Positions 1 to 64,000 of a stretch of DNA of 64,000 nt are shown one piece after another. This DNA is from an uncultured Clostridia bacterium (GTDB lineage: Bacteria; Bacillota; Clostridia; Oscillospirales; Ruminococcaceae). The DNA lies in assembly GCA_947627455.1 (NCBI GenBank), contig CANQWC010000005.1:1-64000 (forward strand). Reading direction: 5' to 3'. The position numbers and the translations under genes are program-made. How positions within the stretch are numbered: the stretch's first letter is position 1; every line of letters starts with the position of its first letter. Under the pieces are notes generated by a model that worked only from the letters and a program-made list of their open reading frames with translations, searched no databases and had not been told where the DNA came from.

Positions 1-68
1 TACACCTTTCCGCAAGGCCCGTTTTGGAGCCCTTGCAATAACGCAAATATTAGAACGGAGTGTGTCTG

Positions 69-311
69 ATGAAATCATTGTTCAAACGTTTTGCGGCATT
101 CACGCTTTGCGTGGTTATGGCTTTCGCTCTTGTGGGCGATCTCGGCGGCGCTTTGCCGATTTTTGCGGCGTCAGCATCGCCGGGACCCGAGCCCAACATT
201 TATCTCACCAGAGCGATGGCGCTTGATATCATACATCGAAGCGCAAACAACGACCTACACACCTATCACACAGTTATTAACAAAGACAATTCCTCATCAT
301 TTTCTAACTAG
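69..311 (+). CDS. Signal-peptide fragment of giant surface protein, ended by in-frame TAG
   Basis: ATG at 69 follows a GGAG ribosome site at 56-59. The 80 residues begin with a classic export signal: a Lys/Arg-rich start, a hydrophobic core (CVVMAFALVG) and an alanine-rich cleavage area near residue 37. The frame stops at TAG 309-311, but the same frame stays open beyond it to 11600, and the codons directly after the stop read as ordinary protein (YISFDVDSGIVTVNAIDAYG). This is therefore the N-terminus of the next entry, separated by a nonsense codon, and not an independent small gene. TAG ends several other genes here, so it is a true stop in this organism. A sequencing error or amber readthrough would restore a protein of 3843 codons. 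Confidence 0.75.
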   Translation: MKSLFKRFAAFTLCVVMAFALVGDLGGALPIFAASASPGPEPNIYLTRAMALDIIHRSANNDLHTYHTVINKDNSSSFSN

Positions 312-371
312 TACATCTCTTTTGATGTAGATAGCGGCATTGTCACCGTCAACGCCATCGATGCTTACGGC

Positions 372-3300
372 GTGTTCGTCGGCTTTGCTGTCTTGGCGGG
401 AAACGACATCGTCTCGTTCGCCACAGAGGACGGCAAGGAAGTTCTGAAGATCGATTACGGGTCGGTCGACAAAGATAAATCGCTCGTACACGAGGTCAAG
501 ATAAACGTATTCTACATGGAAGAGCCGCAGTACGGCGCAGACTTCGGCTCATCGGGAGCGGGAAACGACGTTTGTTATATAGCTCTGGACAAAAACGGAA
601 ATATTTTGGAAAAGTCAGGCTCAACCTCCGAAAGCGCGCTTGAGGACAGGTTCTATATTGTTGACCCTGATTGGGTCACCACCAGTATTTACGGCGAGCT
701 GAGCCTTAATGCTGATGACTTTACCAATGAATACGGCCTTGTTGATGTTGACGAAGACGGTATATCTGATGCGGCAGGCGTCGCGAAACTTTATAATACT
801 TCGGCGGGGCTTCATACCGACAAGACGGTTTATGCGACCGAAGCGCGCGGCGACAACATTGACGGCTCTCGCAAGTTTGACGTAACGCTTGAATCGTGGT
901 ATGGCGGCAACGCGACCGCCGACATCGGCCTGATTCTTGACGCCTCGGGCTCGATGGCGTTTTCTTCCTCAAATATGATTCCGATGCGGCTCTCGCAAGA
1001 GAGCAATTCGTCGAACGAACAAGCTCTTACATGGCTTGATCACAATACCGCTGATGATACATATTGGGGCGATCCTAAAATAATTCAGGATAGAGCCGAA
1101 CATAAGTACGGCTATTATAAGCTCAGTTATGACGATGACACCAAGACATATAAGCTCACAACAAATGACGGCAAAGGCTATTATACGGGCACAGGTGAGA
1201 ACGGAAGCGCGGAATACACGTTCAAGGCGAACGAATATCTTCCGCCTGATGTAGTCGACGTTCTGTTGAAGCAGACGGACACCGACAACTCAATGCTCGG
1301 CTACAGCGGCTATTCCTACTATGTTTACGACAGAAGAGCCAGCCACAGCGAGTTCAACCCTCTCGGCTATTGGGGAGGAAAGTCCAGAAAAACGGAGCCC
1401 TATACCGAAACGACCGACCCCCCTGCGACTGAAAAACTCATAGGGCATTATACGTTTGATGATACGCTGAAAAATGATAAAAGCAGCAGCGGCGGCGAAG
1501 CTAAACTTATTAACAATGTTGAAAAAGGCACGGGCGCGACGTTTGATAAAGACACAACGCCGTCAATTAAGACGGAGCCCGAATATGTTAAGGGCGATGA
1601 CAATACGCTTGATTTAGCTGCAACAGCTGAAAAAGGCGGACTTATGCTGGACATTGATACACCGAATAAGTTTACTATAGCAATGCGTATTAAATCTTCT
1701 GTTTCCGGCCAAGAAAAAGATGTATACGAGGAGATTCCGCTTGTTTATATCGGTGATCCTAACGGCACAAATTATATAAAAGTTGTAAGAAGTAGTAGCG
1801 ACGCAAGAAATATAAAAGTTTATGAAAATGGTACACTTATCATTAACTATGGTGATAGTGAAACAGCGGCAACAACAATGAAGCCGTTCCATGATACTGA
1901 TTGGATAAATTTATGCTTATTATACGATGGAAGCAACTTAACAATAGCGGAATATGATAAGAATCAGAGTACATCTATAAGTAAAGATACGGTACAACGT
2001 TCACTTTCTGGTTTTTCGACAGACAATGCGGTAATTATAATCGGTGGCGATATTGACGGACGTAGTGAAAAAGAATATTCACCGATGCAATTGACAGAAT
2101 TTTGCGTATTTGATAAAGCATTATCTGATAATGAACTTCAAACAGTAAATACAAAGAGTAATATAAAAACTTACAGCAAAATGCAGGAAATTGGCGGCTT
2201 AACTGCCTTTTACGATTTTGGCGACGGTGCAGGCGATAAATTAGGTAACCGCGCTTCTTCGTCAAGCGGTTCTCTCAAATTCATCAAGCAGGCAGAAAAC
2301 GGCGCGTTCAACACCAAAGAAGAGATCCAAGGCAAAACCGAGCTCGAACCGATTTATGCTGATAAAGCTCTGAATCTCACTCAAACCGCAAAGAACGGCG
2401 GTATTTTGCTCGACGCTGTCCCGACAAATCAAAACGATTTCACCATTTCATTTAAGGTGAAGAATGACAGCGACTCGCCAACCCAAGAAGCCGAATTGGT
2501 TTACATGGGCCCGTTAAATACAAACAACGGTTACTATAATATCTTCCGTTCGCAAAGTTCGACGTCACCTACGAGCGGCGATCCAAGGCATATAAGATTT
2601 TCTAAAGACAGTAACTACACAGGTACCAAAGCCAGCGGATCTAATGCGTTTAGTCAAGGGGATTGGACAACAGTAACGTTTACTGTTAAAGATGGTACTG
2701 TAAAAGCTTATGTAAATGGTGAAGCTGTCGAAACTGCGGGCGGTTCGACCGCAACTCTTGGCCAATTAACCGAATCTGATTTTGCCATCATTCTGGGCGG
2801 ATTGCAGGACAAATATAACGGCAAAGATATTTTAATCGACGAATTATTTGTCTATGACAAAGCGCTCGATGAGAGTGAAGTGTCGCAGCTTTACAAATCG
2901 CTGCAAGAACCGAAGGTAATCGCCGCTGCGGCAAACGTCGCCCTCGACGACAGCGGCAACACCATCGCATATATCGACGCCGCACTTGTTGCCAACAAGG
3001 GTGAAGAAGAAAAAATGCGCGGGTGGTACTATGTCAACTCGACGAGCGACTGGGTCAATAACTATGACAACCCCAAGGTCGGCACCGCAAAGGTATTACA
3101 GGCCCTTTCTACAGACGAGGTCATTAAGAATGAAATCTCGATTAACGACCTTCCCGAAGACATTCAAGCAAAGTTAGAAAAAGGTTGGGAATACGACTAT
3201 TCAAAATGCAACGGCGGATTTATTTATACGGGCAAAAATGATTTCACATTAACAGACGGCTCTGAACACTATTATTATAATGCAGAAGAGAATGACGGCA

Positions 3301-6300
3301 AGCCAAGCGTTTATATCACAGATATAAAAGAGTATGATTATGCAGACGAACTTGGTTCAAACGAGGGAATAGCCGCAATAACTGTTCCCGAGGGCGAAAC
3401 GCGCAACGGCAATGAAAATGTAAGACCCGTTATATTCTTTGTCGACGACGCGGGATATCTCAGATGCTTTTACAGCAACAGCAACTCAAAAACCGAGCCA
3501 AAAAACAGCTCAGGCCCGAGAAGCTCGGCGTCCTATGTTTACTTCAAGTGGGACTGCAACGACGTCAAGACGGATTCGCTTCAGGCCGCGCTCGGAACCT
3601 TCAATGCCGACCTTGAGGAAATATCGCCGAGCAGCCGCGTTTCGGCGGTTCGGTTCAGCTCAGAGAAGATCGGGGACGATGATCTCGACAAGCTTGTAAT
3701 GCTTGACTGGACGAAAGACCCCGCCGCGGCGACAAAAATGCTCAGCCTTGAATATGGCGAAGGCGAATCTACAGGTTTTGACAACTCGGTGCCGAGTCTT
3801 GAAAACGAGAATAACAGTCAATCGTCCATAAAGCAGTATAACTACGGCCTCACGGGCGGCACAAGCACATATCAGGGGCTTAAGGCGTTTAATGATATTC
3901 TTGTCGCGAAACAGTCGGACGGCACCTCGCGAATGGATCGCGACAACCCCGACCGCGATAACGGCAAGGGCAAATACGTTATTATCTTCACCGACGGCAA
4001 GGACACCAATGTCGAGGATTTGACAAGCACGGACGAAGACGAAAAGAAAGCCGCCCAAGCAAAGGTCGACGGGTCAAAAGAAATTGCCCAAACGCTTAAA
4101 AGCGACGGCTTCACGATTTTCTATGTTCTTTTGAAGAGCGGTTCATTCACGGTAATAGATGATGCGGAGAAGGCGTTTATCGCTTCGATAGCGGGTAACA
4201 CCGAAACAGACGATTATGCAGAGGACAAAAGTTTAAGCGACGTACAGAAATATGAAGCTCTTCAGGAACAGTATATCTTTGAGGCCACAGGCGGCGATAA
4301 CCTTACCGACATATTCCGAAATGATATCCTCGGCGAAATATCAAAGACCCTCAATGACTATACCGTTAAAGACTATATCGACCCGAGGTTTGATTTAATC
4401 GGTTATACGAAGGATGAGAACGAGCGCCATGTAGAGACGGTATTTCACCTTAACGAGGGCGGAAAAGTTGAATATATCGACGCCAAGAACGGCGAGACAA
4501 TCAACAATGTTAGCAGTTCTCCTCTCTCGATAGAGCTGTCGTCTAACAATGGAAACTCCGAAATCGCCTATCTTTACTATGACGGCGGGTACTACCTCAC
4601 TTGGACAAAGCAGGAAATCCCATACTGCACCGTCGGCGACAGCGAGCTTACGGTCTGGCGCTCTGAGTTTAAAATCGTCGCGAAGGAAGACTTCATCGGC
4701 GGCAACGCCATACTCACCAACGGCAACGAAGAAAAACAGAATTATGTATATAACCCAAGCGACGTGGCGAACGCAAGCTCGGGCAAGGACAAGGCAAATG
4801 ACATCAACTTGTCATCGGCCGAATATGTCTCAAAGGGCTTCCCGAGGACGGCGGCAAACGTCAGAAGACTGCCTCTTGAACCGACAGTAAGCAACAGCGA
4901 TATCTATCTCGGCGAGACCATTTCGCCCGAGGATATTATAACCGCGCTTATTAAGCAAAATCTTGCCGACGAGAAAAACAGCAGCCCGTATTTTGAATAT
5001 CTTCTCAGAACAGAGGACAACAAAACCAAGCTTGCTAAGCTGTTTGAGGGGCTTGAAGGCGACGGCGAAGAAACTCTCACTCTGCCCTATTCCTATGTGC
5101 CGCGTGTGAACGACCCTGACAGCTATGCAGGCGATGAATTGCATCAGAAAGATTATGTCGGAACAATCACCTATACTCTTAAGGCCGAGGAAGCTCTTGG
5201 CGACGGCGAAAAAATAGAAGATGACAGCAGTGTAATAACTCTTTATACAAAGGAAAGAAAATATACCTTAACCGTGGACTTTGAGCCGTTTAAGGTTGAG
5301 TCAAAATCTTCTGTAGTTGACGGCATTGAAACCGACAGAAACACCGCTAACGGTGCGCTTGTCACCGAGAAGGATGTAAAAAATGAGGCTGTATATCCTT
5401 GGGACAATAGCTTCAAACCTGCCGCGGGTGCGGTTCAGAGCGGGTTCAGCAAAGAAATTGAAAACACCCACACCGTCTACATGGTTCGCGGGCAGATTGT
5501 TTTGAGAGCGGCTCTCAGCGACGCCGATTATGACTATATTTGCAAGTATTATCCCGATACCGAGATTTACAGCGCTGACCTCGTAAGAACTTATGACGGC
5601 GAAGATACCACCGTCGGAACACTCACTGTCAAAACCCCTGCGGTTGCCGCAACGGCATTGACAGGCGAAAAATATCTCTATGCGGAGTTTAAGCCCGCAA
5701 GCGGCACGGGGCTTAAAGATTTGCTCCCGATAGGCGACTATTCGTTTGCCAACGCCAAGCCCAACGCCGATTTGCCGTTGGTATTTGAATCGCTCGACTC
5801 AATCAAGCTTGTTGAGGATTTGACAGACGACGCGCTTGCCAAGTTTAACGATTATGTTTATATTGATTCCTCGGGAAAAATGCAGAAAGCTTCTAAGGGA
5901 GACACCGATTACAGGGCTTCTTATACCTATGCGGCAGGCCTGTTTAATGACCCTGCGGGAGGCTTCAACAGTAGTTCTTATTACGGCCCGATCAAGCTCG
6001 GCACAGCGAGCACAGACGCGGGTAGGATTGACGACCTTATCGGCCTTGCCGAGATAAAGGGAACGCTCAAAACGGGCACCCTCACTATCACAAAGACGGT
6101 CGTAGACAACTCCTCAGACTTTGAGCCCGATGGCACTGAGGAATTCACCTTTAACGTCACATTCCTTAACGGCACTAAAGAACTTGCTACCGACGATTTT
6201 GATAATATCACCGTCAGCATTGGCGGCGCACCTGCGGAGCCTTTCAACGGCACAGTAACGCTTAAGGCAGGCGAAAACGCAACAATCTCGGGAATTCCCG

Positions 6301-9300
6301 TCGGCGTGACTTACACCGTTGAGGAGCAGCCTGTTGACAGCTTCACAACCGAATATGAATTCTCGGACAAGGACCAGACGATTTCAGATGGCGACGGCGA
6401 CACGGTCGAGGTCACGAACACCTATGAGCCTTCTGTATCCGCGACGCTCAGCGTTGAAAAAACTATCACGGGCGAATATCTGCCCAACCGCGAGACGTCG
6501 TTCAAGTTCAAGCTTGCGCCCGTCGATGAAAACGGCGACCCGATAACCGACGGCTCAACGCCGATGCCCGAAAGCGACACCATCAGCATTGGCTTTGAGG
6601 CAACTCCCGATGCCGCGACTTCAAAAACAAATTCTGACAGTTGGAATCTGACCTTCACCAAGGTGGGCACATATTACTATACTGTCACCGAGATTGTCCC
6701 GAGCGACAAAGAGGGATTCATATATGATGAAAAAGCGGTGCATACCGTTAAATTTGAGGTCACAGCGAATACCGCCGAAAATAAGTTGAATGTCACCGCA
6801 ACAGTCGATGACGGCAATCCCGTTGTCGGCGATGTCGAGGTGTCTTACACCAATACTTACAAGCCCGAAGAAATCGAAGTTTATTTCGATGGAACGAAAG
6901 AACTCACCGGGCGCGACTGGGCAGCAACCGACACGTTTGAATTTACAATCGAGGGCGATGATGTACCCCTGCCTACTCAGACAACTGTATATGCTGACAG
7001 CAACAAGCAAGACTTCACGTTCGGGGCTATCACCTTCACAAAACCAGATGAGTATACCTATACTATCAGGGAAACCAAAGGAAGCGACGATAAAATCGCC
7101 TATGACGACACGGAGTACACTGTCGTTGTTACCGTTACCGATAACGAGGGTACGCTTGAATATAGTGTCAATGTCAACGGCACAAGCGTAGACAGTGATG
7201 ATATCGTTGACGGTCATGTTGAGGGCTTCAACTTTGAGAACATCTATACCCCCGAAGTCGCCAAAATAGAAGTTTCGGGCACCAAGAGCTTCACTCTTGC
7301 GAACGGCGAAGCGCCCGAGTCTGACGAAGTATTCACATTCACGTTTGATGTGATTGAGACCGATTCGACTTGGACGGAAGAAAAGAACCCCGAGCAAAAC
7401 GAGAAAAAGACCGTTGAATTCTCAGGCAGCGATTTAAGCGGCACTCCGTCTCAAAAGCCGATAGTTGATCTTCTTAAAAAGACCTATGAGCTTAAAAATA
7501 TTCCCGAGATTCAGGACGGCGGCTCTGTAAAATATTATTACAAAGTCACCGAGAAGAACGACGGAACAGCTCATATAAGCTATGACAACACCGAGTATCA
7601 CATCACGGTGACGGTAAGCTACAGCAAGGAGAGCGGCATTTTATCCGCGTCGTATGATGTTACAGACGTAAATGGCAACAAGGCTGATATAGAGTTTTCA
7701 AACACCTATATCCCTGACGCTGTACCCGCGACGGCGAATATAACCGTGACAAAAGATGTCGACGGCGACGAGCTCCCAAGCGACGCAAACTTTACATTCA
7801 CATTTACAGTCACCGAGACCGATGAAAACCGCGAGCCCTTGGCGGGAGCTGCTCAGATACCGTCTATAACTGTCACAAACGAGGGCAGCGCGCTGTTCAC
7901 CCGCGAATTTACCGCGGGCGACATCGGCACACACTATTACACCATCGCCGAGGACCTTAACGACCCGCGCTTTGATTGCGATGAACCCGTCAAGTATGTC
8001 ACGGTAACGGTTGGCTATGACCCCGCGGCAAACACCGTCACGGCCGAGCCGAGCGTTTCTGAGGTGAAATTCACAAACACCTATACCGCCCCGAAGCCTC
8101 ATATCACGATTACTAAGAGCCAGACGGTTGTCAACGGACTTACGGGCACTCCTTTGACCGTAAAGGCAGGGGATATTGTCGAATATACCCTTACCGTTTC
8201 AAATGACGGCGATGTTGACGCGCCTGCGGTCAAGGTCATAGACACCGTTCCGACAGGGCTTGATATCATCAAGGAAAGCATCGTCGGCGGAACGCTCGAC
8301 GGGCAGAAGATAACATGGACGCTTACCGTTGGCGCGCATAATTCTGCGACTGTAAGCTTCAGAGTTACGGCGCCGCCCGTGACGGCGAGAACTACTTGGT
8401 CAAATATCGCATACGCCGACGGCACCCCGTCTGAGACCGTTGTGCTGATTGAAGAAAAGCCGAAGGTCGGCAATATTGAGATTCGCAAGACCCTCACGGG
8501 CAACGATTTCGACACTAACGACAGGTTCAGCTTCACGATTGAGGTTTACGGCGACGACGGAGTCACCCCGATTCTTGCGGAGACGTTTGAACTCGGACAG
8601 GGCGAGAGCAAAAAATATGAAAATCTTCCCGACGGCGCGAAGTTTACCGTTACTGAGACTGACACGCTCGGATATACCCCGTCGGTAAACGGAGTCAGCG
8701 GCAATTCCTATGAGGGCGTTGTCAAAAACGGCACGACGGTTTCGGTGAGATTTGAAAACAATCGCTCAAAGCCCGTGGTTCAGACAGGTTCGCTCATCGT
8801 GAGAAAGACCGTCGCGGGCCCCGCTGAGGCAATAATTCCCGAGACCTTCGGATTCACTTACAGCCTCGGTCTGCCATCAGATTTTACCGAGACAGAGTTT
8901 GACTACACCATATCCCACTTCGACTATATGGGCGTTGAGGTCATTGACGGGAGAGGCACGCTCGGCGCGTCGGGCACATTCAGCCTTAATAACGGTCAGA
9001 GAATCAAGATTTCGGGCCTGCCTGCGGGCACGACCTATAAGGTCGACGAGCTTCCGACGGTCGGCAGCTATATCGTCGACAGATATAATACAAGCGGCGT
9101 CATCACTCTTGATGAAAACGGCGCGGTCGCAGACGCCTACGCGGTGTTTGTCAACACGGTAAAAACGGGCCAGCTTACCGTCTCAAAGACGGCGGTCGGA
9201 AACCTTGCAATGTCTACCGACATGTTCGGGTTCATGGTCTCGCTCTATCACGACTCGGCTTTAAGCGAATCTGCGCAGGAGGTCGGCGGACAGTTCGGTG

Positions 9301-11600
9301 GAATGTACTTTGAAGCGGGCGTTGCTTATATCTCTCTTGCCGACGGCGAAAGCGTGACGGCGGTCGGCCTGCCCGTCGGGCTTTACTACAAGGTCGAGGA
9401 GATCGAAGCGAGCGGCTATGAAAGCGGCGTTGCGGGCGAGCAGATCGGCGTTATCACGATGGGCATGATCTCGGACACCGAGACATGCAGCGCGGCGTTC
9501 ATCAACCTTAAACAGAAAAACGTCAAAACGGGCGATCTCACCGTCTCGAAGATAGTCACGGGCGAGGGCGATACCTCATATCCGTTCCCGTTCACGCTTG
9601 AGCTTTACTATCACGACACGACGGGAAGCCCCGAGGTTTTGGCTGCCGATGTCAACCTCACGGGTAAAATCATCGGCGGCGAGCCGAGAGATGTCAGCGT
9701 TACAGGCGGCCGTGCGGCATTCAATCTCAGCCACGGCGAAAGCCTCCGCCTTGAGGGTCTGCCCGAGGATATTCACTATATCATCACCGAGACCGACCCG
9801 AACGGTCACACCGTGACGATTTCAAACACTGGCGCGTTTACGCCGACGTATTACGACCCGTTCTACGGAATAATGACTGCCGACGAAACCCAGTCAAATG
9901 CTGCCTCGGGCGATGTCAAGGGCGGCGAGCATGTTTCGGTTACGTTCTATAACCACATCGAACCCGAGCCCGAACCTGAGCCCGCGAGCACCTCGCTCAC
10001 CATCACAAAGACCTTTGACCAAAAGGGCTCGACCAAGGACAACGCTCTTACGTTCAGCTTCGACGTTGCGCTAATCAGCGCAGTCGACCCATCGGGCAGC
10101 CCGATAACCGACGCAAGCGGAAACTACCTTGCAAATGTAACCGTAAATAAGGGCGAGGAGGATGGCTACGGAACTGTCGAGTTAAGCTTTGACAGAGCGG
10201 GAACCTATACCTTCTCGATCAAGGAGCGCGCGGAGTATATCGGCGATGTGCCCGAAGGCGGCGAACTTTACACCGTTACCGATGAGAAGCTTGCGGTCGT
10301 CACTGTCACCGAGGTCAACGGAATTCTCACCGCGACGCCTATTGAGCCTATCGTGTTTGTAAACCGTTATGTTGCGCCAAAAGAACCGCCAACGCCGTCG
10401 AGCGCGGTAATAACCGTTCAGAAGCTTATTGAGGGCGATGATATCAGCGGCGAAAGCTTTGACTTTGATTTCACCGTCACCGAGGCAGACCAGAGCGGCG
10501 AAATAATTGACGAGCTTCATATCACAAACGAGGGCACTGATACATTCATCACCCGCGAATTCACCGAGGAGGACATCGGCAATACATACTACTACACCAT
10601 CACCGAGGTTGACGGCGGCATCAAGGGTATGAGTTATGCCGATGCGCAGACCGTCACGGTAAGCGTTACCTATGACGAGGCGGCCAACGCTGTTGTCGCG
10701 ACGGCAACACCCAACCCCGTTGTGTTCATCAACACCTATACACGCCCCGACCCGAGCCTCGCCGAGATAAGACTCACGAAGAAGGTCTCCGATTCGAGCG
10801 GCAAGGAATATGCCGAGGGAAGCTTCACTTTTGAGGTCAACCTCACAAACCGCCCCGAATATTCGGAAAACGGCTTCACAAACGGCAAAGCAACAGTTAC
10901 TGTTGACGGCGGTGCAACGGTTGTGCTGACAGTTCCGTTCGGCGCTGAGTATGAGATCACCGAGATAAATGTTCCCGACGGCTATACCGATTCGACCGAA
11001 AAGCTTAAAGGCGTTGCCGACGGCAGCACGGTCGAGCTGATCTACAATAACGTCAAGACCCCGAAAACGGGCAGCCTTACTCTTCGCAAGATTTTGGTCG
11101 TCGATGGCAGAATCTCGGAGGGTGGCAGAAAGTTCAGGTTTAAGATTGAGCTTTTGGGCTCTGACTTTACGGGCGATGCAAACGGTGTAAGCTTTGATAA
11201 CGGCGTCGCTTGGGTAGAACTCAGCGGCGGCGAGAGCGTCACAATGACGGGGCTTCCCGTCGGTGTAGACTATGTCATCACCGAAGACAGCGTCAGCGGC
11301 TATACGCTGCTCAGCGAAAGCAGCTCGGGCCTCAGCGGCACGATAACCGCCGACAGCGATGCGGTCGCCATCGCGGTGAACGCGACGTTCGGCTCGCGCA
11401 CGCCGATCAATCCTCCGCCGATGACCCCTGAACCCGACCCCGATGATCGAGTTGAGATCATTCCCTCGACCGAGGGCGGCAGCGGCGAAGGCGATGAAGT
11501 CCCCGACGAAAGCGAGCCCAACCCCGTAACGGGCGCACTCGGCAGCGGAATGTCCTTGCTCCTCGCAGCAGCGCTCGCGCTGGCGACTAAGCGGAGGTAA
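372..11600 (+). CDS. Giant vWA / LamG / Cna_B-type cell-wall adhesin (main part)
   Basis: Very long surface protein. Numbering from ATG 69, a von Willebrand A domain opens with the MIDAS motif DASGS at residue 291. Two concanavalin/LamG-like domains (about 457-690 and 709-945) are inserted before the vWA domain resumes with TYQGLKAF and VIIFTDGKD near residue 1302. About fourteen Ig-like pilin-type repeats follow from residue 2000 to 3780. They start with patterns such as LTITKTV, and many end with NTY; they resemble Cna_B or Spy0128 isopeptide-linker domains, with one DUF11-like unit near 8100. The C-terminus has NPVTG at residue 3818, a hydrophobic stretch and KRR, a sortase-type anchor. 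GTG 372 is only the first start codon after the TAG and has no ribosome site, so the natural start is 69. Likely a long adhesive stalk binding host or plant polymers; the ligand is unknown. Confidence 0.85.
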   Translation: MFVGFAVLAGNDIVSFATEDGKEVLKIDYGSVDKDKSLVHEVKINVFYMEEPQYGADFGSSGAGNDVCYIALDKNGNILEKSGSTSESALEDRFYIVDPDWVTTSIYGELSLNADDFTNEYGLVDVDEDGISDAAGVAKLYNTSAGLHTDKTVYATEARGDNIDGSRKFDVTLESWYGGNATADIGLILDASGSMAFSSSNMIPMRLSQESNSSNEQALTWLDHNTADDTYWGDPKIIQDRAEHKYGYYKLSYDDDTKTYKLTTNDGKGYYTGTGENGSAEYTFKANEYLPPDVVDVLLKQTDTDNSMLGYSGYSYYVYDRRASHSEFNPLGYWGGKSRKTEPYTETTDPPATEKLIGHYTFDDTLKNDKSSSGGEAKLINNVEKGTGATFDKDTTPSIKTEPEYVKGDDNTLDLAATAEKGGLMLDIDTPNKFTIAMRIKSSVSGQEKDVYEEIPLVYIGDPNGTNYIKVVRSSSDARNIKVYENGTLIINYGDSETAATTMKPFHDTDWINLCLLYDGSNLTIAEYDKNQSTSISKDTVQRSLSGFSTDNAVIIIGGDIDGRSEKEYSPMQLTEFCVFDKALSDNELQTVNTKSNIKTYSKMQEIGGLTAFYDFGDGAGDKLGNRASSSSGSLKFIKQAENGAFNTKEEIQGKTELEPIYADKALNLTQTAKNGGILLDAVPTNQNDFTISFKVKNDSDSPTQEAELVYMGPLNTNNGYYNIFRSQSSTSPTSGDPRHIRFSKDSNYTGTKASGSNAFSQGDWTTVTFTVKDGTVKAYVNGEAVETAGGSTATLGQLTESDFAIILGGLQDKYNGKDILIDELFVYDKALDESEVSQLYKSLQEPKVIAAAANVALDDSGNTIAYIDAALVANKGEEEKMRGWYYVNSTSDWVNNYDNPKVGTAKVLQALSTDEVIKNEISINDLPEDIQAKLEKGWEYDYSKCNGGFIYTGKNDFTLTDGSEHYYYNAEENDGKPSVYITDIKEYDYADELGSNEGIAAITVPEGETRNGNENVRPVIFFVDDAGYLRCFYSNSNSKTEPKNSSGPRSSASYVYFKWDCNDVKTDSLQAALGTFNADLEEISPSSRVSAVRFSSEKIGDDDLDKLVMLDWTKDPAAATKMLSLEYGEGESTGFDNSVPSLENENNSQSSIKQYNYGLTGGTSTYQGLKAFNDILVAKQSDGTSRMDRDNPDRDNGKGKYVIIFTDGKDTNVEDLTSTDEDEKKAAQAKVDGSKEIAQTLKSDGFTIFYVLLKSGSFTVIDDAEKAFIASIAGNTETDDYAEDKSLSDVQKYEALQEQYIFEATGGDNLTDIFRNDILGEISKTLNDYTVKDYIDPRFDLIGYTKDENERHVETVFHLNEGGKVEYIDAKNGETINNVSSSPLSIELSSNNGNSEIAYLYYDGGYYLTWTKQEIPYCTVGDSELTVWRSEFKIVAKEDFIGGNAILTNGNEEKQNYVYNPSDVANASSGKDKANDINLSSAEYVSKGFPRTAANVRRLPLEPTVSNSDIYLGETISPEDIITALIKQNLADEKNSSPYFEYLLRTEDNKTKLAKLFEGLEGDGEETLTLPYSYVPRVNDPDSYAGDELHQKDYVGTITYTLKAEEALGDGEKIEDDSSVITLYTKERKYTLTVDFEPFKVESKSSVVDGIETDRNTANGALVTEKDVKNEAVYPWDNSFKPAAGAVQSGFSKEIENTHTVYMVRGQIVLRAALSDADYDYICKYYPDTEIYSADLVRTYDGEDTTVGTLTVKTPAVAATALTGEKYLYAEFKPASGTGLKDLLPIGDYSFANAKPNADLPLVFESLDSIKLVEDLTDDALAKFNDYVYIDSSGKMQKASKGDTDYRASYTYAAGLFNDPAGGFNSSSYYGPIKLGTASTDAGRIDDLIGLAEIKGTLKTGTLTITKTVVDNSSDFEPDGTEEFTFNVTFLNGTKELATDDFDNITVSIGGAPAEPFNGTVTLKAGENATISGIPVGVTYTVEEQPVDSFTTEYEFSDKDQTISDGDGDTVEVTNTYEPSVSATLSVEKTITGEYLPNRETSFKFKLAPVDENGDPITDGSTPMPESDTISIGFEATPDAATSKTNSDSWNLTFTKVGTYYYTVTEIVPSDKEGFIYDEKAVHTVKFEVTANTAENKLNVTATVDDGNPVVGDVEVSYTNTYKPEEIEVYFDGTKELTGRDWAATDTFEFTIEGDDVPLPTQTTVYADSNKQDFTFGAITFTKPDEYTYTIRETKGSDDKIAYDDTEYTVVVTVTDNEGTLEYSVNVNGTSVDSDDIVDGHVEGFNFENIYTPEVAKIEVSGTKSFTLANGEAPESDEVFTFTFDVIETDSTWTEEKNPEQNEKKTVEFSGSDLSGTPSQKPIVDLLKKTYELKNIPEIQDGGSVKYYYKVTEKNDGTAHISYDNTEYHITVTVSYSKESGILSASYDVTDVNGNKADIEFSNTYIPDAVPATANITVTKDVDGDELPSDANFTFTFTVTETDENREPLAGAAQIPSITVTNEGSALFTREFTAGDIGTHYYTIAEDLNDPRFDCDEPVKYVTVTVGYDPAANTVTAEPSVSEVKFTNTYTAPKPHITITKSQTVVNGLTGTPLTVKAGDIVEYTLTVSNDGDVDAPAVKVIDTVPTGLDIIKESIVGGTLDGQKITWTLTVGAHNSATVSFRVTAPPVTARTTWSNIAYADGTPSETVVLIEEKPKVGNIEIRKTLTGNDFDTNDRFSFTIEVYGDDGVTPILAETFELGQGESKKYENLPDGAKFTVTETDTLGYTPSVNGVSGNSYEGVVKNGTTVSVRFENNRSKPVVQTGSLIVRKTVAGPAEAIIPETFGFTYSLGLPSDFTETEFDYTISHFDYMGVEVIDGRGTLGASGTFSLNNGQRIKISGLPAGTTYKVDELPTVGSYIVDRYNTSGVITLDENGAVADAYAVFVNTVKTGQLTVSKTAVGNLAMSTDMFGFMVSLYHDSALSESAQEVGGQFGGMYFEAGVAYISLADGESVTAVGLPVGLYYKVEEIEASGYESGVAGEQIGVITMGMISDTETCSAAFINLKQKNVKTGDLTVSKIVTGEGDTSYPFPFTLELYYHDTTGSPEVLAADVNLTGKIIGGEPRDVSVTGGRAAFNLSHGESLRLEGLPEDIHYIITETDPNGHTVTISNTGAFTPTYYDPFYGIMTADETQSNAASGDVKGGEHVSVTFYNHIEPEPEPEPASTSLTITKTFDQKGSTKDNALTFSFDVALISAVDPSGSPITDASGNYLANVTVNKGEEDGYGTVELSFDRAGTYTFSIKERAEYIGDVPEGGELYTVTDEKLAVVTVTEVNGILTATPIEPIVFVNRYVAPKEPPTPSSAVITVQKLIEGDDISGESFDFDFTVTEADQSGEIIDELHITNEGTDTFITREFTEEDIGNTYYYTITEVDGGIKGMSYADAQTVTVSVTYDEAANAVVATATPNPVVFINTYTRPDPSLAEIRLTKKVSDSSGKEYAEGSFTFEVNLTNRPEYSENGFTNGKATVTVDGGATVVLTVPFGAEYEITEINVPDGYTDSTEKLKGVADGSTVELIYNNVKTPKTGSLTLRKILVVDGRISEGGRKFRFKIELLGSDFTGDANGVSFDNGVAWVELSGGESVTMTGLPVGVDYVITEDSVSGYTLLSESSSGLSGTITADSDAVAIAVNATFGSRTPINPPPMTPEPDPDDRVEIIPSTEGGSGEGDEVPDESEPNPVTGALGSGMSLLLAAALALATKRR

Positions 11601-11617
11601 AAACATATATAGATAAA

Positions 11618-11645
11618 AGCGGCAAGCAGTAGCTTGCCGCTTTTT
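11618..11645 (+). terminator. Rho-independent terminator after giant adhesin
   Basis: A perfect 10-bp stem (11618-11627 with 11632-11641) with loop AGTA is followed by a T run, 17 bases after the adhesin stop codon. Confidence 0.9.
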
Positions 11646-12231
11646 GTATGTCTGATTTGGCACGAAAAAATATAGGGAAAGCATGCAGGACCGTCAATTC
11701 TAATTGGAAACTTTTTAATAGACGCTTTTTTGCAGAATATGATTTGCTAAACCGAGTTATTAAAATTGTAAGCGTGGGAATGCGTTGCGGGTCTTTAAGT
11801 GTGGGAACACCGCCCCTTGAGGGGAGGGGGCATTGCTGCTTTCCCGTTCGTGCTATGTTATGATTGGGGAGAGGTGATTAAAAATAGCATACCCCGAGCT
11901 CGCGGCAGCGAGGTCGCGGGTATACCTTATACAATGGGATACGGCGGCTTTTCGGGTGGGCACTTATTTCAATTTTATTCTCTGTTTGAGCGTTAAAACA
12001 TTACTCGCGCAGCGAGTACCTTATAATAAGGGGATATGCGTCTTGAGTAGGGCCATTTAAACAAACTAATTTTAAAATCGGGGGGAACCCGCAGGGTGCC
12101 CCCGATAATTATAAACCGTCTGAGTTTGTAGCAGCGTATGCAGGGTGCCCCCGACTTATCAAATCTTGAGAGTGTGTGATTGCCCGCAGGTTCCCCCATA
12201 AAAACGTGTAGAGGACTCGTCTCCCTTTTCC
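11646..12231. other. Gene-free convergent spacer with short GC-rich palindromes
   Basis: No supported gene lies between the adhesin (+) and the GH2 gene (-). The spacer holds CCCC-TTGA-GGGG with extra G at 11814-11830, an ACTCGC/GCGAGT palindrome at 12003-12016, and a 15-bp direct repeat GCAGGGTGCCCCCGA at 12091-12105 and 12140-12154. Similar motifs recur at 27.3-27.5 kb, so they are probably dispersed intergenic elements. Confidence 0.5.
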
Positions 12232-13947
12232 CTACTCTCTCCCCACCTTCCTCTCGAAAATTTCTCTGATTTTCCTCATCTTATCCTCGTCAAATTTCGC
12301 TTCCCTCTCATATGTATAAATCCCGTTCGCCTCTTGCTCAACGTCATACAGCTGAGTATAGCAGAGCCCGAAAATGTTCGGGTTATCCATGATCGCGTCG
12401 GTCAGGCCCTTAAGGCGGTTAAGGAATTCCTCCTCGGTTTTCGGCGCGTCGCCATAGCCCCAAGCGTCCGAATTTTCGGACTTGTTCCATCTCATGCCGC
12501 CGTACTCGCTGACGAACATCGGCTGCCCGCCGTAGCGCTGCCTGTCGGGGAAGGGGTTCCACGCGCGCTCGTCGCCGCTCGGGAAATTCACAAGCTTTTT
12601 GCGGAAAACCTCGGGGCTCTGCTCGTAGTCGTGAATATCAAAAATGTCGGTCGCGACATGGAAATGCCCGCTTGTGTCGATGCAGGGCCGCGTCGGGTCG
12701 AGGAGCTTTGTGAAGCGGTAGACCGTCTCAAGAATTCGGTCGTCCTGAGGCTTCCCGCGATAGTCCCACGTCTCGTTAAACGGGCACCAACCGATTATCG
12801 CGGGGTGATTGAAATCACGCCCGACGGCCTCGCTCCACTCGTTCAAAAAGCCGCCGAGGTTCGCGGGGTCGGAATGGTCGAAGCCCCAGTCGGCGTACTC
12901 GCCCCAGACGAGATAGCCGAGGCGGTCGCAGTGGTACAAAAACCGCGGCTCAAAGACCTTTTGGTGAAGCCTTGCGCCGTTGAAGCCGAGCGCCATCGAC
13001 AGCTCAATATCGCGAATCAGCGCGGCCTCGGAGGGCGCGGTGTAAATTCCGTCGGGGTAGAAGCCTTGGTCGAGGACGAGCCTCTGGAAGACCGATTTTT
13101 CGTTGATGAGAAATTTTTTGCTGTCGAGCCGCACGCTCCGCAGCCCGAAGTAACTTTTCACTTCATCGCCGCCGAAGGTCAGTCGGACGCCGTAAAGCCG
13201 CCCTTTTCCGACCTCCCAGAGGTGTTTTTCGGCCAGCGGTATCTCTATTGTCAGGGGCCCGCCGTGCGATTCTCCGAAGCCGCCGCCGACGGGTTTCCCG
13301 TCGTAAGTCACCTCGGCGCAAAGCCTGCCAAAGCCGCATAAATCGGCGATAAGCGTGACCTTTTGGTTTTCGGGGTCGGGGTAAAATTTCACGCTTCTGA
13401 TGTAGTTTTTCGGCATGAATTCAAGCCAAACCGTCTGCCAGATGCCCGTGGTTCGCGTGTAGTCGCAGTCGTGCGAATAGTATAGCTCCGACTGCTTGCC
13501 GCGCGGCTGATAGGGTGCGCGAACGTCGTCAAAAACGCACACGGTGACGCTGTTCTCGCCCGAGTGAACATATGACGATATATCAAATTCAAACGATGTA
13601 TAGCCGCCGATGTGTCTGCCGACCTCAGCGCCGTTCAGCCAAACTATGGTTTCATAATCCGCCGCGCCGAAGTGAAGAATCACGCTGCCCGAAAGCTGCG
13701 AATCGTCTAAAACAAAGCTTCTGCGATACCACACCGCGTTCATGAAATCCTTGGTGCCGACGCCCGAAAGCTCACTCTCGGGGCAGAACGGCACGGTGAT
13801 ACTGCCACCGAGGTGATCGGCAAGATATAATTTTCTGTCAATGCCGCTTTTTGAATTATCGATCTCAAATTCCCATACGCCGTTGAGATTCAGCCAATTT
13901 TCACGCTCAAACTGCGGGTTCGGGTGCTCGGGCCGAGGAATGCTCAT
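12232..13947 (-). CDS. Glycoside hydrolase family 2 (beta-galactosidase/glucuronidase-like)
   Basis: A 571-residue GH2 enzyme that would hydrolyse terminal beta-linked sugars. The N-terminal jelly-roll sugar-binding domain (about 15-180, with WYRRSF and VWLNGAEVG) is followed by an Ig-like domain (about 180-280) and the TIM barrel. The acid/base is Glu392 in PFNETWD and the nucleophile Glu481 in VSEYGG, both as expected for the family. There is no signal peptide, so it should act in the cytoplasm on imported oligosaccharides. ATG 13947 follows AGGAGG at good spacing. It is divergent from the GH5 gene and its promoter shares the regulon box. The exact sugar cannot be read from the sequence. 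It is shorter than LacZ and closer to compact GH2 proteins. Confidence 0.9.
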   Translation of the reverse strand: MSIPRPEHPNPQFERENWLNLNGVWEFEIDNSKSGIDRKLYLADHLGGSITVPFCPESELSGVGTKDFMNAVWYRRSFVLDDSQLSGSVILHFGAADYETIVWLNGAEVGRHIGGYTSFEFDISSYVHSGENSVTVCVFDDVRAPYQPRGKQSELYYSHDCDYTRTTGIWQTVWLEFMPKNYIRSVKFYPDPENQKVTLIADLCGFGRLCAEVTYDGKPVGGGFGESHGGPLTIEIPLAEKHLWEVGKGRLYGVRLTFGGDEVKSYFGLRSVRLDSKKFLINEKSVFQRLVLDQGFYPDGIYTAPSEAALIRDIELSMALGFNGARLHQKVFEPRFLYHCDRLGYLVWGEYADWGFDHSDPANLGGFLNEWSEAVGRDFNHPAIIGWCPFNETWDYRGKPQDDRILETVYRFTKLLDPTRPCIDTSGHFHVATDIFDIHDYEQSPEVFRKKLVNFPSGDERAWNPFPDRQRYGGQPMFVSEYGGMRWNKSENSDAWGYGDAPKTEEEFLNRLKGLTDAIMDNPNIFGLCYTQLYDVEQEANGIYTYEREAKFDEDKMRKIREIFERKVGRE

Positions 13948-13980
13948 AATGAATGCCTCCTATCATGAAATGTCAAAAAT

Positions 13981-14033
13981 ATTATAAACCCGCGCAGCGA
14001 AATTTGCAATAAAAATAATCTTCTTGTGATGAC
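13981..14033 (-). promoter_or_regulatory. GH2 promoter with regulon box
   Basis: On the minus strand, -35 TTGCAA (14009-14004) and -10 TATAAT (13986-13981) are 17 bp apart. GTCAT (14033-14029) lies 16 bases upstream of TTATTGCAA, the same geometry as four other promoters in this locus. The box arm GACGGATTTG (14031-14040) is perfectly inverted at 14075-14084 in the GH5 promoter. Confidence 0.8.
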
Positions 14034-14081
14034 GGATTTGAGGTTTTTGAGCAGCTCCCCGTCACAAGTTGCCGCAAATCC

Positions 14082-14134
14082 GTCAATAAAATCTTAGGAT
14101 ATGTATTGCAATTGCGGGCAGGGCGGTGTATAAT
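14082..14134 (+). promoter_or_regulatory. GH5 promoter with regulon box
   Basis: -35 TTGCAA (14106-14111) and -10 TATAAT (14129-14134) have a 17-bp spacer. The upstream GTCAA (14082-14086) lies 16 bases before GTATTGCAA. This promoter also shows that the coding start must be ATG 14165, because an upstream in-frame GTG at 14126 lies inside the promoter. Confidence 0.85.
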
Positions 14135-14164
14135 ATATCAAAATCCTGTTTGGGAGGGCTCGGC

Positions 14165-15319
14165 ATGACAAAGGCTGATTATATCAAAATTCTTGCGGTC
14201 GTGATTTCGGCGGCGGTTTTTCTCGTCTCCTGCGGGGGCGACAAGGCTCGCAAGGGCCTCACGACGGGAGATAACGCCGTTTCTCAGATCATCAATTCCG
14301 AGCGCGCGTCGGCTCGGGTGACGGTTTTGGGCGATAGGTTCATGGTCGGCGGTGAGGAAATTTTCTTCAGCGGCATGAACGCGCCGTGGCAGAACTGGAA
14401 CGACTTCAACGGCGGCATGGACGAGGACTTCTGGGAGGCCGAATTCAAGCGCTTTGCCGACGACCACATCAACTGCGTGCGCATTTGGGTCAACTGCGAC
14501 GGCGAAAGCATCGTCGACCTGAATTCTGACGGCAGCATCGCCTCGATAAACGAAAAACACTGGGAAGACCTCGAATCGCTCTTTGACCTCGCGAAAAAAT
14601 ATGAGGTCTATGTGATGCCGACGCTGCTTTCGTTCGACCACTTCAAGAACGGCTCGGGGCCTGTTTGGCGGGCGATGCTCGAGAGCCGCGAAAACTGCGA
14701 CGAATACGCCGAGAAATACGTCAAAGAATTTTGCGAGCGCTTCGGCGACAACGAATACGTCTTCGCAATCGACCTCATGAACGAGCCCGATTGGGTATAT
14801 GAAAACGAGGAGTGCGGGCGGCTTCCTTGGGAGGATATAAGCTACCTCTTCGCGAAGTGCGCGGCGACGATTCACGAAAACAGCGAAATGCTTGTGACGG
14901 TCGGAATGGGCATTGTCAAGTATAATTCCGACGACTACGAGGGCGACAAGGTTTCGGACGAATATCTGCAATCGCTCTATGACGACGATGACGCTTATCT
15001 CGACTTTTACAGCACCCACTATTATAACTGGCAGGCGCCGTGGTTCCTGACGCCCATCGGCCGCACGCCCGAGGAATTCAAGCTTCACACCGACAAGCCC
15101 TGCATGATAGCCGAGACCCACAACGACGACGAGGGCGAGATCGGCATGAGCCTTACGGAGAAGTATAAAGACCTCTACGACCACGGCTGGGGCGGAATTT
15201 TGGTCTGGAGCCAGACCGACGGCAGCGAGGAATCGTGGTATCACTACGACCTCACCAAAGAGGCCACCAACGCGATGTATGACTACGCGCCCGAGAGAAT
15301 AAAACCGACGGAGAATTAA
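14165..15319 (+). CDS. GH5-family glycanase lipoprotein (mannanase/cellulase-like)
   Basis: A 384-residue secreted lipoprotein. The signal ends in lipobox LVSC near residue 21, so it is lipid-anchored outside the membrane. The barrel begins near FFSGMNAPWQNW. The acid/base Glu207 is in LMNEPDW and the nucleophile Glu317 in MIAETHND, the spacing expected of GH5 clan-A endo-acting enzymes; beta-mannanase-like relatives show the same strand signatures. ATG 14165 is preceded by GGGAGG and fits the promoter. It is next to an orphan sugar-binding lipoprotein, which suggests that products released at the surface are captured. The substrate (mannan, cellulose or another beta-glucan) is inferred only from family. 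Confidence 0.85.
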   Translation: MTKADYIKILAVVISAAVFLVSCGGDKARKGLTTGDNAVSQIINSERASARVTVLGDRFMVGGEEIFFSGMNAPWQNWNDFNGGMDEDFWEAEFKRFADDHINCVRIWVNCDGESIVDLNSDGSIASINEKHWEDLESLFDLAKKYEVYVMPTLLSFDHFKNGSGPVWRAMLESRENCDEYAEKYVKEFCERFGDNEYVFAIDLMNEPDWVYENEECGRLPWEDISYLFAKCAATIHENSEMLVTVGMGIVKYNSDDYEGDKVSDEYLQSLYDDDDAYLDFYSTHYYNWQAPWFLTPIGRTPEEFKLHTDKPCMIAETHNDDEGEIGMSLTEKYKDLYDHGWGGILVWSQTDGSEESWYHYDLTKEATNAMYDYAPERIKPTEN

Positions 15320-15332
15320 AAGCATACAAAAC

Positions 15333-15385
15333 GTCAAAATTTTAGTATTATTTGTATTGAAGCGCAACTCAAAACCTCCTAAAAT
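15333..15385 (+). promoter_or_regulatory. Promoter of sugar-binding protein with regulon box
   Basis: GTCAA (15333-15337), 16 bases, GTATTGAA, with -35 TTGAAG (15357-15362), 17-bp spacer and -10 TAAAAT (15380-15385). It has the same layout as the GH2, GH5, AraC and 17.9-kb promoters. Confidence 0.75.
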
Positions 15386-15409
15386 AAACTTAACGTTTAA
15401 TTTAGGAGG
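15375..15409 (+). promoter_or_regulatory. Hairpin sequestering the ribosome site, overlapping the -10 box
   Basis: The left arm 15375-15389 pairs with 15395-15409 in 14 of 15 positions, loop TTAAC. The right arm contains AGGAGG, the ribosome site of the gene at 15418. The left arm overlaps the -10 box, so it would be absent from RNA started at this promoter and present only in readthrough RNA from the GH5 gene. Confidence 0.7.
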
Positions 15410-15417
15410 TAAATTTT

Positions 15418-16851
15418 ATGCTCAAAAGGGTAATATCGGTCATCTCGGCGGCTTTGATAATAATTTCGCTCGTCGGCTGCGGTTCAAAAAGGCGCGAGGT
15501 CATCGAGCTGACACTCTCGACCGAAGACGCCGAGGCGATTTTAAACGCCGCGGGAATCTATCTTCCCGACGCAGAAACGGCCGCGGGCGCGAACACAATC
15601 ATCAAGCTCTACGGCTATCGCAACGACCTTCAGAACTATTCCGACGAGGAAATGCTCCAGACGGGCTACTGGACGTTCAAAGAGCGCTACGGCAGCGATA
15701 TAGAATATATTGAATGTGTTTTTGCCGATCGCCGGACGACACTCGCGAACCTGCTGCTTTCAAGCGACACGCCCGACTTCTATGCCGCTTGGGCGACGGA
15801 TTTTCCCTGCTACTGCTTACAGGGAATGTTCCGGCCGATCGACGACTATATGAGCTATGACGACCCGCTCTGGGCGGATATGAAATACATGGCTGACAAC
15901 TATTTCTCGATCGCGGGAAAGCATTATATCTTCATCACCGACGTTATCGCAAACTGCGTGGTGGTCTATAACCGCAGGATCATGGAGGAATACGGCTTTG
16001 CCGACCCCGCCGAGCTGTTCTATAACAACGAGTGGACTTGGGACGAGATGATGGACATGTCGATGGATTTCACCGACCCCGACGAGGGCCACTACGCCTT
16101 TAACGCATGGCACACCGAGGAGGCGCTGTTCACATCGACGGGAACATTTTTGGTCGAATACGACCCCTCCGAGGGAATATTCAAACAGAACCTCGACGAC
16201 CCGAGAATCGAGCGCGCCGCAAACTGGCTCTATGACGTCATGAAGGGCGAGCTTTGCTTCCCGATGTGGACTACGGGCCGGACAATGAACTACGGCGCCG
16301 AGGGCGGCGGAATGAAAGAGGGCAAGACCCTCTTCGCGATGAACCCGTGGTATGTCTTTGACGAATGCAGAAGCGCCGAGGAATATGAAAACATCTTCGG
16401 AGACATCAGAAACAACGAGCTGATGATAGTGCCCGTTCCACGCGACCCGAACGGCGACGGCGAATATTATATCGATTCTAAGATAAAGGGGTATAACCTC
16501 ATCAATGGCGCGCCTCACCCCGAGGCAGTAGCGCTTTTGGCGGCCTGCGACCGCTTCAAGACGGTCGACCCGACGGTGGTGAACATCGACAAGCGCCAGC
16601 TTAAAGAAAAGAAGGGCTGGACCGACGAGATGCTTGACATGTGGGACGAGATGTATGAGATCGCGCATTCGCACAACACGCTGATAATGTTTGAAAACGG
16701 CCTCGGCGACGCCGCGCCGATAGTCGACCACCTGTTCAACTATACCCGCCAAGGCGGCGACAGCTCATGGGGGCAGAGAAAAGAACAGTACGGCGATCAG
16801 CTTCAGTATTATCTTGACGACCTCAACAAACAGATAAAAGAGCTTGAATAG
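15418..16851 (+). CDS. ABC-type sugar-binding lipoprotein (family 1 solute-binding)
   Basis: A 477-residue extracellular solute-binding protein. The lipoprotein signal ends with SLVGC near residue 21. The body has features of the family-1 carbohydrate-binding fold: a VYNRRIMEEYGF hinge segment, an aromatic-rich pocket with WTWDEMMDMS, and a C-terminal helical region. It would capture sugars outside the membrane for an ABC importer. No permease or ATPase gene is nearby, so it must work with membrane components encoded elsewhere. A strong ribosome site AGGAGG lies 8 bases before ATG, inside a hairpin. It is in the regulon with the GH5 enzyme. The ligand is unknown. Confidence 0.85.
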   Translation: MLKRVISVISAALIIISLVGCGSKRREVIELTLSTEDAEAILNAAGIYLPDAETAAGANTIIKLYGYRNDLQNYSDEEMLQTGYWTFKERYGSDIEYIECVFADRRTTLANLLLSSDTPDFYAAWATDFPCYCLQGMFRPIDDYMSYDDPLWADMKYMADNYFSIAGKHYIFITDVIANCVVVYNRRIMEEYGFADPAELFYNNEWTWDEMMDMSMDFTDPDEGHYAFNAWHTEEALFTSTGTFLVEYDPSEGIFKQNLDDPRIERAANWLYDVMKGELCFPMWTTGRTMNYGAEGGGMKEGKTLFAMNPWYVFDECRSAEEYENIFGDIRNNELMIVPVPRDPNGDGEYYIDSKIKGYNLINGAPHPEAVALLAACDRFKTVDPTVVNIDKRQLKEKKGWTDEMLDMWDEMYEIAHSHNTLIMFENGLGDAAPIVDHLFNYTRQGGDSSWGQRKEQYGDQLQYYLDDLNKQIKELE

Positions 16852-16864
16852 GTTGACTTCCAAG

Positions 16865-16906
16865 GCGGGCTGCCCTTTGCTTCGGCGAAGGGCGGCCTGC
16901 TTTTTT
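16865..16906 (+). terminator. Rho-independent terminator after sugar-binding protein
   Basis: A 16-bp stem (16865-16880 with 16885-16900, counting G-U pairs) closed by a TTCG tetraloop and followed by six T. Confidence 0.92.
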
Positions 16907-16920
16907 AAAACCCGCGATCA

Positions 16921-16973
16921 GTCAAATTCGGTTTATTATTTGTATTGAAAGCTAACACGAAGTGGTGTATAAT
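16921..16973 (+). promoter_or_regulatory. AraC-gene promoter with regulon box
   Basis: GTCAA (16921-16925), 16 bases, GTATTGAAA; -35 TTGAAA (16945-16950), 17 bp, -10 TATAAT (16968-16973). The preceding AAAACCCGCGATC also recurs before the 17.9-kb promoter. Confidence 0.8.
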
Positions 16974-16999
16974 TGTTATAATTTTAAGGTTCGGCGGTG

Positions 17000-17767
17000 A
17001 TGGATACGATAACGATAAAGCGGCTTGAGATAAACCGTTGGAATGACGGACATCAGGAAAGATATGACATCGGCGGCGGGTGTTATCTCTTCATGTTCAT
17101 AAAAACAAGGGCGATTCTCGGCACCGAGGGCTCAGAGACCGCTGTCGAGCCGAACACGATGCCTCTTTTAAACGTCGATTCGCCGCTTTACTCTCACACC
17201 TATAAGGGCGAGTATATCGACGACTGCATGATCTTTGAATCTGACGAGGAGATAAGGCTTCCGATAAACAAGCCCGTTTACATCGGCAGCGCGGTGGATA
17301 TTTCGGGGCACATGAAGCTCATCTACGAGGCGCATATCCGCGGCGATGAGATAGCCTGCTGCCTTTTGATAAACGCGATGTTCTCTCAGTCCGCGGGTAT
17401 AATCGCAAAATCTCAGTCCTCGGGAATGCCCCACGCCGACAAGCTTATTCCGCTGAGGTATGATATGTACGCCCACCCCGAGCGCGAATGGAACATCAAG
17501 TCGATGTCCGAGTTTTTATATGTCAGCGAGACTTATTTTCAGGAGCTTTACAAGAACATGTTCGGCATAAGCTGCGGGGCGGATATCATCAACGCGAGGG
17601 TAAAATACGCGATGACCCTTCTTTCGGAAACGGGCAAGCCGATAACCGAGGCCGCCCGCCTCTGCGGCTATAACAGCCCCGCCCACTTCGCGAGGCAGTT
17701 CAAGGCGGTCACGGGCTTCACCCCGACGGAATACAGAAGAAAAAAACGAACCTTCGGCGGGTTCTGA
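17000..17767 (+). CDS. AraC-family transcriptional regulator
   Basis: A 255-residue regulator. Residues 1-150 form a non-HTH sensor part with no clear cupin motif. The C-terminal AraC double helix-turn-helix (about 165-250) includes SEFLYVSETYFQELYKNMFG and the signature AARLCGYNSPAHFARQFK with GFTPTEYR. GTG 16997 and ATG 17000 are adjacent possible starts. Its own promoter carries the box shared by GH2, GH5, the sugar-binding protein and the next gene, so it is the best candidate for the local autoregulated activator; this is inference. The second AraC gene nearby is the alternative regulator. Confidence 0.88.
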   Translation: MDTITIKRLEINRWNDGHQERYDIGGGCYLFMFIKTRAILGTEGSETAVEPNTMPLLNVDSPLYSHTYKGEYIDDCMIFESDEEIRLPINKPVYIGSAVDISGHMKLIYEAHIRGDEIACCLLINAMFSQSAGIIAKSQSSGMPHADKLIPLRYDMYAHPEREWNIKSMSEFLYVSETYFQELYKNMFGISCGADIINARVKYAMTLLSETGKPITEAARLCGYNSPAHFARQFKAVTGFTPTEYRRKKRTFGGF

Positions 17768-17779
17768 AAACCCGCAATC

Positions 17780-17833
17780 GTTAAAAATAAGCGTATAATC
17801 CGAATTGAATGGCAATTTTATCTGTTTTATAAT
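17780..17833 (+). promoter_or_regulatory. Promoter of wall-anchored protein with variant regulon box
   Basis: GTTAA (17780-17784), 17 bases, GAATTGAAT; -35 TTGAAT (17805-17810), 17-bp spacer, -10 TATAAT (17828-17833). It differs from the other boxes by one substitution and one extra base. Confidence 0.7.
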
Positions 17834-17878
17834 GAAAATGCAAGAATTATTGCGATATTGCTTTAAGGAGGCATTTTT

Positions 17879-18682
17879 ATGAAGAAAACATTTAAGATTG
17901 CCGTTTCGCTTTTGATGGCGACGGCTCTGATCCTTTCCTGCCAGCTCGCCGCTTTTGCCGACGACGAGCCCGTGGTCTGCTACTTTGTTGACTGCGGCGA
18001 CTATCTTGTCGACACCGTTTCGGAGGGCGACACCATGGGCACGCTCAACTCCGTGACCGATCAGTTCTTCGGCGCCGACCCCGCCACGGGTATGCAGTGG
18101 GGCGTTGTCGATGAATCTCTCGACGCCGCTTCGGCCGAGCCCTACGGCGATTCAAGGGTAGTCACAAAGTGGACATGGGCCTATGAATACAACGACGCGG
18201 GCGCCGATGTTCCGAAGGAGCAGTCGAACCGCTACTGCCATAATATGATGGAAAACGGCCTCGACCGCGTTATCACCTATAAATTCGAGCTTCCCGAGGA
18301 CGGCGAGTACACCGTTGAGGTCGGGTTTGCCTCGCCTTGGGGGAACTCTGTTCCCGCCGCCCTTTACGTCAACGGCGAGCTTGCCGCCGACGGAATTATG
18401 GCGACCTCTGACGACTGCGGCGTTGCGACAGCGACAGCTTCACCCGTCGACGGCTTTATAACTGTCGAGGGCAAGACCGACATGCCGACGCTGAACATGG
18501 CCTATATCATCATCTCAAAGGTTCCCGCTCCCGAGCCCGAGCCCGAAGCGGCTGAAACCGCCGAAGCCGTCGAGACAACCGCTCCCGAGGTGGAAAATTC
18601 CGCACCCGAGACAGGCCTCACCCTTGCGGTGATTCCCGCAATCGTCGCCGCTGCGGCCGCCGCCCTCTCAAAGAGAAGATAA
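17879..18682 (+). CDS. Wall-anchored surface protein, possible carbohydrate-binding domain
   Basis: 267 residues with a signal peptide (Lys-rich start, hydrophobic core, cleavage after AAFA near residue 28). The core contains YKFELPEDGEYTVEVGFAS and LYVNGELAADG, a pattern seen in beta-sandwich sugar-binding or malectin-like modules, although the family is not certain. A Pro/Glu/Ala-rich stalk precedes the sorting signal APETGL, a hydrophobic helix and SKRR. AGGAGG precedes ATG 17879. It shares the regulon box, so it is likely co-expressed with the glycanases and may tether substrate at the cell surface. Confidence 0.75.
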   Translation: MKKTFKIAVSLLMATALILSCQLAAFADDEPVVCYFVDCGDYLVDTVSEGDTMGTLNSVTDQFFGADPATGMQWGVVDESLDAASAEPYGDSRVVTKWTWAYEYNDAGADVPKEQSNRYCHNMMENGLDRVITYKFELPEDGEYTVEVGFASPWGNSVPAALYVNGELAADGIMATSDDCGVATATASPVDGFITVEGKTDMPTLNMAYIIISKVPAPEPEPEAAETAEAVETTAPEVENSAPETGLTLAVIPAIVAAAAAALSKRR

Positions 18683-18741
18683 TAATTCCTCTGTTCCTTT
18701 CATAAATCGCCCCCGAACGTTTCGGCGCTCGGTGGCTGAGT

Positions 18742-19704
18742 CTATTCGTCGTTCTGTTTTTTCGCGCCGCTTCGATAGGCCGTCGGCGTGCAGCCTGCTA
18801 TTTCGGAGAATCTCACGTTGAAATAGCCTGCGCTTGAAAAGCCGCATTTTTCGGCGATTTCGGTGACGCTAAGGCTGCTCTGCTCCAAAAGCTCCATCGC
18901 GCGTGAGATTCGGTAGTGGGTGAGGTATTCAAAAGGCGTTTTGAGGGTCTCGGCCTTGAACACCCGCGAGAAATATTCTCGGCTGAGATATGCCTCGGCG
19001 GCGATTTTTTCAAGGGTCAGCGGCTCGGCGTAGTGCCGATGGATAAAATCAACTGCGAGGCGGACACGCTCGCGGTTTGCCTTGTCGGCGGGCTTTATCT
19101 CGCGAACCCTTTCGGCGTGGGCGACCATCAGCCGCCAGATTTTAAGAATATTCGCCTTGACGGTAAGCTCGGCGCCGAACTCATCGGCCTTGAGAAACAT
19201 TTCGGGGTGCTTGCCCGACAGCGGGTCGAGGTCGTAAGGGGTATAATCATAGAGCGACATTATCTCAATCAAAAGGTCGATGACATCGGCCTGCCAAGGC
19301 GTTTTGCGGCTGAATATCGGGTTGAATTTAAGCTCTCCCGAAATCGCGGGCGAGATATATTTTTCGCTGATGACGTCGGTCGGGTCACCCAAGAGAAGCT
19401 TTGAAAACGCCGCCGCGTAAAATACCGTCTCGCTGCCGCTTTTGGTTCGGTATGCCGAGTGAAGCGTTCCCGAGGGCACAAAAACGACCTCGCCCGCCTG
19501 CATTGGGTATTCCTCGCCGCCGATGACAAAAACGCAGTCTCCCCGCGAGAGATAAAAAAGCTCAAACTCGGGGTGCCAGTGCGAATACAGAATGTTATAC
19601 CGCGCGTTTTCGCCGAGCGAATAATTCGGCGGCACAACGGTTTTGTGAAGCCCTATCGGGAAAAAGCTCGTCCCGTGAGAGAGCGCTTCAAAATCATAGT
19701 CCAT
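18742..19704 (-). CDS. AraC-family regulator with cupin sensor
   Basis: 320 residues. The N-terminal cupin (about 40-110) shows HWHPEFELFYLSRGD and VFVPSGTLHSA, typical of sugar-sensing AraC_binding domains. The C-terminal double helix-turn-helix (about 215-315) includes EKIAAEAYLSREYFSRVFK and AEKCGFSSAGYFNVRFSE. ATG 19704 follows GGAGGG. It is divergent from the GH31 gene, and the gap between them holds 15-bp direct repeats spaced 21 bp, so it probably activates GH31 in response to a sugar. Confidence 0.9.
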   Translation of the reverse strand: MDYDFEALSHGTSFFPIGLHKTVVPPNYSLGENARYNILYSHWHPEFELFYLSRGDCVFVIGGEEYPMQAGEVVFVPSGTLHSAYRTKSGSETVFYAAAFSKLLLGDPTDVISEKYISPAISGELKFNPIFSRKTPWQADVIDLLIEIMSLYDYTPYDLDPLSGKHPEMFLKADEFGAELTVKANILKIWRLMVAHAERVREIKPADKANRERVRLAVDFIHRHYAEPLTLEKIAAEAYLSREYFSRVFKAETLKTPFEYLTHYRISRAMELLEQSSLSVTEIAEKCGFSSAGYFNVRFSEIAGCTPTAYRSGAKKQNDE

Positions 19705-19749
19705 AGTCTTCCCTCCTCTGCAATCATTTTACGCTTTTTGTGAAACCGT

Positions 19750-19855
19750 GTCAATAAAAATAAAGCCGAAAGCCCTATCTCGGCGCTAAAAAGTCAATAT
19801 CATGAAAATGAATGTCAATATAGTGAAAGTTTTTTCGGCGGATATATGTTAAAAT
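19750..19855 (+). promoter_or_regulatory. GH31 control region with AraC-type direct repeats
   Basis: GTCAATATCATGAAA (19793-19807) and GTCAATATAGTGAAA (19814-19828) repeat with a 21-bp period, two helical turns. A weaker GTCAATAAAAATAAA lies at 19750-19764. The second repeat abuts the -35 position of a weak promoter with -10 TAAAAT (19850-19855) and no good -35, the arrangement of an AraC-dependent promoter. Confidence 0.75.
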
Positions 19856-19882
19856 AAATCATCAACTATCGGGAGGATTTTT

Positions 19883-21847
19883 ATGAGCATCATCGAGATC
19901 AAAAACGGCGGGATTTTCTTTACCACCCGCGACGAAAATATTTTTGTCGAGCCCTACGGCGAAAACTGCGCAAGGGTTCGCGCCTCGCGAAACACTGAAA
20001 TCTCAGACGAAAGGTGGACTCTTCTTGAACCAGAAAGCTGCTCTGCCGAGGTTTACCTCGACGGCGACACGGGAATAATCAAGAACGGCAAGCTCACCGT
20101 TCGGCTGATGAAATCGTGGTCGGGCTCGCGGATTGAATTTCAGAAGAACGGCGAAACCGTCCTCGCGACACACGAGGAGGCCGACCCGATCACGAGATAT
20201 CGCCATATTTCGGGGGAAAACTATAAAATCCGCGTCAACTTCGACGCCCGCGACGAGCACATCTTCGGCCTCGGGCAGGAGCAGCAGGGCTTTTTTGACC
20301 GCAAGGGCTGCACCTACGACATCTCGAATTGGAATACCAAGTCGACCCTGCCCGTGATCTATTCCTCGCTCGGCTACGGCTTTTTGTGGAACAACCCCTC
20401 GCAGGGGCGGGTAGAATTCGGGCTGAACCACACCGTCTGGACGGCGGAAAACTCGAAGCAGGCCGACTATCTTGTTTTTGTCGGCGATACCCCCGCTGAG
20501 GTCATGAACAGGTATTGCAAGCTTACGGGCTTCGCCCCGAAAATGCCCGAGTGGGCGGCGGGCTTCTGGCAGTCGAAGTGCCGCTATGAGTCTCAGGACG
20601 AGCTTTTAGAGGTCGCGAGGGAGTACAAAAAGCGCGGCATACCCCTTGACGCCATCGTCATCGACTTCTTCCACTGGACTGAGCAGGGCAACTGCGACTT
20701 TGACCCGAAATACTGGCCCGACCCCGAGAAAATGGTCGCCGAGCTCAAAGAAATGGGCATTCGGCCGATAGTCTCATACTGGCCGACCGTCAACCCGAAC
20801 AGCCGCAACTGGCAGGAAATGAACGAGCGAAATTTGCTCATTCGCACCGAAAACGGCCACTACCCGACGTTTGACTTCTGGGGCTCGAATACATACGTCG
20901 ACATGACAAACCCCGAGGCGCGAGAATTCGTCTGGCAGCAGATCCGCAAGACCTACATAAAATACGGCATTCGCACCTTCTGGCTTGATGAGGCCGAGCC
21001 CGAGGTCCACCCTCAGCAGTGGGAAAACCTCAAGACACACCTCGGGAACATGGCCGAAACGGGCCTGACATACCCATATTACTATTCAAAATGCTTCCAT
21101 GACGGCCTGAAATCCGAGGGTGAGGACGAGATCGTGCTCCTCACGAGGGCGGCATACCCCGGGTCGCAAAAATTCGGCGCGCTGGTCTGGAACGGCGACA
21201 TCGGCTCGGATTTCAACGCGCTCAGACAGAGCATTGTTTCGGGCCTCTCGATGGCGATGTGCGGGATTCCGTGGTGGAACAGCGACATCGGCGGGTTCTT
21301 CAACGGCGACACCGAGAGCGAGTATTTCAGAGAGTTGATTGTGCGATGGTTCCAGTTCGGGCTCTTCTGCCCCGTGATGAGGCTTCACGGAACGCGGCTG
21401 AAGCAGTCGTATTACAAAGACAGATACCCCGATATTATCTGCGACGGCGGGGGCTATAACGAAATATGGCAGTTCGGCGACCGCGATTACGACATCATCA
21501 GGAAGATAATCGAGCTGAGATACCGCCTCAAGCCGTATATCCTCAGCTGCGCCGAGCGAACCTCGCAAACGGGCGAGCCGATAATGCGGCCGATGTTCTT
21601 CGACTTCCCCGACGACGAAAAATGCTTCGCCCTCGGCGACCAGTACATGTTCGGCCCCGATATCCTCTTTGCGCCGATAGCCGAGCAGGGCCAAACCGAG
21701 CGCGAGGTCTACCTCCCGCAGGGCAGGTGGATCAGAACGACCGATAAAACCGTCACCGACGGCGGCAAAACGGTCAGCTGCAAGGCCGACATCGGGGAAT
21801 TTATAGCGTTTGTGAGAGACGGCGCGGAAGTTTTAAAAGTATTTTGA
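19883..21847 (+). CDS. Glycoside hydrolase family 31 (alpha-glucosidase/xylosidase-like)
   Basis: A 654-residue GH31 enzyme releasing terminal alpha-linked sugars. It has an N-terminal beta-sandwich (FGLGQEQQGFFDRKG), a barrel with WQSKCRYESQDELLEVA, nucleophile Asp369 in TFWLDEAEPE, acid/base Asp439 in WNGDIGSDF, and the substrate region MRLHGTR. There is no signal peptide, so it is cytoplasmic. The ribosome site GGGAGG precedes ATG 19883. It is controlled by the divergent AraC gene. WLDEAEPE is found in both alpha-xylosidase and alpha-glucosidase subgroups, so specificity is open; xyloglucan-derived oligosaccharides would fit the GH5/GH2 neighbours. Confidence 0.92.
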   Translation: MSIIEIKNGGIFFTTRDENIFVEPYGENCARVRASRNTEISDERWTLLEPESCSAEVYLDGDTGIIKNGKLTVRLMKSWSGSRIEFQKNGETVLATHEEADPITRYRHISGENYKIRVNFDARDEHIFGLGQEQQGFFDRKGCTYDISNWNTKSTLPVIYSSLGYGFLWNNPSQGRVEFGLNHTVWTAENSKQADYLVFVGDTPAEVMNRYCKLTGFAPKMPEWAAGFWQSKCRYESQDELLEVAREYKKRGIPLDAIVIDFFHWTEQGNCDFDPKYWPDPEKMVAELKEMGIRPIVSYWPTVNPNSRNWQEMNERNLLIRTENGHYPTFDFWGSNTYVDMTNPEAREFVWQQIRKTYIKYGIRTFWLDEAEPEVHPQQWENLKTHLGNMAETGLTYPYYYSKCFHDGLKSEGEDEIVLLTRAAYPGSQKFGALVWNGDIGSDFNALRQSIVSGLSMAMCGIPWWNSDIGGFFNGDTESEYFRELIVRWFQFGLFCPVMRLHGTRLKQSYYKDRYPDIICDGGGYNEIWQFGDRDYDIIRKIIELRYRLKPYILSCAERTSQTGEPIMRPMFFDFPDDEKCFALGDQYMFGPDILFAPIAEQGQTEREVYLPQGRWIRTTDKTVTDGGKTVSCKADIGEFIAFVRDGAEVLKVF

Positions 21848-21863
21848 TGATAATAATAATAAA

Positions 21864-21895
21864 CTGCCTCGGCCGAAAGGTCGGGGCAGGTTTTT
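21864..21895 (+). terminator. Rho-independent terminator after GH31
   Basis: An 11-bp stem (21864-21874 with 21879-21889, two G-U pairs) with a GAAA tetraloop, followed by GTTTTT. Confidence 0.9.
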
Positions 21896-22109
21896 AATGC
21901 GGCGATTTACAGCTGGGGGTGGTGATGATTAGAGCGAGAAATTGAAATGTTTTACTGATTCGTAGGCAAAATTGATTAAAATATATGTGCTTTTGCGGTT
22001 ATTAAATGGAGGATCCGCATAGTGCCCCACCATATCCCTCCTTTCTTCGTCACCTTCACCAATTTTTCCTCCTCAATTCCGTAATTTCTCACATATTTTC
22101 CAAAACCCG

Positions 22110-22139
22110 TTGACACCGTCTTTCCGCCCATGTTATAAT
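22110..22139 (+). promoter_or_regulatory. Promoter of protease operon
   Basis: A consensus TTGACA (22110-22115) and TATAAT (22134-22139) with an 18-bp spacer. The 200 bases before it hold no recognisable gene. Confidence 0.85.
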
Positions 22140-22176
22140 TATTTTACCAAAAATTGATTAAAAGGAGGCATTATTC

Positions 22177-23013
22177 ATGATCCCTAACCCTGACAGCGAA
22201 AGATTTGCCGCGTTTCCCTCGGTCAATTCAGAGAGGTCTTCTTCGGAGATTCGGCAGTATTGGACGCCTGAGCGAAAGCGTGCGGCGCGGCCTGCGCGAA
22301 TGTTTCGGACAGGCGTCGAGCAGGTGCCCGAGTCAAACGCCTCGCCGGTGCTCTCAAGGTTTGACCCTACTTCTGAGCCCAAGCAGGCCGATCTTGGCAA
22401 AATGCCTTATACAACGGGCGGAAAGCTCTTTTTCACGCTTGACGGCGTCGATTACGTCGGCAGCGGAAACATCTTCATGAAGAAGAATCTGGTTCTGACT
22501 GCGGCGCACTGCGTTCAGGACGACGTTACGGGCCATCTGGCTGAAAATTTTATTTTTGAGAGATGTTACTCAGGTGAGGAATCAACTGAGAATTTTACTT
22601 TTAAGACGATTGCGCTCAAGGAAAACTGGCATATCGAGAAGGACAACAAGTGGGACTACGCAATAGCGATTCTCGACAAGGATTCGACCGTTGAGACCCC
22701 GCTTAAGTATTCCTTAGATAGCGCTTTTGAAAAAAGGGTCAATGCGATGGGCTATCCGCTCAATTATTTCGACGGTGCTCAGATGATGTATGTAAACGGC
22801 ACGATCACTCAGCGGCTTGATAACTGGACGATCATCGGCGGAAAGCTCGGAAACGGTGCGTCGGGCGGCGCATGGGTTTTGGAAGACAACGTGACCGCCG
22901 TCGGGGTGAGCTCTTTCAGCACCAAAACCTCCAAAGGAGGGGTATATATGGGCTCGCCGAAATTTGACGAAGAATTTGATAAGCTGTATAAATATGTGGA
23001 GACTTTGCTGTAA
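22177..23013 (+). CDS. Trypsin-like (S1/V8-type) serine protease lacking a signal peptide
   Basis: 278 residues. The catalytic triad is complete: His111 in LTAAHC, Asp160 in KWDYAIAIL and Ser229 in GASGGAW. The segment before the protease domain (RQYWTPERKRAA) resembles propeptide-end motifs of secreted actinobacterial V8-like proteases, but the protein starts with MIPNPDSERF and has no signal peptide or membrane segment. AAGGAGG precedes ATG 22177. It is first in a three-gene operon with a paralogue 12 bases downstream. Either it acts inside the cell, is released by lysis, or uses a non-Sec route; its target is unknown. Confidence 0.85.
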   Translation: MIPNPDSERFAAFPSVNSERSSSEIRQYWTPERKRAARPARMFRTGVEQVPESNASPVLSRFDPTSEPKQADLGKMPYTTGGKLFFTLDGVDYVGSGNIFMKKNLVLTAAHCVQDDVTGHLAENFIFERCYSGEESTENFTFKTIALKENWHIEKDNKWDYAIAILDKDSTVETPLKYSLDSAFEKRVNAMGYPLNYFDGAQMMYVNGTITQRLDNWTIIGGKLGNGASGGAWVLEDNVTAVGVSSFSTKTSKGGVYMGSPKFDEEFDKLYKYVETLL

Positions 23014-23025
23014 GGAGGTATAAAG

Positions 23026-23847
23026 ATGGAATTGAACCCAAAGGCAGGAAAATTCATGGCGATGGAGCCTATCAGCCTGAACAGTTCTCCCGCCGACGTA
23101 AGGCTGTACTGGACGCCTGAGCGCAAGGCCGCGGCGATTTCCGCGATCGGCGAGGGGCCTGAATTCAGCGGCCTTCCCGAAAACGCGCCTCCTCCGCCGC
23201 CCGCGACAGACCCCAAGCCCGCGAACCTCACCGAAATGCCCTTTTCGGCAGGCGGAAAGCTTTTCTATTCCATGGACGGCAAGGACTACGTCGCGAGCGC
23301 GAGCATATTCATGAGAAACAACATGCTTTTGACGGCGGCGCACTGCATTCAGGACAAGAAATCGGGCAACCTCGGCGAAAACTATGTCTTTGAGCTCTGC
23401 TATTCGGGCGAATCTGCCGAGGACAGCTTTACGTTCAAGACAATTGCCCTTCGCGAGAACTGGTATCTGCAAAAGAATGTAAAGTATGACTATGCCATCG
23501 CGATACTCAACAAAAACGCGAACGTCGCCACGCCGCTGAGGTATTCCACCGAGGATATCAGCAGAAAGACCATAACGTCGATGGGCTATCCCGTTGCATA
23601 CAGCGGCGGCGCGCAGATGATGTTCACACAAGGCCCTGCGATACCGTATTACGGCCATTGGGCGATGTTCGGAAGCAAAATGACCGGAGGGTCATCGGGC
23701 GGCGCGTGGGTTTTAGAGGACAAAGTCACCGCCGTCGGCCTGAACGCATATGTATCCACTTCGGGAAAGGAAGTGCTCTTCTCGGGCTCACCGAGATTTG
23801 ATGATGAATTTGTCAAGCTTTATGAGTATGCTCTGACACTGATTTAG
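23026..23847 (+). CDS. Trypsin-like serine protease, paralogue of upstream gene
   Basis: 273 residues with triad His106 (LTAAHC), Asp155 (KYDYAIAIL) and Ser224 (GGSSGGAW). It keeps the N-terminal RLYWTPERKAAA motif and again lacks a signal peptide. A proline-rich linker (APPPPPATDP) precedes the protease domain. Its ribosome site AAGGAGG lies in the 12-base gap after the first protease. The pair probably arose by tandem duplication and then diverged, since identity is moderate and concentrated around catalytic motifs. Joint expression with the next small gene suggests a functional set. Confidence 0.85.
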   Translation: MELNPKAGKFMAMEPISLNSSPADVRLYWTPERKAAAISAIGEGPEFSGLPENAPPPPPATDPKPANLTEMPFSAGGKLFYSMDGKDYVASASIFMRNNMLLTAAHCIQDKKSGNLGENYVFELCYSGESAEDSFTFKTIALRENWYLQKNVKYDYAIAILNKNANVATPLRYSTEDISRKTITSMGYPVAYSGGAQMMFTQGPAIPYYGHWAMFGSKMTGGSSGGAWVLEDKVTAVGLNAYVSTSGKEVLFSGSPRFDDEFVKLYEYALTLI

Positions 23848-23856
23848 GAGGTAAAT

Positions 23857-24219
23857 ATGGATAAGATCCGTTATTTCAAGCTTGAAAACGACGGCGCTTT
23901 TGTCGCGCAGATCGTGATAGAATACAGAGAGCGCAAGACCGACGGCCAAGGCAACGTAAGCTATGCGGGCGAGTGGAAGAGCTGGTACAGCGCAGGCTAT
24001 CGCGACATTCTGCAATATGCCGAGCGCTCGGTCGACCTTTGGGTCGACTCCAACATTCCCGACGGCGCCCAAGTCAGGCTTCATGTCTATGTCGCCGCGG
24101 GCTACAGCAACCCCGCTGTCCAGCAGTATCTCTATGACAAGACGGCCGCTCAGGAAGCCGTCTACGAGATCAGCGGCACCACGCTGAACAATTACCTCAA
24201 GCTTGTGTCTTATAAGTGA
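23857..24219 (+). CDS. Small beta-rich protein of unknown family in protease operon
   Basis: 120 residues, no signal peptide and no membrane helix. Alternating polar/hydrophobic stretches (AQIVIEYRERK, QVRLHVYVAAGY) suggest a beta-sandwich, and the C-terminal part reads YEISGTTLNNYLKL. I do not recognise the family. The ribosome site overlaps the stop of the preceding protease gene (9-base gap), so translation is probably coupled. It could be an inhibitor, substrate or targeting partner of the two proteases; none of these is shown by the sequence. Confidence 0.75.
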   Translation: MDKIRYFKLENDGAFVAQIVIEYRERKTDGQGNVSYAGEWKSWYSAGYRDILQYAERSVDLWVDSNIPDGAQVRLHVYVAAGYSNPAVQQYLYDKTAAQEAVYEISGTTLNNYLKLVSYK

Positions 24220-24253
24220 TTGAGGGAATGGAAGAACAATAGGTTAATGTAAT

Positions 24254-24306
24254 TAAAAAGTTTTCGATCCAACCTTTTACAAAAGGTTGGATCTTAAACT
24301 TTTAAT
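24254..24306. repeat. Hairpin module D of mosaic intergenic repeat
   Basis: AAAGTTTTCGATCC followed by a perfect stem (CCAACCTTTT with AAAAGGTTGG) matches the terminal module of the elements at 27580-27804, 45681-45896 and 46047-46132. Confidence 0.75.
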
Positions 24307-24315
24307 TTTCCCTAC

Positions 24316-24342
24316 AAAAAAGCAGGCATTAGCCTGCTTTTT
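24316..24342. terminator. Bidirectional terminator between protease operon and ricT
   Basis: AAAAAGCAGGC, loop ATTA, GCCTGCTTTTT: an 11-bp stem with A run on one side and T run on the other, between convergent genes. Confidence 0.9.
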
Positions 24343-24344
24343 GG

Positions 24345-25208
24345 TTAGTTCTTTTCGAGCTCTTTGAGGGCGTTGATTTCTTCGCGGGAGAGGCGCATGA
24401 CGGAGTCTTTCAGAATTGTCACTTGGTCGCGGGTGAATACCGCGTCGCCGCCAGTGGCGTCAAGCTTTACGTGCATTTTGCCCGATATCAGGTTGACGTC
24501 GGTGACGGTGCCCTTGCCCGACGGCGTGTCAACTATCGCGCCGAATTTAGGCGTGATGCGCAGCAGCTCTTCATAGCCGTCCTGCTCATACTTCAGGCAG
24601 CACATGAGCCTTCCGCAGGCACCCGAAATTTTCGTCGGGTTGAGCGACAGCGACTGCTCCTTCGCCATTTTTATCGAGACGGGCTGGAAATCGCCGAGAA
24701 AGCTTGAACAGCAAAACTGGCGGCCGCATAGGCCGAGACCGCCCATCATCTTCGCTTCGTCGCGGACACCAATTTGCCGAAGCTCGATCCTCGTGCGGAA
24801 AATCGCGGCGAGCTCTTTGACAAGCTCGCGAAAATCAACCCTGTTCTCGGCAGTAAAATAAAACAGCAGCTTTGAGTTGTCAAAGGTGCACTCGACGTCG
24901 ACAAGGCTCATGTTCAGGCCGAGCTTCGCGATTTTTTCTTCGCAGATGCCGAACGCGTCTTTCTCTTTTATCTTGTTCTTTTCGATCTGCTTGAAGTCGT
25001 CCTCGGTCGCGATGCGTATTACCGCCTTGAGGGGCGCGACTATCTCTTCGTCGGGAACCTCTTTGTTGCCGAAGACGACCTCGCCGCATTCGACGCCCCG
25101 CGCTGTCTCGACAATTACGCGTTCGCCCGCCTTTATTTCAAGCTCGGCAGGGGAGAAGTAATAAATCTTTCCGACGCTTTTAAAGCGCACTCCGATGATT
25201 TCGGTCAT
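24345..25208 (-). CDS. ricT: PSP1-domain protein RicT (YaaT)
   Basis: 287 residues of the PSP1/YaaT family, part of the RicT-RicA-RicF complex that in Bacillus affects mRNA processing through RNase Y, and sporulation. The diagnostic cysteine-rich motifs GLCGRQFCCSSFLGDF and GACGRLMCCLKYEQ, which bind an iron-sulfur cluster in the Bacillus complex, lie near residues 158-210. It follows holB with a 17-base gap, the order seen in Bacillus and other clostridia. The downstream bidirectional terminator ends the operon. Confidence 0.93.
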   Translation of the reverse strand: MTEIIGVRFKSVGKIYYFSPAELEIKAGERVIVETARGVECGEVVFGNKEVPDEEIVAPLKAVIRIATEDDFKQIEKNKIKEKDAFGICEEKIAKLGLNMSLVDVECTFDNSKLLFYFTAENRVDFRELVKELAAIFRTRIELRQIGVRDEAKMMGGLGLCGRQFCCSSFLGDFQPVSIKMAKEQSLSLNPTKISGACGRLMCCLKYEQDGYEELLRITPKFGAIVDTPSGKGTVTDVNLISGKMHVKLDATGGDAVFTRDQVTILKDSVMRLSREEINALKELEKN

Positions 25209-25225
25209 ATATCTGTTCCTTTCCT

Positions 25226-26191
25226 TTATCTTTCTGATGACAGTCTTCCGCAGAGGTCGCAGAGCGTCAGCGACATCTGGGAATTGCCGTTTATCTTTAT
25301 CTCCGCAAGGGAGATGTCGTCATACATCTTTTCGACTGCGCTCTGACGCAGTTTTTTTGAGAGCTCGGCCGCCCTTTCCTTGCCGAGGGAACATAATTTT
25401 CCGCCGAACTTTACCGCGAGGGCATCGCGGAGAAAATCTTTCAGCGCAGATAAAACACCGAGGCAGAGGTCGCGGTCTTTGTCAAGCGGCGACAGGGCGG
25501 TGAGAAGCGCGTATTCATCGCCGCGCAAAAGAGCATCGGAAACCTTGGCAAATGCCTCGGGCAGGGCCTTGGCGCCGTCGTCGGAGAGATATTCCTTACA
25601 CCTGCCGATGTTTCCGCCAAAGACCGACACCGCAGCTTCGGCGGCGGTTTTTTCATAGCCCGACTCGGTAAGCGCCTCGAGGCACTCGCTCTCGGCAGGC
25701 TCGGGGATATTGAGAGTTAAAGCGCGGGAGAGCACCGTCGGGAGGATTTTTTCACGGGATTCGGCCGTCATTATGAAAATGACATGGGAAGGCGGCTCCT
25801 CAACAATTTTGAGAAGCACGTTCTGGGCGGCAGGAAGCGCCCTGTCAATATCAGGGAGAAAATAGATTTTTCGTTCGCCTTCATTCGGCGAGATGTTCGC
25901 GTCGGAGATTATCGGGCGGAGATCGTCGGCACGGTAGTTGCCGCTTTTTCCGCTCGGGGTTACCGTTATGAAGTCGGGGTGGGCGTTGTGGGAAAGCATT
26001 CGGCAGGACTTGCATAGACCGCAGGGTTCGCCGCTTTGGGCTTCGCACAAGATCTGCTCGGCCATGTGGAGGGCGAGCGTCTTTTTTCCGACGCCTTTTT
26101 CGCCGCAGATTATATATGCGTGGCAGAGGCGGCCGCTTTTTATCATCGAGGAGATCAGCGAGGTCGCCTTATCTTTTGAAAAAAGCTTCAT
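25226..26191 (-). CDS. holB: DNA polymerase III delta-prime subunit
   Basis: A 321-residue clamp-loader subunit. Walker A-like GEKGVGKKT lies near residue 30, a four-cysteine zinc module (CEAQ...CGLCKSC) near 50-65, and the AAA+ segment VEEPPSHVIFI near 130. Its start ATG shares one base with the stop of the upstream darA gene (TGATG), indicating translational coupling. It works with DnaX and HolA to load the sliding clamp at forks. Confidence 0.93.
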   Translation of the reverse strand: MKLFSKDKATSLISSMIKSGRLCHAYIICGEKGVGKKTLALHMAEQILCEAQSGEPCGLCKSCRMLSHNAHPDFITVTPSGKSGNYRADDLRPIISDANISPNEGERKIYFLPDIDRALPAAQNVLLKIVEEPPSHVIFIMTAESREKILPTVLSRALTLNIPEPAESECLEALTESGYEKTAAEAAVSVFGGNIGRCKEYLSDDGAKALPEAFAKVSDALLRGDEYALLTALSPLDKDRDLCLGVLSALKDFLRDALAVKFGGKLCSLGKERAAELSKKLRQSAVEKMYDDISLAEIKINGNSQMSLTLCDLCGRLSSER

Positions 26192-26508
26192 CAGAATTTT
26201 TCAAATCGCTCGACATCGGTCACGAAAACAGTCGCGCCGCCGACATTTATCTCGACAGGATAGGTCGAGAATGCGCCGCTCAACGCAGAGGAGGGCAGGA
26301 GCTGTTTGCGCCGCCTGCAATGGTTGTGGATTATTCCGATCGCTTCGTCGACCTTTGAATCGTCGATGCAGATGAGCAGTGTGGTGTTGCCCGCCTTTAA
26401 AAAGCTTCCGGTTGAGCTCAGGCGGGTTGCCTGTATCTCCTTCGAGACAAGAGCGTCGGAAACAAAACGGACGTCATCGTCGTTTATTATGGCGAAAATC
26501 AGCTTCAT
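26191..26508 (-). CDS. darA: Cyclic-di-AMP receptor protein (DarA/PstA, YaaQ)
   Basis: A 105-residue PII-like protein that begins MKLIFAIINDDD and contains TRLSSTGSFLKAGNTTLLI, the family signature around the nucleotide-binding loop. Members bind c-di-AMP as trimers. It is first in the darA-holB-ricT operon, with AAGGAGA ahead of ATG 26508 and its own promoter. Also called pstA, a name that should not be confused with the phosphate permease. Confidence 0.92.
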   Translation of the reverse strand: MKLIFAIINDDDVRFVSDALVSKEIQATRLSSTGSFLKAGNTTLLICIDDSKVDEAIGIIHNHCRRRKQLLPSSALSGAFSTYPVEINVGGATVFVTDVERFEKF

Positions 26509-26548
26509 AGTCGTTCTCCTTTCCGTTGTCGGGGGATTGTGTGTTATT

Positions 26549-26577
26549 ATTTTATCACAAAAAAATTAAAAATGCAA
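26549..26577 (-). promoter_or_regulatory. Promoter of darA-holB-ricT
   Basis: On the minus strand TTGCAT (26577-26572), 17 bp, TAAAAT (26554-26549). Confidence 0.7.
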
Positions 26578-26583
26578 TAAGTT

Positions 26584-26868
26584 TTAGCATCGGACGCAAT
26601 ATTTTAATGCGTCGAGAATTCTTTTTTTCGCTCGTTTGATGGTCCGAGATACGGTGGAGCGGGCAACGCCTCGGTTTTTCGCAATCTCGGAGATCTTGAG
26701 ACCGTCGAAAAAATACATCGTCAAATAATCGCGCTGGGGAGCGGTGAGACGCTCGGCGATGACCTTATTTAACAGCCGCGGGTCGATTTTTTCGGACTCG
26801 CGGCTTAATGTGCGGCGCCAGACGTCGAAATCGGCAGCTTCAGGCGGGATCAGGCTCTTTCTCGGCAT
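26584..26868 (-). CDS. Sigma-70 region 4-like helix-turn-helix protein
   Basis: 94 residues. The C-terminal half has LTAPQRDYLTMYFFDGLKIS and EIAKNRGVARSTVSRTIKRA, a sigma-70 region 4 type helix-turn-helix. No region 2 is present, so it is not a complete sigma factor. Small proteins of this kind are common in clostridia, sometimes linked to phage or transposon remnants. Its start overlaps the end of the gene at 26850-27080 by 19 bases, so the two are co-translated. Function is unknown; it may be a regulator binding promoter DNA or core RNA polymerase. Confidence 0.75.
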   Translation of the reverse strand: MPRKSLIPPEAADFDVWRRTLSRESEKIDPRLLNKVIAERLTAPQRDYLTMYFFDGLKISEIAKNRGVARSTVSRTIKRAKKRILDALKYCVRC

Positions 26869-27080
26869 TGGGACCTCTCGCTTTCGTAGGAAATCATGCT
26901 CTCGATATCCGCGAGGATCTCGTAGCGCTCGGTCTCGACAAGCTCGATTCGACGCTCAAGAGCGGAAAGAGCGTCGGTGTCGGTGAGCGCCGCGGCCTCG
27001 GCAAGAAGCTTTTTGCGATATTCTGACAGCCGCGCCGCCTCTTTTGAATAGGCGGCGATCATTTCTTTTATGTTTTTCAA
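26850..27080 (-). CDS. Small coiled-coil protein partnered with sigma-like gene
   Basis: 76 residues, almost entirely charged helix (MIAAYSKEAARLSEYRKKLL) with heptad-like leucines, so a coiled coil is likely. There is no signal or membrane segment. It overlaps the following sigma-like gene by 19 bases; AAAGGAGA precedes its ATG. I do not recognise a family. The overlap suggests the two products work together. Confidence 0.65.
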   Translation of the reverse strand: MKNIKEMIAAYSKEAARLSEYRKKLLAEAAALTDTDALSALERRIELVETERYEILADIESMISYESERSQCRERA

Positions 27081-27579
27081 ATCTATTTTCTCCTTTGGAT
27101 GGATTTTTTACCGCACGACGAACGTTTGTTCGCATTCCTCAATTACTATGATAACCCGATTTTTGCAAATGTCAAGGGGGCGGAGGGAAAGAATCCGTTT
27201 TTTTGTACAGAAAGACTTGAAATCGGAGAAAAAGTATGATAGAATCAAAGGAAAGGTGAGAGGGGGGCATATAAAAATTTAAGGCGGGGGTGTCCCCCCC
27301 GCGCCCCCGAAAAAGGTACTCGCTGCGCTCGAAAAGGTACTCGCTGCGCTCGTGCTATTTATAGACACCCTACCCGTTAAAAATTTGATGTAGAGGATAA
27401 AGAGCAGGCCCTCCCCTCGAGGGGAGGGGGGAACTGAGAGATATAAGCGGGGGAATATCCCCCGCGCCCCTATGTTTGGCCGACGAGCTGCGCTCGTAGG
27501 AGCGGGGGCAAGCCCCCAATACCCCGAAGTATGTTTTAAATAGTGTACTAAAATATTACATTGATAGTTGGGCAACGTT
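27081..27579. repeat. Gene-free region of GC palindromes and short direct repeats
   Basis: No supported gene. Contents: a perfect 21-bp direct duplication (27311-27331 and 27332-27352) of AAAAGGTACTCGCTGCGCTCG, a perfect 20-bp palindrome at 27409-27428 centred on TCGA, GCGGGGGA/TCCCCCGC near 27450-27467, ACGAGC/GCTCGT near 27482-27497 and GGGGGC/GCCCCC near 27503-27516. The TACTCGC and CCCCTYGAGGGGAG motifs also occur at 11.8-12.1 kb. Confidence 0.6.
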
Positions 27580-27804
27580 AAGGCGCGCAGCTCTTGTCAG
27601 AGCTGCGACTCGTAAGGGGACGCCCTCTCTTACAGGGCGTCCCCTCTTTCAAAACAATTCACCGAATTGTTTTTCAATTCACCCCTTGCGGAGCGCACTA
27701 CGTATGGAGATTTCGCGCTCTGCGGAGCGCGACCAGAGGCTGCTCGCCTCTGGACTCTCGCCAACCTTTTGTAAAAGGTTGGATCGAAAACTTTTTAATT
27801 TTGA
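27580..27804 (+). repeat. Mosaic multi-hairpin repeat, copy A
   Basis: Six consecutive hairpins: CGCAGCTC/GAGCTGCG, AGGGGACGCCCT/AGGGCGTCCCCT, CAATTC-ACC-GAATTG, CGCGCTC/GAGCGCG, AGAGGC/GCCTCT and CCAACCTTTT/AAAAGGTTGG. Copy B at 45681-45896 is the same series on the other strand with paired base changes in the stems. The 90-codon frame it contains is also seen in copy B, but stem conservation explains it better than a protein. Confidence 0.8.
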
Positions 27805-28072
27805 CAGGAATACCAGCTTTCATTGACTCCCGCAAGCCGAGATACGCGATTATTTCTCCGTGAGCTCCACGAGCCAAATCGATTAACAACGCGATTAAAA
27901 CTCTTTGAGCCAACCGAGGCAATCGTTCCCGCCGAGGGCAGGCGAAAAGATAGTTTTAACGCTTTGTTTGGCGAGTGAGAGCGAACGGATAGAAATAACG
28001 CTTATCTTTTTGAGAATGGCTTGAGCGAAAACTTTTGGTTTTACTTAATTTGGTAATAGATTGGAGAAGATT

Positions 28073-28264
28073 ATGGATAAGGTTAAGATTGAGAGGATAA
28101 ATTTTCTGGCGAGAAAGGCTAAGGCCGAGGGGCTCAGCGAGGCGGAAAAGGCTGAACAGAAGGCGCTTCGGGACGAGTATCGTGCGGAGTTCAGGAGGAG
28201 CCTTATTGAACAGCTGGACAGCATTGAATTTGTCGATATTCGCAGGGACGGAAAGGAAAGCTGA
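28073..28264 (+). CDS. DUF896 (YnzC-like) small protein
   Basis: 63 residues matching the DUF896/YnzC family: KIERINFLARKAKAEGLSEA followed by KALRDEYRAEFRRSLIEQ and the tail FVDIRRDGKES. Bacillus homologues are small cytoplasmic helical proteins in the SOS regulon, of unclear role. ATG 28073 is chosen because GGAG lies 6 bases ahead; an upstream in-frame TTG at 28061 is inside the ribosome site. Its 3' end was copied into the decayed tandem repeat downstream. Confidence 0.9.
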   Translation: MDKVKIERINFLARKAKAEGLSEAEKAEQKALRDEYRAEFRRSLIEQLDSIEFVDIRRDGKES

Positions 28265-28767
28265 TATGTAGCGTCGGAAGAAAGGGCACTGTATTGGTGG
28301 GGAAAGATTTTGAGATAAGGCGCGAGGCTCGGGAGAGGCGCGGCGAGATTGAGCTTTTGTGCTTGCAGGGACGGAAAAGAGAGCTGATGGGCGCAGCGGG
28401 TAAAATGGCGCTGTATTGGCGGGAGAGATTTTTGAGATAAGGCGTGAGGCTCGGGAGAGGCGCGGCGAGATTGAGTTTGTTGGTGTTCGCGGGGACGGAA
28501 AAGAGAGCTGATATGGCGCAGCGGAAGTAAATGGCGCTATCAGCGGGGAGAGTTTTTGAGATAAAGCGTGCTGCGCGGGCGTGAGGCTTGGGGGTGAGCG
28601 CGGCGAGATTGAGTTTTGTGTTCGCGGGGACGGAAAAGAGAGCTGATGTGGCGCGTCGGAAGAAAGGGCGTTGTATCGGTGGGATAGATTTTAAGGCGTG
28701 ATGCTCGGGAACGGGAAAAGAAACAGAATCGGAATTATTATATTCGCGGAGACGAAGGAGAGATATT
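28241..28767 (+). repeat. Decayed tandem repeat derived from the DUF896 3' end
   Basis: The marker CGCRGGGACGGAAA recurs at about 28244, 28367, 28491, 28626 and, degraded, 28748, giving periods of 123, 124, 135 and 122 bp. The unit before 28508 can still be read GEIEFVGVRGDGKES-stop, against SIEFVDIRRDGKES-stop in the gene. The last unit supplies the GAAGGAGAG ribosome site of the WYL regulator. No gene is supported inside. Confidence 0.75.
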
Positions 28768-29775
28768 ATGATCACAACATCGAAACAAAAACAGAAACTT
28801 TTGTATCTCAGGAAGATTCTTCTTGAGAAGACCGACGAGAGCCATGCGCTGTCGGGGCAGGAGCTTATCGATGAGCTTAAGCTTTACGGCATCGCGTCGG
28901 AGAGGAAAACTATTTATGACGACATAGACGCGCTGATAGATTCGGGGCTGGATATCGTTGTGGCGAGGCGGGGACACTCAAACGTCTACTACGTCGGCTC
29001 GCGGCTGTTTCAGGAAGAGGAGCTTTGCGTTCTGGCTGACGCGGTCGCTTCGTCGAAGTTTCTGACGCAGAAAAAATCAAATGAGCTCATTAAAAAGCTC
29101 ATGAGCCTGACAAGCAAATATAACGCTCAGCACCTTAAACGCACGGTATACGTCGAGAACCGCGCAAAGACCTACAACGAGACCATCTATTACACCACCA
29201 ACACCATTCACGAGGCTATCGCGGAGAACAGGCAGATATCTTTCAAGTACAGCGAGTATGACCTCACCAAGAAAAAGAGATATCGCCACGGCGGGGAGAC
29301 CTATACCGTTTCGCCCTACTACCTCATCTGGGAAAATGACTGCTATTACCTTGTTTGCTGGTGCAACAAGCATGAAAAGCTCAGCAGGTATCGCGCGGAC
29401 AGAATGGCCGAAGTCGAGATGACCAAGCTTAAGCGCAGAGAGCTGAGCATTGACGAGGAGAGCTTCGCGAAATCGCTCAGGGCGACCTATAATATGTACG
29501 GCGGGACGGAGGCTTCGGTAGTTTTGGAGATGTCGAACAACCTCATCAATGTGGTTATCGACAGGTACGGCGAATCGGTGCACCCAAACCCGATAAGCGC
29601 GGACAGGTTTACCGTCAGGGTGGACGTTCAGATCAGCCCGACATTCTGGGGCTGGCTGTTCCAGTTTGGGACGGAAGCAAGGGTCATCGCGCCCGAATGG
29701 GTGGTGAACGAGGCAAAACAGAAGATCGAGGAGATTCGCGGGGCCTACCGCGCTACACCTGTATATGAAGATTAG
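28768..29775 (+). CDS. WYL-domain transcriptional regulator
   Basis: 335 residues. The N-terminal winged helix (about 8-65, LLYLRKILLEKTDE then ERKTIYDDIDALIDSGLDI) is followed by a WYL ligand-sensing domain (about 140-215, YTVSPYYLIWENDCYYLVCW and KHEKLSRYRADRM) and a C-terminal WCX-like extension. WYL regulators sense nucleic acids or small ligands; the target is unknown. Its ribosome site derives from the final unit of the upstream tandem repeat. It is 11 bases before the oxidoreductase gene, probably one transcript. Confidence 0.9.
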   Translation: MITTSKQKQKLLYLRKILLEKTDESHALSGQELIDELKLYGIASERKTIYDDIDALIDSGLDIVVARRGHSNVYYVGSRLFQEEELCVLADAVASSKFLTQKKSNELIKKLMSLTSKYNAQHLKRTVYVENRAKTYNETIYYTTNTIHEAIAENRQISFKYSEYDLTKKKRYRHGGETYTVSPYYLIWENDCYYLVCWCNKHEKLSRYRADRMAEVEMTKLKRRELSIDEESFAKSLRATYNMYGGTEASVVLEMSNNLINVVIDRYGESVHPNPISADRFTVRVDVQISPTFWGWLFQFGTEARVIAPEWVVNEAKQKIEEIRGAYRATPVYED

Positions 29776-29786
29776 GAGGTAAAACT

Positions 29787-30755
29787 ATGGCTTTCAGATT
29801 TGCAATCATGGGCGCGGGGGATATCTCGCGGAAATTCAGGGACGCGGTTAGAAGAATACCCGACGCCGAAGTTATCGCGGTGTCGAGCAAATCGCTTGAA
29901 CGCGCCGAAGCCTTCGCAAAAAGAGAGGGCATTTCGGCGGCATACGGCGACTATGAGGAGATGCTTGTTAAAGAAAAGCCCGATTGCGTTTACATCGGCG
30001 CGGATACGGCATCGCACTTCAGGCTTACTATGCTTTGCATTGAGCACGGGGCGCCAGTTTTGTGCGAAAAGGCGATGTTCACTAACCTCTCGGAAGCGGA
30101 AAGAGCCATAGCGTTCGCAAAAGAACGCGGGGTGTTCATCATGGAAGCGATGTGGAGCTACTTTTTGCCCGCGATCAAAAAGGCGAAAGAATGGGTCGAC
30201 CAAAAGAAAATCGGTAAGATTTACTGCTCGGACGCGGTCATCGGCTTTAAGGCGCCGACTCACGAGGGGAACAGGTATTTCACGACAAAATTGGGCGGCG
30301 GTGCGGCTTATGACCTCTCGGTGTATACCTACGACCTCACGACGCTGATGCTCGGGCACGACTTTATCGACATAAAGGTGAGCGCGCTTTGGCACGAAAG
30401 CGGCGTTGACACCGTTGACCACGCGGTTTTGCAGTATAAGGACTGCATCGCGACGATGACAACCTCGATAATCGGGCCGCTTGAAGAAAAGCTTATTATC
30501 TACGGCGACGGCGGGAAAATCGTTGTGCCGAGCTCGCATTTTGCGTCAAGGGCGTATCTCTATGACGCCTCGGGGAAGCTTGTTGAGGAGTTTAAGGACG
30601 AGATCACTCAAAACGGGTTCGTTTATGAGGTCGAGGAGGCGATGAACTGCGTTAAGAGCGGGAAGCTTGAGAGCGCGGTCGTGCCGCTGGAGGTCACGCT
30701 GGACTCGGTGAGGTTCTATGAGAGGGTGTATGGGACGAGGAGTATACACATATAA
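29787..30755 (+). CDS. Gfo/Idh/MocA-family NAD(P)-dependent oxidoreductase
   Basis: 322 residues. The N-terminal Rossmann fold carries FAIMGAGDISRKF (a GxGxxS variant of the dinucleotide loop), then the CEKAMFTNLSEAE segment where the family has its EKP motif; here proline is replaced by alanine. The C-terminal alpha/beta domain includes GGGAAYDLSVYTYDL with a family-typical Gly-rich segment. Acts on a sugar or cyclitol; the substrate is not readable. AGGAGG precedes ATG 29787 and overlaps the end of the WYL gene. Confidence 0.9.
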   Translation: MAFRFAIMGAGDISRKFRDAVRRIPDAEVIAVSSKSLERAEAFAKREGISAAYGDYEEMLVKEKPDCVYIGADTASHFRLTMLCIEHGAPVLCEKAMFTNLSEAERAIAFAKERGVFIMEAMWSYFLPAIKKAKEWVDQKKIGKIYCSDAVIGFKAPTHEGNRYFTTKLGGGAAYDLSVYTYDLTTLMLGHDFIDIKVSALWHESGVDTVDHAVLQYKDCIATMTTSIIGPLEEKLIIYGDGGKIVVPSSHFASRAYLYDASGKLVEEFKDEITQNGFVYEVEEAMNCVKSGKLESAVVPLEVTLDSVRFYERVYGTRSIHI

Positions 30756-30767
30756 AAGAGGATAAAG

Positions 30768-31724
30768 ATGGACTGGAAAGAAATAAAAATATATACGAAG
30801 CATGAGAACATTGAGAACCTGTCGGCGGCGCTTATTTCGGCGGGGGTTGGCGGGCTTGTTATCAATGACCCCGAGGATATTCGGGAATTCGCGGCGGAAA
30901 AGAACTCGAGTTGGGATTACATCGACGAGGAGCTCTTAAAAACCGCGACGGCGGGGGAGGCATACGTCACCGTTTATATCTCGGACGACGCGGACGGCGC
31001 GGCGATGGCCGAGGCAATCAGCGAGGCGCTTTCGAGGCTTTCATCGCTTGGGGTGGAGCACCGAATCGAGAGCGGAAATATTCGCGAGGAGGATTGGGCG
31101 AACGAGTGGAAAAAATTCTTCAAGCCGCTGCCCGTCGGGGAACACATCATAATTAAACCATCGTGGGAGACCGTTAATGACCCGCAGGGAAGAAAAATTA
31201 TCGAGCTTGACCCCGAAAATTCTTTCGGGACGGGCAGACATTTCACTACGCAGCTTTGCATCGAGCTCATGGAGAAATATATTCGCGGGGGCGACAGCGT
31301 TATCGACCTCGGCTGCGGCAGCGGGATTATTTTTATCTCGGCGATGGCCCTCGGCGCGGGCAGCGCGGTTGGGGTGGATATCTCGCCCGACGCGGCGAAA
31401 ATTTCGCTCAGAAACGCGAAAAAGAACGGCATCGCTATGGAAAAAATTCGGGTCTATTGCGGCGACGCGGTGGCTGAGCCTGTGCTTCACAAAAAGATTT
31501 GTAAAGGCTATGACCTTGTCGCGGCAAACATCGTTGCGGACGTTCTTTTGTATATGAAGGAGCTGTTCGCGGAGATAACAAAACCCGCGGGAATGCTTGT
31601 TTTGTCGGGGATCATCGACGACAGACTTGAGGAAGTTTTGGAGGCTGTAAAGCGGCAGGGCTTTACGCTCGTCGAGCAGAAGCACCGAGATATCTGGAAC
31701 GCGGCGGCGTTCAGGAAAGAGTGA
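30768..31724 (+). CDS. prmA: Ribosomal protein L11 methyltransferase
   Basis: A 318-residue class I SAM methyltransferase that modifies ribosomal protein L11. The substrate-recognition domain is N-terminal, followed by EEDWANEWKKFFKPLPVG, GTGRHFTTQLCIELMEKY and the SAM motif VIDLGCGSGIIFISAMALG (about 178-197), and the motif AANIVADVL near residue 258. It starts 12 bases after the oxidoreductase gene and ends at a shared bidirectional terminator. Confidence 0.95.
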   Translation: MDWKEIKIYTKHENIENLSAALISAGVGGLVINDPEDIREFAAEKNSSWDYIDEELLKTATAGEAYVTVYISDDADGAAMAEAISEALSRLSSLGVEHRIESGNIREEDWANEWKKFFKPLPVGEHIIIKPSWETVNDPQGRKIIELDPENSFGTGRHFTTQLCIELMEKYIRGGDSVIDLGCGSGIIFISAMALGAGSAVGVDISPDAAKISLRNAKKNGIAMEKIRVYCGDAVAEPVLHKKICKGYDLVAANIVADVLLYMKELFAEITKPAGMLVLSGIIDDRLEEVLEAVKRQGFTLVEQKHRDIWNAAAFRKE

Positions 31725-31735
31725 ACCGACATAAA

Positions 31736-31771
31736 AAATACCCAAACCTTGCGGCTTGGGTATTTGTTTTT
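31736..31771. terminator. Bidirectional terminator between prmA and cls
   Basis: AAATACCCAA and TTGGGTATTT form a stem with short loop, T-rich on both strands, between convergent genes. Confidence 0.88.
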
Positions 31772-31772
31772 G

Positions 31773-33299
31773 TCACATCAGCGGGGAGAAGACCTTCAGG
31801 ACGGCTTGGAGGAGGCCGTAGAGCGCGCCCTTTTTCTTGATCTCTTCGAGAGTTACCTCGCGGGAGAGGGCTTGGGTTTCGAGAAAATCTTTCTCGACAT
31901 CGGCGACGCAGGCCGTTTTATAGAGCAGAACGCAGTTCTCGAAGTGGAGGTAGAGGCTTCGGAAGTCGAAGTTGGCGGTGCCGACGATGGCGACCTTGCC
32001 GTCCATCACGACGCTTTTTGCGTGAATGAACCCCGGGGTGTACTCGAAAATTTTGACGCCGCTCATCAGCAGGGCGCTGTAGTTCGACCTCGTGACCGCC
32101 AACACCATTTTCTTGTCGGGAATGTGGGGGGTGATGATCCTGACATCGACGCCGCTTTTTGCCGCGTGGCAGAGCGCGGTGGTGAGTTCGTTATCGAGAA
32201 TTAAATATGGGGTCGTGATGTAAAAATGGTCGGCGGCGCTGTTGACGAGGCCGATGTAGGCGAGTTCGGCGGTGAGGTCGTCGGTAGAAGGGCCGTCGGC
32301 AAAGGGCTGTACGCAGCCGTCGCTCTCGCAGATAAGCGTGCTCGCGTAGTCTTTGTAGTCGATCTCGGTCTCGGAGCGGGAGAAGTGCCAGAGCTGTAAG
32401 AATGTCTCGGTGAGCTTTGTTACGGCCTGACCCTTTATCATCACGCCCGTGTCCTTCCAGTGGCCGAAGCGCTCGACCTCGTTGATATATTCATCGGCGA
32501 GGTTGAGGCCGCCCGTGAAGCCGACGTTGCCGTCGATGACCACGATTTTTCTATGGTCGCGGTAGTTGAGGAAGGCGTCGAGCGAGGGCTTCATTTTGTT
32601 GAATACCGACACGCGGAAGCCCATCTCTTCAAGCTGTTTGTCGTATTTCTTGGGGAGCTTGTTGATGGTGCCGAAGTCGTCGTACATTATTCTGACCTCG
32701 ACGCCCTCGGCGACCTTTTCTTTGAGGATATCAAGGATTGAGCCGAACATTTTGCCCTCTTCGATGATGAAGTATTCGATGAAGATGAAGCGCTCGGCTT
32801 TTTTGAGCTCTTTCAAAAGCGCGGCGAAGTATTCCTCGCCCGAGGGGAAATAGACCGACTCGGTGTTGCGGTAGACGGGCGCGTAGGCGGTCTGCCCGAT
32901 GTATTTCATCTGCTTTGCGACGACGGGCTCGCCCTCGGCAATTTCGGAGAGGGGGTCGTCGGGGTTGGGCAGGGTGTTGCGCATCAGCGTGCGGTAGTTG
33001 CGGAAGCGCTTGGCTATTCTTCGGTTCTGCTTCGACTTTGCAAAGAGAATATAGAGCGGGGCGCCGATAATCGGCACCGCCATCACAAGAATGGCCCACG
33101 GTAGCTTGAACGACGGGTTCATGTTCTGGTTCGCGATGTCAAGAACAATCAGCGCCGCAAGGATCATCGTTATTAAATAGTACAGCGAGAAGCGGTTGGC
33201 CATGAAAAAGATCAGGACAAAGAGAATTATCACCTGAACAAGCATCAGGAGAGCGGTGATGAACAGCCTGCTCTGCAAGAATTTTACAATTTTCTTCAT
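31773..33299 (-). CDS. cls: Cardiolipin synthase (phospholipase D family)
   Basis: A 508-residue membrane enzyme joining two phosphatidylglycerols into cardiolipin. Two to three hydrophobic segments occupy residues 12-95. Two HKD motifs are intact: HRKIVVIDG (about 250) and HAKSVVMDG (about 425), each in a PLD domain. ATG 33299 follows GGAGGGG. Transcription converges with prmA. Length and layout match clostridial Cls proteins. Confidence 0.94.
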   Translation of the reverse strand: MKKIVKFLQSRLFITALLMLVQVIILFVLIFFMANRFSLYYLITMILAALIVLDIANQNMNPSFKLPWAILVMAVPIIGAPLYILFAKSKQNRRIAKRFRNYRTLMRNTLPNPDDPLSEIAEGEPVVAKQMKYIGQTAYAPVYRNTESVYFPSGEEYFAALLKELKKAERFIFIEYFIIEEGKMFGSILDILKEKVAEGVEVRIMYDDFGTINKLPKKYDKQLEEMGFRVSVFNKMKPSLDAFLNYRDHRKIVVIDGNVGFTGGLNLADEYINEVERFGHWKDTGVMIKGQAVTKLTETFLQLWHFSRSETEIDYKDYASTLICESDGCVQPFADGPSTDDLTAELAYIGLVNSAADHFYITTPYLILDNELTTALCHAAKSGVDVRIITPHIPDKKMVLAVTRSNYSALLMSGVKIFEYTPGFIHAKSVVMDGKVAIVGTANFDFRSLYLHFENCVLLYKTACVADVEKDFLETQALSREVTLEEIKKKGALYGLLQAVLKVFSPLM

Positions 33300-33410
33300 A
33301 ATACCCCTCCGAACGTTGAATTTTTTCTCTTAGTTACATTATACACCCCTTGTCAAGTGCCGAAAAAGTTACAAGTTGGTTACAGGTTTATTACGATTCG
33401 GGTTTAGAGG

Positions 33411-33439
33411 TTGACATTTTGATTCTTCGGGGATAAAAT
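33411..33439 (+). promoter_or_regulatory. Promoter of the kinase-like gene
   Basis: TTGACA (33411-33416), 17 bp, TAAAAT (33434-33439), followed by GAAAGGAAG before ATG 33512. Confidence 0.8.
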
Positions 33440-33511
33440 ATAAATGGCATATCGCGCGGGAAATTCTGCGCGGCGGGCTTGACTTTTCTTTTCTGAAAGG
33501 AAGATTTATAT

Positions 33512-35296
33512 ATGAGTGAACACAAGATGCTCTGTATGGGGTGCATGGAACCTCTTGACGGGGCGGGGGTCTGTCCGCACTGCGGATATGACGACTCTGT
33601 ACCGTCGCTGCCGAGCTATCTTCAGCCGAAAACCGTTCTTGACGGCAGATATATTGTCGGCAAGCTTTATTCGCTTAACGGCGAATCGGCGGTTTATATC
33701 GGATATGACACGAACGCCGAGGAAAAGGTGTTTATCCGCGAATATATGCCCGACGCGCTCTGCTCGCGGACAAGAGAAGCCCCCGACCTTAAGGTCAACG
33801 CGGGGGCGGTGGTTCAGTTCAAGAATTATATGTCGGAATTCATCGAGCTGAATAAATCGGTGGCGAGGCTTCGCACTATGTCGCATATTCTTGCGCCGAT
33901 CGATATGTTTTCCCAGAACAACACCGCTTATGTGATCACTCAGTATACCGACGCGATAACCCTGAAACAGTATTTGGCCGACAACGCGGGCGAGCTTACC
34001 TGGGAGCAGGTCAAAAAGCTCTTCCCGCCGCTGCTGACCACCCTCGCCTGCATACATAACGCGGGCGTGCTTCATCGGGGAATATGCCTTGAAAATATTC
34101 TTGTCACCGACAGGGGAGAGCTTTTGCTGACGGGGTTCTCTATACCCGCTGTCAGGACCGTAAACACCGACCTCGCGCCTGAGCTTTATACGGGTTATTC
34201 CGCGCCCGAACAGTATGCGTCGAGCGACTGGATAGGCACTTGGACGGACGTTTACGCGGTCGCGGCGGTGATGTATCGGCTTCTGACGGGGTGTATGCCG
34301 ACAGAACCGATGGCGAGGGTCGGAAACGACGACCTTCTTGAACCCGCAAAAATCAACCCGAACGTTCCCGCAAATGTCTCTAAGGTTATTATGCAGGCGA
34401 TGAGGCTTAACTGCGACCAGAGGATTCAGACGGTTACGGACTTTGTCACAAAGCTGTTCGACCAGCCGAGCTATATGCAGAAGATGCCGAACGGAGCTAC
34501 TCAGACCATTCCGATTCAGGTGCCGAAGCAGCAGACATCGAAGAGCCGCAAAAAGAAGAAGAAAAAGAAGAATAACGCCGCCGTCGCGAACGCTTTTATG
34601 CTTCTTGGAGCGTGCGTTCTCATCGGGTTTGTAGTCGCGGCGTTTGTGATGCTCGCAAGAATGCTTTTGCCGCCGACGGGCGAGCAGCCTGTCACGAGCG
34701 GGACGGTTTCGGATATTCCGCCGATTGTTTCAAACGTCGGCACATCAAACGAGATAGTGTCGAGCGTTACCGACGCGACGCAGCCGCCGATTTCATCGGA
34801 AGCGACAACCACCGCAAGACCGCAGGGCAACCCGTTTGTGATGCCCGACTTACTCGGGCAGAGGTATGACTCGGTGGCGAGCAACCCGACTTGGAAGGAG
34901 CGCCTTGAATTCGACGTAACCTATGACTATTCGGACGAATATGAAAAGGGCCTGATCTATGAGCAGGACATCGAGAAGGGGACGACGCTTTACCCGATTC
35001 AGAAGGTGAAGATATCGGTCAGCAACGGCCTTAAGGTGGTCGAGATTCCCGATTTCTTTGACCCCGATACTGGCGCGAGAATGACGAGAGAGGAATATAT
35101 CGCGATTCTTGACGGGCTCAATATCAAGTATTCGTGCAGGGATATCGAGACGCCGAACGAGATGTCGGGGTATGTCATGGCGGTATACTGCGCCGAGACG
35201 GGCGGAGAGGTCGGCGGCGAGATAAACGTTGCCGAGGGGAACACCCTTTACGTCGATGTTTCGGTATTTACACCCGGGCTTTCGCTGGCGGGATAA
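33512..35296 (+). CDS. Zinc-ribbon / degenerate Ser-Thr kinase / PASTA membrane protein
   Basis: 594 residues. It starts with a zinc ribbon (Cys8, Cys11, Cys21, Cys24) and continues with a kinase-fold domain (about 45-320), a Lys-rich stretch, one membrane helix (about 353-383) and two PASTA-like domains (about 435-590). The kinase is probably inactive or atypical: the catalytic loop reads HRGICLEN (188-195) with Gly for the HRD aspartate, DFG is replaced by TGF (207-209), and the usual VAIK lysine position reads VFIRE. The SAPEQY activation-end motif (about 230) remains. PASTA domains normally bind peptidoglycan outside the cell. It may sense the wall and signal by binding rather than phosphorylation; that is inference. 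Confidence 0.85.
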   Translation: MSEHKMLCMGCMEPLDGAGVCPHCGYDDSVPSLPSYLQPKTVLDGRYIVGKLYSLNGESAVYIGYDTNAEEKVFIREYMPDALCSRTREAPDLKVNAGAVVQFKNYMSEFIELNKSVARLRTMSHILAPIDMFSQNNTAYVITQYTDAITLKQYLADNAGELTWEQVKKLFPPLLTTLACIHNAGVLHRGICLENILVTDRGELLLTGFSIPAVRTVNTDLAPELYTGYSAPEQYASSDWIGTWTDVYAVAAVMYRLLTGCMPTEPMARVGNDDLLEPAKINPNVPANVSKVIMQAMRLNCDQRIQTVTDFVTKLFDQPSYMQKMPNGATQTIPIQVPKQQTSKSRKKKKKKKNNAAVANAFMLLGACVLIGFVVAAFVMLARMLLPPTGEQPVTSGTVSDIPPIVSNVGTSNEIVSSVTDATQPPISSEATTTARPQGNPFVMPDLLGQRYDSVASNPTWKERLEFDVTYDYSDEYEKGLIYEQDIEKGTTLYPIQKVKISVSNGLKVVEIPDFFDPDTGARMTREEYIAILDGLNIKYSCRDIETPNEMSGYVMAVYCAETGGEVGGEINVAEGNTLYVDVSVFTPGLSLAG

Positions 35297-35297
35297 T

Positions 35298-35565
35298 GCC
35301 CCTCTGCCACAAGAAAACAAACCCGCATAATCTAACGCAAAGCCGTCAACTTCATCGTTGGCGGCTCTTGCATTACATACAGTAGTGCGTGCGAGCCGCC
35401 GCCTTGAATTTGGCGGCTTTGCGCGACTCTATCATATGCCTGTTTTGTTCCTGCTCGACTGCCCTCGACAAAAACGACCGTCTCGGTTGTCTTGCAGACA
35501 AAACATGGCATATGAGGCGTTCGCGGTGCTCACCGAGCACTTTTGTTTTCTTATGTCAGAGGGGC
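35298..35565. repeat. 268-bp element with 24-bp inverted ends and inner stems
   Basis: GCCCCTCTG (35298-35306) and AAGAAAACAAA (35311-35321) pair perfectly with TTTGTTTTCTT (35542-35552) and CAGAGGGGC (35557-35565). Inside are CGCAAAGCCG with CGGCTTTGCG, GGCGGCTC with GAGCCGCC, CATATGCC with GGCATATG, and GTGCTC-ACC-GAGCAC. It begins right after the kinase stop. It could be a MITE or a structured RNA; no clear target duplication and no coding frame are seen. Confidence 0.65.
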
Positions 35566-35606
35566 AAACAGGGCTTTGCAGTAAAATATGTACAGAATAT
35601 TTACAA

Positions 35607-35638
35607 AAGACGTGTCGATTTTCGGCACGTCTTTGTTG
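35607..35638 (+). terminator. Hairpin upstream of pfkA, terminator-like
   Basis: AAAGACGTG and CACGTCTTT form a stem followed by TTTGTT, just ahead of the pfkA promoter. It may end transcription from the kinase or the 268-bp element. Confidence 0.6.
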
Positions 35639-35648
35639 CAGTTGATTC

Positions 35649-35677
35649 TTGACTTTATTTTGTCCTTGTGATATTCT
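35649..35677 (+). promoter_or_regulatory. pfkA promoter
   Basis: TTGACT (35649-35654), 17 bp, TATTCT (35672-35677). The leader to ATG 35755 holds two small hairpins (GCGGC/GCCGC and TTTCACGAATTTCAGTGAA-like) and AGGAGGAG. Confidence 0.75.
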
Positions 35678-35754
35678 AAATGTAACTGCGGCGGGCAATA
35701 CTGCCGCTGCGCAATCTGTTTCACGAATTTCAGTGAAGTAGGAGGAGTTACTTT

Positions 35755-36729
35755 ATGGCTATGACAATAGGTATCCTTACCAGCGGCGGCGACGCCCCGG
35801 GCATGAACGCCGCAATCCGTGCGGTGGCAAGATCGGCTATCGCGAGGGGATATAAGGTCATCGGAATCCGCAGGGGCTATCAGGGACTTATCGAGGGCGA
35901 TATGTTCGAGCTTGGAGCCAGAGACGTATCGGATATTCTTCACCGCGGCGGCACCGTTCTTTGCACCGCAAGAAGCAAGGAATTCACCACGGCGGCGGGT
36001 CTTGAAAAGGCCAAGAAAAACCTCGACAGCGCGGGAATTGACGCGCTTGTGGTTATCGGCGGCGACGGAACCTATCGCGGAGCGCTCGACCTTTCGCACA
36101 TGGGCGTCAAGTGCATCGGAATTCCGGGGACTATCGACAACGACATCGTTTGCACCGAGTATACCATCGGGTTTGACACCGCTCAGAACACCGCGCTTGA
36201 TATGCTTGACAAGCTTAAAGACACCGAAATGTCGCATTCGCGCTGCTCGGTGGTTGAAGTAATGGGAAGAAACGCAGGCCATATCGGCGTAAACGTTGCT
36301 GCCGCAACGGGAGCTATCGACTGTCTTACAGTTGAGGTGCCGTTCGATCTTGACGACATCTGCCGCAAGATTTCGGAGCAGAAGCACGCGGGCAAGACCC
36401 ACTTTGAACTCATCGTCTGCGAGGGGGTTGTTCACGACGACTTCACCTCGGAGCACATCGCAAAATATATCGAGTCAAAGACGGGGGTGACATCACGCGC
36501 AACCGTTTTGGGCCACGTTCAGAGGGGCGGCGCGCCGACCTGCTATGACAGAGTTATGGCCCTCAAGATGGGCTACTACGCGGTAGAGCTGCTCTCGAAC
36601 GGCTATAAGAACAGAATCGTAGCAGTCAAGAACAACAAGCTTGTCGACTATGACATCGACGAGGCGCTCAGAATGCAGAAGGGCTATGACGAAAAGCTTC
36701 ATTCGGTTCTGAGGGTGCTTTCGATCTGA
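35755..36729 (+). CDS. pfkA: ATP-dependent 6-phosphofructokinase
   Basis: A 324-residue committed-step glycolytic enzyme. Present are GILTSGGDAPGMNAAIR, GGDGTYRGA (ATP site), GIPGTIDNDI with the catalytic Asp near residue 128, and EVMGRNAGHIG for fructose-6-phosphate binding. Family length is about 320. AGGAGGAG precedes ATG. The gene is transcribed from its own promoter, apart from pgk-tpiA-gpmI further on. Confidence 0.96.
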   Translation: MAMTIGILTSGGDAPGMNAAIRAVARSAIARGYKVIGIRRGYQGLIEGDMFELGARDVSDILHRGGTVLCTARSKEFTTAAGLEKAKKNLDSAGIDALVVIGGDGTYRGALDLSHMGVKCIGIPGTIDNDIVCTEYTIGFDTAQNTALDMLDKLKDTEMSHSRCSVVEVMGRNAGHIGVNVAAATGAIDCLTVEVPFDLDDICRKISEQKHAGKTHFELIVCEGVVHDDFTSEHIAKYIESKTGVTSRATVLGHVQRGGAPTCYDRVMALKMGYYAVELLSNGYKNRIVAVKNNKLVDYDIDEALRMQKGYDEKLHSVLRVLSI

Positions 36730-36750
36730 TCGCAAAGACAACAAAAATTT

Positions 36751-36849
36751 AAGAGTAGGGGCACGAGCGTGAATTAGTGCCGAACAGACGGGGAGTTGCT
36801 GTTCGGACAAAACGCCTTTCGGCTGCGGTTCGTGCTCCGCATCCCGCTT
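36751..36849 (+). ncRNA. Tetrahydrofolate (THF/folT) riboswitch
   Basis: The leader has the motif order of the folT THF riboswitch: AGAGTAG at the start, GCACGA pairing with TCGTGC (P2), GCGT pairing with ACGC (P3), a hairpin CCGAACAG/CTGTTCGG, a GCC-TTTC-GGC hairpin, TGCGGTT and the terminal CCGCATCCCGCTT, which pairs back to the AAGAGTAGGG start. It sits directly before a folate-type ECF transporter gene, the usual target. It probably represses folT translation when folate is plentiful. Confidence 0.8.
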
Positions 36850-36925
36850 AACATGCCTATATCTGCCTTTTTCGGCTCTTCTGCATATTAAGCAGGTCAC
36901 TGTTTATTTCAAGGAGGGAATCGCC

Positions 36926-37735
36926 GTGAAAGGCTTTTTCAATCTGTTCGGGCGCTCGGCAAAAGAGCTTAAAAGCATTCGCTGCCTGACTATCACCGCT
37001 ATGCTCATCGCGCTGGACCTCGCGATAAAGCTTGTGACAACCATGCGCGCAAGCGACACCCTGCATATTTCCTTCGCGTTTGTGGCGCTTGCTTCGGTCT
37101 CGATGCTCTACGGCCCGACCGTGGGGTTCATCGCGGGAATGATAACCGACCTGCTCGGGTATCTTATCAGCCCGTCGGGGGCTTTTGATATCAGGTTTAC
37201 GCTCATCGAGGCGCTCGGGGCGATGATCTACGGGATATTTCTTTATAACGCTCAGAACGACCGCTGGCTTGTGCCGAGGGTCATCGCGGCAAAGACGACT
37301 GTCGTGATAATCTGTAACCTATGGCTTACGACATGGGCGGTGGCGTCGCTCGCGGGGAAGGGCTTTTTGGCGATGCTTCCCGCAAGGGCGATAAAAAACA
37401 TCGTTCAGCTGCCCGTTGACATTATTCTTCTCTCGCTGATTCTGCCCATCGTGCTGAAAATTTGGCAGGCGGTGCCCGGGAACAAGAGGGTAATCGACGA
37501 AAAGCTTTTATTCTGCGACGAGAGCGTCGGAAAGGCGATGATCGCGCTGACGGTGCTTATGCTTATTATAGTTGTATGCCTCGGGTATGCCGCGCAGAAT
37601 ATCAGCGATCAGCTTAAAGAGCTCAAGGTCTCGGTTAATTCTCAGGCGGAGGAAATTGAAAAGCACGACGCGGAGATCGCGAAAATATATGAGGAATTGG
37701 GCATCGAGAGGCCCGAGACGGAGACGGAAGAATAA
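36926..37735 (+). CDS. folT: ECF transporter folate-specificity (S) component
   Basis: A 269-residue membrane protein with about six hydrophobic segments in residues 20-180 and an N-terminal cytoplasmic part. FVALASVSMLYGPTVGFIAG and ITDLLGYLISPSGAFDI match folate S components, which bind vitamin outside and work with shared EcfA/EcfT energising subunits encoded elsewhere. A seventh helix and a charged coiled-coil tail (about 205-269) extend it beyond the usual length. GTG 36926 is preceded by AAGGAGGG. The THF riboswitch upstream supports the folate assignment. Confidence 0.88.
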   Translation: MKGFFNLFGRSAKELKSIRCLTITAMLIALDLAIKLVTTMRASDTLHISFAFVALASVSMLYGPTVGFIAGMITDLLGYLISPSGAFDIRFTLIEALGAMIYGIFLYNAQNDRWLVPRVIAAKTTVVIICNLWLTTWAVASLAGKGFLAMLPARAIKNIVQLPVDIILLSLILPIVLKIWQAVPGNKRVIDEKLLFCDESVGKAMIALTVLMLIIVVCLGYAAQNISDQLKELKVSVNSQAEEIEKHDAEIAKIYEELGIERPETETEE

Positions 37736-37777
37736 TTTTTCAAATCCCTTGAAAACAGGGGGAAAATATGTTAGAAT

Positions 37778-37803
37778 AAAAGGCGGAGGGTATCCGCCTT
37801 TTG
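37778..37803 (+). terminator. Rho-independent terminator after folT
   Basis: AAAAGGCGGA, five-base loop, TCCGCCTTTT: a perfect 10-bp stem ending in T run. Confidence 0.9.
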
Positions 37804-37850
37804 TAATATTGCCTGTCCTCGGGGAATATAATTTTCCGTGAGGTGATTTT

Positions 37851-38417
37851 ATGAATCAGCAAAGGCACTCGCCCGATATCGCGCTGGCGGTTTTCACGGC
37901 CGTCGGGGTGACGGCGGGGGTGATACTCAGCCTTGGGTTTGACGAGGATTATCTTGTCGGGCTCTGCGGCGTCGGGAGGAAGATTTCGCTCGCGGGCGGC
38001 GGGAATTGGTTCGCGGTTTTTATGAGCTCGTTCGGCGGCTCGGCGATTCTTCTCGGGGCGGCGTTTTTGCTCGGGTTTTCGGCGATAGCTCAGCCTGCGG
38101 AGCTTCTTTTGGTCGGCTTTAGGGGGCTCGGGCTCGGGCTTTGCGTCAGAGGGGTATACCTCGGCGGGAACGTTCTGAGCTCGATGGCGGCGTTTCTGCC
38201 CTTTGCGGTTTTTTCGACAGCGGTGCTGATACTCTCGGCGAGGGAGGCGTTTTATCTTTCGCAGAGATATCTTGCACTCTCGACGACAGACGAAAACCGC
38301 CTCGGGATACGCTCGCAGGTTCGGGATTATTCCGCAAGGTTTATGATATATTTTTTGCTGCTCGCGGTTTTGGCGGCGGGCGACACTTTTCTGGCGGGGG
38401 TGCTGGCCTCGGCCTGA
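37851..38417 (+). CDS. Membrane protein, SpoIIM-like
   Basis: 188 residues with five or so hydrophobic segments. The central ILLGAAFLLGFSAIAQPAEL followed by VGFRGLGLGLCVRGVYL resembles the core of stage II sporulation protein M, part of the engulfment complex with SpoIID and SpoIIP. The length is close to the family. GAGGTGA precedes ATG 37851. The match rests on this central motif only; a generic DUF95-type membrane protein is the alternative. Confidence 0.6.
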   Translation: MNQQRHSPDIALAVFTAVGVTAGVILSLGFDEDYLVGLCGVGRKISLAGGGNWFAVFMSSFGGSAILLGAAFLLGFSAIAQPAELLLVGFRGLGLGLCVRGVYLGGNVLSSMAAFLPFAVFSTAVLILSAREAFYLSQRYLALSTTDENRLGIRSQVRDYSARFMIYFLLLAVLAAGDTFLAGVLASA

Positions 38418-38437
38418 GATTGGAAAGGAATGTAAAA

Positions 38438-39340
38438 ATGGGACTGTTTTCAAACTATGAAAAGGTGGGAAAGGGCGTTTCGAAGGACCCCGACAATAAG
38501 ATTGCGCTGTTTAGGTTCATCGACATTTATACATCGCATTTTTCAAAGCTGGTCGCGCTTAATTTCATCTTTTTGCTGGCGCTTCTGCCCTTCGCGGGGA
38601 TAATGTTCGTTGAGTATCTCGACCTTGAGGTTTCGGTATATTATATTCTTATGTATGTGCTGTTTGTGCTGTCGGGGATATTCGTCGGGCCTGCGATCTG
38701 CGGGTTCATGAAGGTGCTCAGAAATATTTCCTGCCGTCGGCCCGTGTTCATCTGGGCGGACTATTGGAGAGCTTTTCGCCTTAACTTTAAGCAGGGGGCA
38801 ATAATGGGCGTTATCGACATGTTCGCCGTGGTCGCGATGTCGTTTGCGTTTCCCCTCTATTACAGGCTCGGCGAGGAAAATTCGTTCTTTAATATTCCGT
38901 TTTTAATCTGCATCGTTGTTACCTTTATCTTCATCATGATGCACTTTTATATCTATTTGCTGATAGTCTCGACAAACCTCAGCCTTTGGCAGATTCTCAG
39001 GAACTCGCTGTTTCTTACGGCGATAGAGATCAAGACAAGCGTTATAAACCTGCTCACGACGGTTATTCTGGTTCTGGCGTCGGTGCTGCTGTTCCCGTGG
39101 ACGGTGCTTTTGCTCATCGTGCTGCCGTCGTTTTTGGGGCTGCTCTATGCGTTTAACTGCTTCCCCGCGATAAGGCAGCACATCATCAAGCCGTATTACG
39201 ACGAGAGGGGAGAGGAGATGCCCGACCTCAGCTATACTCAGCCGACAGAGGAGACCGAGGCGGTGTTTGTAGATACCCCCGAGACGGAGATACCTCAGGA
39301 GCCGCCGAAAAAGAAAAAGGGAAAAAAGAGAATCAGATGA
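38438..39340 (+). CDS. DUF624 / YesL-family membrane protein
   Basis: 300 residues starting MGLFSNYEKVGKGVSKD. About five membrane helices, with the family-typical LFRFIDIYTSHFSKLVALNF, the GPAICGFMKVLRN loop and the FIWADYWRAFRLNFKQGAIM motif. The C-terminus is a Glu- then Lys-rich cytoplasmic tail (PPKKKKGKKR). YesL-type proteins often accompany sugar uptake genes but their role is unknown. ATG 38438 with GGAAAGGA is chosen; the same frame is open upstream through the previous gene, but that part is not coding. Confidence 0.85.
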   Translation: MGLFSNYEKVGKGVSKDPDNKIALFRFIDIYTSHFSKLVALNFIFLLALLPFAGIMFVEYLDLEVSVYYILMYVLFVLSGIFVGPAICGFMKVLRNISCRRPVFIWADYWRAFRLNFKQGAIMGVIDMFAVVAMSFAFPLYYRLGEENSFFNIPFLICIVVTFIFIMMHFYIYLLIVSTNLSLWQILRNSLFLTAIEIKTSVINLLTTVILVLASVLLFPWTVLLLIVLPSFLGLLYAFNCFPAIRQHIIKPYYDERGEEMPDLSYTQPTEETEAVFVDTPETEIPQEPPKKKKGKKRIR

Positions 39341-39372
39341 TATGTACCCGCCCGAATCAGGCGGGACAGGGG

Positions 39373-39549
39373 TTACATGAACATTCCTCCGAGAATGTCC
39401 ATCATCGTTCCTACCGAGCGCATGGCCTTTACCGAGTTGGACTTAAGGCGGCGCTTTTCGGTTTTTGTCGCGTTGGTGAGGGCGTAGGTCACGACTCCTG
39501 CCGCCATTCCCACCGCAACTCCCTTTGCGAGCGAGGATACGTTCATCAT
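39373..39549 (-). CDS. Small conserved-looking protein, 58 residues
   Basis: The minus-strand frame reads MMNVSSLAKGVAVGMAAGVV followed by a basic segment (TKTEKRRLKS) and ends MMDILGGMFM. The Gly/Ala-rich hydrophobic N-terminus could insert in or lie on the membrane, similar to YtxH-like small proteins. AGG-type ribosome site (GGCAGGAAA) is upstream of ATG 39549. It fills an otherwise empty gap of 329 bases between two plus-strand genes. I recall similar small proteins in related clostridia but cannot name a family. Confidence 0.65.
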   Translation of the reverse strand: MMNVSSLAKGVAVGMAAGVVTYALTNATKTEKRRLKSNSVKAMRSVGTMMDILGGMFM

Positions 39550-39669
39550 TGTTCATTTCCTGCCTTTCAATATATTGTGAAAATATTCTGTACCGATTTC
39601 TTGCATTTAAACCTTAAAATTCACCCTTTTTTGACGTAAAAATTTCCAATTTGTAAAGGACTGATAGAT

Positions 39670-40530
39670 ATGTCGGATTTAAAACGGGTCGCGGCGATTC
39701 ATGACCTATCGGGCGTCGGCAGATGCTCGCTTTCGGTGATTTTTCCGACGCTCTCGGTGATGGGAATTCAGGTCTGCGCGGTGCCGACAGCGCTTTTATC
39801 GACCCACACAAACGGCTTCGGCGACGTTGTTCTCAAGGATATGACCGACTATATTCCCGAGGCGCTGAGGCATTATATTTCCGCGGAAATAGGCTTTGAC
39901 TGCGTTTACTCGGGGTTTTTGGCCTCGCAGGAGCAGGTGAGCCACTGCCTTGAATTCATGGACAGCTTTAAGAACGCCCTGAGAGTCGTCGACCCCGTTA
40001 TGGGGGACGGCGGAAAGAGGTATCGGACCTATGACGACGCGCTCTGCAGAAGAATGGGGGAGCTCGTCGCGGCGGCGGATATCATCACGCCTAACCTGAC
40101 CGAGGCTTCGATTCTTCTTGACATGCCCTACCCGAACGCGCCGCTGACCGTCGGCGAGATTAAGAAAACCTTGGTGAAGCTTTCGGCAAAAGGGCCGAAG
40201 ACGGTCGTTATCACAAGCGTTGTGACGGCCGACGGGGAGATATGCAACGTGGGGTATGACAGCGAGCACAACGCGTTCTGGCGGGTGCCCTATGAGGCTA
40301 TCCCGAAGAGCTACCCGGGGACGGGCGACATCTTCGCGAGCATTCTCACGGGGGGGATTCTTTTGGGGGACAGCCTGCCCATCGCGATGACGAGGGCGAC
40401 GGCTTTCTGCGAGTACGCAATCAAGACGACATTCGGCTACGGCGCGCCCGCCCGCGAGGGGGTTATGCTTGAAAAATGCCTGCCGATGCTCGCGGAGAAG
40501 CAGAGCTTTACGGAGTACAGGCAGCTTTGA
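39670..40530 (+). CDS. pdxK: Pyridoxal/pyridoxamine kinase
   Basis: A 286-residue PfkB-type ribokinase fold enzyme phosphorylating vitamin B6 forms in pyridoxal-phosphate salvage. Signatures are HDLSGVGRCSL near the N-terminus, PTALLSTHTNGFG, VVDPVMGDGGKRY, ITPNLTEASIL and the catalytic PGTGDIFASILTGG with Asp near residue 221. ATG 39670 is preceded by AAAGGA. The strong multi-hairpin element follows the stop codon. Confidence 0.93.
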   Translation: MSDLKRVAAIHDLSGVGRCSLSVIFPTLSVMGIQVCAVPTALLSTHTNGFGDVVLKDMTDYIPEALRHYISAEIGFDCVYSGFLASQEQVSHCLEFMDSFKNALRVVDPVMGDGGKRYRTYDDALCRRMGELVAAADIITPNLTEASILLDMPYPNAPLTVGEIKKTLVKLSAKGPKTVVITSVVTADGEICNVGYDSEHNAFWRVPYEAIPKSYPGTGDIFASILTGGILLGDSLPIAMTRATAFCEYAIKTTFGYGAPAREGVMLEKCLPMLAEKQSFTEYRQL

Positions 40531-40544
40531 GGAAACTTTAACGC

Positions 40545-40637
40545 GGCCGCGGCCCTTGCGGGCGAAGCCCGCAAGGACCCATGCGCCGAAGGCGCATGGG
40601 CCCCGCCCCCCGCTTCGCGGGGGGCGGGGCCGCGGCC
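40545..40637. repeat. 93-bp cloverleaf of three perfect hairpins inside a closing stem
   Basis: The outer stem GGCCGCGG (40545-40552) pairs with CCGCGGCC (40630-40637). Inside are hairpin 1 (40554-40563/40567-40576, loop GAA), hairpin 2 (40578-40587/40591-40600, loop GAA) and hairpin 3 (40601-40613/40617-40629, loop TTC). All stems are perfect, and the GCGAAGC loop motif, known for very stable DNA hairpins, is present. GC content is far above the neighbours. Confidence 0.85.
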
Positions 40638-40671
40638 TTACCTTTGTTCCGAACCTGTAAAGGAGTAGACC

Positions 40672-41169
40672 ATGACACTTAATATAGTTCTCGTTGAGCC
40701 GCAGATTCCTCAGAATACGGGCAATATATCCCGCACATGCGCGGTGACGGGCGCAAGGCTTCACCTTGTGCGGCCGCTCGGGTTTGAAGTCACCGATAAG
40801 AACCTCAAGCGCGCGGGCCTCGATTATTGGGACAAGCTCGATATCACATACTACGACTCGCTCGAAGATTTCTTTGAAAAAACCAAGGGCGGAAAGTATT
40901 TTTACTTTACAACCAAGGGCAGAAACCTTTATACCGAGGTCGAATACCCCGACGGCTGTTATATAGTCTTCGGGCGGGAGGACGCGGGGCTTCCAGAGGA
41001 GCTTTTGCATGATAACCCCGATTCCTGCCTGCGGCTGCCGATGAGGCCGACGCTGCGAAGCCTTAACCTCTCGAATTCGGTCGCGATCGCGGCGTATGAA
41101 GTTTTGAGACAGTGGGATTTTCCCGACCTTGAACGGGAGGGGAAGCTCACGAAATTTGAATGGGAGTAG
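40672..41169 (+). CDS. trmL: tRNA (cytidine(34)-2'-O)-methyltransferase
   Basis: A 165-residue SPOUT methyltransferase that modifies the wobble base of leucine tRNAs. It starts MTLNIVLVEPQIPQNTGNIS with TCAVTGARLHLVRPLGF, and has the SAM-knot motifs FGREDAGLPEELL and LRLPM...RSLNLSNSVAIA. AAAGGAG precedes ATG 40672. It is 35 bases after the cloverleaf element and 3 bases before the next gene, with which it is co-transcribed. Confidence 0.95.
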   Translation: MTLNIVLVEPQIPQNTGNISRTCAVTGARLHLVRPLGFEVTDKNLKRAGLDYWDKLDITYYDSLEDFFEKTKGGKYFYFTTKGRNLYTEVEYPDGCYIVFGREDAGLPEELLHDNPDSCLRLPMRPTLRSLNLSNSVAIAAYEVLRQWDFPDLEREGKLTKFEWE

Positions 41170-41172
41170 ATT

Positions 41173-41658
41173 ATGGCGAAAATTATTCTCACCTGCGGGA
41201 AAATTTGTTCGGGAAAGACCACATACGCAAAAAGGCTCGCAAGAGAGCTGCCCGCGGTTCATTTTTCGGTAGATGACCTTACCATGCTGCTGCTCGGGCC
41301 TTATGCGGGCGATGTTCTTGAAGAATACGTCGAAAAGCTTGAGGGATATTTCTTTGAGAAAGCGGTAGAGCTCGCAAAGAGCGGCATCAGCTCGGTAATA
41401 GATATCGGGCTTTGGACGGAAGAGGAGCGCAGAGACGCCCGCCGATTTTTCAGTGAGAGGGGAGTCGGGTGCGAGATTCACTATATCAAAATACCCGACG
41501 ACGTCTGGCGCGGGCGGATCGCAAAGAGAAATAAAGACATCGAGGCGGGGAAAAGCCGCGATTATTACGTCGATGAAAACCTCATGAAAAAGTTTCAGAG
41601 CTGTTTTGAAGAGCCCTCGCGGGAAAGCGTCGACAGGGTGATTTCGGATAACTGGTGA
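41173..41658 (+). CDS. P-loop kinase-like ATPase (AAA_33 type)
   Basis: 161 residues. Walker A is GKICSGKTT at residues 9-17, followed by VHFSVDDLTMLLL, a kinase-like substrate segment, and a lid region with RIAKRNKDIEAGKSRDYYV. The size and motifs fit small-molecule or nucleoside kinase-like ATPases of the AAA_33 group. The substrate is unknown. The gene follows trmL by three bases and ends at a terminator. Confidence 0.82.
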   Translation: MAKIILTCGKICSGKTTYAKRLARELPAVHFSVDDLTMLLLGPYAGDVLEEYVEKLEGYFFEKAVELAKSGISSVIDIGLWTEEERRDARRFFSERGVGCEIHYIKIPDDVWRGRIAKRNKDIEAGKSRDYYVDENLMKKFQSCFEEPSRESVDRVISDNW

Positions 41659-41703
41659 GCCGAAATCGCGGCGCGGGACTGAAAATGCCCTTTTCGGCTT
41701 TTA
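41658..41703 (+). terminator. Terminator-like hairpin before pgk
   Basis: AGCCGAAA (41658-41665) pairs with TTTCGGCT (41692-41699), followed by TTTTA; the loop is long and holds a further GCGGCGC patch. Confidence 0.6.
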
Positions 41704-41727
41704 TTGCGAAAAATTTTGCTTACCCCC

Positions 41728-41756
41728 TTGCTATTTTGCGGGAAATTTAGTATAAT
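41728..41756 (+). promoter_or_regulatory. pgk promoter
   Basis: TTGCTA (41728-41733), 17 bp, TATAAT (41751-41756), then AAAGGAGAT before ATG 41808. Confidence 0.85.
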
Positions 41757-41807
41757 ATATCCGTCAAGCTTTACCACTGTATCAAATTGTAAAGGAGATA
41801 AATTATT

Positions 41808-43028
41808 ATGGCAGGATTAAACAAAGTATCGGTAGACGACCTTTCGGTCAAGGGCAAAAAGGTTCTGGTACGCGTTGACTTCAACGTCCCCCTCAAGGAC
41901 GGCGTCATCACCAACGACAACAGAATCACCGCCGCTCTTCCGACCATCAACAAGCTGGTCGCGGACGGCGCTAAGGTCGTTTTGTGCTCTCACCTCGGCA
42001 AGCCTAAGAACGGACCCGAGGACAAGTTCTCGCTCAAGCCCGCCGCTGAAAGGCTCGCTCAGCTTGTGAACACCAACGTCATCTTCGCTAAGGACGACAC
42101 CGTTGTCGGCGAAAACGCAAAGAAGGCTGTCGCGAATATGAAAGAGGGCGAGATCGTAGTCTTGGAGAACACCCGCTTTAGAGGCAACGACGAGACCAAG
42201 AACGGCGAGAATCTCTCGAAAGAGCTTGCAGACCTCGTTGACGGCCAGGTATTCGTTATGGACGCTTTCGGCTCGGCCCACCGCGCTCACGCTTCGACCG
42301 TCGGCGTTACCAAGTATGTGAAAGAGACCGCTGTCGGCTATCTTATGCAGAAGGAGATCGCTTACCTCGGCAACGCGGTCGAGAACCCTGTCAGACCGTT
42401 CGTCGCTGTTCTGGGCGGCGCTAAGGTCGCGGATAAGCTCAACGTTATCTCGAACCTCCTCGAAAAGTGCGACACTCTTATCATCGGCGGCGGCATGGCC
42501 TATACCTTCCTCAAGGCAAAGGGCCTCGAGATCGGCAAATCGCTTGTTGACGACGAAAAGCTCGACTACTGCCGCGAGATGCTCGCGAAGGCAGAAAAGC
42601 TCGGCAAGAAGCTTCTTCTTCCTGTCGATACCGTTGTCGCCGATGCTTTCCCCGACCCGATAGACGCGCCTATCGCAACCTCTACCGTTGCGGCCGACGC
42701 TATTCCCGCTGACAAGATGGGTCTTGACATCGGCGAAAAGACCATCGCGCTCTTCTGCGCTGAGGTTTCAAAGGCCAAGACCGTTGTCTGGAACGGCCCG
42801 ATGGGCGTTTTCGAGAACCCTGTTCTCAACAAGGGTACTCTTGAAGTCGCAAAGGCTATGGCCGAGACCGACGCTACCACCGTCATCGGCGGCGGCGATT
42901 CGGCTGCGGCTGTCATTAACCTCGGCTTTGCAGACAAGATGACCCACATCTCTACCGGCGGCGGAGCTTCGCTTGAATACCTTGAGGGCAAGGGACTGCC
43001 GGGCGTTGACGCCATCGCGGACAAGTAA
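41808..43028 (+). CDS. pgk: Phosphoglycerate kinase
   Basis: A 406-residue glycolytic enzyme making ATP from 1,3-bisphosphoglycerate. Signatures: [58 protein letters not shown] and the nucleotide-loop GGGDSAAAV. Codon use is strongly biased (AAC, GAC, GCT), as for a highly expressed gene. First gene of pgk-tpiA-gpmI; no gap gene lies in this cluster. Confidence 0.97.
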
Positions 43029-43198
43029 TTTTCAATATCAAAGCGAACGGGGCCGAAACGCTCCGTTCACTTTTAGCTGAGCAAAGCGGGGGCGCGCTGA
43101 AAAAGCTCTCGTTCATCAAGCGAACAGCTGACTGCGCCCCACCCGCCCGCCGCTCACGCTTTTTCATCGCGAAAATAAAATCGAAAGGAACTTTTAAA
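43029..43198 (+). other. pgk-tpiA spacer with nested hairpins
   Basis: The spacer holds GAACGG/CCGTTC (43044-43066 area) and GGGGCGC/GCGCCCC (43090-43140 area) enclosing GTTC/GAAC. These may attenuate or process the operon RNA. No coding frame is supported. Confidence 0.5.
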
Positions 43199-43966
43199 AT
43201 GAACAAATCTTTGAGAAAAGCCGTTATCGCAGGCAACTGGAAGATGAATAAGACCCGCCCCGAGGCTAAGGAGCTTATCGAGGCGATTAAGCCGCTCGCC
43301 GTTGGCGCTGACTGCGAGGTCGTGGTCTGCGTGCCGTTCACGAACCTTGAGACCGCCGTTGAGGCGACCAAGGGCACGAATATTCACGTCGGGGCGCAGA
43401 ACTGCCACTTTGAAAAGTCGGGCGCATTTACGGGCGAGATCTCGGCAGATATGCTTACCGAGCTCGGCGTTGAGTACGTCGTTTTGGGGCATAGCGAGCG
43501 CAGACAGTATTTCGGCGAGACCGACGAGACCGTCAACAAGCGCCTCAAAGCCGCTCTGGAGGCGGGATTGAAGCCGATAGTATGCATCGGCGAGCTTTTG
43601 TGGGAGCGCGAGTGCGGCATCACCGAGGAGGTCCTCGGCAAGCAGTGCAAGCTTGATTTCTTCGGGATCTCGGCGGAGGATATGAAAAAAACCGTCATTG
43701 CGTATGAGCCTGTCTGGGCAATCGGAACGGGCAAGACCGCGACCGCTGATCAGGCGGAGGAGGCCTGCGCTTATATCCGCTCGGTAATCGCGAAGATGTT
43801 CGACAAGGCGACCGCAGACGCCGTCACCGTTCAGTACGGCGGCTCGATGAATGCAAAGAACGCCGCTGAGCTTCTTTCAAAGCCCGACGTCGACGGCGGA
43901 CTTATCGGCGGGGCATCGCTTAAGGCACCCGATTTCGGCGTTATTATCGCCGCGGCTAAGGAATGA
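43199..43966 (+). CDS. tpiA: Triosephosphate isomerase
   Basis: A 255-residue TIM-barrel enzyme interconverting dihydroxyacetone phosphate and glyceraldehyde-3-phosphate. The active-site residues are present: Lys in GNWKMNKT (about 17), His in VVLGHSERR (about 100) and Glu in AYEPVWAIGTGKTA (about 172); the phosphate loop is QYGGSMN and GLIGGASL. GAAAGGA precedes ATG 43199. Confidence 0.97.
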   Translation: MNKSLRKAVIAGNWKMNKTRPEAKELIEAIKPLAVGADCEVVVCVPFTNLETAVEATKGTNIHVGAQNCHFEKSGAFTGEISADMLTELGVEYVVLGHSERRQYFGETDETVNKRLKAALEAGLKPIVCIGELLWERECGITEEVLGKQCKLDFFGISAEDMKKTVIAYEPVWAIGTGKTATADQAEEACAYIRSVIAKMFDKATADAVTVQYGGSMNAKNAAELLSKPDVDGGLIGGASLKAPDFGVIIAAAKE

Positions 43967-43968
43967 TT

Positions 43969-44056
43969 TGTAAAGCTTTGAAGCTTTACTTGCCGCTTTG
44001 AACGGCGTGTTTCCGCGATATTTTGCGGGACGCCGTGGAAAGCGATATACCTTTAC
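43969..44056 (+). promoter_or_regulatory. Structured tpiA-gpmI leader with alternative pairings
   Basis: GTAAAGCTT/AAGCTTTAC forms one hairpin. CGCTTT, ACGGCGT and CCGC pair with GCGG, ACGCCGT and AAAGCG as a second. TGTAAAG (43969-43975) could instead pair with CTTTACA (44050-44056). This may control processing or translation of gpmI. Confidence 0.5.
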
Positions 44057-44079
44057 ATCACACGAAAGGAAGATTTTAT

Positions 44080-45645
44080 ATGAAACCCTTGGTTCTTATT
44101 GTCATGGACGGCGTGGGCTTCTCGAAGACGGGCCTCGGCGACGCTGTAACCCTCGCGAACACCCCTGTTCTTGACAGACTTCTCAAAGAGCGCCCGAATA
44201 CGAGGCTTAAGGCTCACGGCGGCGCGGTCGGGCTTCCGACGGACGACGATATGGGCAACTCGGAGGTCGGGCATAACGCGCTCGGCTGCGGGCAGATTTA
44301 TTCGCAGGGCGCTAAGCTTGTCAACGAATCTATCGAGAGCGGGAAGATGTTCAGCTCGGAGACTTGGAAAAATCTCGTCGGGAACTGCGTCTCGAACGGC
44401 TCGACGATGCACTTTATCGGGCTTTTGTCGAACGGAAACGTTCACTCGAACATCAGCCACCTTAAACAGATGATCGCCCGCGCAAAGCAGGACGGCGTAT
44501 CACGCGTGCGCTGCCACATTCTTCTTGACGGGCGCGACGTTCCCGCGACCTCGGCGCTTGCGTTTGTAAATGAGCTTGAAGAGCTTCTGGCCTCGCTCAA
44601 CGACGGAAAATTCGACGGGAAAATCGCATCGGGCGGCGGAAGAATGAAGGTCACGATGGACCGCTATCAGGCCGACTGGAACATGGTAAAACTCGGCTGG
44701 GACACGCATGTTCACGGCATCGGAAGACAGTTTGAAACCGCGACCGAAGCCATTGAGACCTATCGCAGGGAGCTTGACGTCATCGATCAGGATCTGCCCG
44801 CGTTCGTCATCGCGAAAAACGGCGAACCCGTCGGGAAAATTCAGGACGGCGACAGCGTTATCCTCTATAACTTCCGCGGCGACAGGGCAATCGAGATCTC
44901 GATGGCCTTTGACAACGCCGATTTCGACCACTTCGACAGGGGAACGGTGCCGAAGGTGCTCTATGCGGGTATGCTTCAGTACGACGGCGATCTGAAGCTT
45001 CCGAAGAACTATCTCGTCGCGCCGCCCGAGATCAAGAATACGCTTTCGGAACTATTGGTCGCGCACGGGCTCAGGCAGTACGCGGTTTCGGAGACGCAGA
45101 AGTATGGGCATGTGACCTACTTCTGGAACGGCAACCGCTCGGGAAAATTCTCGGAAGAGCTTGAGACTTATAAGGAGATTCCCTCGGACAACGTGAGCTT
45201 CGACGAGAGGCCGTGGATGAAGTCGGCGGAGATCACCGACGACGTTATCGCGGCGCTCGAGAGCGGAAAATATGACTTTATCCGCTGCAACTTCCCGAAC
45301 GGCGATATGGTCGGCCACACGGGCAACCTTGACGCTACCATCACGGGCGTTGAGGCGGTAGACCTCGGCCTCGCGAGAATTTTAAAGGCCGCTGATACCG
45401 TCGGGGCGACGGTGCTTATCACCGCCGATCACGGCAACGCCGATGAGATGCTCGAAAAGAACAAGAAGGGCGTTATTCAGGTCAGGACCGCGCACTCGCT
45501 TAACCCCGTGCCGTTCATCATCTATGACAACGACACCGAGTACGTCATCAAAGAGGGCGAGTACGGCCTTGCGAACGTCGCGCCGACCGTCGCGAAGATT
45601 CTCGGAATCGAGCCGCCTGCGTGCTGGGAGAAGAGCATGATCTGA
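44080..45645 (+). CDS. gpmI: 2,3-bisphosphoglycerate-independent phosphoglycerate mutase
   Basis: 521 residues, Mn-dependent, alkaline-phosphatase superfamily. Starts MKPLVLIVMDGVGFSKTGLG; the catalytic Ser lies in GNSEVGHNALG near residue 61. Further motifs are LLDGRDVPATSA, the insert domain to about 310, and the second metal-site stretch ITADHGNADEM. GAAAGGAAG precedes ATG 44080; an in-frame start 19 codons upstream lies within the structured leader and is rejected. The last gene of the glycolytic cluster. Confidence 0.96.
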   Translation: MKPLVLIVMDGVGFSKTGLGDAVTLANTPVLDRLLKERPNTRLKAHGGAVGLPTDDDMGNSEVGHNALGCGQIYSQGAKLVNESIESGKMFSSETWKNLVGNCVSNGSTMHFIGLLSNGNVHSNISHLKQMIARAKQDGVSRVRCHILLDGRDVPATSALAFVNELEELLASLNDGKFDGKIASGGGRMKVTMDRYQADWNMVKLGWDTHVHGIGRQFETATEAIETYRRELDVIDQDLPAFVIAKNGEPVGKIQDGDSVILYNFRGDRAIEISMAFDNADFDHFDRGTVPKVLYAGMLQYDGDLKLPKNYLVAPPEIKNTLSELLVAHGLRQYAVSETQKYGHVTYFWNGNRSGKFSEELETYKEIPSDNVSFDERPWMKSAEITDDVIAALESGKYDFIRCNFPNGDMVGHTGNLDATITGVEAVDLGLARILKAADTVGATVLITADHGNADEMLEKNKKGVIQVRTAHSLNPVPFIIYDNDTEYVIKEGEYGLANVAPTVAKILGIEPPACWEKSMI

Positions 45646-45680
45646 CGGATTCGCGGAAAGCGATGGATTTGTGAGAAAAT

Positions 45681-45896
45681 ATAAAGTTTTCGGTCAAGCC
45701 TTTTTTCAAAAGGGTTGCGGGAGTCCAGAGGCGAGAAGCCTCTGGTCGCGACCGCAGTCGCGAAACACCATACGTAGTGCGCTCCGCAAGGGGTGAATTG
45801 AAAAACAGCTCGGTGAGCTGTTTTGAAAGAGGGGACGCCCTGCAAGAGAGGGCGTCCCCTTTTGATTCGCAGCTCTGACAAGAGCTGCGCACCTTA
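45681..45896 (-). repeat. Mosaic multi-hairpin repeat, copy B
   Basis: Read on the minus strand it follows copy A (27580-27804) module for module. Stem changes are compensated: CAATTC-ACC-GAATTG becomes CAGCTC-ACC-GAGCTG, and CGCGCTC/GAGCGCG becomes CGCGAC/GTCGCG. It lies between convergent gpmI and the AI-2E transporter. Confidence 0.8.
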
Positions 45897-45899
45897 AAA

Positions 45900-46046
45900 T
45901 TTTCTCGTCTGCACTCGAAAATCGGGGAGACCCCCGACGAGGGTCTCCCCGCGCGAAAACTGTCCACCGGACAGATTTTCGCTCCCCTTCCTGCGTTTTG
46001 CTTACGCATTTAAAAGAGCACGCTTGAGCGCGTGCTCTTTTTTGGG
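45900..46046. repeat. Further hairpins between repeat copies B and C
   Basis: GGGGAGACCC/GGGTCTCCCC, CTGTCC/GGACAG flanked by GCGAAAA/TTTTCGC, and AAAAGAGCACGC/GCGTGCTCTTTT with an A run and T run, the last a likely bidirectional terminator. Confidence 0.7.
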
Positions 46047-46132
46047 ATTTCGCGACTGCGGTCGCGACCAAAGGGCGCTGCCCTTTGGAAACTCGTGAGC
46101 CTTTTAGAAAAGGCTCAAGCGAAAACTTTTAA
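46047..46132 (+). repeat. Mosaic multi-hairpin repeat, partial copy C
   Basis: It has the last three modules of copy A, with TTTCGCGAC-TGCG-GTCGCGACC, AAAGGGC-GCT-GCCCTTT replacing AGAGGC/GCCTCT, and GAGCCTTTT/AAAAGGCTC replacing CAACCTTTT/AAAAGGTTG, then GCGAAAACTTTTAA. Confidence 0.75.
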
Positions 46133-46135
46133 ATA

Positions 46136-46159
46136 AAAAGCAGGCGAAACGCCTGCTTT
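46136..46159. terminator. Bidirectional terminator after AI-2E transporter gene
   Basis: AAAGCAGGCG, loop AAA, CGCCTGCTTT: a perfect 10-bp stem immediately downstream of the minus-strand gene. Confidence 0.88.
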
Positions 46160-46168
46160 GGGTTGGGT

Positions 46169-47452
46169 TTACTCCGCTTCTTCGGGGTCGTCGGGGTCGG
46201 AGATGGGCTCGGCGGAGGTCTCGACAAGGGCAATGGGCTCGTCGGGGGAGTCGGTGACTTTGCCGATGTCGACGCCACGCATTGAATAATATGAGTCGTC
46301 GGTGGGCATGTTCTTTTCTTTAAGCCTGCGGTCGGCATAGTCGCTGATAAGCCCATAGGCAACCGCAAACAGCGGCACCCCGATTATCATTCCGACAATG
46401 CCGAACATCGAGCCGAATATGATGATCGAAAAGAGCATCCAGAACGGCGAAAGACCAAACTTTGAGCCGAGAATCTTCGGGCCGATGATGTTGCCGTCAA
46501 GCTGTTGGAGAATGATTATGAACACAATAAACCATATTACCTTTTTCGGCTCGGCGATGAGTATGAGCAGAGCCGAGGGGATCGCGCCGATGAACGGGCC
46601 GAAGATCGGGATTATGTTTGTGATTCCGATTATCAGCGAGATCAGCATCACATAGGGCATGCCGAGGATTAACATTCCGACGCCGCAGATGATTCCGATT
46701 ATAACCGAATCCTTCACCTTGCCGTAGACGAAGTCAAGAAGCGCTTTGTTTGTTGTAGATGTGAAGCTGAATATCTTGCGGTAGGTGTCCTCTTTAAAGA
46801 GGGCGACTACCATTTTTTTCGCCTGAGCCTGTAAGCCCTCTTTGCCGAAGAGGAAATAAATCGCAAAGATTATGCCGAACACAAAGTTCTTGACCGAATT
46901 CGCGAAGTTGAGAAGGCTTGAGAGGAATTCGTTGAGCTTCGGGCCGAGAGTTGAGAAGAGGGAGCGGACCGTCGACAGAATATCGGATAACTGCTCGTCG
47001 ACGATGCCCTGAATGCTCGGTACATCTTTCAGGACACTGTCGAACCAGCTGCTTATGTTCGGGACAAGGACATCGGTAAAGCCCGAATAAATTCCCGGCA
47101 GGGCGGAGATGATCTCGGGGATAACAGAGAGGATCAACGCCATTATCACCGCGACAAAGACAAGAGTCGCGACGAGGACGCCGATCGCGCGGGAGACCTT
47201 CGGGCGGGGTTTTTTTCGGAAGATGAAGCGGCCGAGGAATTTTTCGGTCGACATCATTATCGGGTTCATGATGAAGGCTATCACCACGCCCCAGATGACG
47301 GGCTGGAATATGCCGATGACGGTCGAGAAGACCGACTTTACGGTGTCCCACTTAAAAATAGCCATGACAAGAAGCAGGGTTATGACTATCGCGACGACGA
47401 CATATTTCAGGATAATGTTATATTTTTTGTTGGAAAGAAATTTCAAGTTCAC
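46169..47452 (-). CDS. AI-2E / PerM family membrane transporter
   Basis: 427 residues with about eight membrane helices: a pair near 15-60, one near 75-100, then a soluble insert, and the C-terminal block (about 250-370). The family signature appears in GIPYVMLISLIIGITNIIP-like and IFGPFIGAIPSALLIL segments and QQLDGNIIGPKILGSKFGLS. The tail is Glu/Pro/Asp-rich. Family members export small molecules or ions such as Na+; the substrate is unknown. The start is GTG with GGGAG ahead. Confidence 0.88.
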   Translation of the reverse strand: MNLKFLSNKKYNIILKYVVVAIVITLLLVMAIFKWDTVKSVFSTVIGIFQPVIWGVVIAFIMNPIMMSTEKFLGRFIFRKKPRPKVSRAIGVLVATLVFVAVIMALILSVIPEIISALPGIYSGFTDVLVPNISSWFDSVLKDVPSIQGIVDEQLSDILSTVRSLFSTLGPKLNEFLSSLLNFANSVKNFVFGIIFAIYFLFGKEGLQAQAKKMVVALFKEDTYRKIFSFTSTTNKALLDFVYGKVKDSVIIGIICGVGMLILGMPYVMLISLIIGITNIIPIFGPFIGAIPSALLILIAEPKKVIWFIVFIIILQQLDGNIIGPKILGSKFGLSPFWMLFSIIIFGSMFGIVGMIIGVPLFAVAYGLISDYADRRLKEKNMPTDDSYYSMRGVDIGKVTDSPDEPIALVETSAEPISDPDDPEEAE

Positions 47453-47614
47453 ACTCCCTTTTCAAGGTGATGAAAATATTATAAACCATTTTACCGAAAA
47501 TGTCCATACCTTGTGAAAACTTTAAGAAATTTTTTGAGAATTGCCTTCAAGGGCTTTCTTTTGGACTCAAAGTGTGCTACAATATAAAAAACGACATTTT
47601 AATTCGGAGGAAAC

Positions 47615-49960
47615 ATGACCGATAAGGAATTTTTGGCGGCAAAGCGCCGCGCTATGGAAAAATATTTTTCACACCTCAACAACATGCAGAAAGAAGCGGT
47701 ATTCACCGTCAACGGGCCGCTGCTGATTCTTGCGGGCGCGGGAAGCGGCAAGACCACCGTTTTGGTCAACCGCGTCGCGAATATGATATACTTCGGGAAC
47801 GCATATTTTGACGAGAACCGCTATGCGGGGGTGAGCCCCGCAGACGAGCAGTTTCTTATCGATTATGCCGAGGGGCGCTCGAACGACAGCGAGAGGCTTA
47901 AAAATATCGTCGCGGTCGACTGCGTGAACCCGTGGAATATCCTCGCGATAACCTTTACTAACAAGGCCGCGGGCGAGCTTAAGGCCCGCCTCGGGCTGAT
48001 GCTCGGCAAGCTTTCGGAGGGAATCACCGCGGCGACGTTTCACTCGGCCTGCGTGAGGATTCTCAGAAGAGAGATAGCAGCCCTCGGGTATGCCTCGAAC
48101 TTCACGATTTATGACACCGACGACTCGACGAGGGTGATAAAGGCCTGCCTTTCAGACCTCAATATGTCGGACAAGCTGTTTCAGCCGAAAGCTGTTCTGA
48201 GCGAAATTTCGCACGCGAAGGAGTCGCAGATTTCGGCGGACGAGTACATACTTCAGTCGGCGGGGGACTATCGCAAAAAACAGATAGGTAACGTCTACGC
48301 GATGTATCAGAACCGCCTCAGAGCGGCCAACGCGGTAGATTTTGACGACATAATCCTTCTGACGGTGCGGCTTTTCGAGGAATACCCCGATGTGCTCTCG
48401 CACTATCAGAACCTCTATAAATATGTTCTTGTAGATGAGTATCAGGACACAAATATGGTGCAGTATCGGCTTGTGTCGCTCCTCGCGGACAGGAGAAAGA
48501 ACATCTGCGTTGTGGGCGACGACGACCAGTCGATTTATAAATTCAGGGGCGCGACCATTGAAAACATTCTTTCGTTTGAGAATCAGTATGAGAACGCGAG
48601 GGTCATCAGGCTTGAACAGAACTATCGCTCGACAGAGGCGATTTTAAACTGCGCGAACGAGGTCATCAGGAACAACAAGGGAAGAAAGGGCAAGCGCCTT
48701 TGGACGGACAGCGGCGCGGGCGAAAAGGTGGTTCTCTATAAGGCTTCGGACGAGCAGGGAGAAGCGAGATTCGTTGCGCAGACCATTTATCAGTCGGTCA
48801 AGAACGGCGGGAAGTGGTCGGATAACGCGGTGCTCTACCGAATGAACGCCCAGTCAAACTCAATCGAGCGGGCGCTTGTGGCCTCGGGGATAAGCTATCG
48901 GGTCATCGGCGGCGTTAAATTCTATGAGCGCAAGGAAATCAAGGACGTTATCGCGTATCTGTCGGTTTTAAATAACGAGAGCGATATGCTTCGGCTAAGA
49001 AGAATCATCAACGAGCCGAAGAGGGGAATCGGCGAGGCGACAGTCGACCTTTTGGAACAGGTCGCGACGGGAATAGGCGAGACACCCCTCGCGGTAATGA
49101 GACGTGCGGAGGAATATCCGCTTTTGTCGCGCTCGGCGCAAAAGCTTAAGGCGCTGGCAGAGGTTTTTGATGAGCTTAGGGAAATTTCGGCCGAGGAGCC
49201 GCTTGATATCCTGCTTGACGAGCTTGTTCAGAAAACGGGGTATCTCTCGATGCTGCAGCTTCAGGGCGAAGAGGGCGCGGGCAGGCTTGAAAACATCAAC
49301 GAGCTTAAGTCGACGATGGTGACATATTCTCAGAACGCCGACGAGCCGACGCTCTCGGGATTTTTGGAGGAGATCGCCCTTTATACCGACGTCGACGGAA
49401 TGGACGCCGACGCGGATGCGGTGACGCTTATGACCGTTCACTCGGCGAAGGGGCTTGAATTCAACAATGTGTTCGTGGTCGGGCTGGAGGAAAATATTTT
49501 CCCGAGCGCAAGAAGCACCGACCTCGAAGAGGACGTTGAGGAGGAGCGCAGGCTTTGCTATGTCGCCATCACGAGGGCGAGAAAGAGGCTTTATCTTTGC
49601 TGCGCAAGGCAGAGAATGCTCTTCGGCTCGACGCAGTATAACCGACCTTCAAGGTTTGTCGGCGAGCTGCCCATGGAATTCGTCAAGGAGCAGACGGACA
49701 CCGCAAGAGCATCGGAAAGAACAGAGCCGAGGAAAAAGAGCGAGGTGAAGTTCGGCTTCGGAAGCGCGGCGGCAGCGCCGAGAGCACCGCAGGCTCAGAA
49801 GGTTTTCGCGGTCGGCGACAGGGTCTCACACAATATTTTCGGCGAGGGGACAGTTCTCAAGGCCGTGAGCATGTCAAACGACACGCTTTTGGAGATAGCC
49901 TTTGAAAAGGTCGGCACAAAGAAGATTATGGCTAACTTTGCGAATATTCGCAAAATCTGA
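47615..49960 (+). CDS. pcrA: UvrD/PcrA-type ATP-dependent DNA helicase
   Basis: A 781-residue superfamily 1A 3'-5' helicase. Walker A GAGSGKTT at 41-48, motif Ia AITFTNKAAGEL, motif II VDEYQDTN near residue 275, motif III VVGDDDQSIYKFRGA, motif IV IRLEQNYRST, motif V VTLMTVHSAKGLEF, and motif VI VAITRARKRL are in order. A 40-residue insert (about 58-105) separates motifs I and Ia. The C-terminal segment (AVGDRVSHNIFGEGTV) is the RNA-polymerase-binding Tudor-like domain of PcrA. GGAGGA precedes ATG. Confidence 0.95.
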   Translation: MTDKEFLAAKRRAMEKYFSHLNNMQKEAVFTVNGPLLILAGAGSGKTTVLVNRVANMIYFGNAYFDENRYAGVSPADEQFLIDYAEGRSNDSERLKNIVAVDCVNPWNILAITFTNKAAGELKARLGLMLGKLSEGITAATFHSACVRILRREIAALGYASNFTIYDTDDSTRVIKACLSDLNMSDKLFQPKAVLSEISHAKESQISADEYILQSAGDYRKKQIGNVYAMYQNRLRAANAVDFDDIILLTVRLFEEYPDVLSHYQNLYKYVLVDEYQDTNMVQYRLVSLLADRRKNICVVGDDDQSIYKFRGATIENILSFENQYENARVIRLEQNYRSTEAILNCANEVIRNNKGRKGKRLWTDSGAGEKVVLYKASDEQGEARFVAQTIYQSVKNGGKWSDNAVLYRMNAQSNSIERALVASGISYRVIGGVKFYERKEIKDVIAYLSVLNNESDMLRLRRIINEPKRGIGEATVDLLEQVATGIGETPLAVMRRAEEYPLLSRSAQKLKALAEVFDELREISAEEPLDILLDELVQKTGYLSMLQLQGEEGAGRLENINELKSTMVTYSQNADEPTLSGFLEEIALYTDVDGMDADADAVTLMTVHSAKGLEFNNVFVVGLEENIFPSARSTDLEEDVEEERRLCYVAITRARKRLYLCCARQRMLFGSTQYNRPSRFVGELPMEFVKEQTDTARASERTEPRKKSEVKFGFGSAAAAPRAPQAQKVFAVGDRVSHNIFGEGTVLKAVSMSNDTLLEIAFEKVGTKKIMANFANIRKI

Positions 49961-49971
49961 GAGGTAACGCG

Positions 49972-50565
49972 ATGAACTTTGAAAAATATCTCACACCGAA
50001 TATGATGAACCTCACCGACCCTTACGCGGTGAAGATTCTGATTTGTTATTTTCTGAGGCAGATAAACCGCCCGATAACCCCCGACCAGCTCACTCAAATC
50101 GCCACCGAGAGCGGAATTGTCAACTATTTCGTATTCACCGAGGCGCTTAAGGGCTTGGTCGACACTAAGACGGTATCGCTCGTCGAGCAGGACGGCGAGG
50201 AGTATTACGTTCTTTCGGAGCTTGCGAAATACGGCGCGGACGACTTCAAAAAAATCGTGCCGAGGAGCTTTCGCGATAAAATAATGACCGCGGGGCTTAA
50301 ATTCTTCGCGAAGCTTAAAAACGAAAACGACGTTAAAATCTCGATTCAGGAGCAGCAGAGAGGGTATGCCGTAAACGTCATCGCGACGGACGGCGGGCTT
50401 GTGCTGATGGACCTTAAGCTTTACGCCCCCGACCGCGAACAGGCCGAAATGCTTGGCGAAAAAATTATGCTCAACCCGTCGGACTTTTACGGCAAGGTGA
50501 TAGACTATGCCGTTGAGAACGAGGAGTTCGAGCCCGAGGTTAAGGAGATGACCGACTTTGAGTGA
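49972..50565 (+). CDS. DUF4364 family protein
   Basis: 197 residues. The N-terminus (about 10-75, DPYAVKILICYFLRQINRPI) predicts a winged-helix fold and the rest an alpha/beta domain. This matches the clostridial DUF4364 family, often found beside pcrA or yfbR. There is no signal or membrane segment. Possibly a transcriptional regulator, but no target is known. It starts 11 bases after pcrA and overlaps the next gene by 8 bases, so the three form an operon. Confidence 0.85.
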   Translation: MNFEKYLTPNMMNLTDPYAVKILICYFLRQINRPITPDQLTQIATESGIVNYFVFTEALKGLVDTKTVSLVEQDGEEYYVLSELAKYGADDFKKIVPRSFRDKIMTAGLKFFAKLKNENDVKISIQEQQRGYAVNVIATDGGLVLMDLKLYAPDREQAEMLGEKIMLNPSDFYGKVIDYAVENEEFEPEVKEMTDFE

Positions 50566-51142
50566 AAAAAGCTTCTTTGCGCTGACCTCGCGAATGAAAT
50601 ATATTTCAAGATGGGGGCTGATGCGCAACTCGCGGCCCGAAAATATCGCCGAGCACTCGCTTGAAGTGGCCATCATCACTCACCTTTTGTGCGAGCTCAG
50701 GAACAGGCGGTTCGGCGGGAATATAGACGTTTCAAAGGCAGTTCTGACGGCGGTTTATCACGACGTTCCCGAGATTATCACGGGGGACCTTCCGACGCCC
50801 GTTAAATACTATGACCCCGAGATTAAATCGGCCTATAAGCGGGTCGAGGGCGCGGCGGTCGAGAAGCTTTTGTCGACAGTGCCCGATGACCTCAGAGAGG
50901 ATTACGCCGAGCTCTTCGACGAAAGCTCGGACCCCGAGATTCGGGCGATAGTCAAGGCGGCGGATAAGATCTCGGCGCTGATAAAGTGCATTGAGGAGAG
51001 CCGAAGCGGCAACACCGATTTTGCCGACGCCGAAAGGCAGACGATTGAAAGCATCGAGAAGATGAAGCTGCCCGAGGCGGACGCTTTTTTAAGCGAATTC
51101 CTGCCGAGCTATGGGCTGACACTCGATGAACAAACGCGATGA
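50558..51142 (+). CDS. yfbR: 5'-deoxynucleotidase YfbR-like HD hydrolase
   Basis: A 194-residue HD-domain enzyme that dephosphorylates deoxynucleoside monophosphates. The metal ligands appear in ENIAEHSLEVA, AVYHDVPEIITGDLPTPVKY and VKAADKISALIKC. Conserved start region SFFALTSRMKYISRWGLMRN supports the TTG start at 50558, with AAGGAG at 50542; the next in-frame ATG would cut the conserved N-terminus. It overlaps the end of the DUF4364 gene by 8 bases. Confidence 0.92.
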   Translation: MSEKSFFALTSRMKYISRWGLMRNSRPENIAEHSLEVAIITHLLCELRNRRFGGNIDVSKAVLTAVYHDVPEIITGDLPTPVKYYDPEIKSAYKRVEGAAVEKLLSTVPDDLREDYAELFDESSDPEIRAIVKAADKISALIKCIEESRSGNTDFADAERQTIESIEKMKLPEADAFLSEFLPSYGLTLDEQTR

Positions 51143-51317
51143 GAGAACAGAAATCAGATCGTCAGACTGTCGGAAAGTCAGATAGTCGGAAATTATAAGC
51201 AGGGTAGACTTTCGGGTGGGAGTGTCCATTCCGCACACATTATCCTCAGTATTTGAAAACGTCGCCATAGGCGACACCTTGAAATTCTGACATCTGTCCT
51301 CTAATTTCTGTCTTCTT
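51143..51317. repeat. Spacer with tandem 16-mers and imperfect inverted ends
   Basis: Two adjacent 16-mers (51161-51176 and 51177-51192, GTCAGANNGTCGGAAA). ACAGAAATCAGA near the left edge is roughly inverted as TCTAATTTCTGT near 51301-51312. GTCGCC-ATA-GGCGAC lies at about 51261-51275. No gene is seen. Confidence 0.5.
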
Positions 51318-51345
51318 GATGTGGCCGCTTCGGCCACATCTTTTC
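51318..51345 (+). terminator. Rho-independent terminator after yfbR
   Basis: GATGTGGCCG, loop CTT, CGGCCACATC, then TTTTC: a perfect 10-bp stem. Confidence 0.88.
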
Positions 51346-51437
51346 GGGTCTCCCCGAGTGTTCGGGCGGGATATCGCGGCATATAATGATTAGCGGGGCA
51401 TCGCAAAAATTGAAAAAATTGGCTTTCGCGAAAGCTA

Positions 51438-51466
51438 TTGCATTATCACATCGGCGATGATATAAT
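51438..51466 (+). promoter_or_regulatory. Promoter of CDF transporter gene
   Basis: TTGCAT (51438-51443), 17 bp, TATAAT (51461-51466). Confidence 0.8.
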
Positions 51467-51498
51467 ATAATCTATAACATTGAAAAGGGAGTGAGCCC

Positions 51499-52410
51499 TT
51501 GACGGTTAAGACCGAACGGAGGGAGAGCCGCGCCCGCATCGGCTTTTTTGCGGGAATTTTCGGGATACTGACTAATCTTGCGGCGTTCGCGGTGAAGATA
51601 ACCGTCGGGCTTATCTCGGGGAGCGTTACCGTTGCGGCGGACGCTTTTAACAGCCTCACCGACGCGGGGAGCTCGATTCTCACGATGATAGGCTTTCGGC
51701 TTTCGGCAAAGCCCGCCGACAGCGACCACCCTTACGGCCACGCGAGATATGAAGAGGTCACGGCGCTGTTTATCGCGATGATGATGCTGTTTGTCGGGCT
51801 TTTGTTCGCAAAAAGCTCGATAGAAAAAATAATCAGGCCCGAGGAGCTTTCAATAGGAATACCGACCTATATCGCGCTCTGCGCCGCGATTATACTCAAA
51901 ATAATTCAGGCGGTCGTGAACTTTGCGCTCTCGAAAAAGATAAATTCTCAGGCGCTCAGGGCTGCGGCCCTTGACTCGCGGAACGACGTTTTGATCACCT
52001 CGACGGTTCTTCTGAGCGTTGTGATTATGGGCTTTTTCAACGTGAATATAGACGGCTTCGCGGGGCTTGCGGTATCGCTCTTTATAATCTGCTCGTCGGC
52101 AGTGACCGTTAAAAACGCGGTGAGCCCGATTCTTGGCGCGCCGCCGCCGCAAAGCCTTGTTGACGCCATCACCGAAATAGTGAAATCAAGACCCGAGGTT
52201 CTGGGGTATCACGACCTTGCGGTTCATAACTACGGCCCCGGGGCGAACTTCGCCTCGATTCACTGCGAGGTTGATTCGCGAGACGATATCGTGTCGATTC
52301 ACAACGTCATCGACGGCATTGAAAAGGAAGCTTCGGCCAAGTTGGGCGTGGTTCTTACGATACATATGGACCCCGTCGACAGGGGAGGGCAAAATGAAGA
52401 GGAAAGTTAA
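51499..52410 (+). CDS. Cation diffusion facilitator, probable Mn/Fe exporter
   Basis: 303 residues with six membrane helices and a C-terminal cytoplasmic ferredoxin-like domain. Metal-site residues on helices 2 and 5 read DAFNSLTDAGSS and DSRNDVL; DxxxD on helix 5 replaces the HxxxD of zinc exporters, as in Mn-type members. HPYGHARYEE follows helix 2. The TTG start at 51499 is used because AAAGGGAG precedes it and no other start fits. The C-terminal HxD-like motifs (TIHMDP) are present. It overlaps the next gene by 17 bases. Confidence 0.9.
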   Translation: MTVKTERRESRARIGFFAGIFGILTNLAAFAVKITVGLISGSVTVAADAFNSLTDAGSSILTMIGFRLSAKPADSDHPYGHARYEEVTALFIAMMMLFVGLLFAKSSIEKIIRPEELSIGIPTYIALCAAIILKIIQAVVNFALSKKINSQALRAAALDSRNDVLITSTVLLSVVIMGFFNVNIDGFAGLAVSLFIICSSAVTVKNAVSPILGAPPPQSLVDAITEIVKSRPEVLGYHDLAVHNYGPGANFASIHCEVDSRDDIVSIHNVIDGIEKEASAKLGVVLTIHMDPVDRGGQNEEES

Positions 52411-53536
52411 GCTGAGGCGGTCGGACATTGTTCTGATGTCGCTGTTCGGCGTTCTGCTGATAATAAACCTTGCTTCGTGGCTTTCGACGGGATTTTCGGA
52501 TTTTTACGTCGGGAAGATATACCCGATCTACAGCGCTCTGCCGATTTTTTTGGCGGGGCTGGCGCCCTTTTCCGTCGGCGAGATAATGATAATAATATTC
52601 GCACTCGGCGCGATAATAGGCATTCCGACGGTTATAATCTTCGCGATAAAAAATCGCAGGAACACCGAAAAATCGGTCAGGGCGCTCACGGCGGCGATAA
52701 GGGTTCTGCTCTGGATTCTTCTTTATATCTTCACGGCCGAGACCCTCGGCTGCTTTGTGATGTATCACTGCACCAAATTTTCGGACAGATATTTTGAACC
52801 CGTGGAACACAATGAGGAGCTGCTGCTCGACACGCTGTCGGCGTTCTCGGACAGGATAGCGGAGCTCAGCGGGAAATTTGAACGGGATCGGGACGGGTAC
52901 ATAATTCTTGATGAAGACCCCGCGGACGATTGCAGGGCGGCTATGAGCGCCCTCAGCGGGGATTATTCTCAGCTTTCGGGTAGATACCCTCGGCCGAAAA
53001 AAATCATGAACTCGTTCTTTATGTCGCAGGAGGGGATAATCGGGCTTTATATACCCTTTGCGTTTGAGGCGACATATAACAAGGATATTCAGCCGATAGC
53101 CGCGCCCGCGACCATCTGCCATGAGCTTGCGCACCTCAAGGGGATTATTCAGGAGGACGAGGCGAGCTTTGTCGCGATTGTGGCTTGCCTTAAATACGGC
53201 TCGGACGAGCTTAAGTATTCGGCGTGCATCGACGCGTTTTACTACCTCTATAAAAACGCATCGGAACTTATCGGAACTGATTATGAACAGCAGCTTTACG
53301 ACGCCGTGGCGGTAGTTCCCGATGAGGTTTGGGACAAGGACCTCGGCTCGTTCACCGAGGATTATTGGGAGAAAAACAGCCACAAGGAAATCATTCCGAC
53401 CGAGACAGTCGCCGCAATCTCGGAAGCCCTCACCGACGCAAACCTCACCCTGAACGGCGTCAGCGACGGAATCAACGCCTATAACCGCGTGGTAGAGCTA
53501 TTGATGGACTATTACGGCAACGGCGGGGTTGTTTAA
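52394..53536 (+). CDS. DUF3810-type membrane protein with HExxH motif
   Basis: 380 residues. Three membrane helices lie in about 12-130 (FGVLLIINLASWLSTGF, the PIFLAGLAPFSVGEIMIIIF region and ALTAAIRVLLWILLYIFTAE). The C-terminal part has TICHELAHLKG near residue 241, a zincin-like HExxH motif, with Glu downstream in QEDEASFVA. This matches DUF3810 proteins, suspected membrane metalloproteases. ATG 52394 is inside the CDF gene end, with GGGAGGG ahead, so the two are translationally coupled. Confidence 0.85.
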   Translation: MKRKVKLRRSDIVLMSLFGVLLIINLASWLSTGFSDFYVGKIYPIYSALPIFLAGLAPFSVGEIMIIIFALGAIIGIPTVIIFAIKNRRNTEKSVRALTAAIRVLLWILLYIFTAETLGCFVMYHCTKFSDRYFEPVEHNEELLLDTLSAFSDRIAELSGKFERDRDGYIILDEDPADDCRAAMSALSGDYSQLSGRYPRPKKIMNSFFMSQEGIIGLYIPFAFEATYNKDIQPIAAPATICHELAHLKGIIQEDEASFVAIVACLKYGSDELKYSACIDAFYYLYKNASELIGTDYEQQLYDAVAVVPDEVWDKDLGSFTEDYWEKNSHKEIIPTETVAAISEALTDANLTLNGVSDGINAYNRVVELLMDYYGNGGVV

Positions 53537-53605
53537 AATCTTGCACAAAAATCGCGAAGAAAATTTGTGTATTAGGCTAAATTTTTTCTTTTCATTATAC
53601 GCCCC

Positions 53606-53634
53606 TTGATTTTTTGAACGACAAAGAGTATAAT
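53606..53634 (+). promoter_or_regulatory. Promoter of first small wall protein
   Basis: TTGATT (53606-53611), 17 bp, TATAAT (53629-53634). Confidence 0.8.
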
Positions 53635-53670
53635 ATAGTTGAATTTGAGCGACAGCCCGAATTCTGAATT

Positions 53671-53758
53671 TTAAGGAGGAATACTTATGAAGAAAATTTT
53701 GGCAATTGCCATGGCTCTTGTTTTGGCTATGGCGCTCTCTGTCAGCGTTTTCGCTGAT
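53671..53758 (+). repeat. 5' shared block of surface genes (pairs with 54560-54647)
   Basis: 88 bp covering ribosome site, start and signal peptide. It matches 54560-54647 with one difference (T at 53715, G at 54604). Confidence 0.85.
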
Positions 53759-54409
53759 GATGTTCTTTACAGCCATGACTTCACCGATAATCATGCTGAT
53801 GCATGGTGGGAAGAAGCAAGCGTAAACGGCCTTTCTAACGATGCCGACCTTATCGCTGCTCTTAAGACCCCCGGCGCAAAGCTTGTTATCGAGGCTGACG
53901 AGGCTGTTAATGTTGAAGCTACCGACTGGGGCTGGCAGTACGGCATCGTTTCCACTGCTACTTCGCCTTGGACTCAGGTTATGATGCACTACAACTTCGA
54001 CGGCACCAAGAACCCCGAAAAAGGTAATGAGGGCGATGTCGGAGCTGAGAGCGTTGTTGTTGAGAACGGCCATGCTTTCATCACCATCGACGCTGCTACT
54101 CTTCTTGCTGCTTGCGATTCTCTCGGCCTTGACCTTTCTGCTTACAACTGGGTCAACGGCGCGGGCAACAGCGGCTCTGCCAACACCTACGGCCTGAAGG
54201 TTATTGTTCCTTCTGCTGAGGCTGAGCCCGAGGCAACCGAGACCGAGACTACTGAGCCCGAGACCACCGAGACTGCTCCTGAGACCACTGAGACCACCAC
54301 TGAGACTACTACCGAAGAGACCGCTTCTGCTCCTTCGACAGGCCTTGCTCTCGCGGTTGTTCCTGCTGTAGTTGCTCTTGCTGCTGCTGTCGTCTCGAAG
54401 AAGAGATAA
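53687..54409 (+). CDS. Small wall-anchored surface protein 1
   Basis: 240 residues. Signal peptide MKKILAIAMALVLAMALSVS ends at VFA (residue 23). The unique core (24-175) shows WWEEASVNG and DWGWQYGIVST, rich in aromatics and possibly a carbohydrate-binding beta-sandwich. A Thr/Glu-Pro stalk (PEATETETTEPETTET) follows, then APSTG, a hydrophobic helix and SKKR. Its signal and stalk/anchor DNA are virtually identical to those of the next gene while the cores are unrelated. A taaGGAGGA ribosome site precedes ATG. Function is unknown. Confidence 0.8.
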   Translation: MKKILAIAMALVLAMALSVSVFADDVLYSHDFTDNHADAWWEEASVNGLSNDADLIAALKTPGAKLVIEADEAVNVEATDWGWQYGIVSTATSPWTQVMMHYNFDGTKNPEKGNEGDVGAESVVVENGHAFITIDAATLLAACDSLGLDLSAYNWVNGAGNSGSANTYGLKVIVPSAEAEPEATETETTEPETTETAPETTETTTETTTEETASAPSTGLALAVVPAVVALAAAVVSKKR

Positions 54410-54467
54410 TCTCAACATTTTGTTGTTAATCACCTCTTAGGTAAAGCGCTCCGCAAAGGGGCGCTTT
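54221..54467 (+). repeat. 3' shared block of surface genes (pairs with 55032-55278)
   Basis: 247 bp, identical as far as read, covering the stalk, sorting signal, stop and terminator. It repeats at 55032-55278, an offset of 811 bp. Confidence 0.88.
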
Positions 54468-54468
54468 T
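54443..54468 (+). terminator. Terminator after surface gene 1
   Basis: AAAGCGCTCC and GGGGCGCTTT form a 10-bp stem (one G-U) with T run. Confidence 0.88.
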
Positions 54469-54496
54469 CCGTTTATGATTTTTTTGTCAATGGCTA

Positions 54497-54524
54497 TTGA
54501 CAAAATCACAATAATGTGTATAAT
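54497..54524 (+). promoter_or_regulatory. Promoter of second small wall protein
   Basis: TTGACA (54497-54502), 16 bp, TATAAT (54519-54524). Confidence 0.82.
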
Positions 54525-54575
54525 TGAATTAAAGGTGCAGATAATATCTCTGCTCTTAATTAAGGAGGAATACTT

Positions 54576-55220
54576 ATGAAGAAAATTTTGGCAATTGCCA
54601 TGGCGCTTGTTTTGGCTATGGCGCTCTCTGTCAGCGTTTTCGCTGATTGGGCTGTCGGTCCTCTTTCAATCGACAACTTCGGTTCAAGCGGATGGGACAG
54701 CACCTATGACGCGGCTTCTCACGTCATCACCCCTGACCACGACTGGGTCGGCAAGGGCTGGTGGATCGCAGGCGACAGCAGCCTCTATGCAGGTTATGAC
54801 GCCCTTAAGATCGCTTTCCCGAACGGCGCTGAGACAGGCGGACAGGTAGTTGTTGAGTTTGCTGACGGCGCTGAGAGCGTTACCGTTCCCTTTGCCGCAG
54901 GCGATGCTGAGGTCGTTATCCCGATCGACCCCGCAAGCTCTATCAACCAGATTTATGTTCAGATCGGTGCAGACCCCAAGCCTCTCACCATCGGCGAAGT
55001 AACCATGCAGGTTGAGGGTACCGGCGCTGCTGCTGAGCCCGAGGCAACCGAGACCGAGACTACTGAGCCCGAGACCACCGAGACTGCTCCTGAGACCACT
55101 GAGACCACCACTGAGACTACTACCGAAGAGACCGCTTCTGCTCCTTCGACAGGCCTTGCTCTCGCGGTTGTTCCTGCTGTAGTTGCTCTTGCTGCTGCTG
55201 TCGTCTCGAAGAAGAGATAA
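54576..55220 (+). CDS. Small wall-anchored surface protein 2
   Basis: 214 residues. The signal peptide and the C-terminal 64 residues (stalk, APSTGLALAVV, SKKR) match gene 1 exactly. The core (24-150) differs: GWDSTYDAASHVITPDHDW, then YDALKIAFPNGAETGGQVVV and VTVPFAAGDAEVVIPI, a beta-rich pattern suggestive of a sugar-binding or Ig-like fold. It is the swapped-core partner of the upstream gene, so gene conversion at both ends or recent cassette exchange is likely. Own promoter and terminator. Ligand unknown. Confidence 0.8.
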   Translation: MKKILAIAMALVLAMALSVSVFADWAVGPLSIDNFGSSGWDSTYDAASHVITPDHDWVGKGWWIAGDSSLYAGYDALKIAFPNGAETGGQVVVEFADGAESVTVPFAAGDAEVVIPIDPASSINQIYVQIGADPKPLTIGEVTMQVEGTGAAAEPEATETETTEPETTETAPETTETTTETTTEETASAPSTGLALAVVPAVVALAAAVVSKKR

Positions 55221-55253
55221 TCTCAACATTTTGTTGTTAATCACCTCTTAGGT

Positions 55254-55279
55254 AAAGCGCTCCGCAAAGGGGCGCTTTG
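55254..55279 (+). terminator. Terminator after surface gene 2
   Basis: Same hairpin as after gene 1, within the duplicated 247-bp block. Confidence 0.85.
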
Positions 55280-55315
55280 CTGTTTTCGCCATTTTTAATT
55301 TTTTCTCATCACCTC

Positions 55316-55343
55316 TTGACAAATTCGCAAGAGAGTGTATAAT
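55316..55343 (+). promoter_or_regulatory. Promoter of third small wall protein
   Basis: TTGACA (55316-55321), 16 bp, TATAAT (55338-55343). Confidence 0.82.
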
Positions 55344-55395
55344 TGTAGTGAGACTGCGGATAATATTTCCGCGCTTAGATTAAGGAGGAATTATT

Positions 55396-56184
55396 ATGAA
55401 GAAAATTTTGGCAATCGTTGTCGCTCTTGCTATGGTAATGGCTCTCGCGATTCCTGCGTTTGCGGCTGATGAGTACACCGTTGCTCTTCTTTATGCCGAT
55501 GCCGACTGGTATCCGAACCTCATGTCGAATAACGACGATCCCGCTTCTGAGACCTGCCCGAAGATCACCATCACGGGCGACGGAACCTATTCGATTGAGA
55601 CCACTGCCGCCGCAGGCGCATCAGGCGCCATGGTTCTTTGCATCGATATCAGAGATGTTCTTGTCGATCACCCCGATGTCACGGCAACACTTGATTCTAT
55701 TGAGGTCGACGGCGAGCCCTTTGAGTTCGACGCTTCCAAGATCCTCTACGGCAATATCGAGACCGATAACAACCACTACAGAATCGAAATTTACAACGAG
55801 TACGGCAACACCAAGAGCGCCGCTCCGTTCCTTCCCGCTTCGCTCAAGGTCGGCACTACCTTCAAGGTAACCTTCACCGTTTCGGGCCTTGGCGCCGCTG
55901 CCGATGAAGGCACCGCGGGCGACGGCACTGCCGCTGACAACAACACTGTTGATCCTGAAGCTCCTGCCGAGGGCACTGATCCTGAGCCCACCGAGGCTGC
56001 TCCCACCGAGACCACTACTCCTGATACCGATGTAATGAACGTCGCCGAGTCGGGCCCTGCCGATGAGCCCACCGAGTCGGGTCCTGCTGAGGATGAGCCT
56101 TCCGCTCCTTCTACGGGCCTTGCCCTTGCGGTCGTTCCCGCTGTCATAGCTATGGCTGCTGCGGTTGTTTCAAAGAAGCACTAA
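55396..56184 (+). CDS. Small wall-anchored surface protein 3
   Basis: 262 residues. Signal peptide MKKILAIVVALAMVMALAIP (cut after AFA) is related to but not identical with genes 1 and 2. The core (25-165) has ITITGDGTYSIETTAAAGAS and LYGNIETDNNHYRIEIYNEYG, a beta-sandwich-like pattern. A Pro/Glu/Thr/Asp stalk with two ESGPADEP-like units precedes APSTGLALAVVPAVIAMAA and SKKH. It was not part of the recent conversion, as its ends are more divergent at DNA level. Role unknown; likely co-displayed with genes 1 and 2. Confidence 0.8.
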   Translation: MKKILAIVVALAMVMALAIPAFAADEYTVALLYADADWYPNLMSNNDDPASETCPKITITGDGTYSIETTAAAGASGAMVLCIDIRDVLVDHPDVTATLDSIEVDGEPFEFDASKILYGNIETDNNHYRIEIYNEYGNTKSAAPFLPASLKVGTTFKVTFTVSGLGAAADEGTAGDGTAADNNTVDPEAPAEGTDPEPTEAAPTETTTPDTDVMNVAESGPADEPTESGPAEDEPSAPSTGLALAVVPAVIAMAAAVVSKKH

Positions 56185-56190
56185 GATTTC

Positions 56191-56223
56191 TGAAAAAAGG
56201 GCCCTGCGGGGCTCTTTTTTTGT
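56191..56223 (+). terminator. Terminator after surface gene 3
   Basis: AAAAAGGGCCC and GGGGCTCTTTTT form a stem with long T run. Confidence 0.88.
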
Positions 56224-56270
56224 GACATAAAAAAGCGGCCGAGGAAAACCTCGACCGCAAATTTTATATA

Positions 56271-57269
56271 TTACTTCATAGCCTCTTCAACCGCGACAGC
56301 GCAGGCGACGGAGGCGCCGACCATCGGGTTGTTGCCCATGCCGATGAGGCCCATCATCTCAACGTGAGCGGGGACAGAGGACGAGCCCGCGAACTGAGCG
56401 TCGGAATGCATACGGCCCATGGTGTCGGTCATGCCGTAGCTGGAAGGACCAGCTGCCATGTTGTCGGGGTGGAGGGTTCTGCCCGTGCCGCCGCCAGAGG
56501 CGACCGAGAAGTACTTCACGCCGTTTTCGTTGCACCATTTCTTGTAGGTGCCCGCGACGGGGTGCTGGAACCTTGTCGGGTTGGTGGAGTTGCCCGTGAT
56601 CGAGACGCCGACGTTCTCAAGCTTCATGATCGCAACGCCCTCGGGAACGTTGTCGGCGCCGTAGCACTTGACATCGGCTCTCGGGCCGTTGGAGTAGGCC
56701 TTTTCATATACGACCTCGACCTGCTCGGTGAAGGGGTCGAACTTGGTCTCAACATAGGTGAAGCCGTTGATTCTCGAGATGATGAAAGCGGCGTCCTTGC
56801 CGAGGCCGTTGAGGATAACGCGCAGGGGCTTGGTTCTTACCTTGTTGGCGTTGAGGGCGATCTTGATTGCGCCCTCGGCAGCGGCAAAGCTTTCGTGGCC
56901 CGCGAGGAAGCAGAAGCACTCGGTGCTCTCGGAAAGGAGCATTGATGCGAGGTTTCCGTGGCCGAGGCCGACCTTTCTGTTCTCGGCGACAGAACCCGGG
57001 ATACAGAAGCTCTGGAGGCCCTCACCGATGGCGACAGCGGCATCGGCAGCCTTTTTGCAGCCCTTCTTTATCGCGATGGCGCAGCCGACGGTATAGGCCC
57101 AGACGGCGTTCTCAAAGCAGATGGGCTGGGTCTCGCGGACTATCTTATCGCAGTCGATACCCTTTGCAAGGGTGATCTCTTTGCATTCCTCAACAGAGGA
57201 GATACCGTACTGAGCGAGAACCGCGTTGATCTTGTCGATTCTTCTCTCATAGTTTTCAAATAAAGCCAT
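56271..57269 (-). CDS. GGGtGRT protein
   Basis: 332 residues of the GGGtGRT family, named for the SGGGTGRTLHPDN motif near residue 254. Other conserved stretches are GPSSYGMTDTMGRMHSDAQF and the C-terminal GMGNNPMVGASVA. The function is unknown; the family is almost always next to a NifU-like scaffold protein, as here, so a metal or Fe-S related role is inferred. It is the downstream gene of the pair, 20 bases after it, with GAGGAGGA ahead of ATG 57269. Confidence 0.92.
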   Translation of the reverse strand: MALFENYERRIDKINAVLAQYGISSVEECKEITLAKGIDCDKIVRETQPICFENAVWAYTVGCAIAIKKGCKKAADAAVAIGEGLQSFCIPGSVAENRKVGLGHGNLASMLLSESTECFCFLAGHESFAAAEGAIKIALNANKVRTKPLRVILNGLGKDAAFIISRINGFTYVETKFDPFTEQVEVVYEKAYSNGPRADVKCYGADNVPEGVAIMKLENVGVSITGNSTNPTRFQHPVAGTYKKWCNENGVKYFSVASGGGTGRTLHPDNMAAGPSSYGMTDTMGRMHSDAQFAGSSSVPAHVEMMGLIGMGNNPMVGASVACAVAVEEAMK

Positions 57270-57289
57270 GATTCAATTCCTCCTCTATA

Positions 57290-57982
57290 TTATTGCTTTC
57301 TCGGGTCGATGTACTTGGCGGCCTCGGCAAATCTGCCGTAGGTGCCCTTGGCCTTTTCGTATGCGGTGTTCGGGTCGTCGCCCTTCTTGATGAAGTCGGT
57401 CATCTTGCCGAGGGATACAAACTCATAGCCTATGACCTGATCCTCGTCGTCGAGCGCCATTCTTGTGACATAGCCCTCGGCCATTTCAAGGTATCTTACG
57501 CCCTTGGCCTTGGTGCCGTACATTGTGCCGACCTGGGAGCGTGTGCCCTTGCCGAGATCCTCAAGACCTGCGCCGATCGAGAGCCCGTCCTCAGAGAAAG
57601 CGGACTGGGTTCTGCCGTAGACGATCTGTAAGAACAGCTCGCGCATCGCGGTGTTGATGGCATCGCAGACAAGGTCGGTGTTGAGAGCCTCAAGAATAGT
57701 CTTACCCGGGAGGATTTCAGCCGCCATGGCAGCCGAGTGGGTCATTCCCGAGCAGCCGATCGTCTCGACCAAAGCTTCTTCGATGACGCCCTCTTTGACA
57801 TTAAGGGAGAGCTTGCAGGCGCCCTGCTGAGGAGCGCACCAGCCGATACCGTGGGTAAAGCCCGAGATATCGCCGATCTGTTTTGCCTCGACCCATTTTC
57901 CCTCTTCGGGCAGGGGAGCGGGACCGTGCTTAGGACCTTTTTGGACCATGCACATCTGTTCGACTTCGCGTGAATAGTTCAT
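57290..57982 (-). CDS. NifU-like iron-sulfur scaffold paired with GGGtGRT protein
   Basis: 230 residues. It begins MNYSREVEQMCMVQKGPKHG and has the NifU_N-type cysteines in WCAPQQGACKL, ETIGCSGMTHSAAMAAEIL and TDLVCDAIN. These could hold a transient Fe-S cluster. ATG 57982 is chosen because AAAGGAGT precedes it; an upstream in-frame start would add 27 residues lacking family similarity. Forms an operon with the GGGtGRT gene. Confidence 0.88.
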   Translation of the reverse strand: MNYSREVEQMCMVQKGPKHGPAPLPEEGKWVEAKQIGDISGFTHGIGWCAPQQGACKLSLNVKEGVIEEALVETIGCSGMTHSAAMAAEILPGKTILEALNTDLVCDAINTAMRELFLQIVYGRTQSAFSEDGLSIGAGLEDLGKGTRSQVGTMYGTKAKGVRYLEMAEGYVTRMALDDEDQVIGYEFVSLGKMTDFIKKGDDPNTAYEKAKGTYGRFAEAAKYIDPRKQ

Positions 57983-58173
57983 TTTTTTATTGACTCCTTT
58001 CAAAATATTGAGAGTTGCATAATTCAACGCTCTCATTATACTACATTTCCGCAGACTTGACAAGAGATTTTCCCGATTTTTTCATGCCCGAAAATAAAAT
58101 TTTTTTCGCGATGCAATATTTTGCCCCTCTTGTGCGTATTACAGTTGAAGGACCTTTCAAGGAGGAATTTAAA

Positions 58174-59037
58174 ATGAAAAAAATTATCGCGATTTTTATT
58201 TGTGCCGCGATTTTTGCGATGCTCAGCCTGCCGATATCTGCCGACGACGGCGAGAATGTCATCACCGACACCGAGCTCGTCTCTGCGGAATATCGCCCCG
58301 AATCAGACGACTACAGCGTTATAATCGCCTGGGGCTACGGCTTCAAAGACTCAGACGGAGAGATCGATTGGTATTATGTCTTTGCGCCAACCATTCTCAC
58401 TGCGGATATCTTCACTTCCGACGGCTCGCAAGCGGCAGATGAGCTTTTGGCCGCCGTCAAGGAGGGAAAAACCATTCCCGCAAGAACCGTGGTTGAGCTC
58501 GTCCCCGAATCGGAAGACGGATTATTTATTCTGGAATCCTATCCGCCGCAGCTCGTCGGTTATAGCGAGGTGAAATTCCTCGGCGGGCCGCTGAAGGATT
58601 ACAGCCTCACCGACGAAGCTGTCAGGAAGGAGATCGACGGGATAAATTCGATGAGGAGCTTTGATATTTGGTTTCCCTATCCCGACGGAAGCTATCGCGA
58701 AGCCGAGCTTGTGGTTGACGGCAGGACCTATCGGCTTGATCGCGACACCATGGTTTTGTTCGAGATCGACCCCGACGCCGAGATAATCACGGCAGAGAGC
58801 GACCTTGCCCCGTGGGGCAGCGTTGAATATGTGAGGATAGATGATAACACCCTCGCGGTGAGGCCGAAGGACAGCGACGGCGGTTGGTCGGTGTTTTCGG
58901 CAGATGAGAACGATAAGCCCGCCGAGCCTGACGAGCAGAACCCCAAGACAGGCCGCAGCGGCCCGCTCACGGGGATAGCCCTCGCGGGTGCGCTCGCTTG
59001 GTGCGCAGCAGTGGCTTTTTCAAGAAAAGACCGTTAA
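58174..59037 (+). CDS. Wall-anchored surface protein 4
   Basis: 287 residues. Signal peptide MKKIIAIFICAAIFAMLSLP ends near SAD (about 24). The soluble part has no family I recognise; it is rich in beta-forming stretches (YSVIIAWGYGFKDSDG, EAELVVDGRTYRLDRDTMVL) and contains no repeats. The C-terminus NPKTGRSGPLTGIALAGAL with SRKDR is a sortase-type anchor, with N rather than A before PxTG, like the giant adhesin. AAGGAGGA precedes ATG 58174; in-frame starts upstream are poor. Role unknown. Confidence 0.78.
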   Translation: MKKIIAIFICAAIFAMLSLPISADDGENVITDTELVSAEYRPESDDYSVIIAWGYGFKDSDGEIDWYYVFAPTILTADIFTSDGSQAADELLAAVKEGKTIPARTVVELVPESEDGLFILESYPPQLVGYSEVKFLGGPLKDYSLTDEAVRKEIDGINSMRSFDIWFPYPDGSYREAELVVDGRTYRLDRDTMVLFEIDPDAEIITAESDLAPWGSVEYVRIDDNTLAVRPKDSDGGWSVFSADENDKPAEPDEQNPKTGRSGPLTGIALAGALAWCAAVAFSRKDR

Positions 59038-59147
59038 GAAGTGTTGATATATAAAGCGCTCGTCATAATGGCGGGCGTTTTGCATCGCGAAAAATTAGAG
59101 AAGTAATAAGACATATATATCACAATAATTGTATCAAATTTTATAAA

Positions 59148-59190
59148 TAAATCCCCGATCGGTATCATTTGGAATCGACCGGGGATTTTG
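59148..59190 (+). terminator. Hairpin between surface gene 4 and recombinase
   Basis: AATCCCCG pairs with CGGGGATT across an imperfect inner helix (GATCGGT with ATCGACC), followed by TTTTG. It probably ends transcription of surface gene 4. Confidence 0.6.
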
Positions 59191-59235
59191 CATTTTGTAT
59201 AATAAATGTAAGAAAATATGTCAGGAGGAGATTTG

Positions 59236-59862
59236 ATGGCGATTTTTGGATATATCAGGGTCAGCACTAAGGAGCAGAACGAGGATCGGCAGCTTATCGC
59301 GATGAATGAGGCGAACGTTCCGCCCGAAAATGTTTATATGGATAAACAGTCGGGCAAGGACTTCAATCGCCCTAATTACAAGCGCTTGCTGAGAAAACTG
59401 AGGCGAGATGACGTGCTATACATCAAGAGCATCGACCGCCTTGGGCGAAACTATGAGGAGATTCAGCAGCAGTGGCGGGTCATCACGAAAGAAAAGGGCG
59501 TCGATATTTGCGTGATCGACATGCCGCTGCTCGACACGCGCCGCGGGAAAGACCTTGTGGGCACGTTTTTGAGCGATATTGTGCTGCAGGTGCTCAGTTT
59601 CGTCGCGGAAAATGAGCGCACCAACATCAGGCAAAGGCAAGCGGAGGGCATAGCGGCGGCAAAGGCGAGGGGAGTTCGATTCGGCAGGCCGCCCGAGCCG
59701 CTGCCCAAAAATTTTTATGCGAATTATCAGAAGTGGCGGGCGGGCAAAATCTCGGGGACTGCGGCGGCAAGAGCATGCAAAATGCCCCTGTCGACGTTCA
59801 GATATCGGGCGGAGAGCGTCGATAAATCGGCGGGGTGTGATAGGCATAATTTTGCAAAATAG
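59236..59862 (+). CDS. Serine recombinase (resolvase/invertase family)
   Basis: A 208-residue small serine recombinase. The catalytic domain (1-140) starts MAIFGYIRVSTKEQNEDRQL with the nucleophilic Ser at residue 10, then RLLRKLRRDDVLYIKSIDRL and the GRNYEE segment. The C-terminal HTH (about 165-200, SGTAAARACKMPLSTFRYRA) should bind recombination sites. ATG 59236 follows AGGAGGAG; the frame is also open from an ATG 6 codons upstream inside the ribosome site. It lies between surface-protein genes, so it may act on nearby DNA, but no crossover site is recognised. May instead be a remnant of a mobile element. Confidence 0.9.
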   Translation: MAIFGYIRVSTKEQNEDRQLIAMNEANVPPENVYMDKQSGKDFNRPNYKRLLRKLRRDDVLYIKSIDRLGRNYEEIQQQWRVITKEKGVDICVIDMPLLDTRRGKDLVGTFLSDIVLQVLSFVAENERTNIRQRQAEGIAAAKARGVRFGRPPEPLPKNFYANYQKWRAGKISGTAAARACKMPLSTFRYRAESVDKSAGCDRHNFAK

Positions 59863-60046
59863 TGTACTTTTTTTGCACGGTAAATTGATAAAATTATCCA
59901 CAGATATTATACTATAAATCCGCGAAAAAATCAAGTGTTGATGGGGCATTTTTTTGATTATTTTGCCGAATATTTTTGATATAAATTTTTCCACAAAAAT
60001 GTACACATTATTGCAACCATTATTTACCATATATGGAGGCTGTATC

Positions 60047-63000
60047 ATGATTAAAAACTTTTTCAGGAGAATTCTGAGCGTGGCGAGCGCGCTGGCAATC
60101 GCTTTCACGGCCTGCCCGCCTGTTGTTTTTGCTGAGGCGGAATTCGGGCTTTGCCCGCACCACCCCGAGCACACCGCCGAGTGCGGCTTCGTCGAGGGGG
60201 TGTCGCCATGCGGGTTTGTTTGCAAGATTTGCAACCCGCCGCAGACCACGCAGCCGACCGAGCCGAGCGACCCGCCCGAGGTGACGACGGCGCCCGAGGT
60301 GACAACGGCGCCCGAGGTGAGCGAAACTGCGCCCTTTGAGCCGCTGCCTGAGCCCGAGATTCAGCTGATGGCGATGAATGGTGATCATGTGGCGCATGAC
60401 GGTATCAACGATTGGACGGCGTGGGATAAAGCTGACAGCCTACCCACCTCGACAGGATATTGGTATCTGACAAAGCCGGTCACGCTTGATAATAATTGTA
60501 ACATCACTGCGGGCGAGGTAAAGCTTTGCCTTAACGGGCAAACGGTCAACTGCGGTGAAACATATAATGTGTCGGTTTCAAGCGGAGCCTCTCTGACGGT
60601 TTACGATTGCAGTCAAGGCGAAGTCGGTACAATCAAAGGTGAATATATTTATTTTATATCGGTTTTATCGGTTGAAGGCAGTTTCACGCTTGAAAGCGGA
60701 AATATCGTCCATGACGGCGAGTATAGCGTTGCTATAGACGCTAACGGGGCCGATGTCACTATAAACGGCGGAACAGTGGAAGCACTTGGGGCTGGATTTG
60801 GGATGGGAATAACAGCAGTAAATTCAACAGTTACTGTTACCAGCGGCGTGATAAAAGGCGGCAATGGTTCTGAACAAGATTATGGAATCAATTCTAAAGG
60901 GGGAACGCTCAACATTTCAGGGGAACCAACTATTAAAGGCGGCACAGCGGATATTTATCTTCGTGACGGCGATAAAATTACCATTGATAAGCCGCTCACC
61001 GCAACCGACATTTCCATAAAAATGGATAAACCGGGCGTGTTTGCGACGGGAGATTATGCCGCACAGAGCGTAAAGTGTTTTAAATCGACAGAACCAGCGA
61101 AGTATATGGTTCAAGTTACGGCTGATAAAAACGGGCTGGAGTTTGTCGAATGGCCTAATCATTATCATGAAGGCGACCCAACAGAGTTTAAACCGTGGGT
61201 CAGCGCTGATAGCTTGCCGACCACGGCGGGGAACTATTATCTTACGGAAGATGTTACGCTGACGGGGGATTGGGAGCCTCGGAGTGATGTTAAACTGTGC
61301 TTGAACGGGTATGATATCAAGTGCGGGGAGAATCAGATTGAAATCGGCTATAACGGCTCGTTGAGCGTTTATGACTGTGTCGGCGAGGGGGAGATAAGCA
61401 AAAATAACGGAACAACAATATATGCTTCTAATGGAAGTTTTGCTCTCTATGGCGGCAAAATCATCAGCTATGGTGCGAACGGACATGCTTTAAACATTGG
61501 CAATTCAGCCGCTATTTACGGCGGTGAACTAATCTCACAAGATTATGACGCAATCTTCGTTATGAACGATAGCAATCTTACTGTCAGCGGCGGAATAATT
61601 TCAGGAAAACGATACGCCATAGATAATAACTCTAATAACTATGGTAAGTTTACACTTTCAGGTAATCCGAAACTTGACGGGCAGACAGCAGATATTTATA
61701 CTGGCTATTCAGAAACTATGACAATAACTGGTCTCGACACCACGGAGGTTTACACCGTTCAGTCAAAGTTTCCCCCTGCTGAGTTCGCCACTGTCGAGGA
61801 CGGGAACGCGGCGAAGTATGTTAAAAACTTCACCTCAGCTCAAGACGGGTACGACGTGGTCGCGGAAAATAATACGCTTAAGCTGATGGAAAAGCATAAG
61901 CACGACGGCGTCACCTTTGAAAGATGGTACGACGCGACTAATCTTCCCGATGCCGCGGGCAATTATTGTCTGGAAACTGATGTTACCCTCAGCGGACAGC
62001 GCGCTAACTGGAAAGTGCCGAGCGATGTCAAACTCTGCCTGAACGGGCACACAATTAAGTTTACAAATATGAACTACGCTGATGTAGGAAAAGGAAGCTC
62101 CTTAACAGTATATAACTGTCAAGTCAACGGCGAAATCACCGGCAACTCCGAATGCACAATCAACGTTGACGGCGGTGAATTTACGCTTGAAAGCGGAAAA
62201 ATCAGCTTTCCCAACAGTGGTGGATATGGAATATATGTCAAAGAGGGCGGTTCTGCAACAATCAACGGGGGCGACGTAGAAGCGAACGGAGAAGCAATTA
62301 GATTAACATACAGTGTATTGGCGCCAGTCGGTGCGACTGTGACAGTGAATAAAGGCAACATAAAAGGCAAAATCGGAATCAATGCCAGCTATGGCAACGC
62401 AATTATTCGCGGCGGTTCGATAGAAGGAACCGATACTGCCATAGATGTAAGTGAAAGCACTCTTACACTTTCAGGCAGTCCGAAATTTTCAGGAGGGAAA
62501 GCTTATATATCCCTCTCAAGTACTGATAAAATCAAATTTGACGGCAAGCTGACAACAACGGAGACCATCAAAATTGATGTTGCTCTTAAAAACCAAGCTT
62601 TCACCGTCGGCGCGGGAGAAAACGGCGTTAAAGCGGGGCAGTTTGAATATGTCGGCGGCGATGGCTACGAAGTCCAAAAAGTCGGCGCGGAGCTTTGGCT
62701 TGTGCCCAAGGGCGCGCATGTGCATGAGGACGACGGGACGATTTTCATGCCGTGGGATAAAGACAACGATATACCGAACAACGGGTACTATTATCTTACA
62801 AATGACGTCACAATTAACACTATGTCGTCGGTTCATAATAATGTAACCCTATGCCTTAATGGGTACAGCATTAACTGCAGCGGGAACGGCTTTATATCCA
62901 TCGTGGGTGGTTCGTTGACTGTTTACGACTGCAATTTTAGCGGAAACGGCGCGATTATCGGTCAAAATGTGCCTATAGGCATAGTGAGAGGAACTTTCAC

Positions 63001-64000
63001 GCTTAATCAAGGCGAGGTCAAAGCAACGGACGGCAGCGCTATATCGATATCAAACGGCACACTCGTCCTTAACGGCGGAAAGGTCACAGGCACGGAATAT
63101 GCCGTAAAAGCTGGCGCTTACGGTGACGGCGGAGAAATCAGGATTTTGGGCAGTCCCGAAATCAACGGCGAAAAGGCGGACTTTTCTCTTCCAACAGGTA
63201 CCATTATTATCGACCAGCTGCTCACGGGTGGATCGTATGTCATCGACGGCGTTGCAGGCAGAACCTTTGCAACGGGTAACGGTGCTGCGGCTTCCATTGG
63301 CTGCTTCACGCTTGCGCAATCTTTAATTGACCAAGGCTACGAAATCGCGGCGGTTGATGGCGCTCTCGTCGCGCGGCTGAAAACCTATACTATTAAATAT
63401 GAGTCGGACGGTGGGACGGGAACCGTCGATCAGCAAACCAAAACCCATGGCACGGATATTACAATTTCTGACAAAAAATTCACCCGCCCGGGGTATACGC
63501 AGATAGGCTGGTCAACCGAGCAGGGCGCGAGCGAGGTTGAATATGATTTTGACGAGAATTATACCGAAAACGCCAATTTGACGCTTTATCCGGTCTGGGA
63601 GAAAAATGAAATTCACTTCTATAAAGACGGCGTGGAAATCCATAATCTGTCTCTGAAAGTCGGCGAGAGCGTGACTATCATGGCTACAATTACGCCCGCC
63701 GAAGCAGTTTGCGACCCGGTTCAATGGACTGCCGAAGACGGTATTTCAATAACTCAGGCTACACTTATCACTATTAGAGGCGATTCTGCTGGCAAATTTG
63801 AGCTTACCGCAAGCACTGACGGCGGGTTGACAACGAAAATTTTGATTGTGACTGTCAGCCGCTACGATTCCACCGTTTCCGCGGCAGATCAGACAGTCAC
63901 TTACGGCGAGAATGTCACGATCACGGCAAAGGTCGAAAAAGCCGCCTCGAACGGCATATCTCTAATGTCGCTTTATGACAATAAAGTAGCTTTCAAGCTC
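60047..64000 (+). CDS. Beta-helix repeat surface protein, 3' end outside window
   Basis: Open from ATG 60047 to the window edge, 1318 codons with no stop seen; the gene continues beyond. A signal peptide (ending VVFA, about 28) is followed by a short Cys-rich stretch (CPHHPEHTAECG) and a TAPEV repeat linker. Four repeats, starting near residues 124, 381, 623 and 900, each begin with a YYLTxDVTL-like strand and VKLCLNG, followed by right-handed beta-helix rungs with NGG and SGG turns. Near 1113-1185 a Listeria-Bacteroides (Flg_new/InlB B-type) repeat (YESDGGTG to LYPVWEK) appears, then a Big-like Ig domain. This is likely a wall adhesin or polysaccharide-binding protein. Confidence 0.8.
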   Translation, partial: MIKNFFRRILSVASALAIAFTACPPVVFAEAEFGLCPHHPEHTAECGFVEGVSPCGFVCKICNPPQTTQPTEPSDPPEVTTAPEVTTAPEVSETAPFEPLPEPEIQLMAMNGDHVAHDGINDWTAWDKADSLPTSTGYWYLTKPVTLDNNCNITAGEVKLCLNGQTVNCGETYNVSVSSGASLTVYDCSQGEVGTIKGEYIYFISVLSVEGSFTLESGNIVHDGEYSVAIDANGADVTINGGTVEALGAGFGMGITAVNSTVTVTSGVIKGGNGSEQDYGINSKGGTLNISGEPTIKGGTADIYLRDGDKITIDKPLTATDISIKMDKPGVFATGDYAAQSVKCFKSTEPAKYMVQVTADKNGLEFVEWPNHYHEGDPTEFKPWVSADSLPTTAGNYYLTEDVTLTGDWEPRSDVKLCLNGYDIKCGENQIEIGYNGSLSVYDCVGEGEISKNNGTTIYASNGSFALYGGKIISYGANGHALNIGNSAAIYGGELISQDYDAIFVMNDSNLTVSGGIISGKRYAIDNNSNNYGKFTLSGNPKLDGQTADIYTGYSETMTITGLDTTEVYTVQSKFPPAEFATVEDGNAAKYVKNFTSAQDGYDVVAENNTLKLMEKHKHDGVTFERWYDATNLPDAAGNYCLETDVTLSGQRANWKVPSDVKLCLNGHTIKFTNMNYADVGKGSSLTVYNCQVNGEITGNSECTINVDGGEFTLESGKISFPNSGGYGIYVKEGGSATINGGDVEANGEAIRLTYSVLAPVGATVTVNKGNIKGKIGINASYGNAIIRGGSIEGTDTAIDVSESTLTLSGSPKFSGGKAYISLSSTDKIKFDGKLTTTETIKIDVALKNQAFTVGAGENGVKAGQFEYVGGDGYEVQKVGAELWLVPKGAHVHEDDGTIFMPWDKDNDIPNNGYYYLTNDVTINTMSSVHNNVTLCLNGYSINCSGNGFISIVGGSLTVYDCNFSGNGAIIGQNVPIGIVRGTFTLNQGEVKATDGSAISISNGTLVLNGGKVTGTEYAVKAGAYGDGGEIRILGSPEINGEKADFSLPTGTIIIDQLLTGGSYVIDGVAGRTFATGNGAAASIGCFTLAQSLIDQGYEIAAVDGALVARLKTYTIKYESDGGTGTVDQQTKTHGTDITISDKKFTRPGYTQIGWSTEQGASEVEYDFDENYTENANLTLYPVWEKNEIHFYKDGVEIHNLSLKVGESVTIMATITPAEAVCDPVQWTAEDGISITQATLITIRGDSAGKFELTASTDGGLTTKILIVTVSRYDSTVSAADQTVTYGENVTITAKVEKAASNGISLMSLYDNKVAFKL

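Follow-up and report, generated by a model that had tools for sequence, protein, structure and literature searches.

A tandem array of three genes for predicted surface proteins was identified in the window (the whole 64,000-nucleotide stretch of DNA analyzed here), and two of these genes have nearly identical ends around unrelated middles. Recombination through the shared ends probably homogenizes the tails of such genes within an array, with the cores persisting as conserved modules. Under this explanation, an array would be a tandem set of separately transcribed surface proteins, each with a Sec-type signal, a core of ~120–150 residues, an acidic T/E/P stalk, and a PxTG sorting signal. Array members would recombine, by gene conversion or unequal crossing over, via their stalk and anchor DNA, keeping tails alike within the array and leaving each signal-plus-core as a conserved module. 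In the window, the signal block would have been copied as well, and recently, so that gene 2 has the signal and tail of gene 1 around a different core. Recombination had been proposed in the first-pass annotation and is the best cause for the shared ends; the recent date also given there is plausible.

The three genes are arranged head to tail on the + strand (Table 1); the third was overlooked in the first-pass annotation. All have an MKK-type signal peptide (identified by eye), a core, an acidic T/E/P-rich stalk, an APSTG sorting signal, and a basic end. The 5' block shared by genes 1 and 2 is 88 bp long with a single mismatch, at 53716, and the 3' block is 247 bp long with zero mismatches and takes in the stalk, the anchor, the stop codon, and the greater part of the downstream hairpin region. 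Exact matches between the two gene regions reached 247 nt, compared to 14 nt or less in 20 shuffles, and both blocks are far beyond chance. Identity of gene 3 to genes 1 and 2 is 68%–69% for signal DNA and 77% for anchor DNA. The middles of genes 1 and 2 are unrelated by BLASTP (E value of 0.21) and by profile comparison (probability of 0.9%); the longest exact match between the two cores is 12 nt (7 to 11 in 20 shuffles). All three cores in the window are mutually unrelated by sequence. The two shared blocks and the dissimilar middles reported in the first-pass annotation were both borne out. No simple repeats that could support phase variation were found at 53500–56300, where the only repeats are those of the stalk, with periods of 9–21.

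Table 1. Features of the array and its surroundings, in window coordinates.
Feature	Position	Strand	Description
DUF3810 gene	52394..53536	+	marks array site A in the genus
Promoter-like site, gene 1	53606..53634	+	10/12 consensus places; consensus match only
5' shared block, copy 1	53671..53758	+	ribosome-binding site and signal-peptide codons
Gene 1	53687..54409	+	240 aa: signal peptide, core 1, TE-rich stalk, APSTG sorting signal
Unshared core 1	53759..54220	+	belongs to a 39-member superfamily spread over 21 genomes; sister genomes have related cores
3' shared block, copy 1	54221..54467	+	stalk, anchor, stop, downstream hairpin region
Promoter-like site, gene 2	54497..54524	+	12/12 consensus places; upstream sequence most similar to that of gene 3
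5' shared block, copy 2	54560..54647	+	88 bp
Gene 2	54576..55220	+	214 aa: ends as in gene 1, core unrelated
Unshared core 2	54648..55031	+	its family has one further member in G019 and one in G022, each at site B
3' shared block, copy 2	55032..55278	+	247 bp
Promoter-like site, gene 3	55316..55343	+	12/12 consensus places
Gene 3	55396..56184	+	262 aa: layout as genes 1 and 2, ends diverged, third core family

Matches to gene 1 were found in all 31 genus genomes searched, often several in tandem. The set compared consists of 97 PxTG-ending genes in 43 loci, some of them single genes, from 26 of the 31 genomes; loci were picked among the gene 1 matches listed, which are not the total. Two further genomes (G001 and G003) have only PA[DE]TG endings and were missed by the P.TG filter, two (G002 and G030) had no such genes in the stretches read, and G028 was not included. 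The window proteins at 17879 and 58015 were excluded from the counts, and locus L041 was rejected as just a low-complexity match. The set has one genome per species, from which the direction and number of events are not readable. A DUF3810 gene occurs in 29 of the 31 genomes, and in 23 of the 29 DUF3810 loci read it has PxTG genes next to it, no more than a few kb away; site A is therefore a standing array site. Sites B, C, and D were defined by common flanking genes. A GGGtGRT gene (56271–57269) adjoins the array in the window and is 91%–100% identical in sister genomes. It is present in 17 of the 31 genomes (E <= 1e-20, two partial) and was not found in the 11-genome sister clade.

Cores were grouped by single linkage (E <= 1e-4 over at least 60 residues), which placed the 97 genes in 14 families, 13 of them present in at least two genomes. 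The family of core 3 has five members. Among 148 family genomes drawn, gene 2 had matches in only G000 and G019 (E <= 1e-6).

In the window's clade (61 genes), tails go by array and signals go by core. Median anchor DNA identity is 89.3% for genes of one array whose core families differ (n = 46), 77.3% for genes at separate loci in a genome (n = 72), and 74.7% for genes of one core subfamily in different genomes (n = 105). Medians of signal DNA for these three classes are 59.7%, 58.3%, and 69.4%, respectively. Genes were also shuffled among the loci of their own genome, which controls for codon usage, using the 10 sister genomes with at least two loci (41 pairs; the window genome has one locus and was excluded). 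Anchor likeness was 89.6 vs 83.6 in the shuffles and was reached in 0 of 5,000, and signal likeness was 58.3 vs 58.1 and was reached in 2,060 of 5,000. Quick trees, built without a shuffled control, gave 21 changes for array vs 40 for core subfamily using anchors, and 36 vs 27 using signals. Gapped scoring left the order of results unchanged (0 of 2,000 for both stalk and anchor), with a small within-array excess also for signals, upstream regions, and 3' regions (13, 7, and 20 of 2,000). The contrast is weak in the sister clade, whose 11 genomes have very similar tails: anchor identity is 85.3% within arrays (n = 27), and comparisons between genomes gave 82.7% across families (n = 311) and 88.0% inside a subfamily (n = 150). 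An anchor nearest-neighbor count across both clades was even, with 36 array neighbors, 37 of the same core family in another genome, and three ties.

Loci with PA[DE]TG endings were examined afterwards and contain 13 genes, 12 of them new; cores are related in one of the 13 within-locus pairs, and the signal value of L061 7791 was disregarded because its start is misplaced. Their anchors are 90.7% identical within loci (n = 13 pairs) vs 57.3% between loci (n = 65). Since 11 of the 12 new genes match known core families, the same cores occur on a different sorting motif. Sister species, searched as a check, have these ends around further cores and also carry the same cores with different ends. 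The first-pass annotation had described constant export and anchoring modules around unrelated cores, which holds, and had attributed them to cassette exchange, which is not supported as the usual pattern. Mostly it is the tails that converge, because the common pattern in the clade is homogenized 3' tails with signal and core inherited together.

The pair in the window is unusual in this respect. Pairs from one array that differ in core family number 73 (27 and 46 in the two clades), and genes 1 and 2 are the only such pair with signals at least 95% alike. Compared to gene 1, gene 2 scores 0.97 for the signal and 1.0 for the anchor, and its upstream region scores 0.42 to gene 3 and 0.02 to gene 1. 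Gene 2 is a mosaic with a gene 3-like promoter region, the signal and tail of gene 1, and a core found at a different site in two sister species.

The cores look conserved. In all eight core pairs examined, dN is below dS, and between G019 and G022 core 2 has a dN of 0.04 and a dS of 0.68. Core identity is higher than DUF3810 identity in 18 of 226 pairs from the same subfamily. In 110 of 199 finite pairs, core dS is lower than DUF3810 dS, and in 23 it is less than half as large. The GGGtGRT gene is codon biased and has a dS of 0.51–0.84 (36 pairs, nine genomes). Beside this control, core dS in eight pairs was 0.27–1.61, clearly lower in one pair (0.27 vs 0.70), slightly lower in two (0.40 vs 0.51 and 0.74 vs 0.83), and equal or higher in five, including two window pairs in which core dS is above the control (1.61 vs 0.65 and 1.21 vs 0.60). 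Transfer of cores between species is possible but not supported by these values, because the codon-biased control has similarly low dS. Core deletion, suggested in the first-pass annotation, was not seen in a scan of the loci then in the set for short PxTG frames, which gave only one chance-like frame and a separate coreless gene conserved across the genus. The coreless protein (L013 1345–1581; G000:C1:43268–43504) is 79 aa in length and consists of a signal, a short acidic linker, and an NPTTG sorting signal. It has full-length matches in 30 of the 31 genus genomes, G002 being the exception, and its gene is downstream of a galE-like gene in all four loci read.

An alternative for at least gene 2 is that another core replaced that of a gene-1-like copy by a double crossover in the shared ends. 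Such core swapping is a live rival for the window pair, and we consider it possible but the less probable account. The other two members of the core 2 family are at site B rather than site A. The window genome keeps one flank of site B (proC, GH3, and the following genes, with proC and GH3 named from sequence), with a permease-like gene occupying the position that arrays have elsewhere; none of the listed ORFs of at least 120 aa is an array-type frame, and the second flank did not turn up in the 17 kb read. Core 2 may therefore have changed site and received local ends, although one genome does not distinguish core from ends as the part that moved. Also in favor are the local appearance of the non-core parts of gene 2, the presence of families 0, 2, 7, and 8 at two or more of the defined sites, and the pairing of a given core with different tails, such as in G019 and G022, where core DNA is 86% identical and anchor DNA is 65% identical. 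However, core exchange has formally the same outcome as converting the ends of an immigrant gene, signals mostly stay with their cores, and the site B family of core 2 has only three members. Recent core transfer is unsupported because core dS is mostly not below that of the GGGtGRT control and is higher in the window pairs.

The remaining alternatives are far less probable. Collapsed or mis-joined repeats would be a concern in a draft assembly of 40 contigs, and 247 bp exceeds common short reads, but the two copies of the 5' block differ by one base, both frames are open, and imperfect end sharing recurs in many other assemblies; we consider an artefact very unlikely. Whole-gene duplication followed by fast divergence of one core is more improbable still. 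Tandem duplicates of array genes do exist elsewhere, at L064 6244–7868 (G025) and L072 7425–9021 (G020), and the copies agree in length, have identical signal DNA, and have cores whose ends, as printed, are the same. In the window, however, each core has its own relatives in sister species, 54% identical for core 2 (G019 and G022) and 52% identical for core 1 (G021), which means that the two cores already differed when the ends became identical. Site-specific recombination by a nearby serine recombinase (59218–59862), which places a resolvase domain ~3 kb from the array, is equally hard to credit. The shared tracts are direct homologous blocks that end at module borders. Inverted pairs numbered 28 (25 listed); the pairs that touch the array are 70%–88% complementary, and the sole perfect one is elsewhere, around 58102–59094. 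This perfect 15-bp inverted repeat (58102–58116 and 59080–59094) flanks another PxTG-type gene (about 58174–59037), right beside the recombinase gene, and the exact 15-mer occurs at only these two places in the 2-Mb genome. The flanked gene could be an invertible, phase-variable surface gene.

Genes 1–3 each end with a PxTG motif, a hydrophobic stretch, and a basic tail, as in sortase-anchored proteins. No Pfam family was above cut-off for these three proteins. The genome has three sortase matches above the Pfam cut-off, which are closest to class B and score 113.7–137.3 bits with the class B model, below its equivalog cut-off of 153.75. Genes 1 and 2 score 14.9 and 15.2 bits with the NCBIfam model for NPXTG-anchored proteins (NF033846), below its cut-off of 23.5, and gene 3 was not listed. 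The first motif residue is A in all three genes and S in the sister clade. The PxTG signal of the array proteins is probably used by one of the three class-B-like sortases. A second stalk/anchor type, ending in NPxTG, is present on four contigs of the window's own genome (L005, L006, L007, and L013), with 74%–82% DNA identity to L013 over 113–169 columns; ends are thus shared between unlinked loci too. Other anchored-type proteins in the window include a 3742-residue surface protein (372–11600) that ends in NPVTG and has streptococcal-pilin isopeptide domains, and a protein at 17879–18682 (APETG), with frames in G020 and G023 that end alike (by eye).

The first-pass annotation described the cores as binding domains. 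Two of the 39 members of the core 1 superfamily pass the CBM65 Pfam cut-off of 25 bits (26.4 and 28.6 bits), and their subfamily matches that of core 1 by profile (97.3%), whereas core 1 itself has no CBM65 match at this cut-off. Glycan binding is therefore an indirect but reasonable guess. The core 1 profile had no match among solved structures, where cores 2 and 3 and the other cores had only chance-level matches, and a PHROGs search gave no match. AlphaFold models from single sequences were poor (mean pLDDT of 59.1 for core 2 and 48.6 for core 1). Foldseek found nothing at E <= 0.001 for the core 2 model; several of its weak matches (E of 0.03 and up) are carbohydrate-binding modules, from which nothing firm is drawn. 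The CBM65s described are parts of endoglucanases (PMC4954948).

The closest known pattern appears to be that of the Helicobacter pylori babA, babB, and babC genes, which have near-identical N- and C-terminal parts and a divergent middle conserved per gene, with gene conversion in the 5' and 3' regions (PMC4552749). Shared ends and unrelated but conserved middles occur in both systems. The bab genes, however, encode outer-membrane proteins at few loci with CT-repeat phase variation, whereas the window genes are probably wall-anchored, belong to tandem arrays found at several sites, and have no simple repeat in the array region. Clostridioides difficile SrtB is a class B sortase that handles PXTG-type sorting signals (PMC4155245). 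Its motif is (S/P)PXTG, from which APSTG departs at the first place and the sister clade's S does not; the accessible part of that source describes no shared-end arrays among SrtB substrates. A literature search (titles and the starts of abstracts, mostly without subscription papers) found no sortase-anchored arrays with shared ends and no NPXTG family in ruminococci.

The pattern in the window is not a local oddity, as relatives carry many arrays in which tails are alike within the array and middles are distinct and conserved. A more far-reaching reading, which we regard as rather unlikely, is that cores of at least 14 families travel between several chromosomal arrays and acquire the local stalk and anchor by recombination via the repetitive stalk, with the coreless protein carrying the ends alone; a core landing in an array would then be displayed on that array's anchor. 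The arrays behave as if one anchoring module served many outward-facing domains. If recombination does homogenize the tails, concerted evolution would act on the anchoring part in many species of one genus, with the outward-facing cores remaining distinct. The arrays would then supply naturally occurring cores and tails with which to study surface assembly and reshuffling in such bacteria, and would tie recombination to ligand preference in a way that can be tested.
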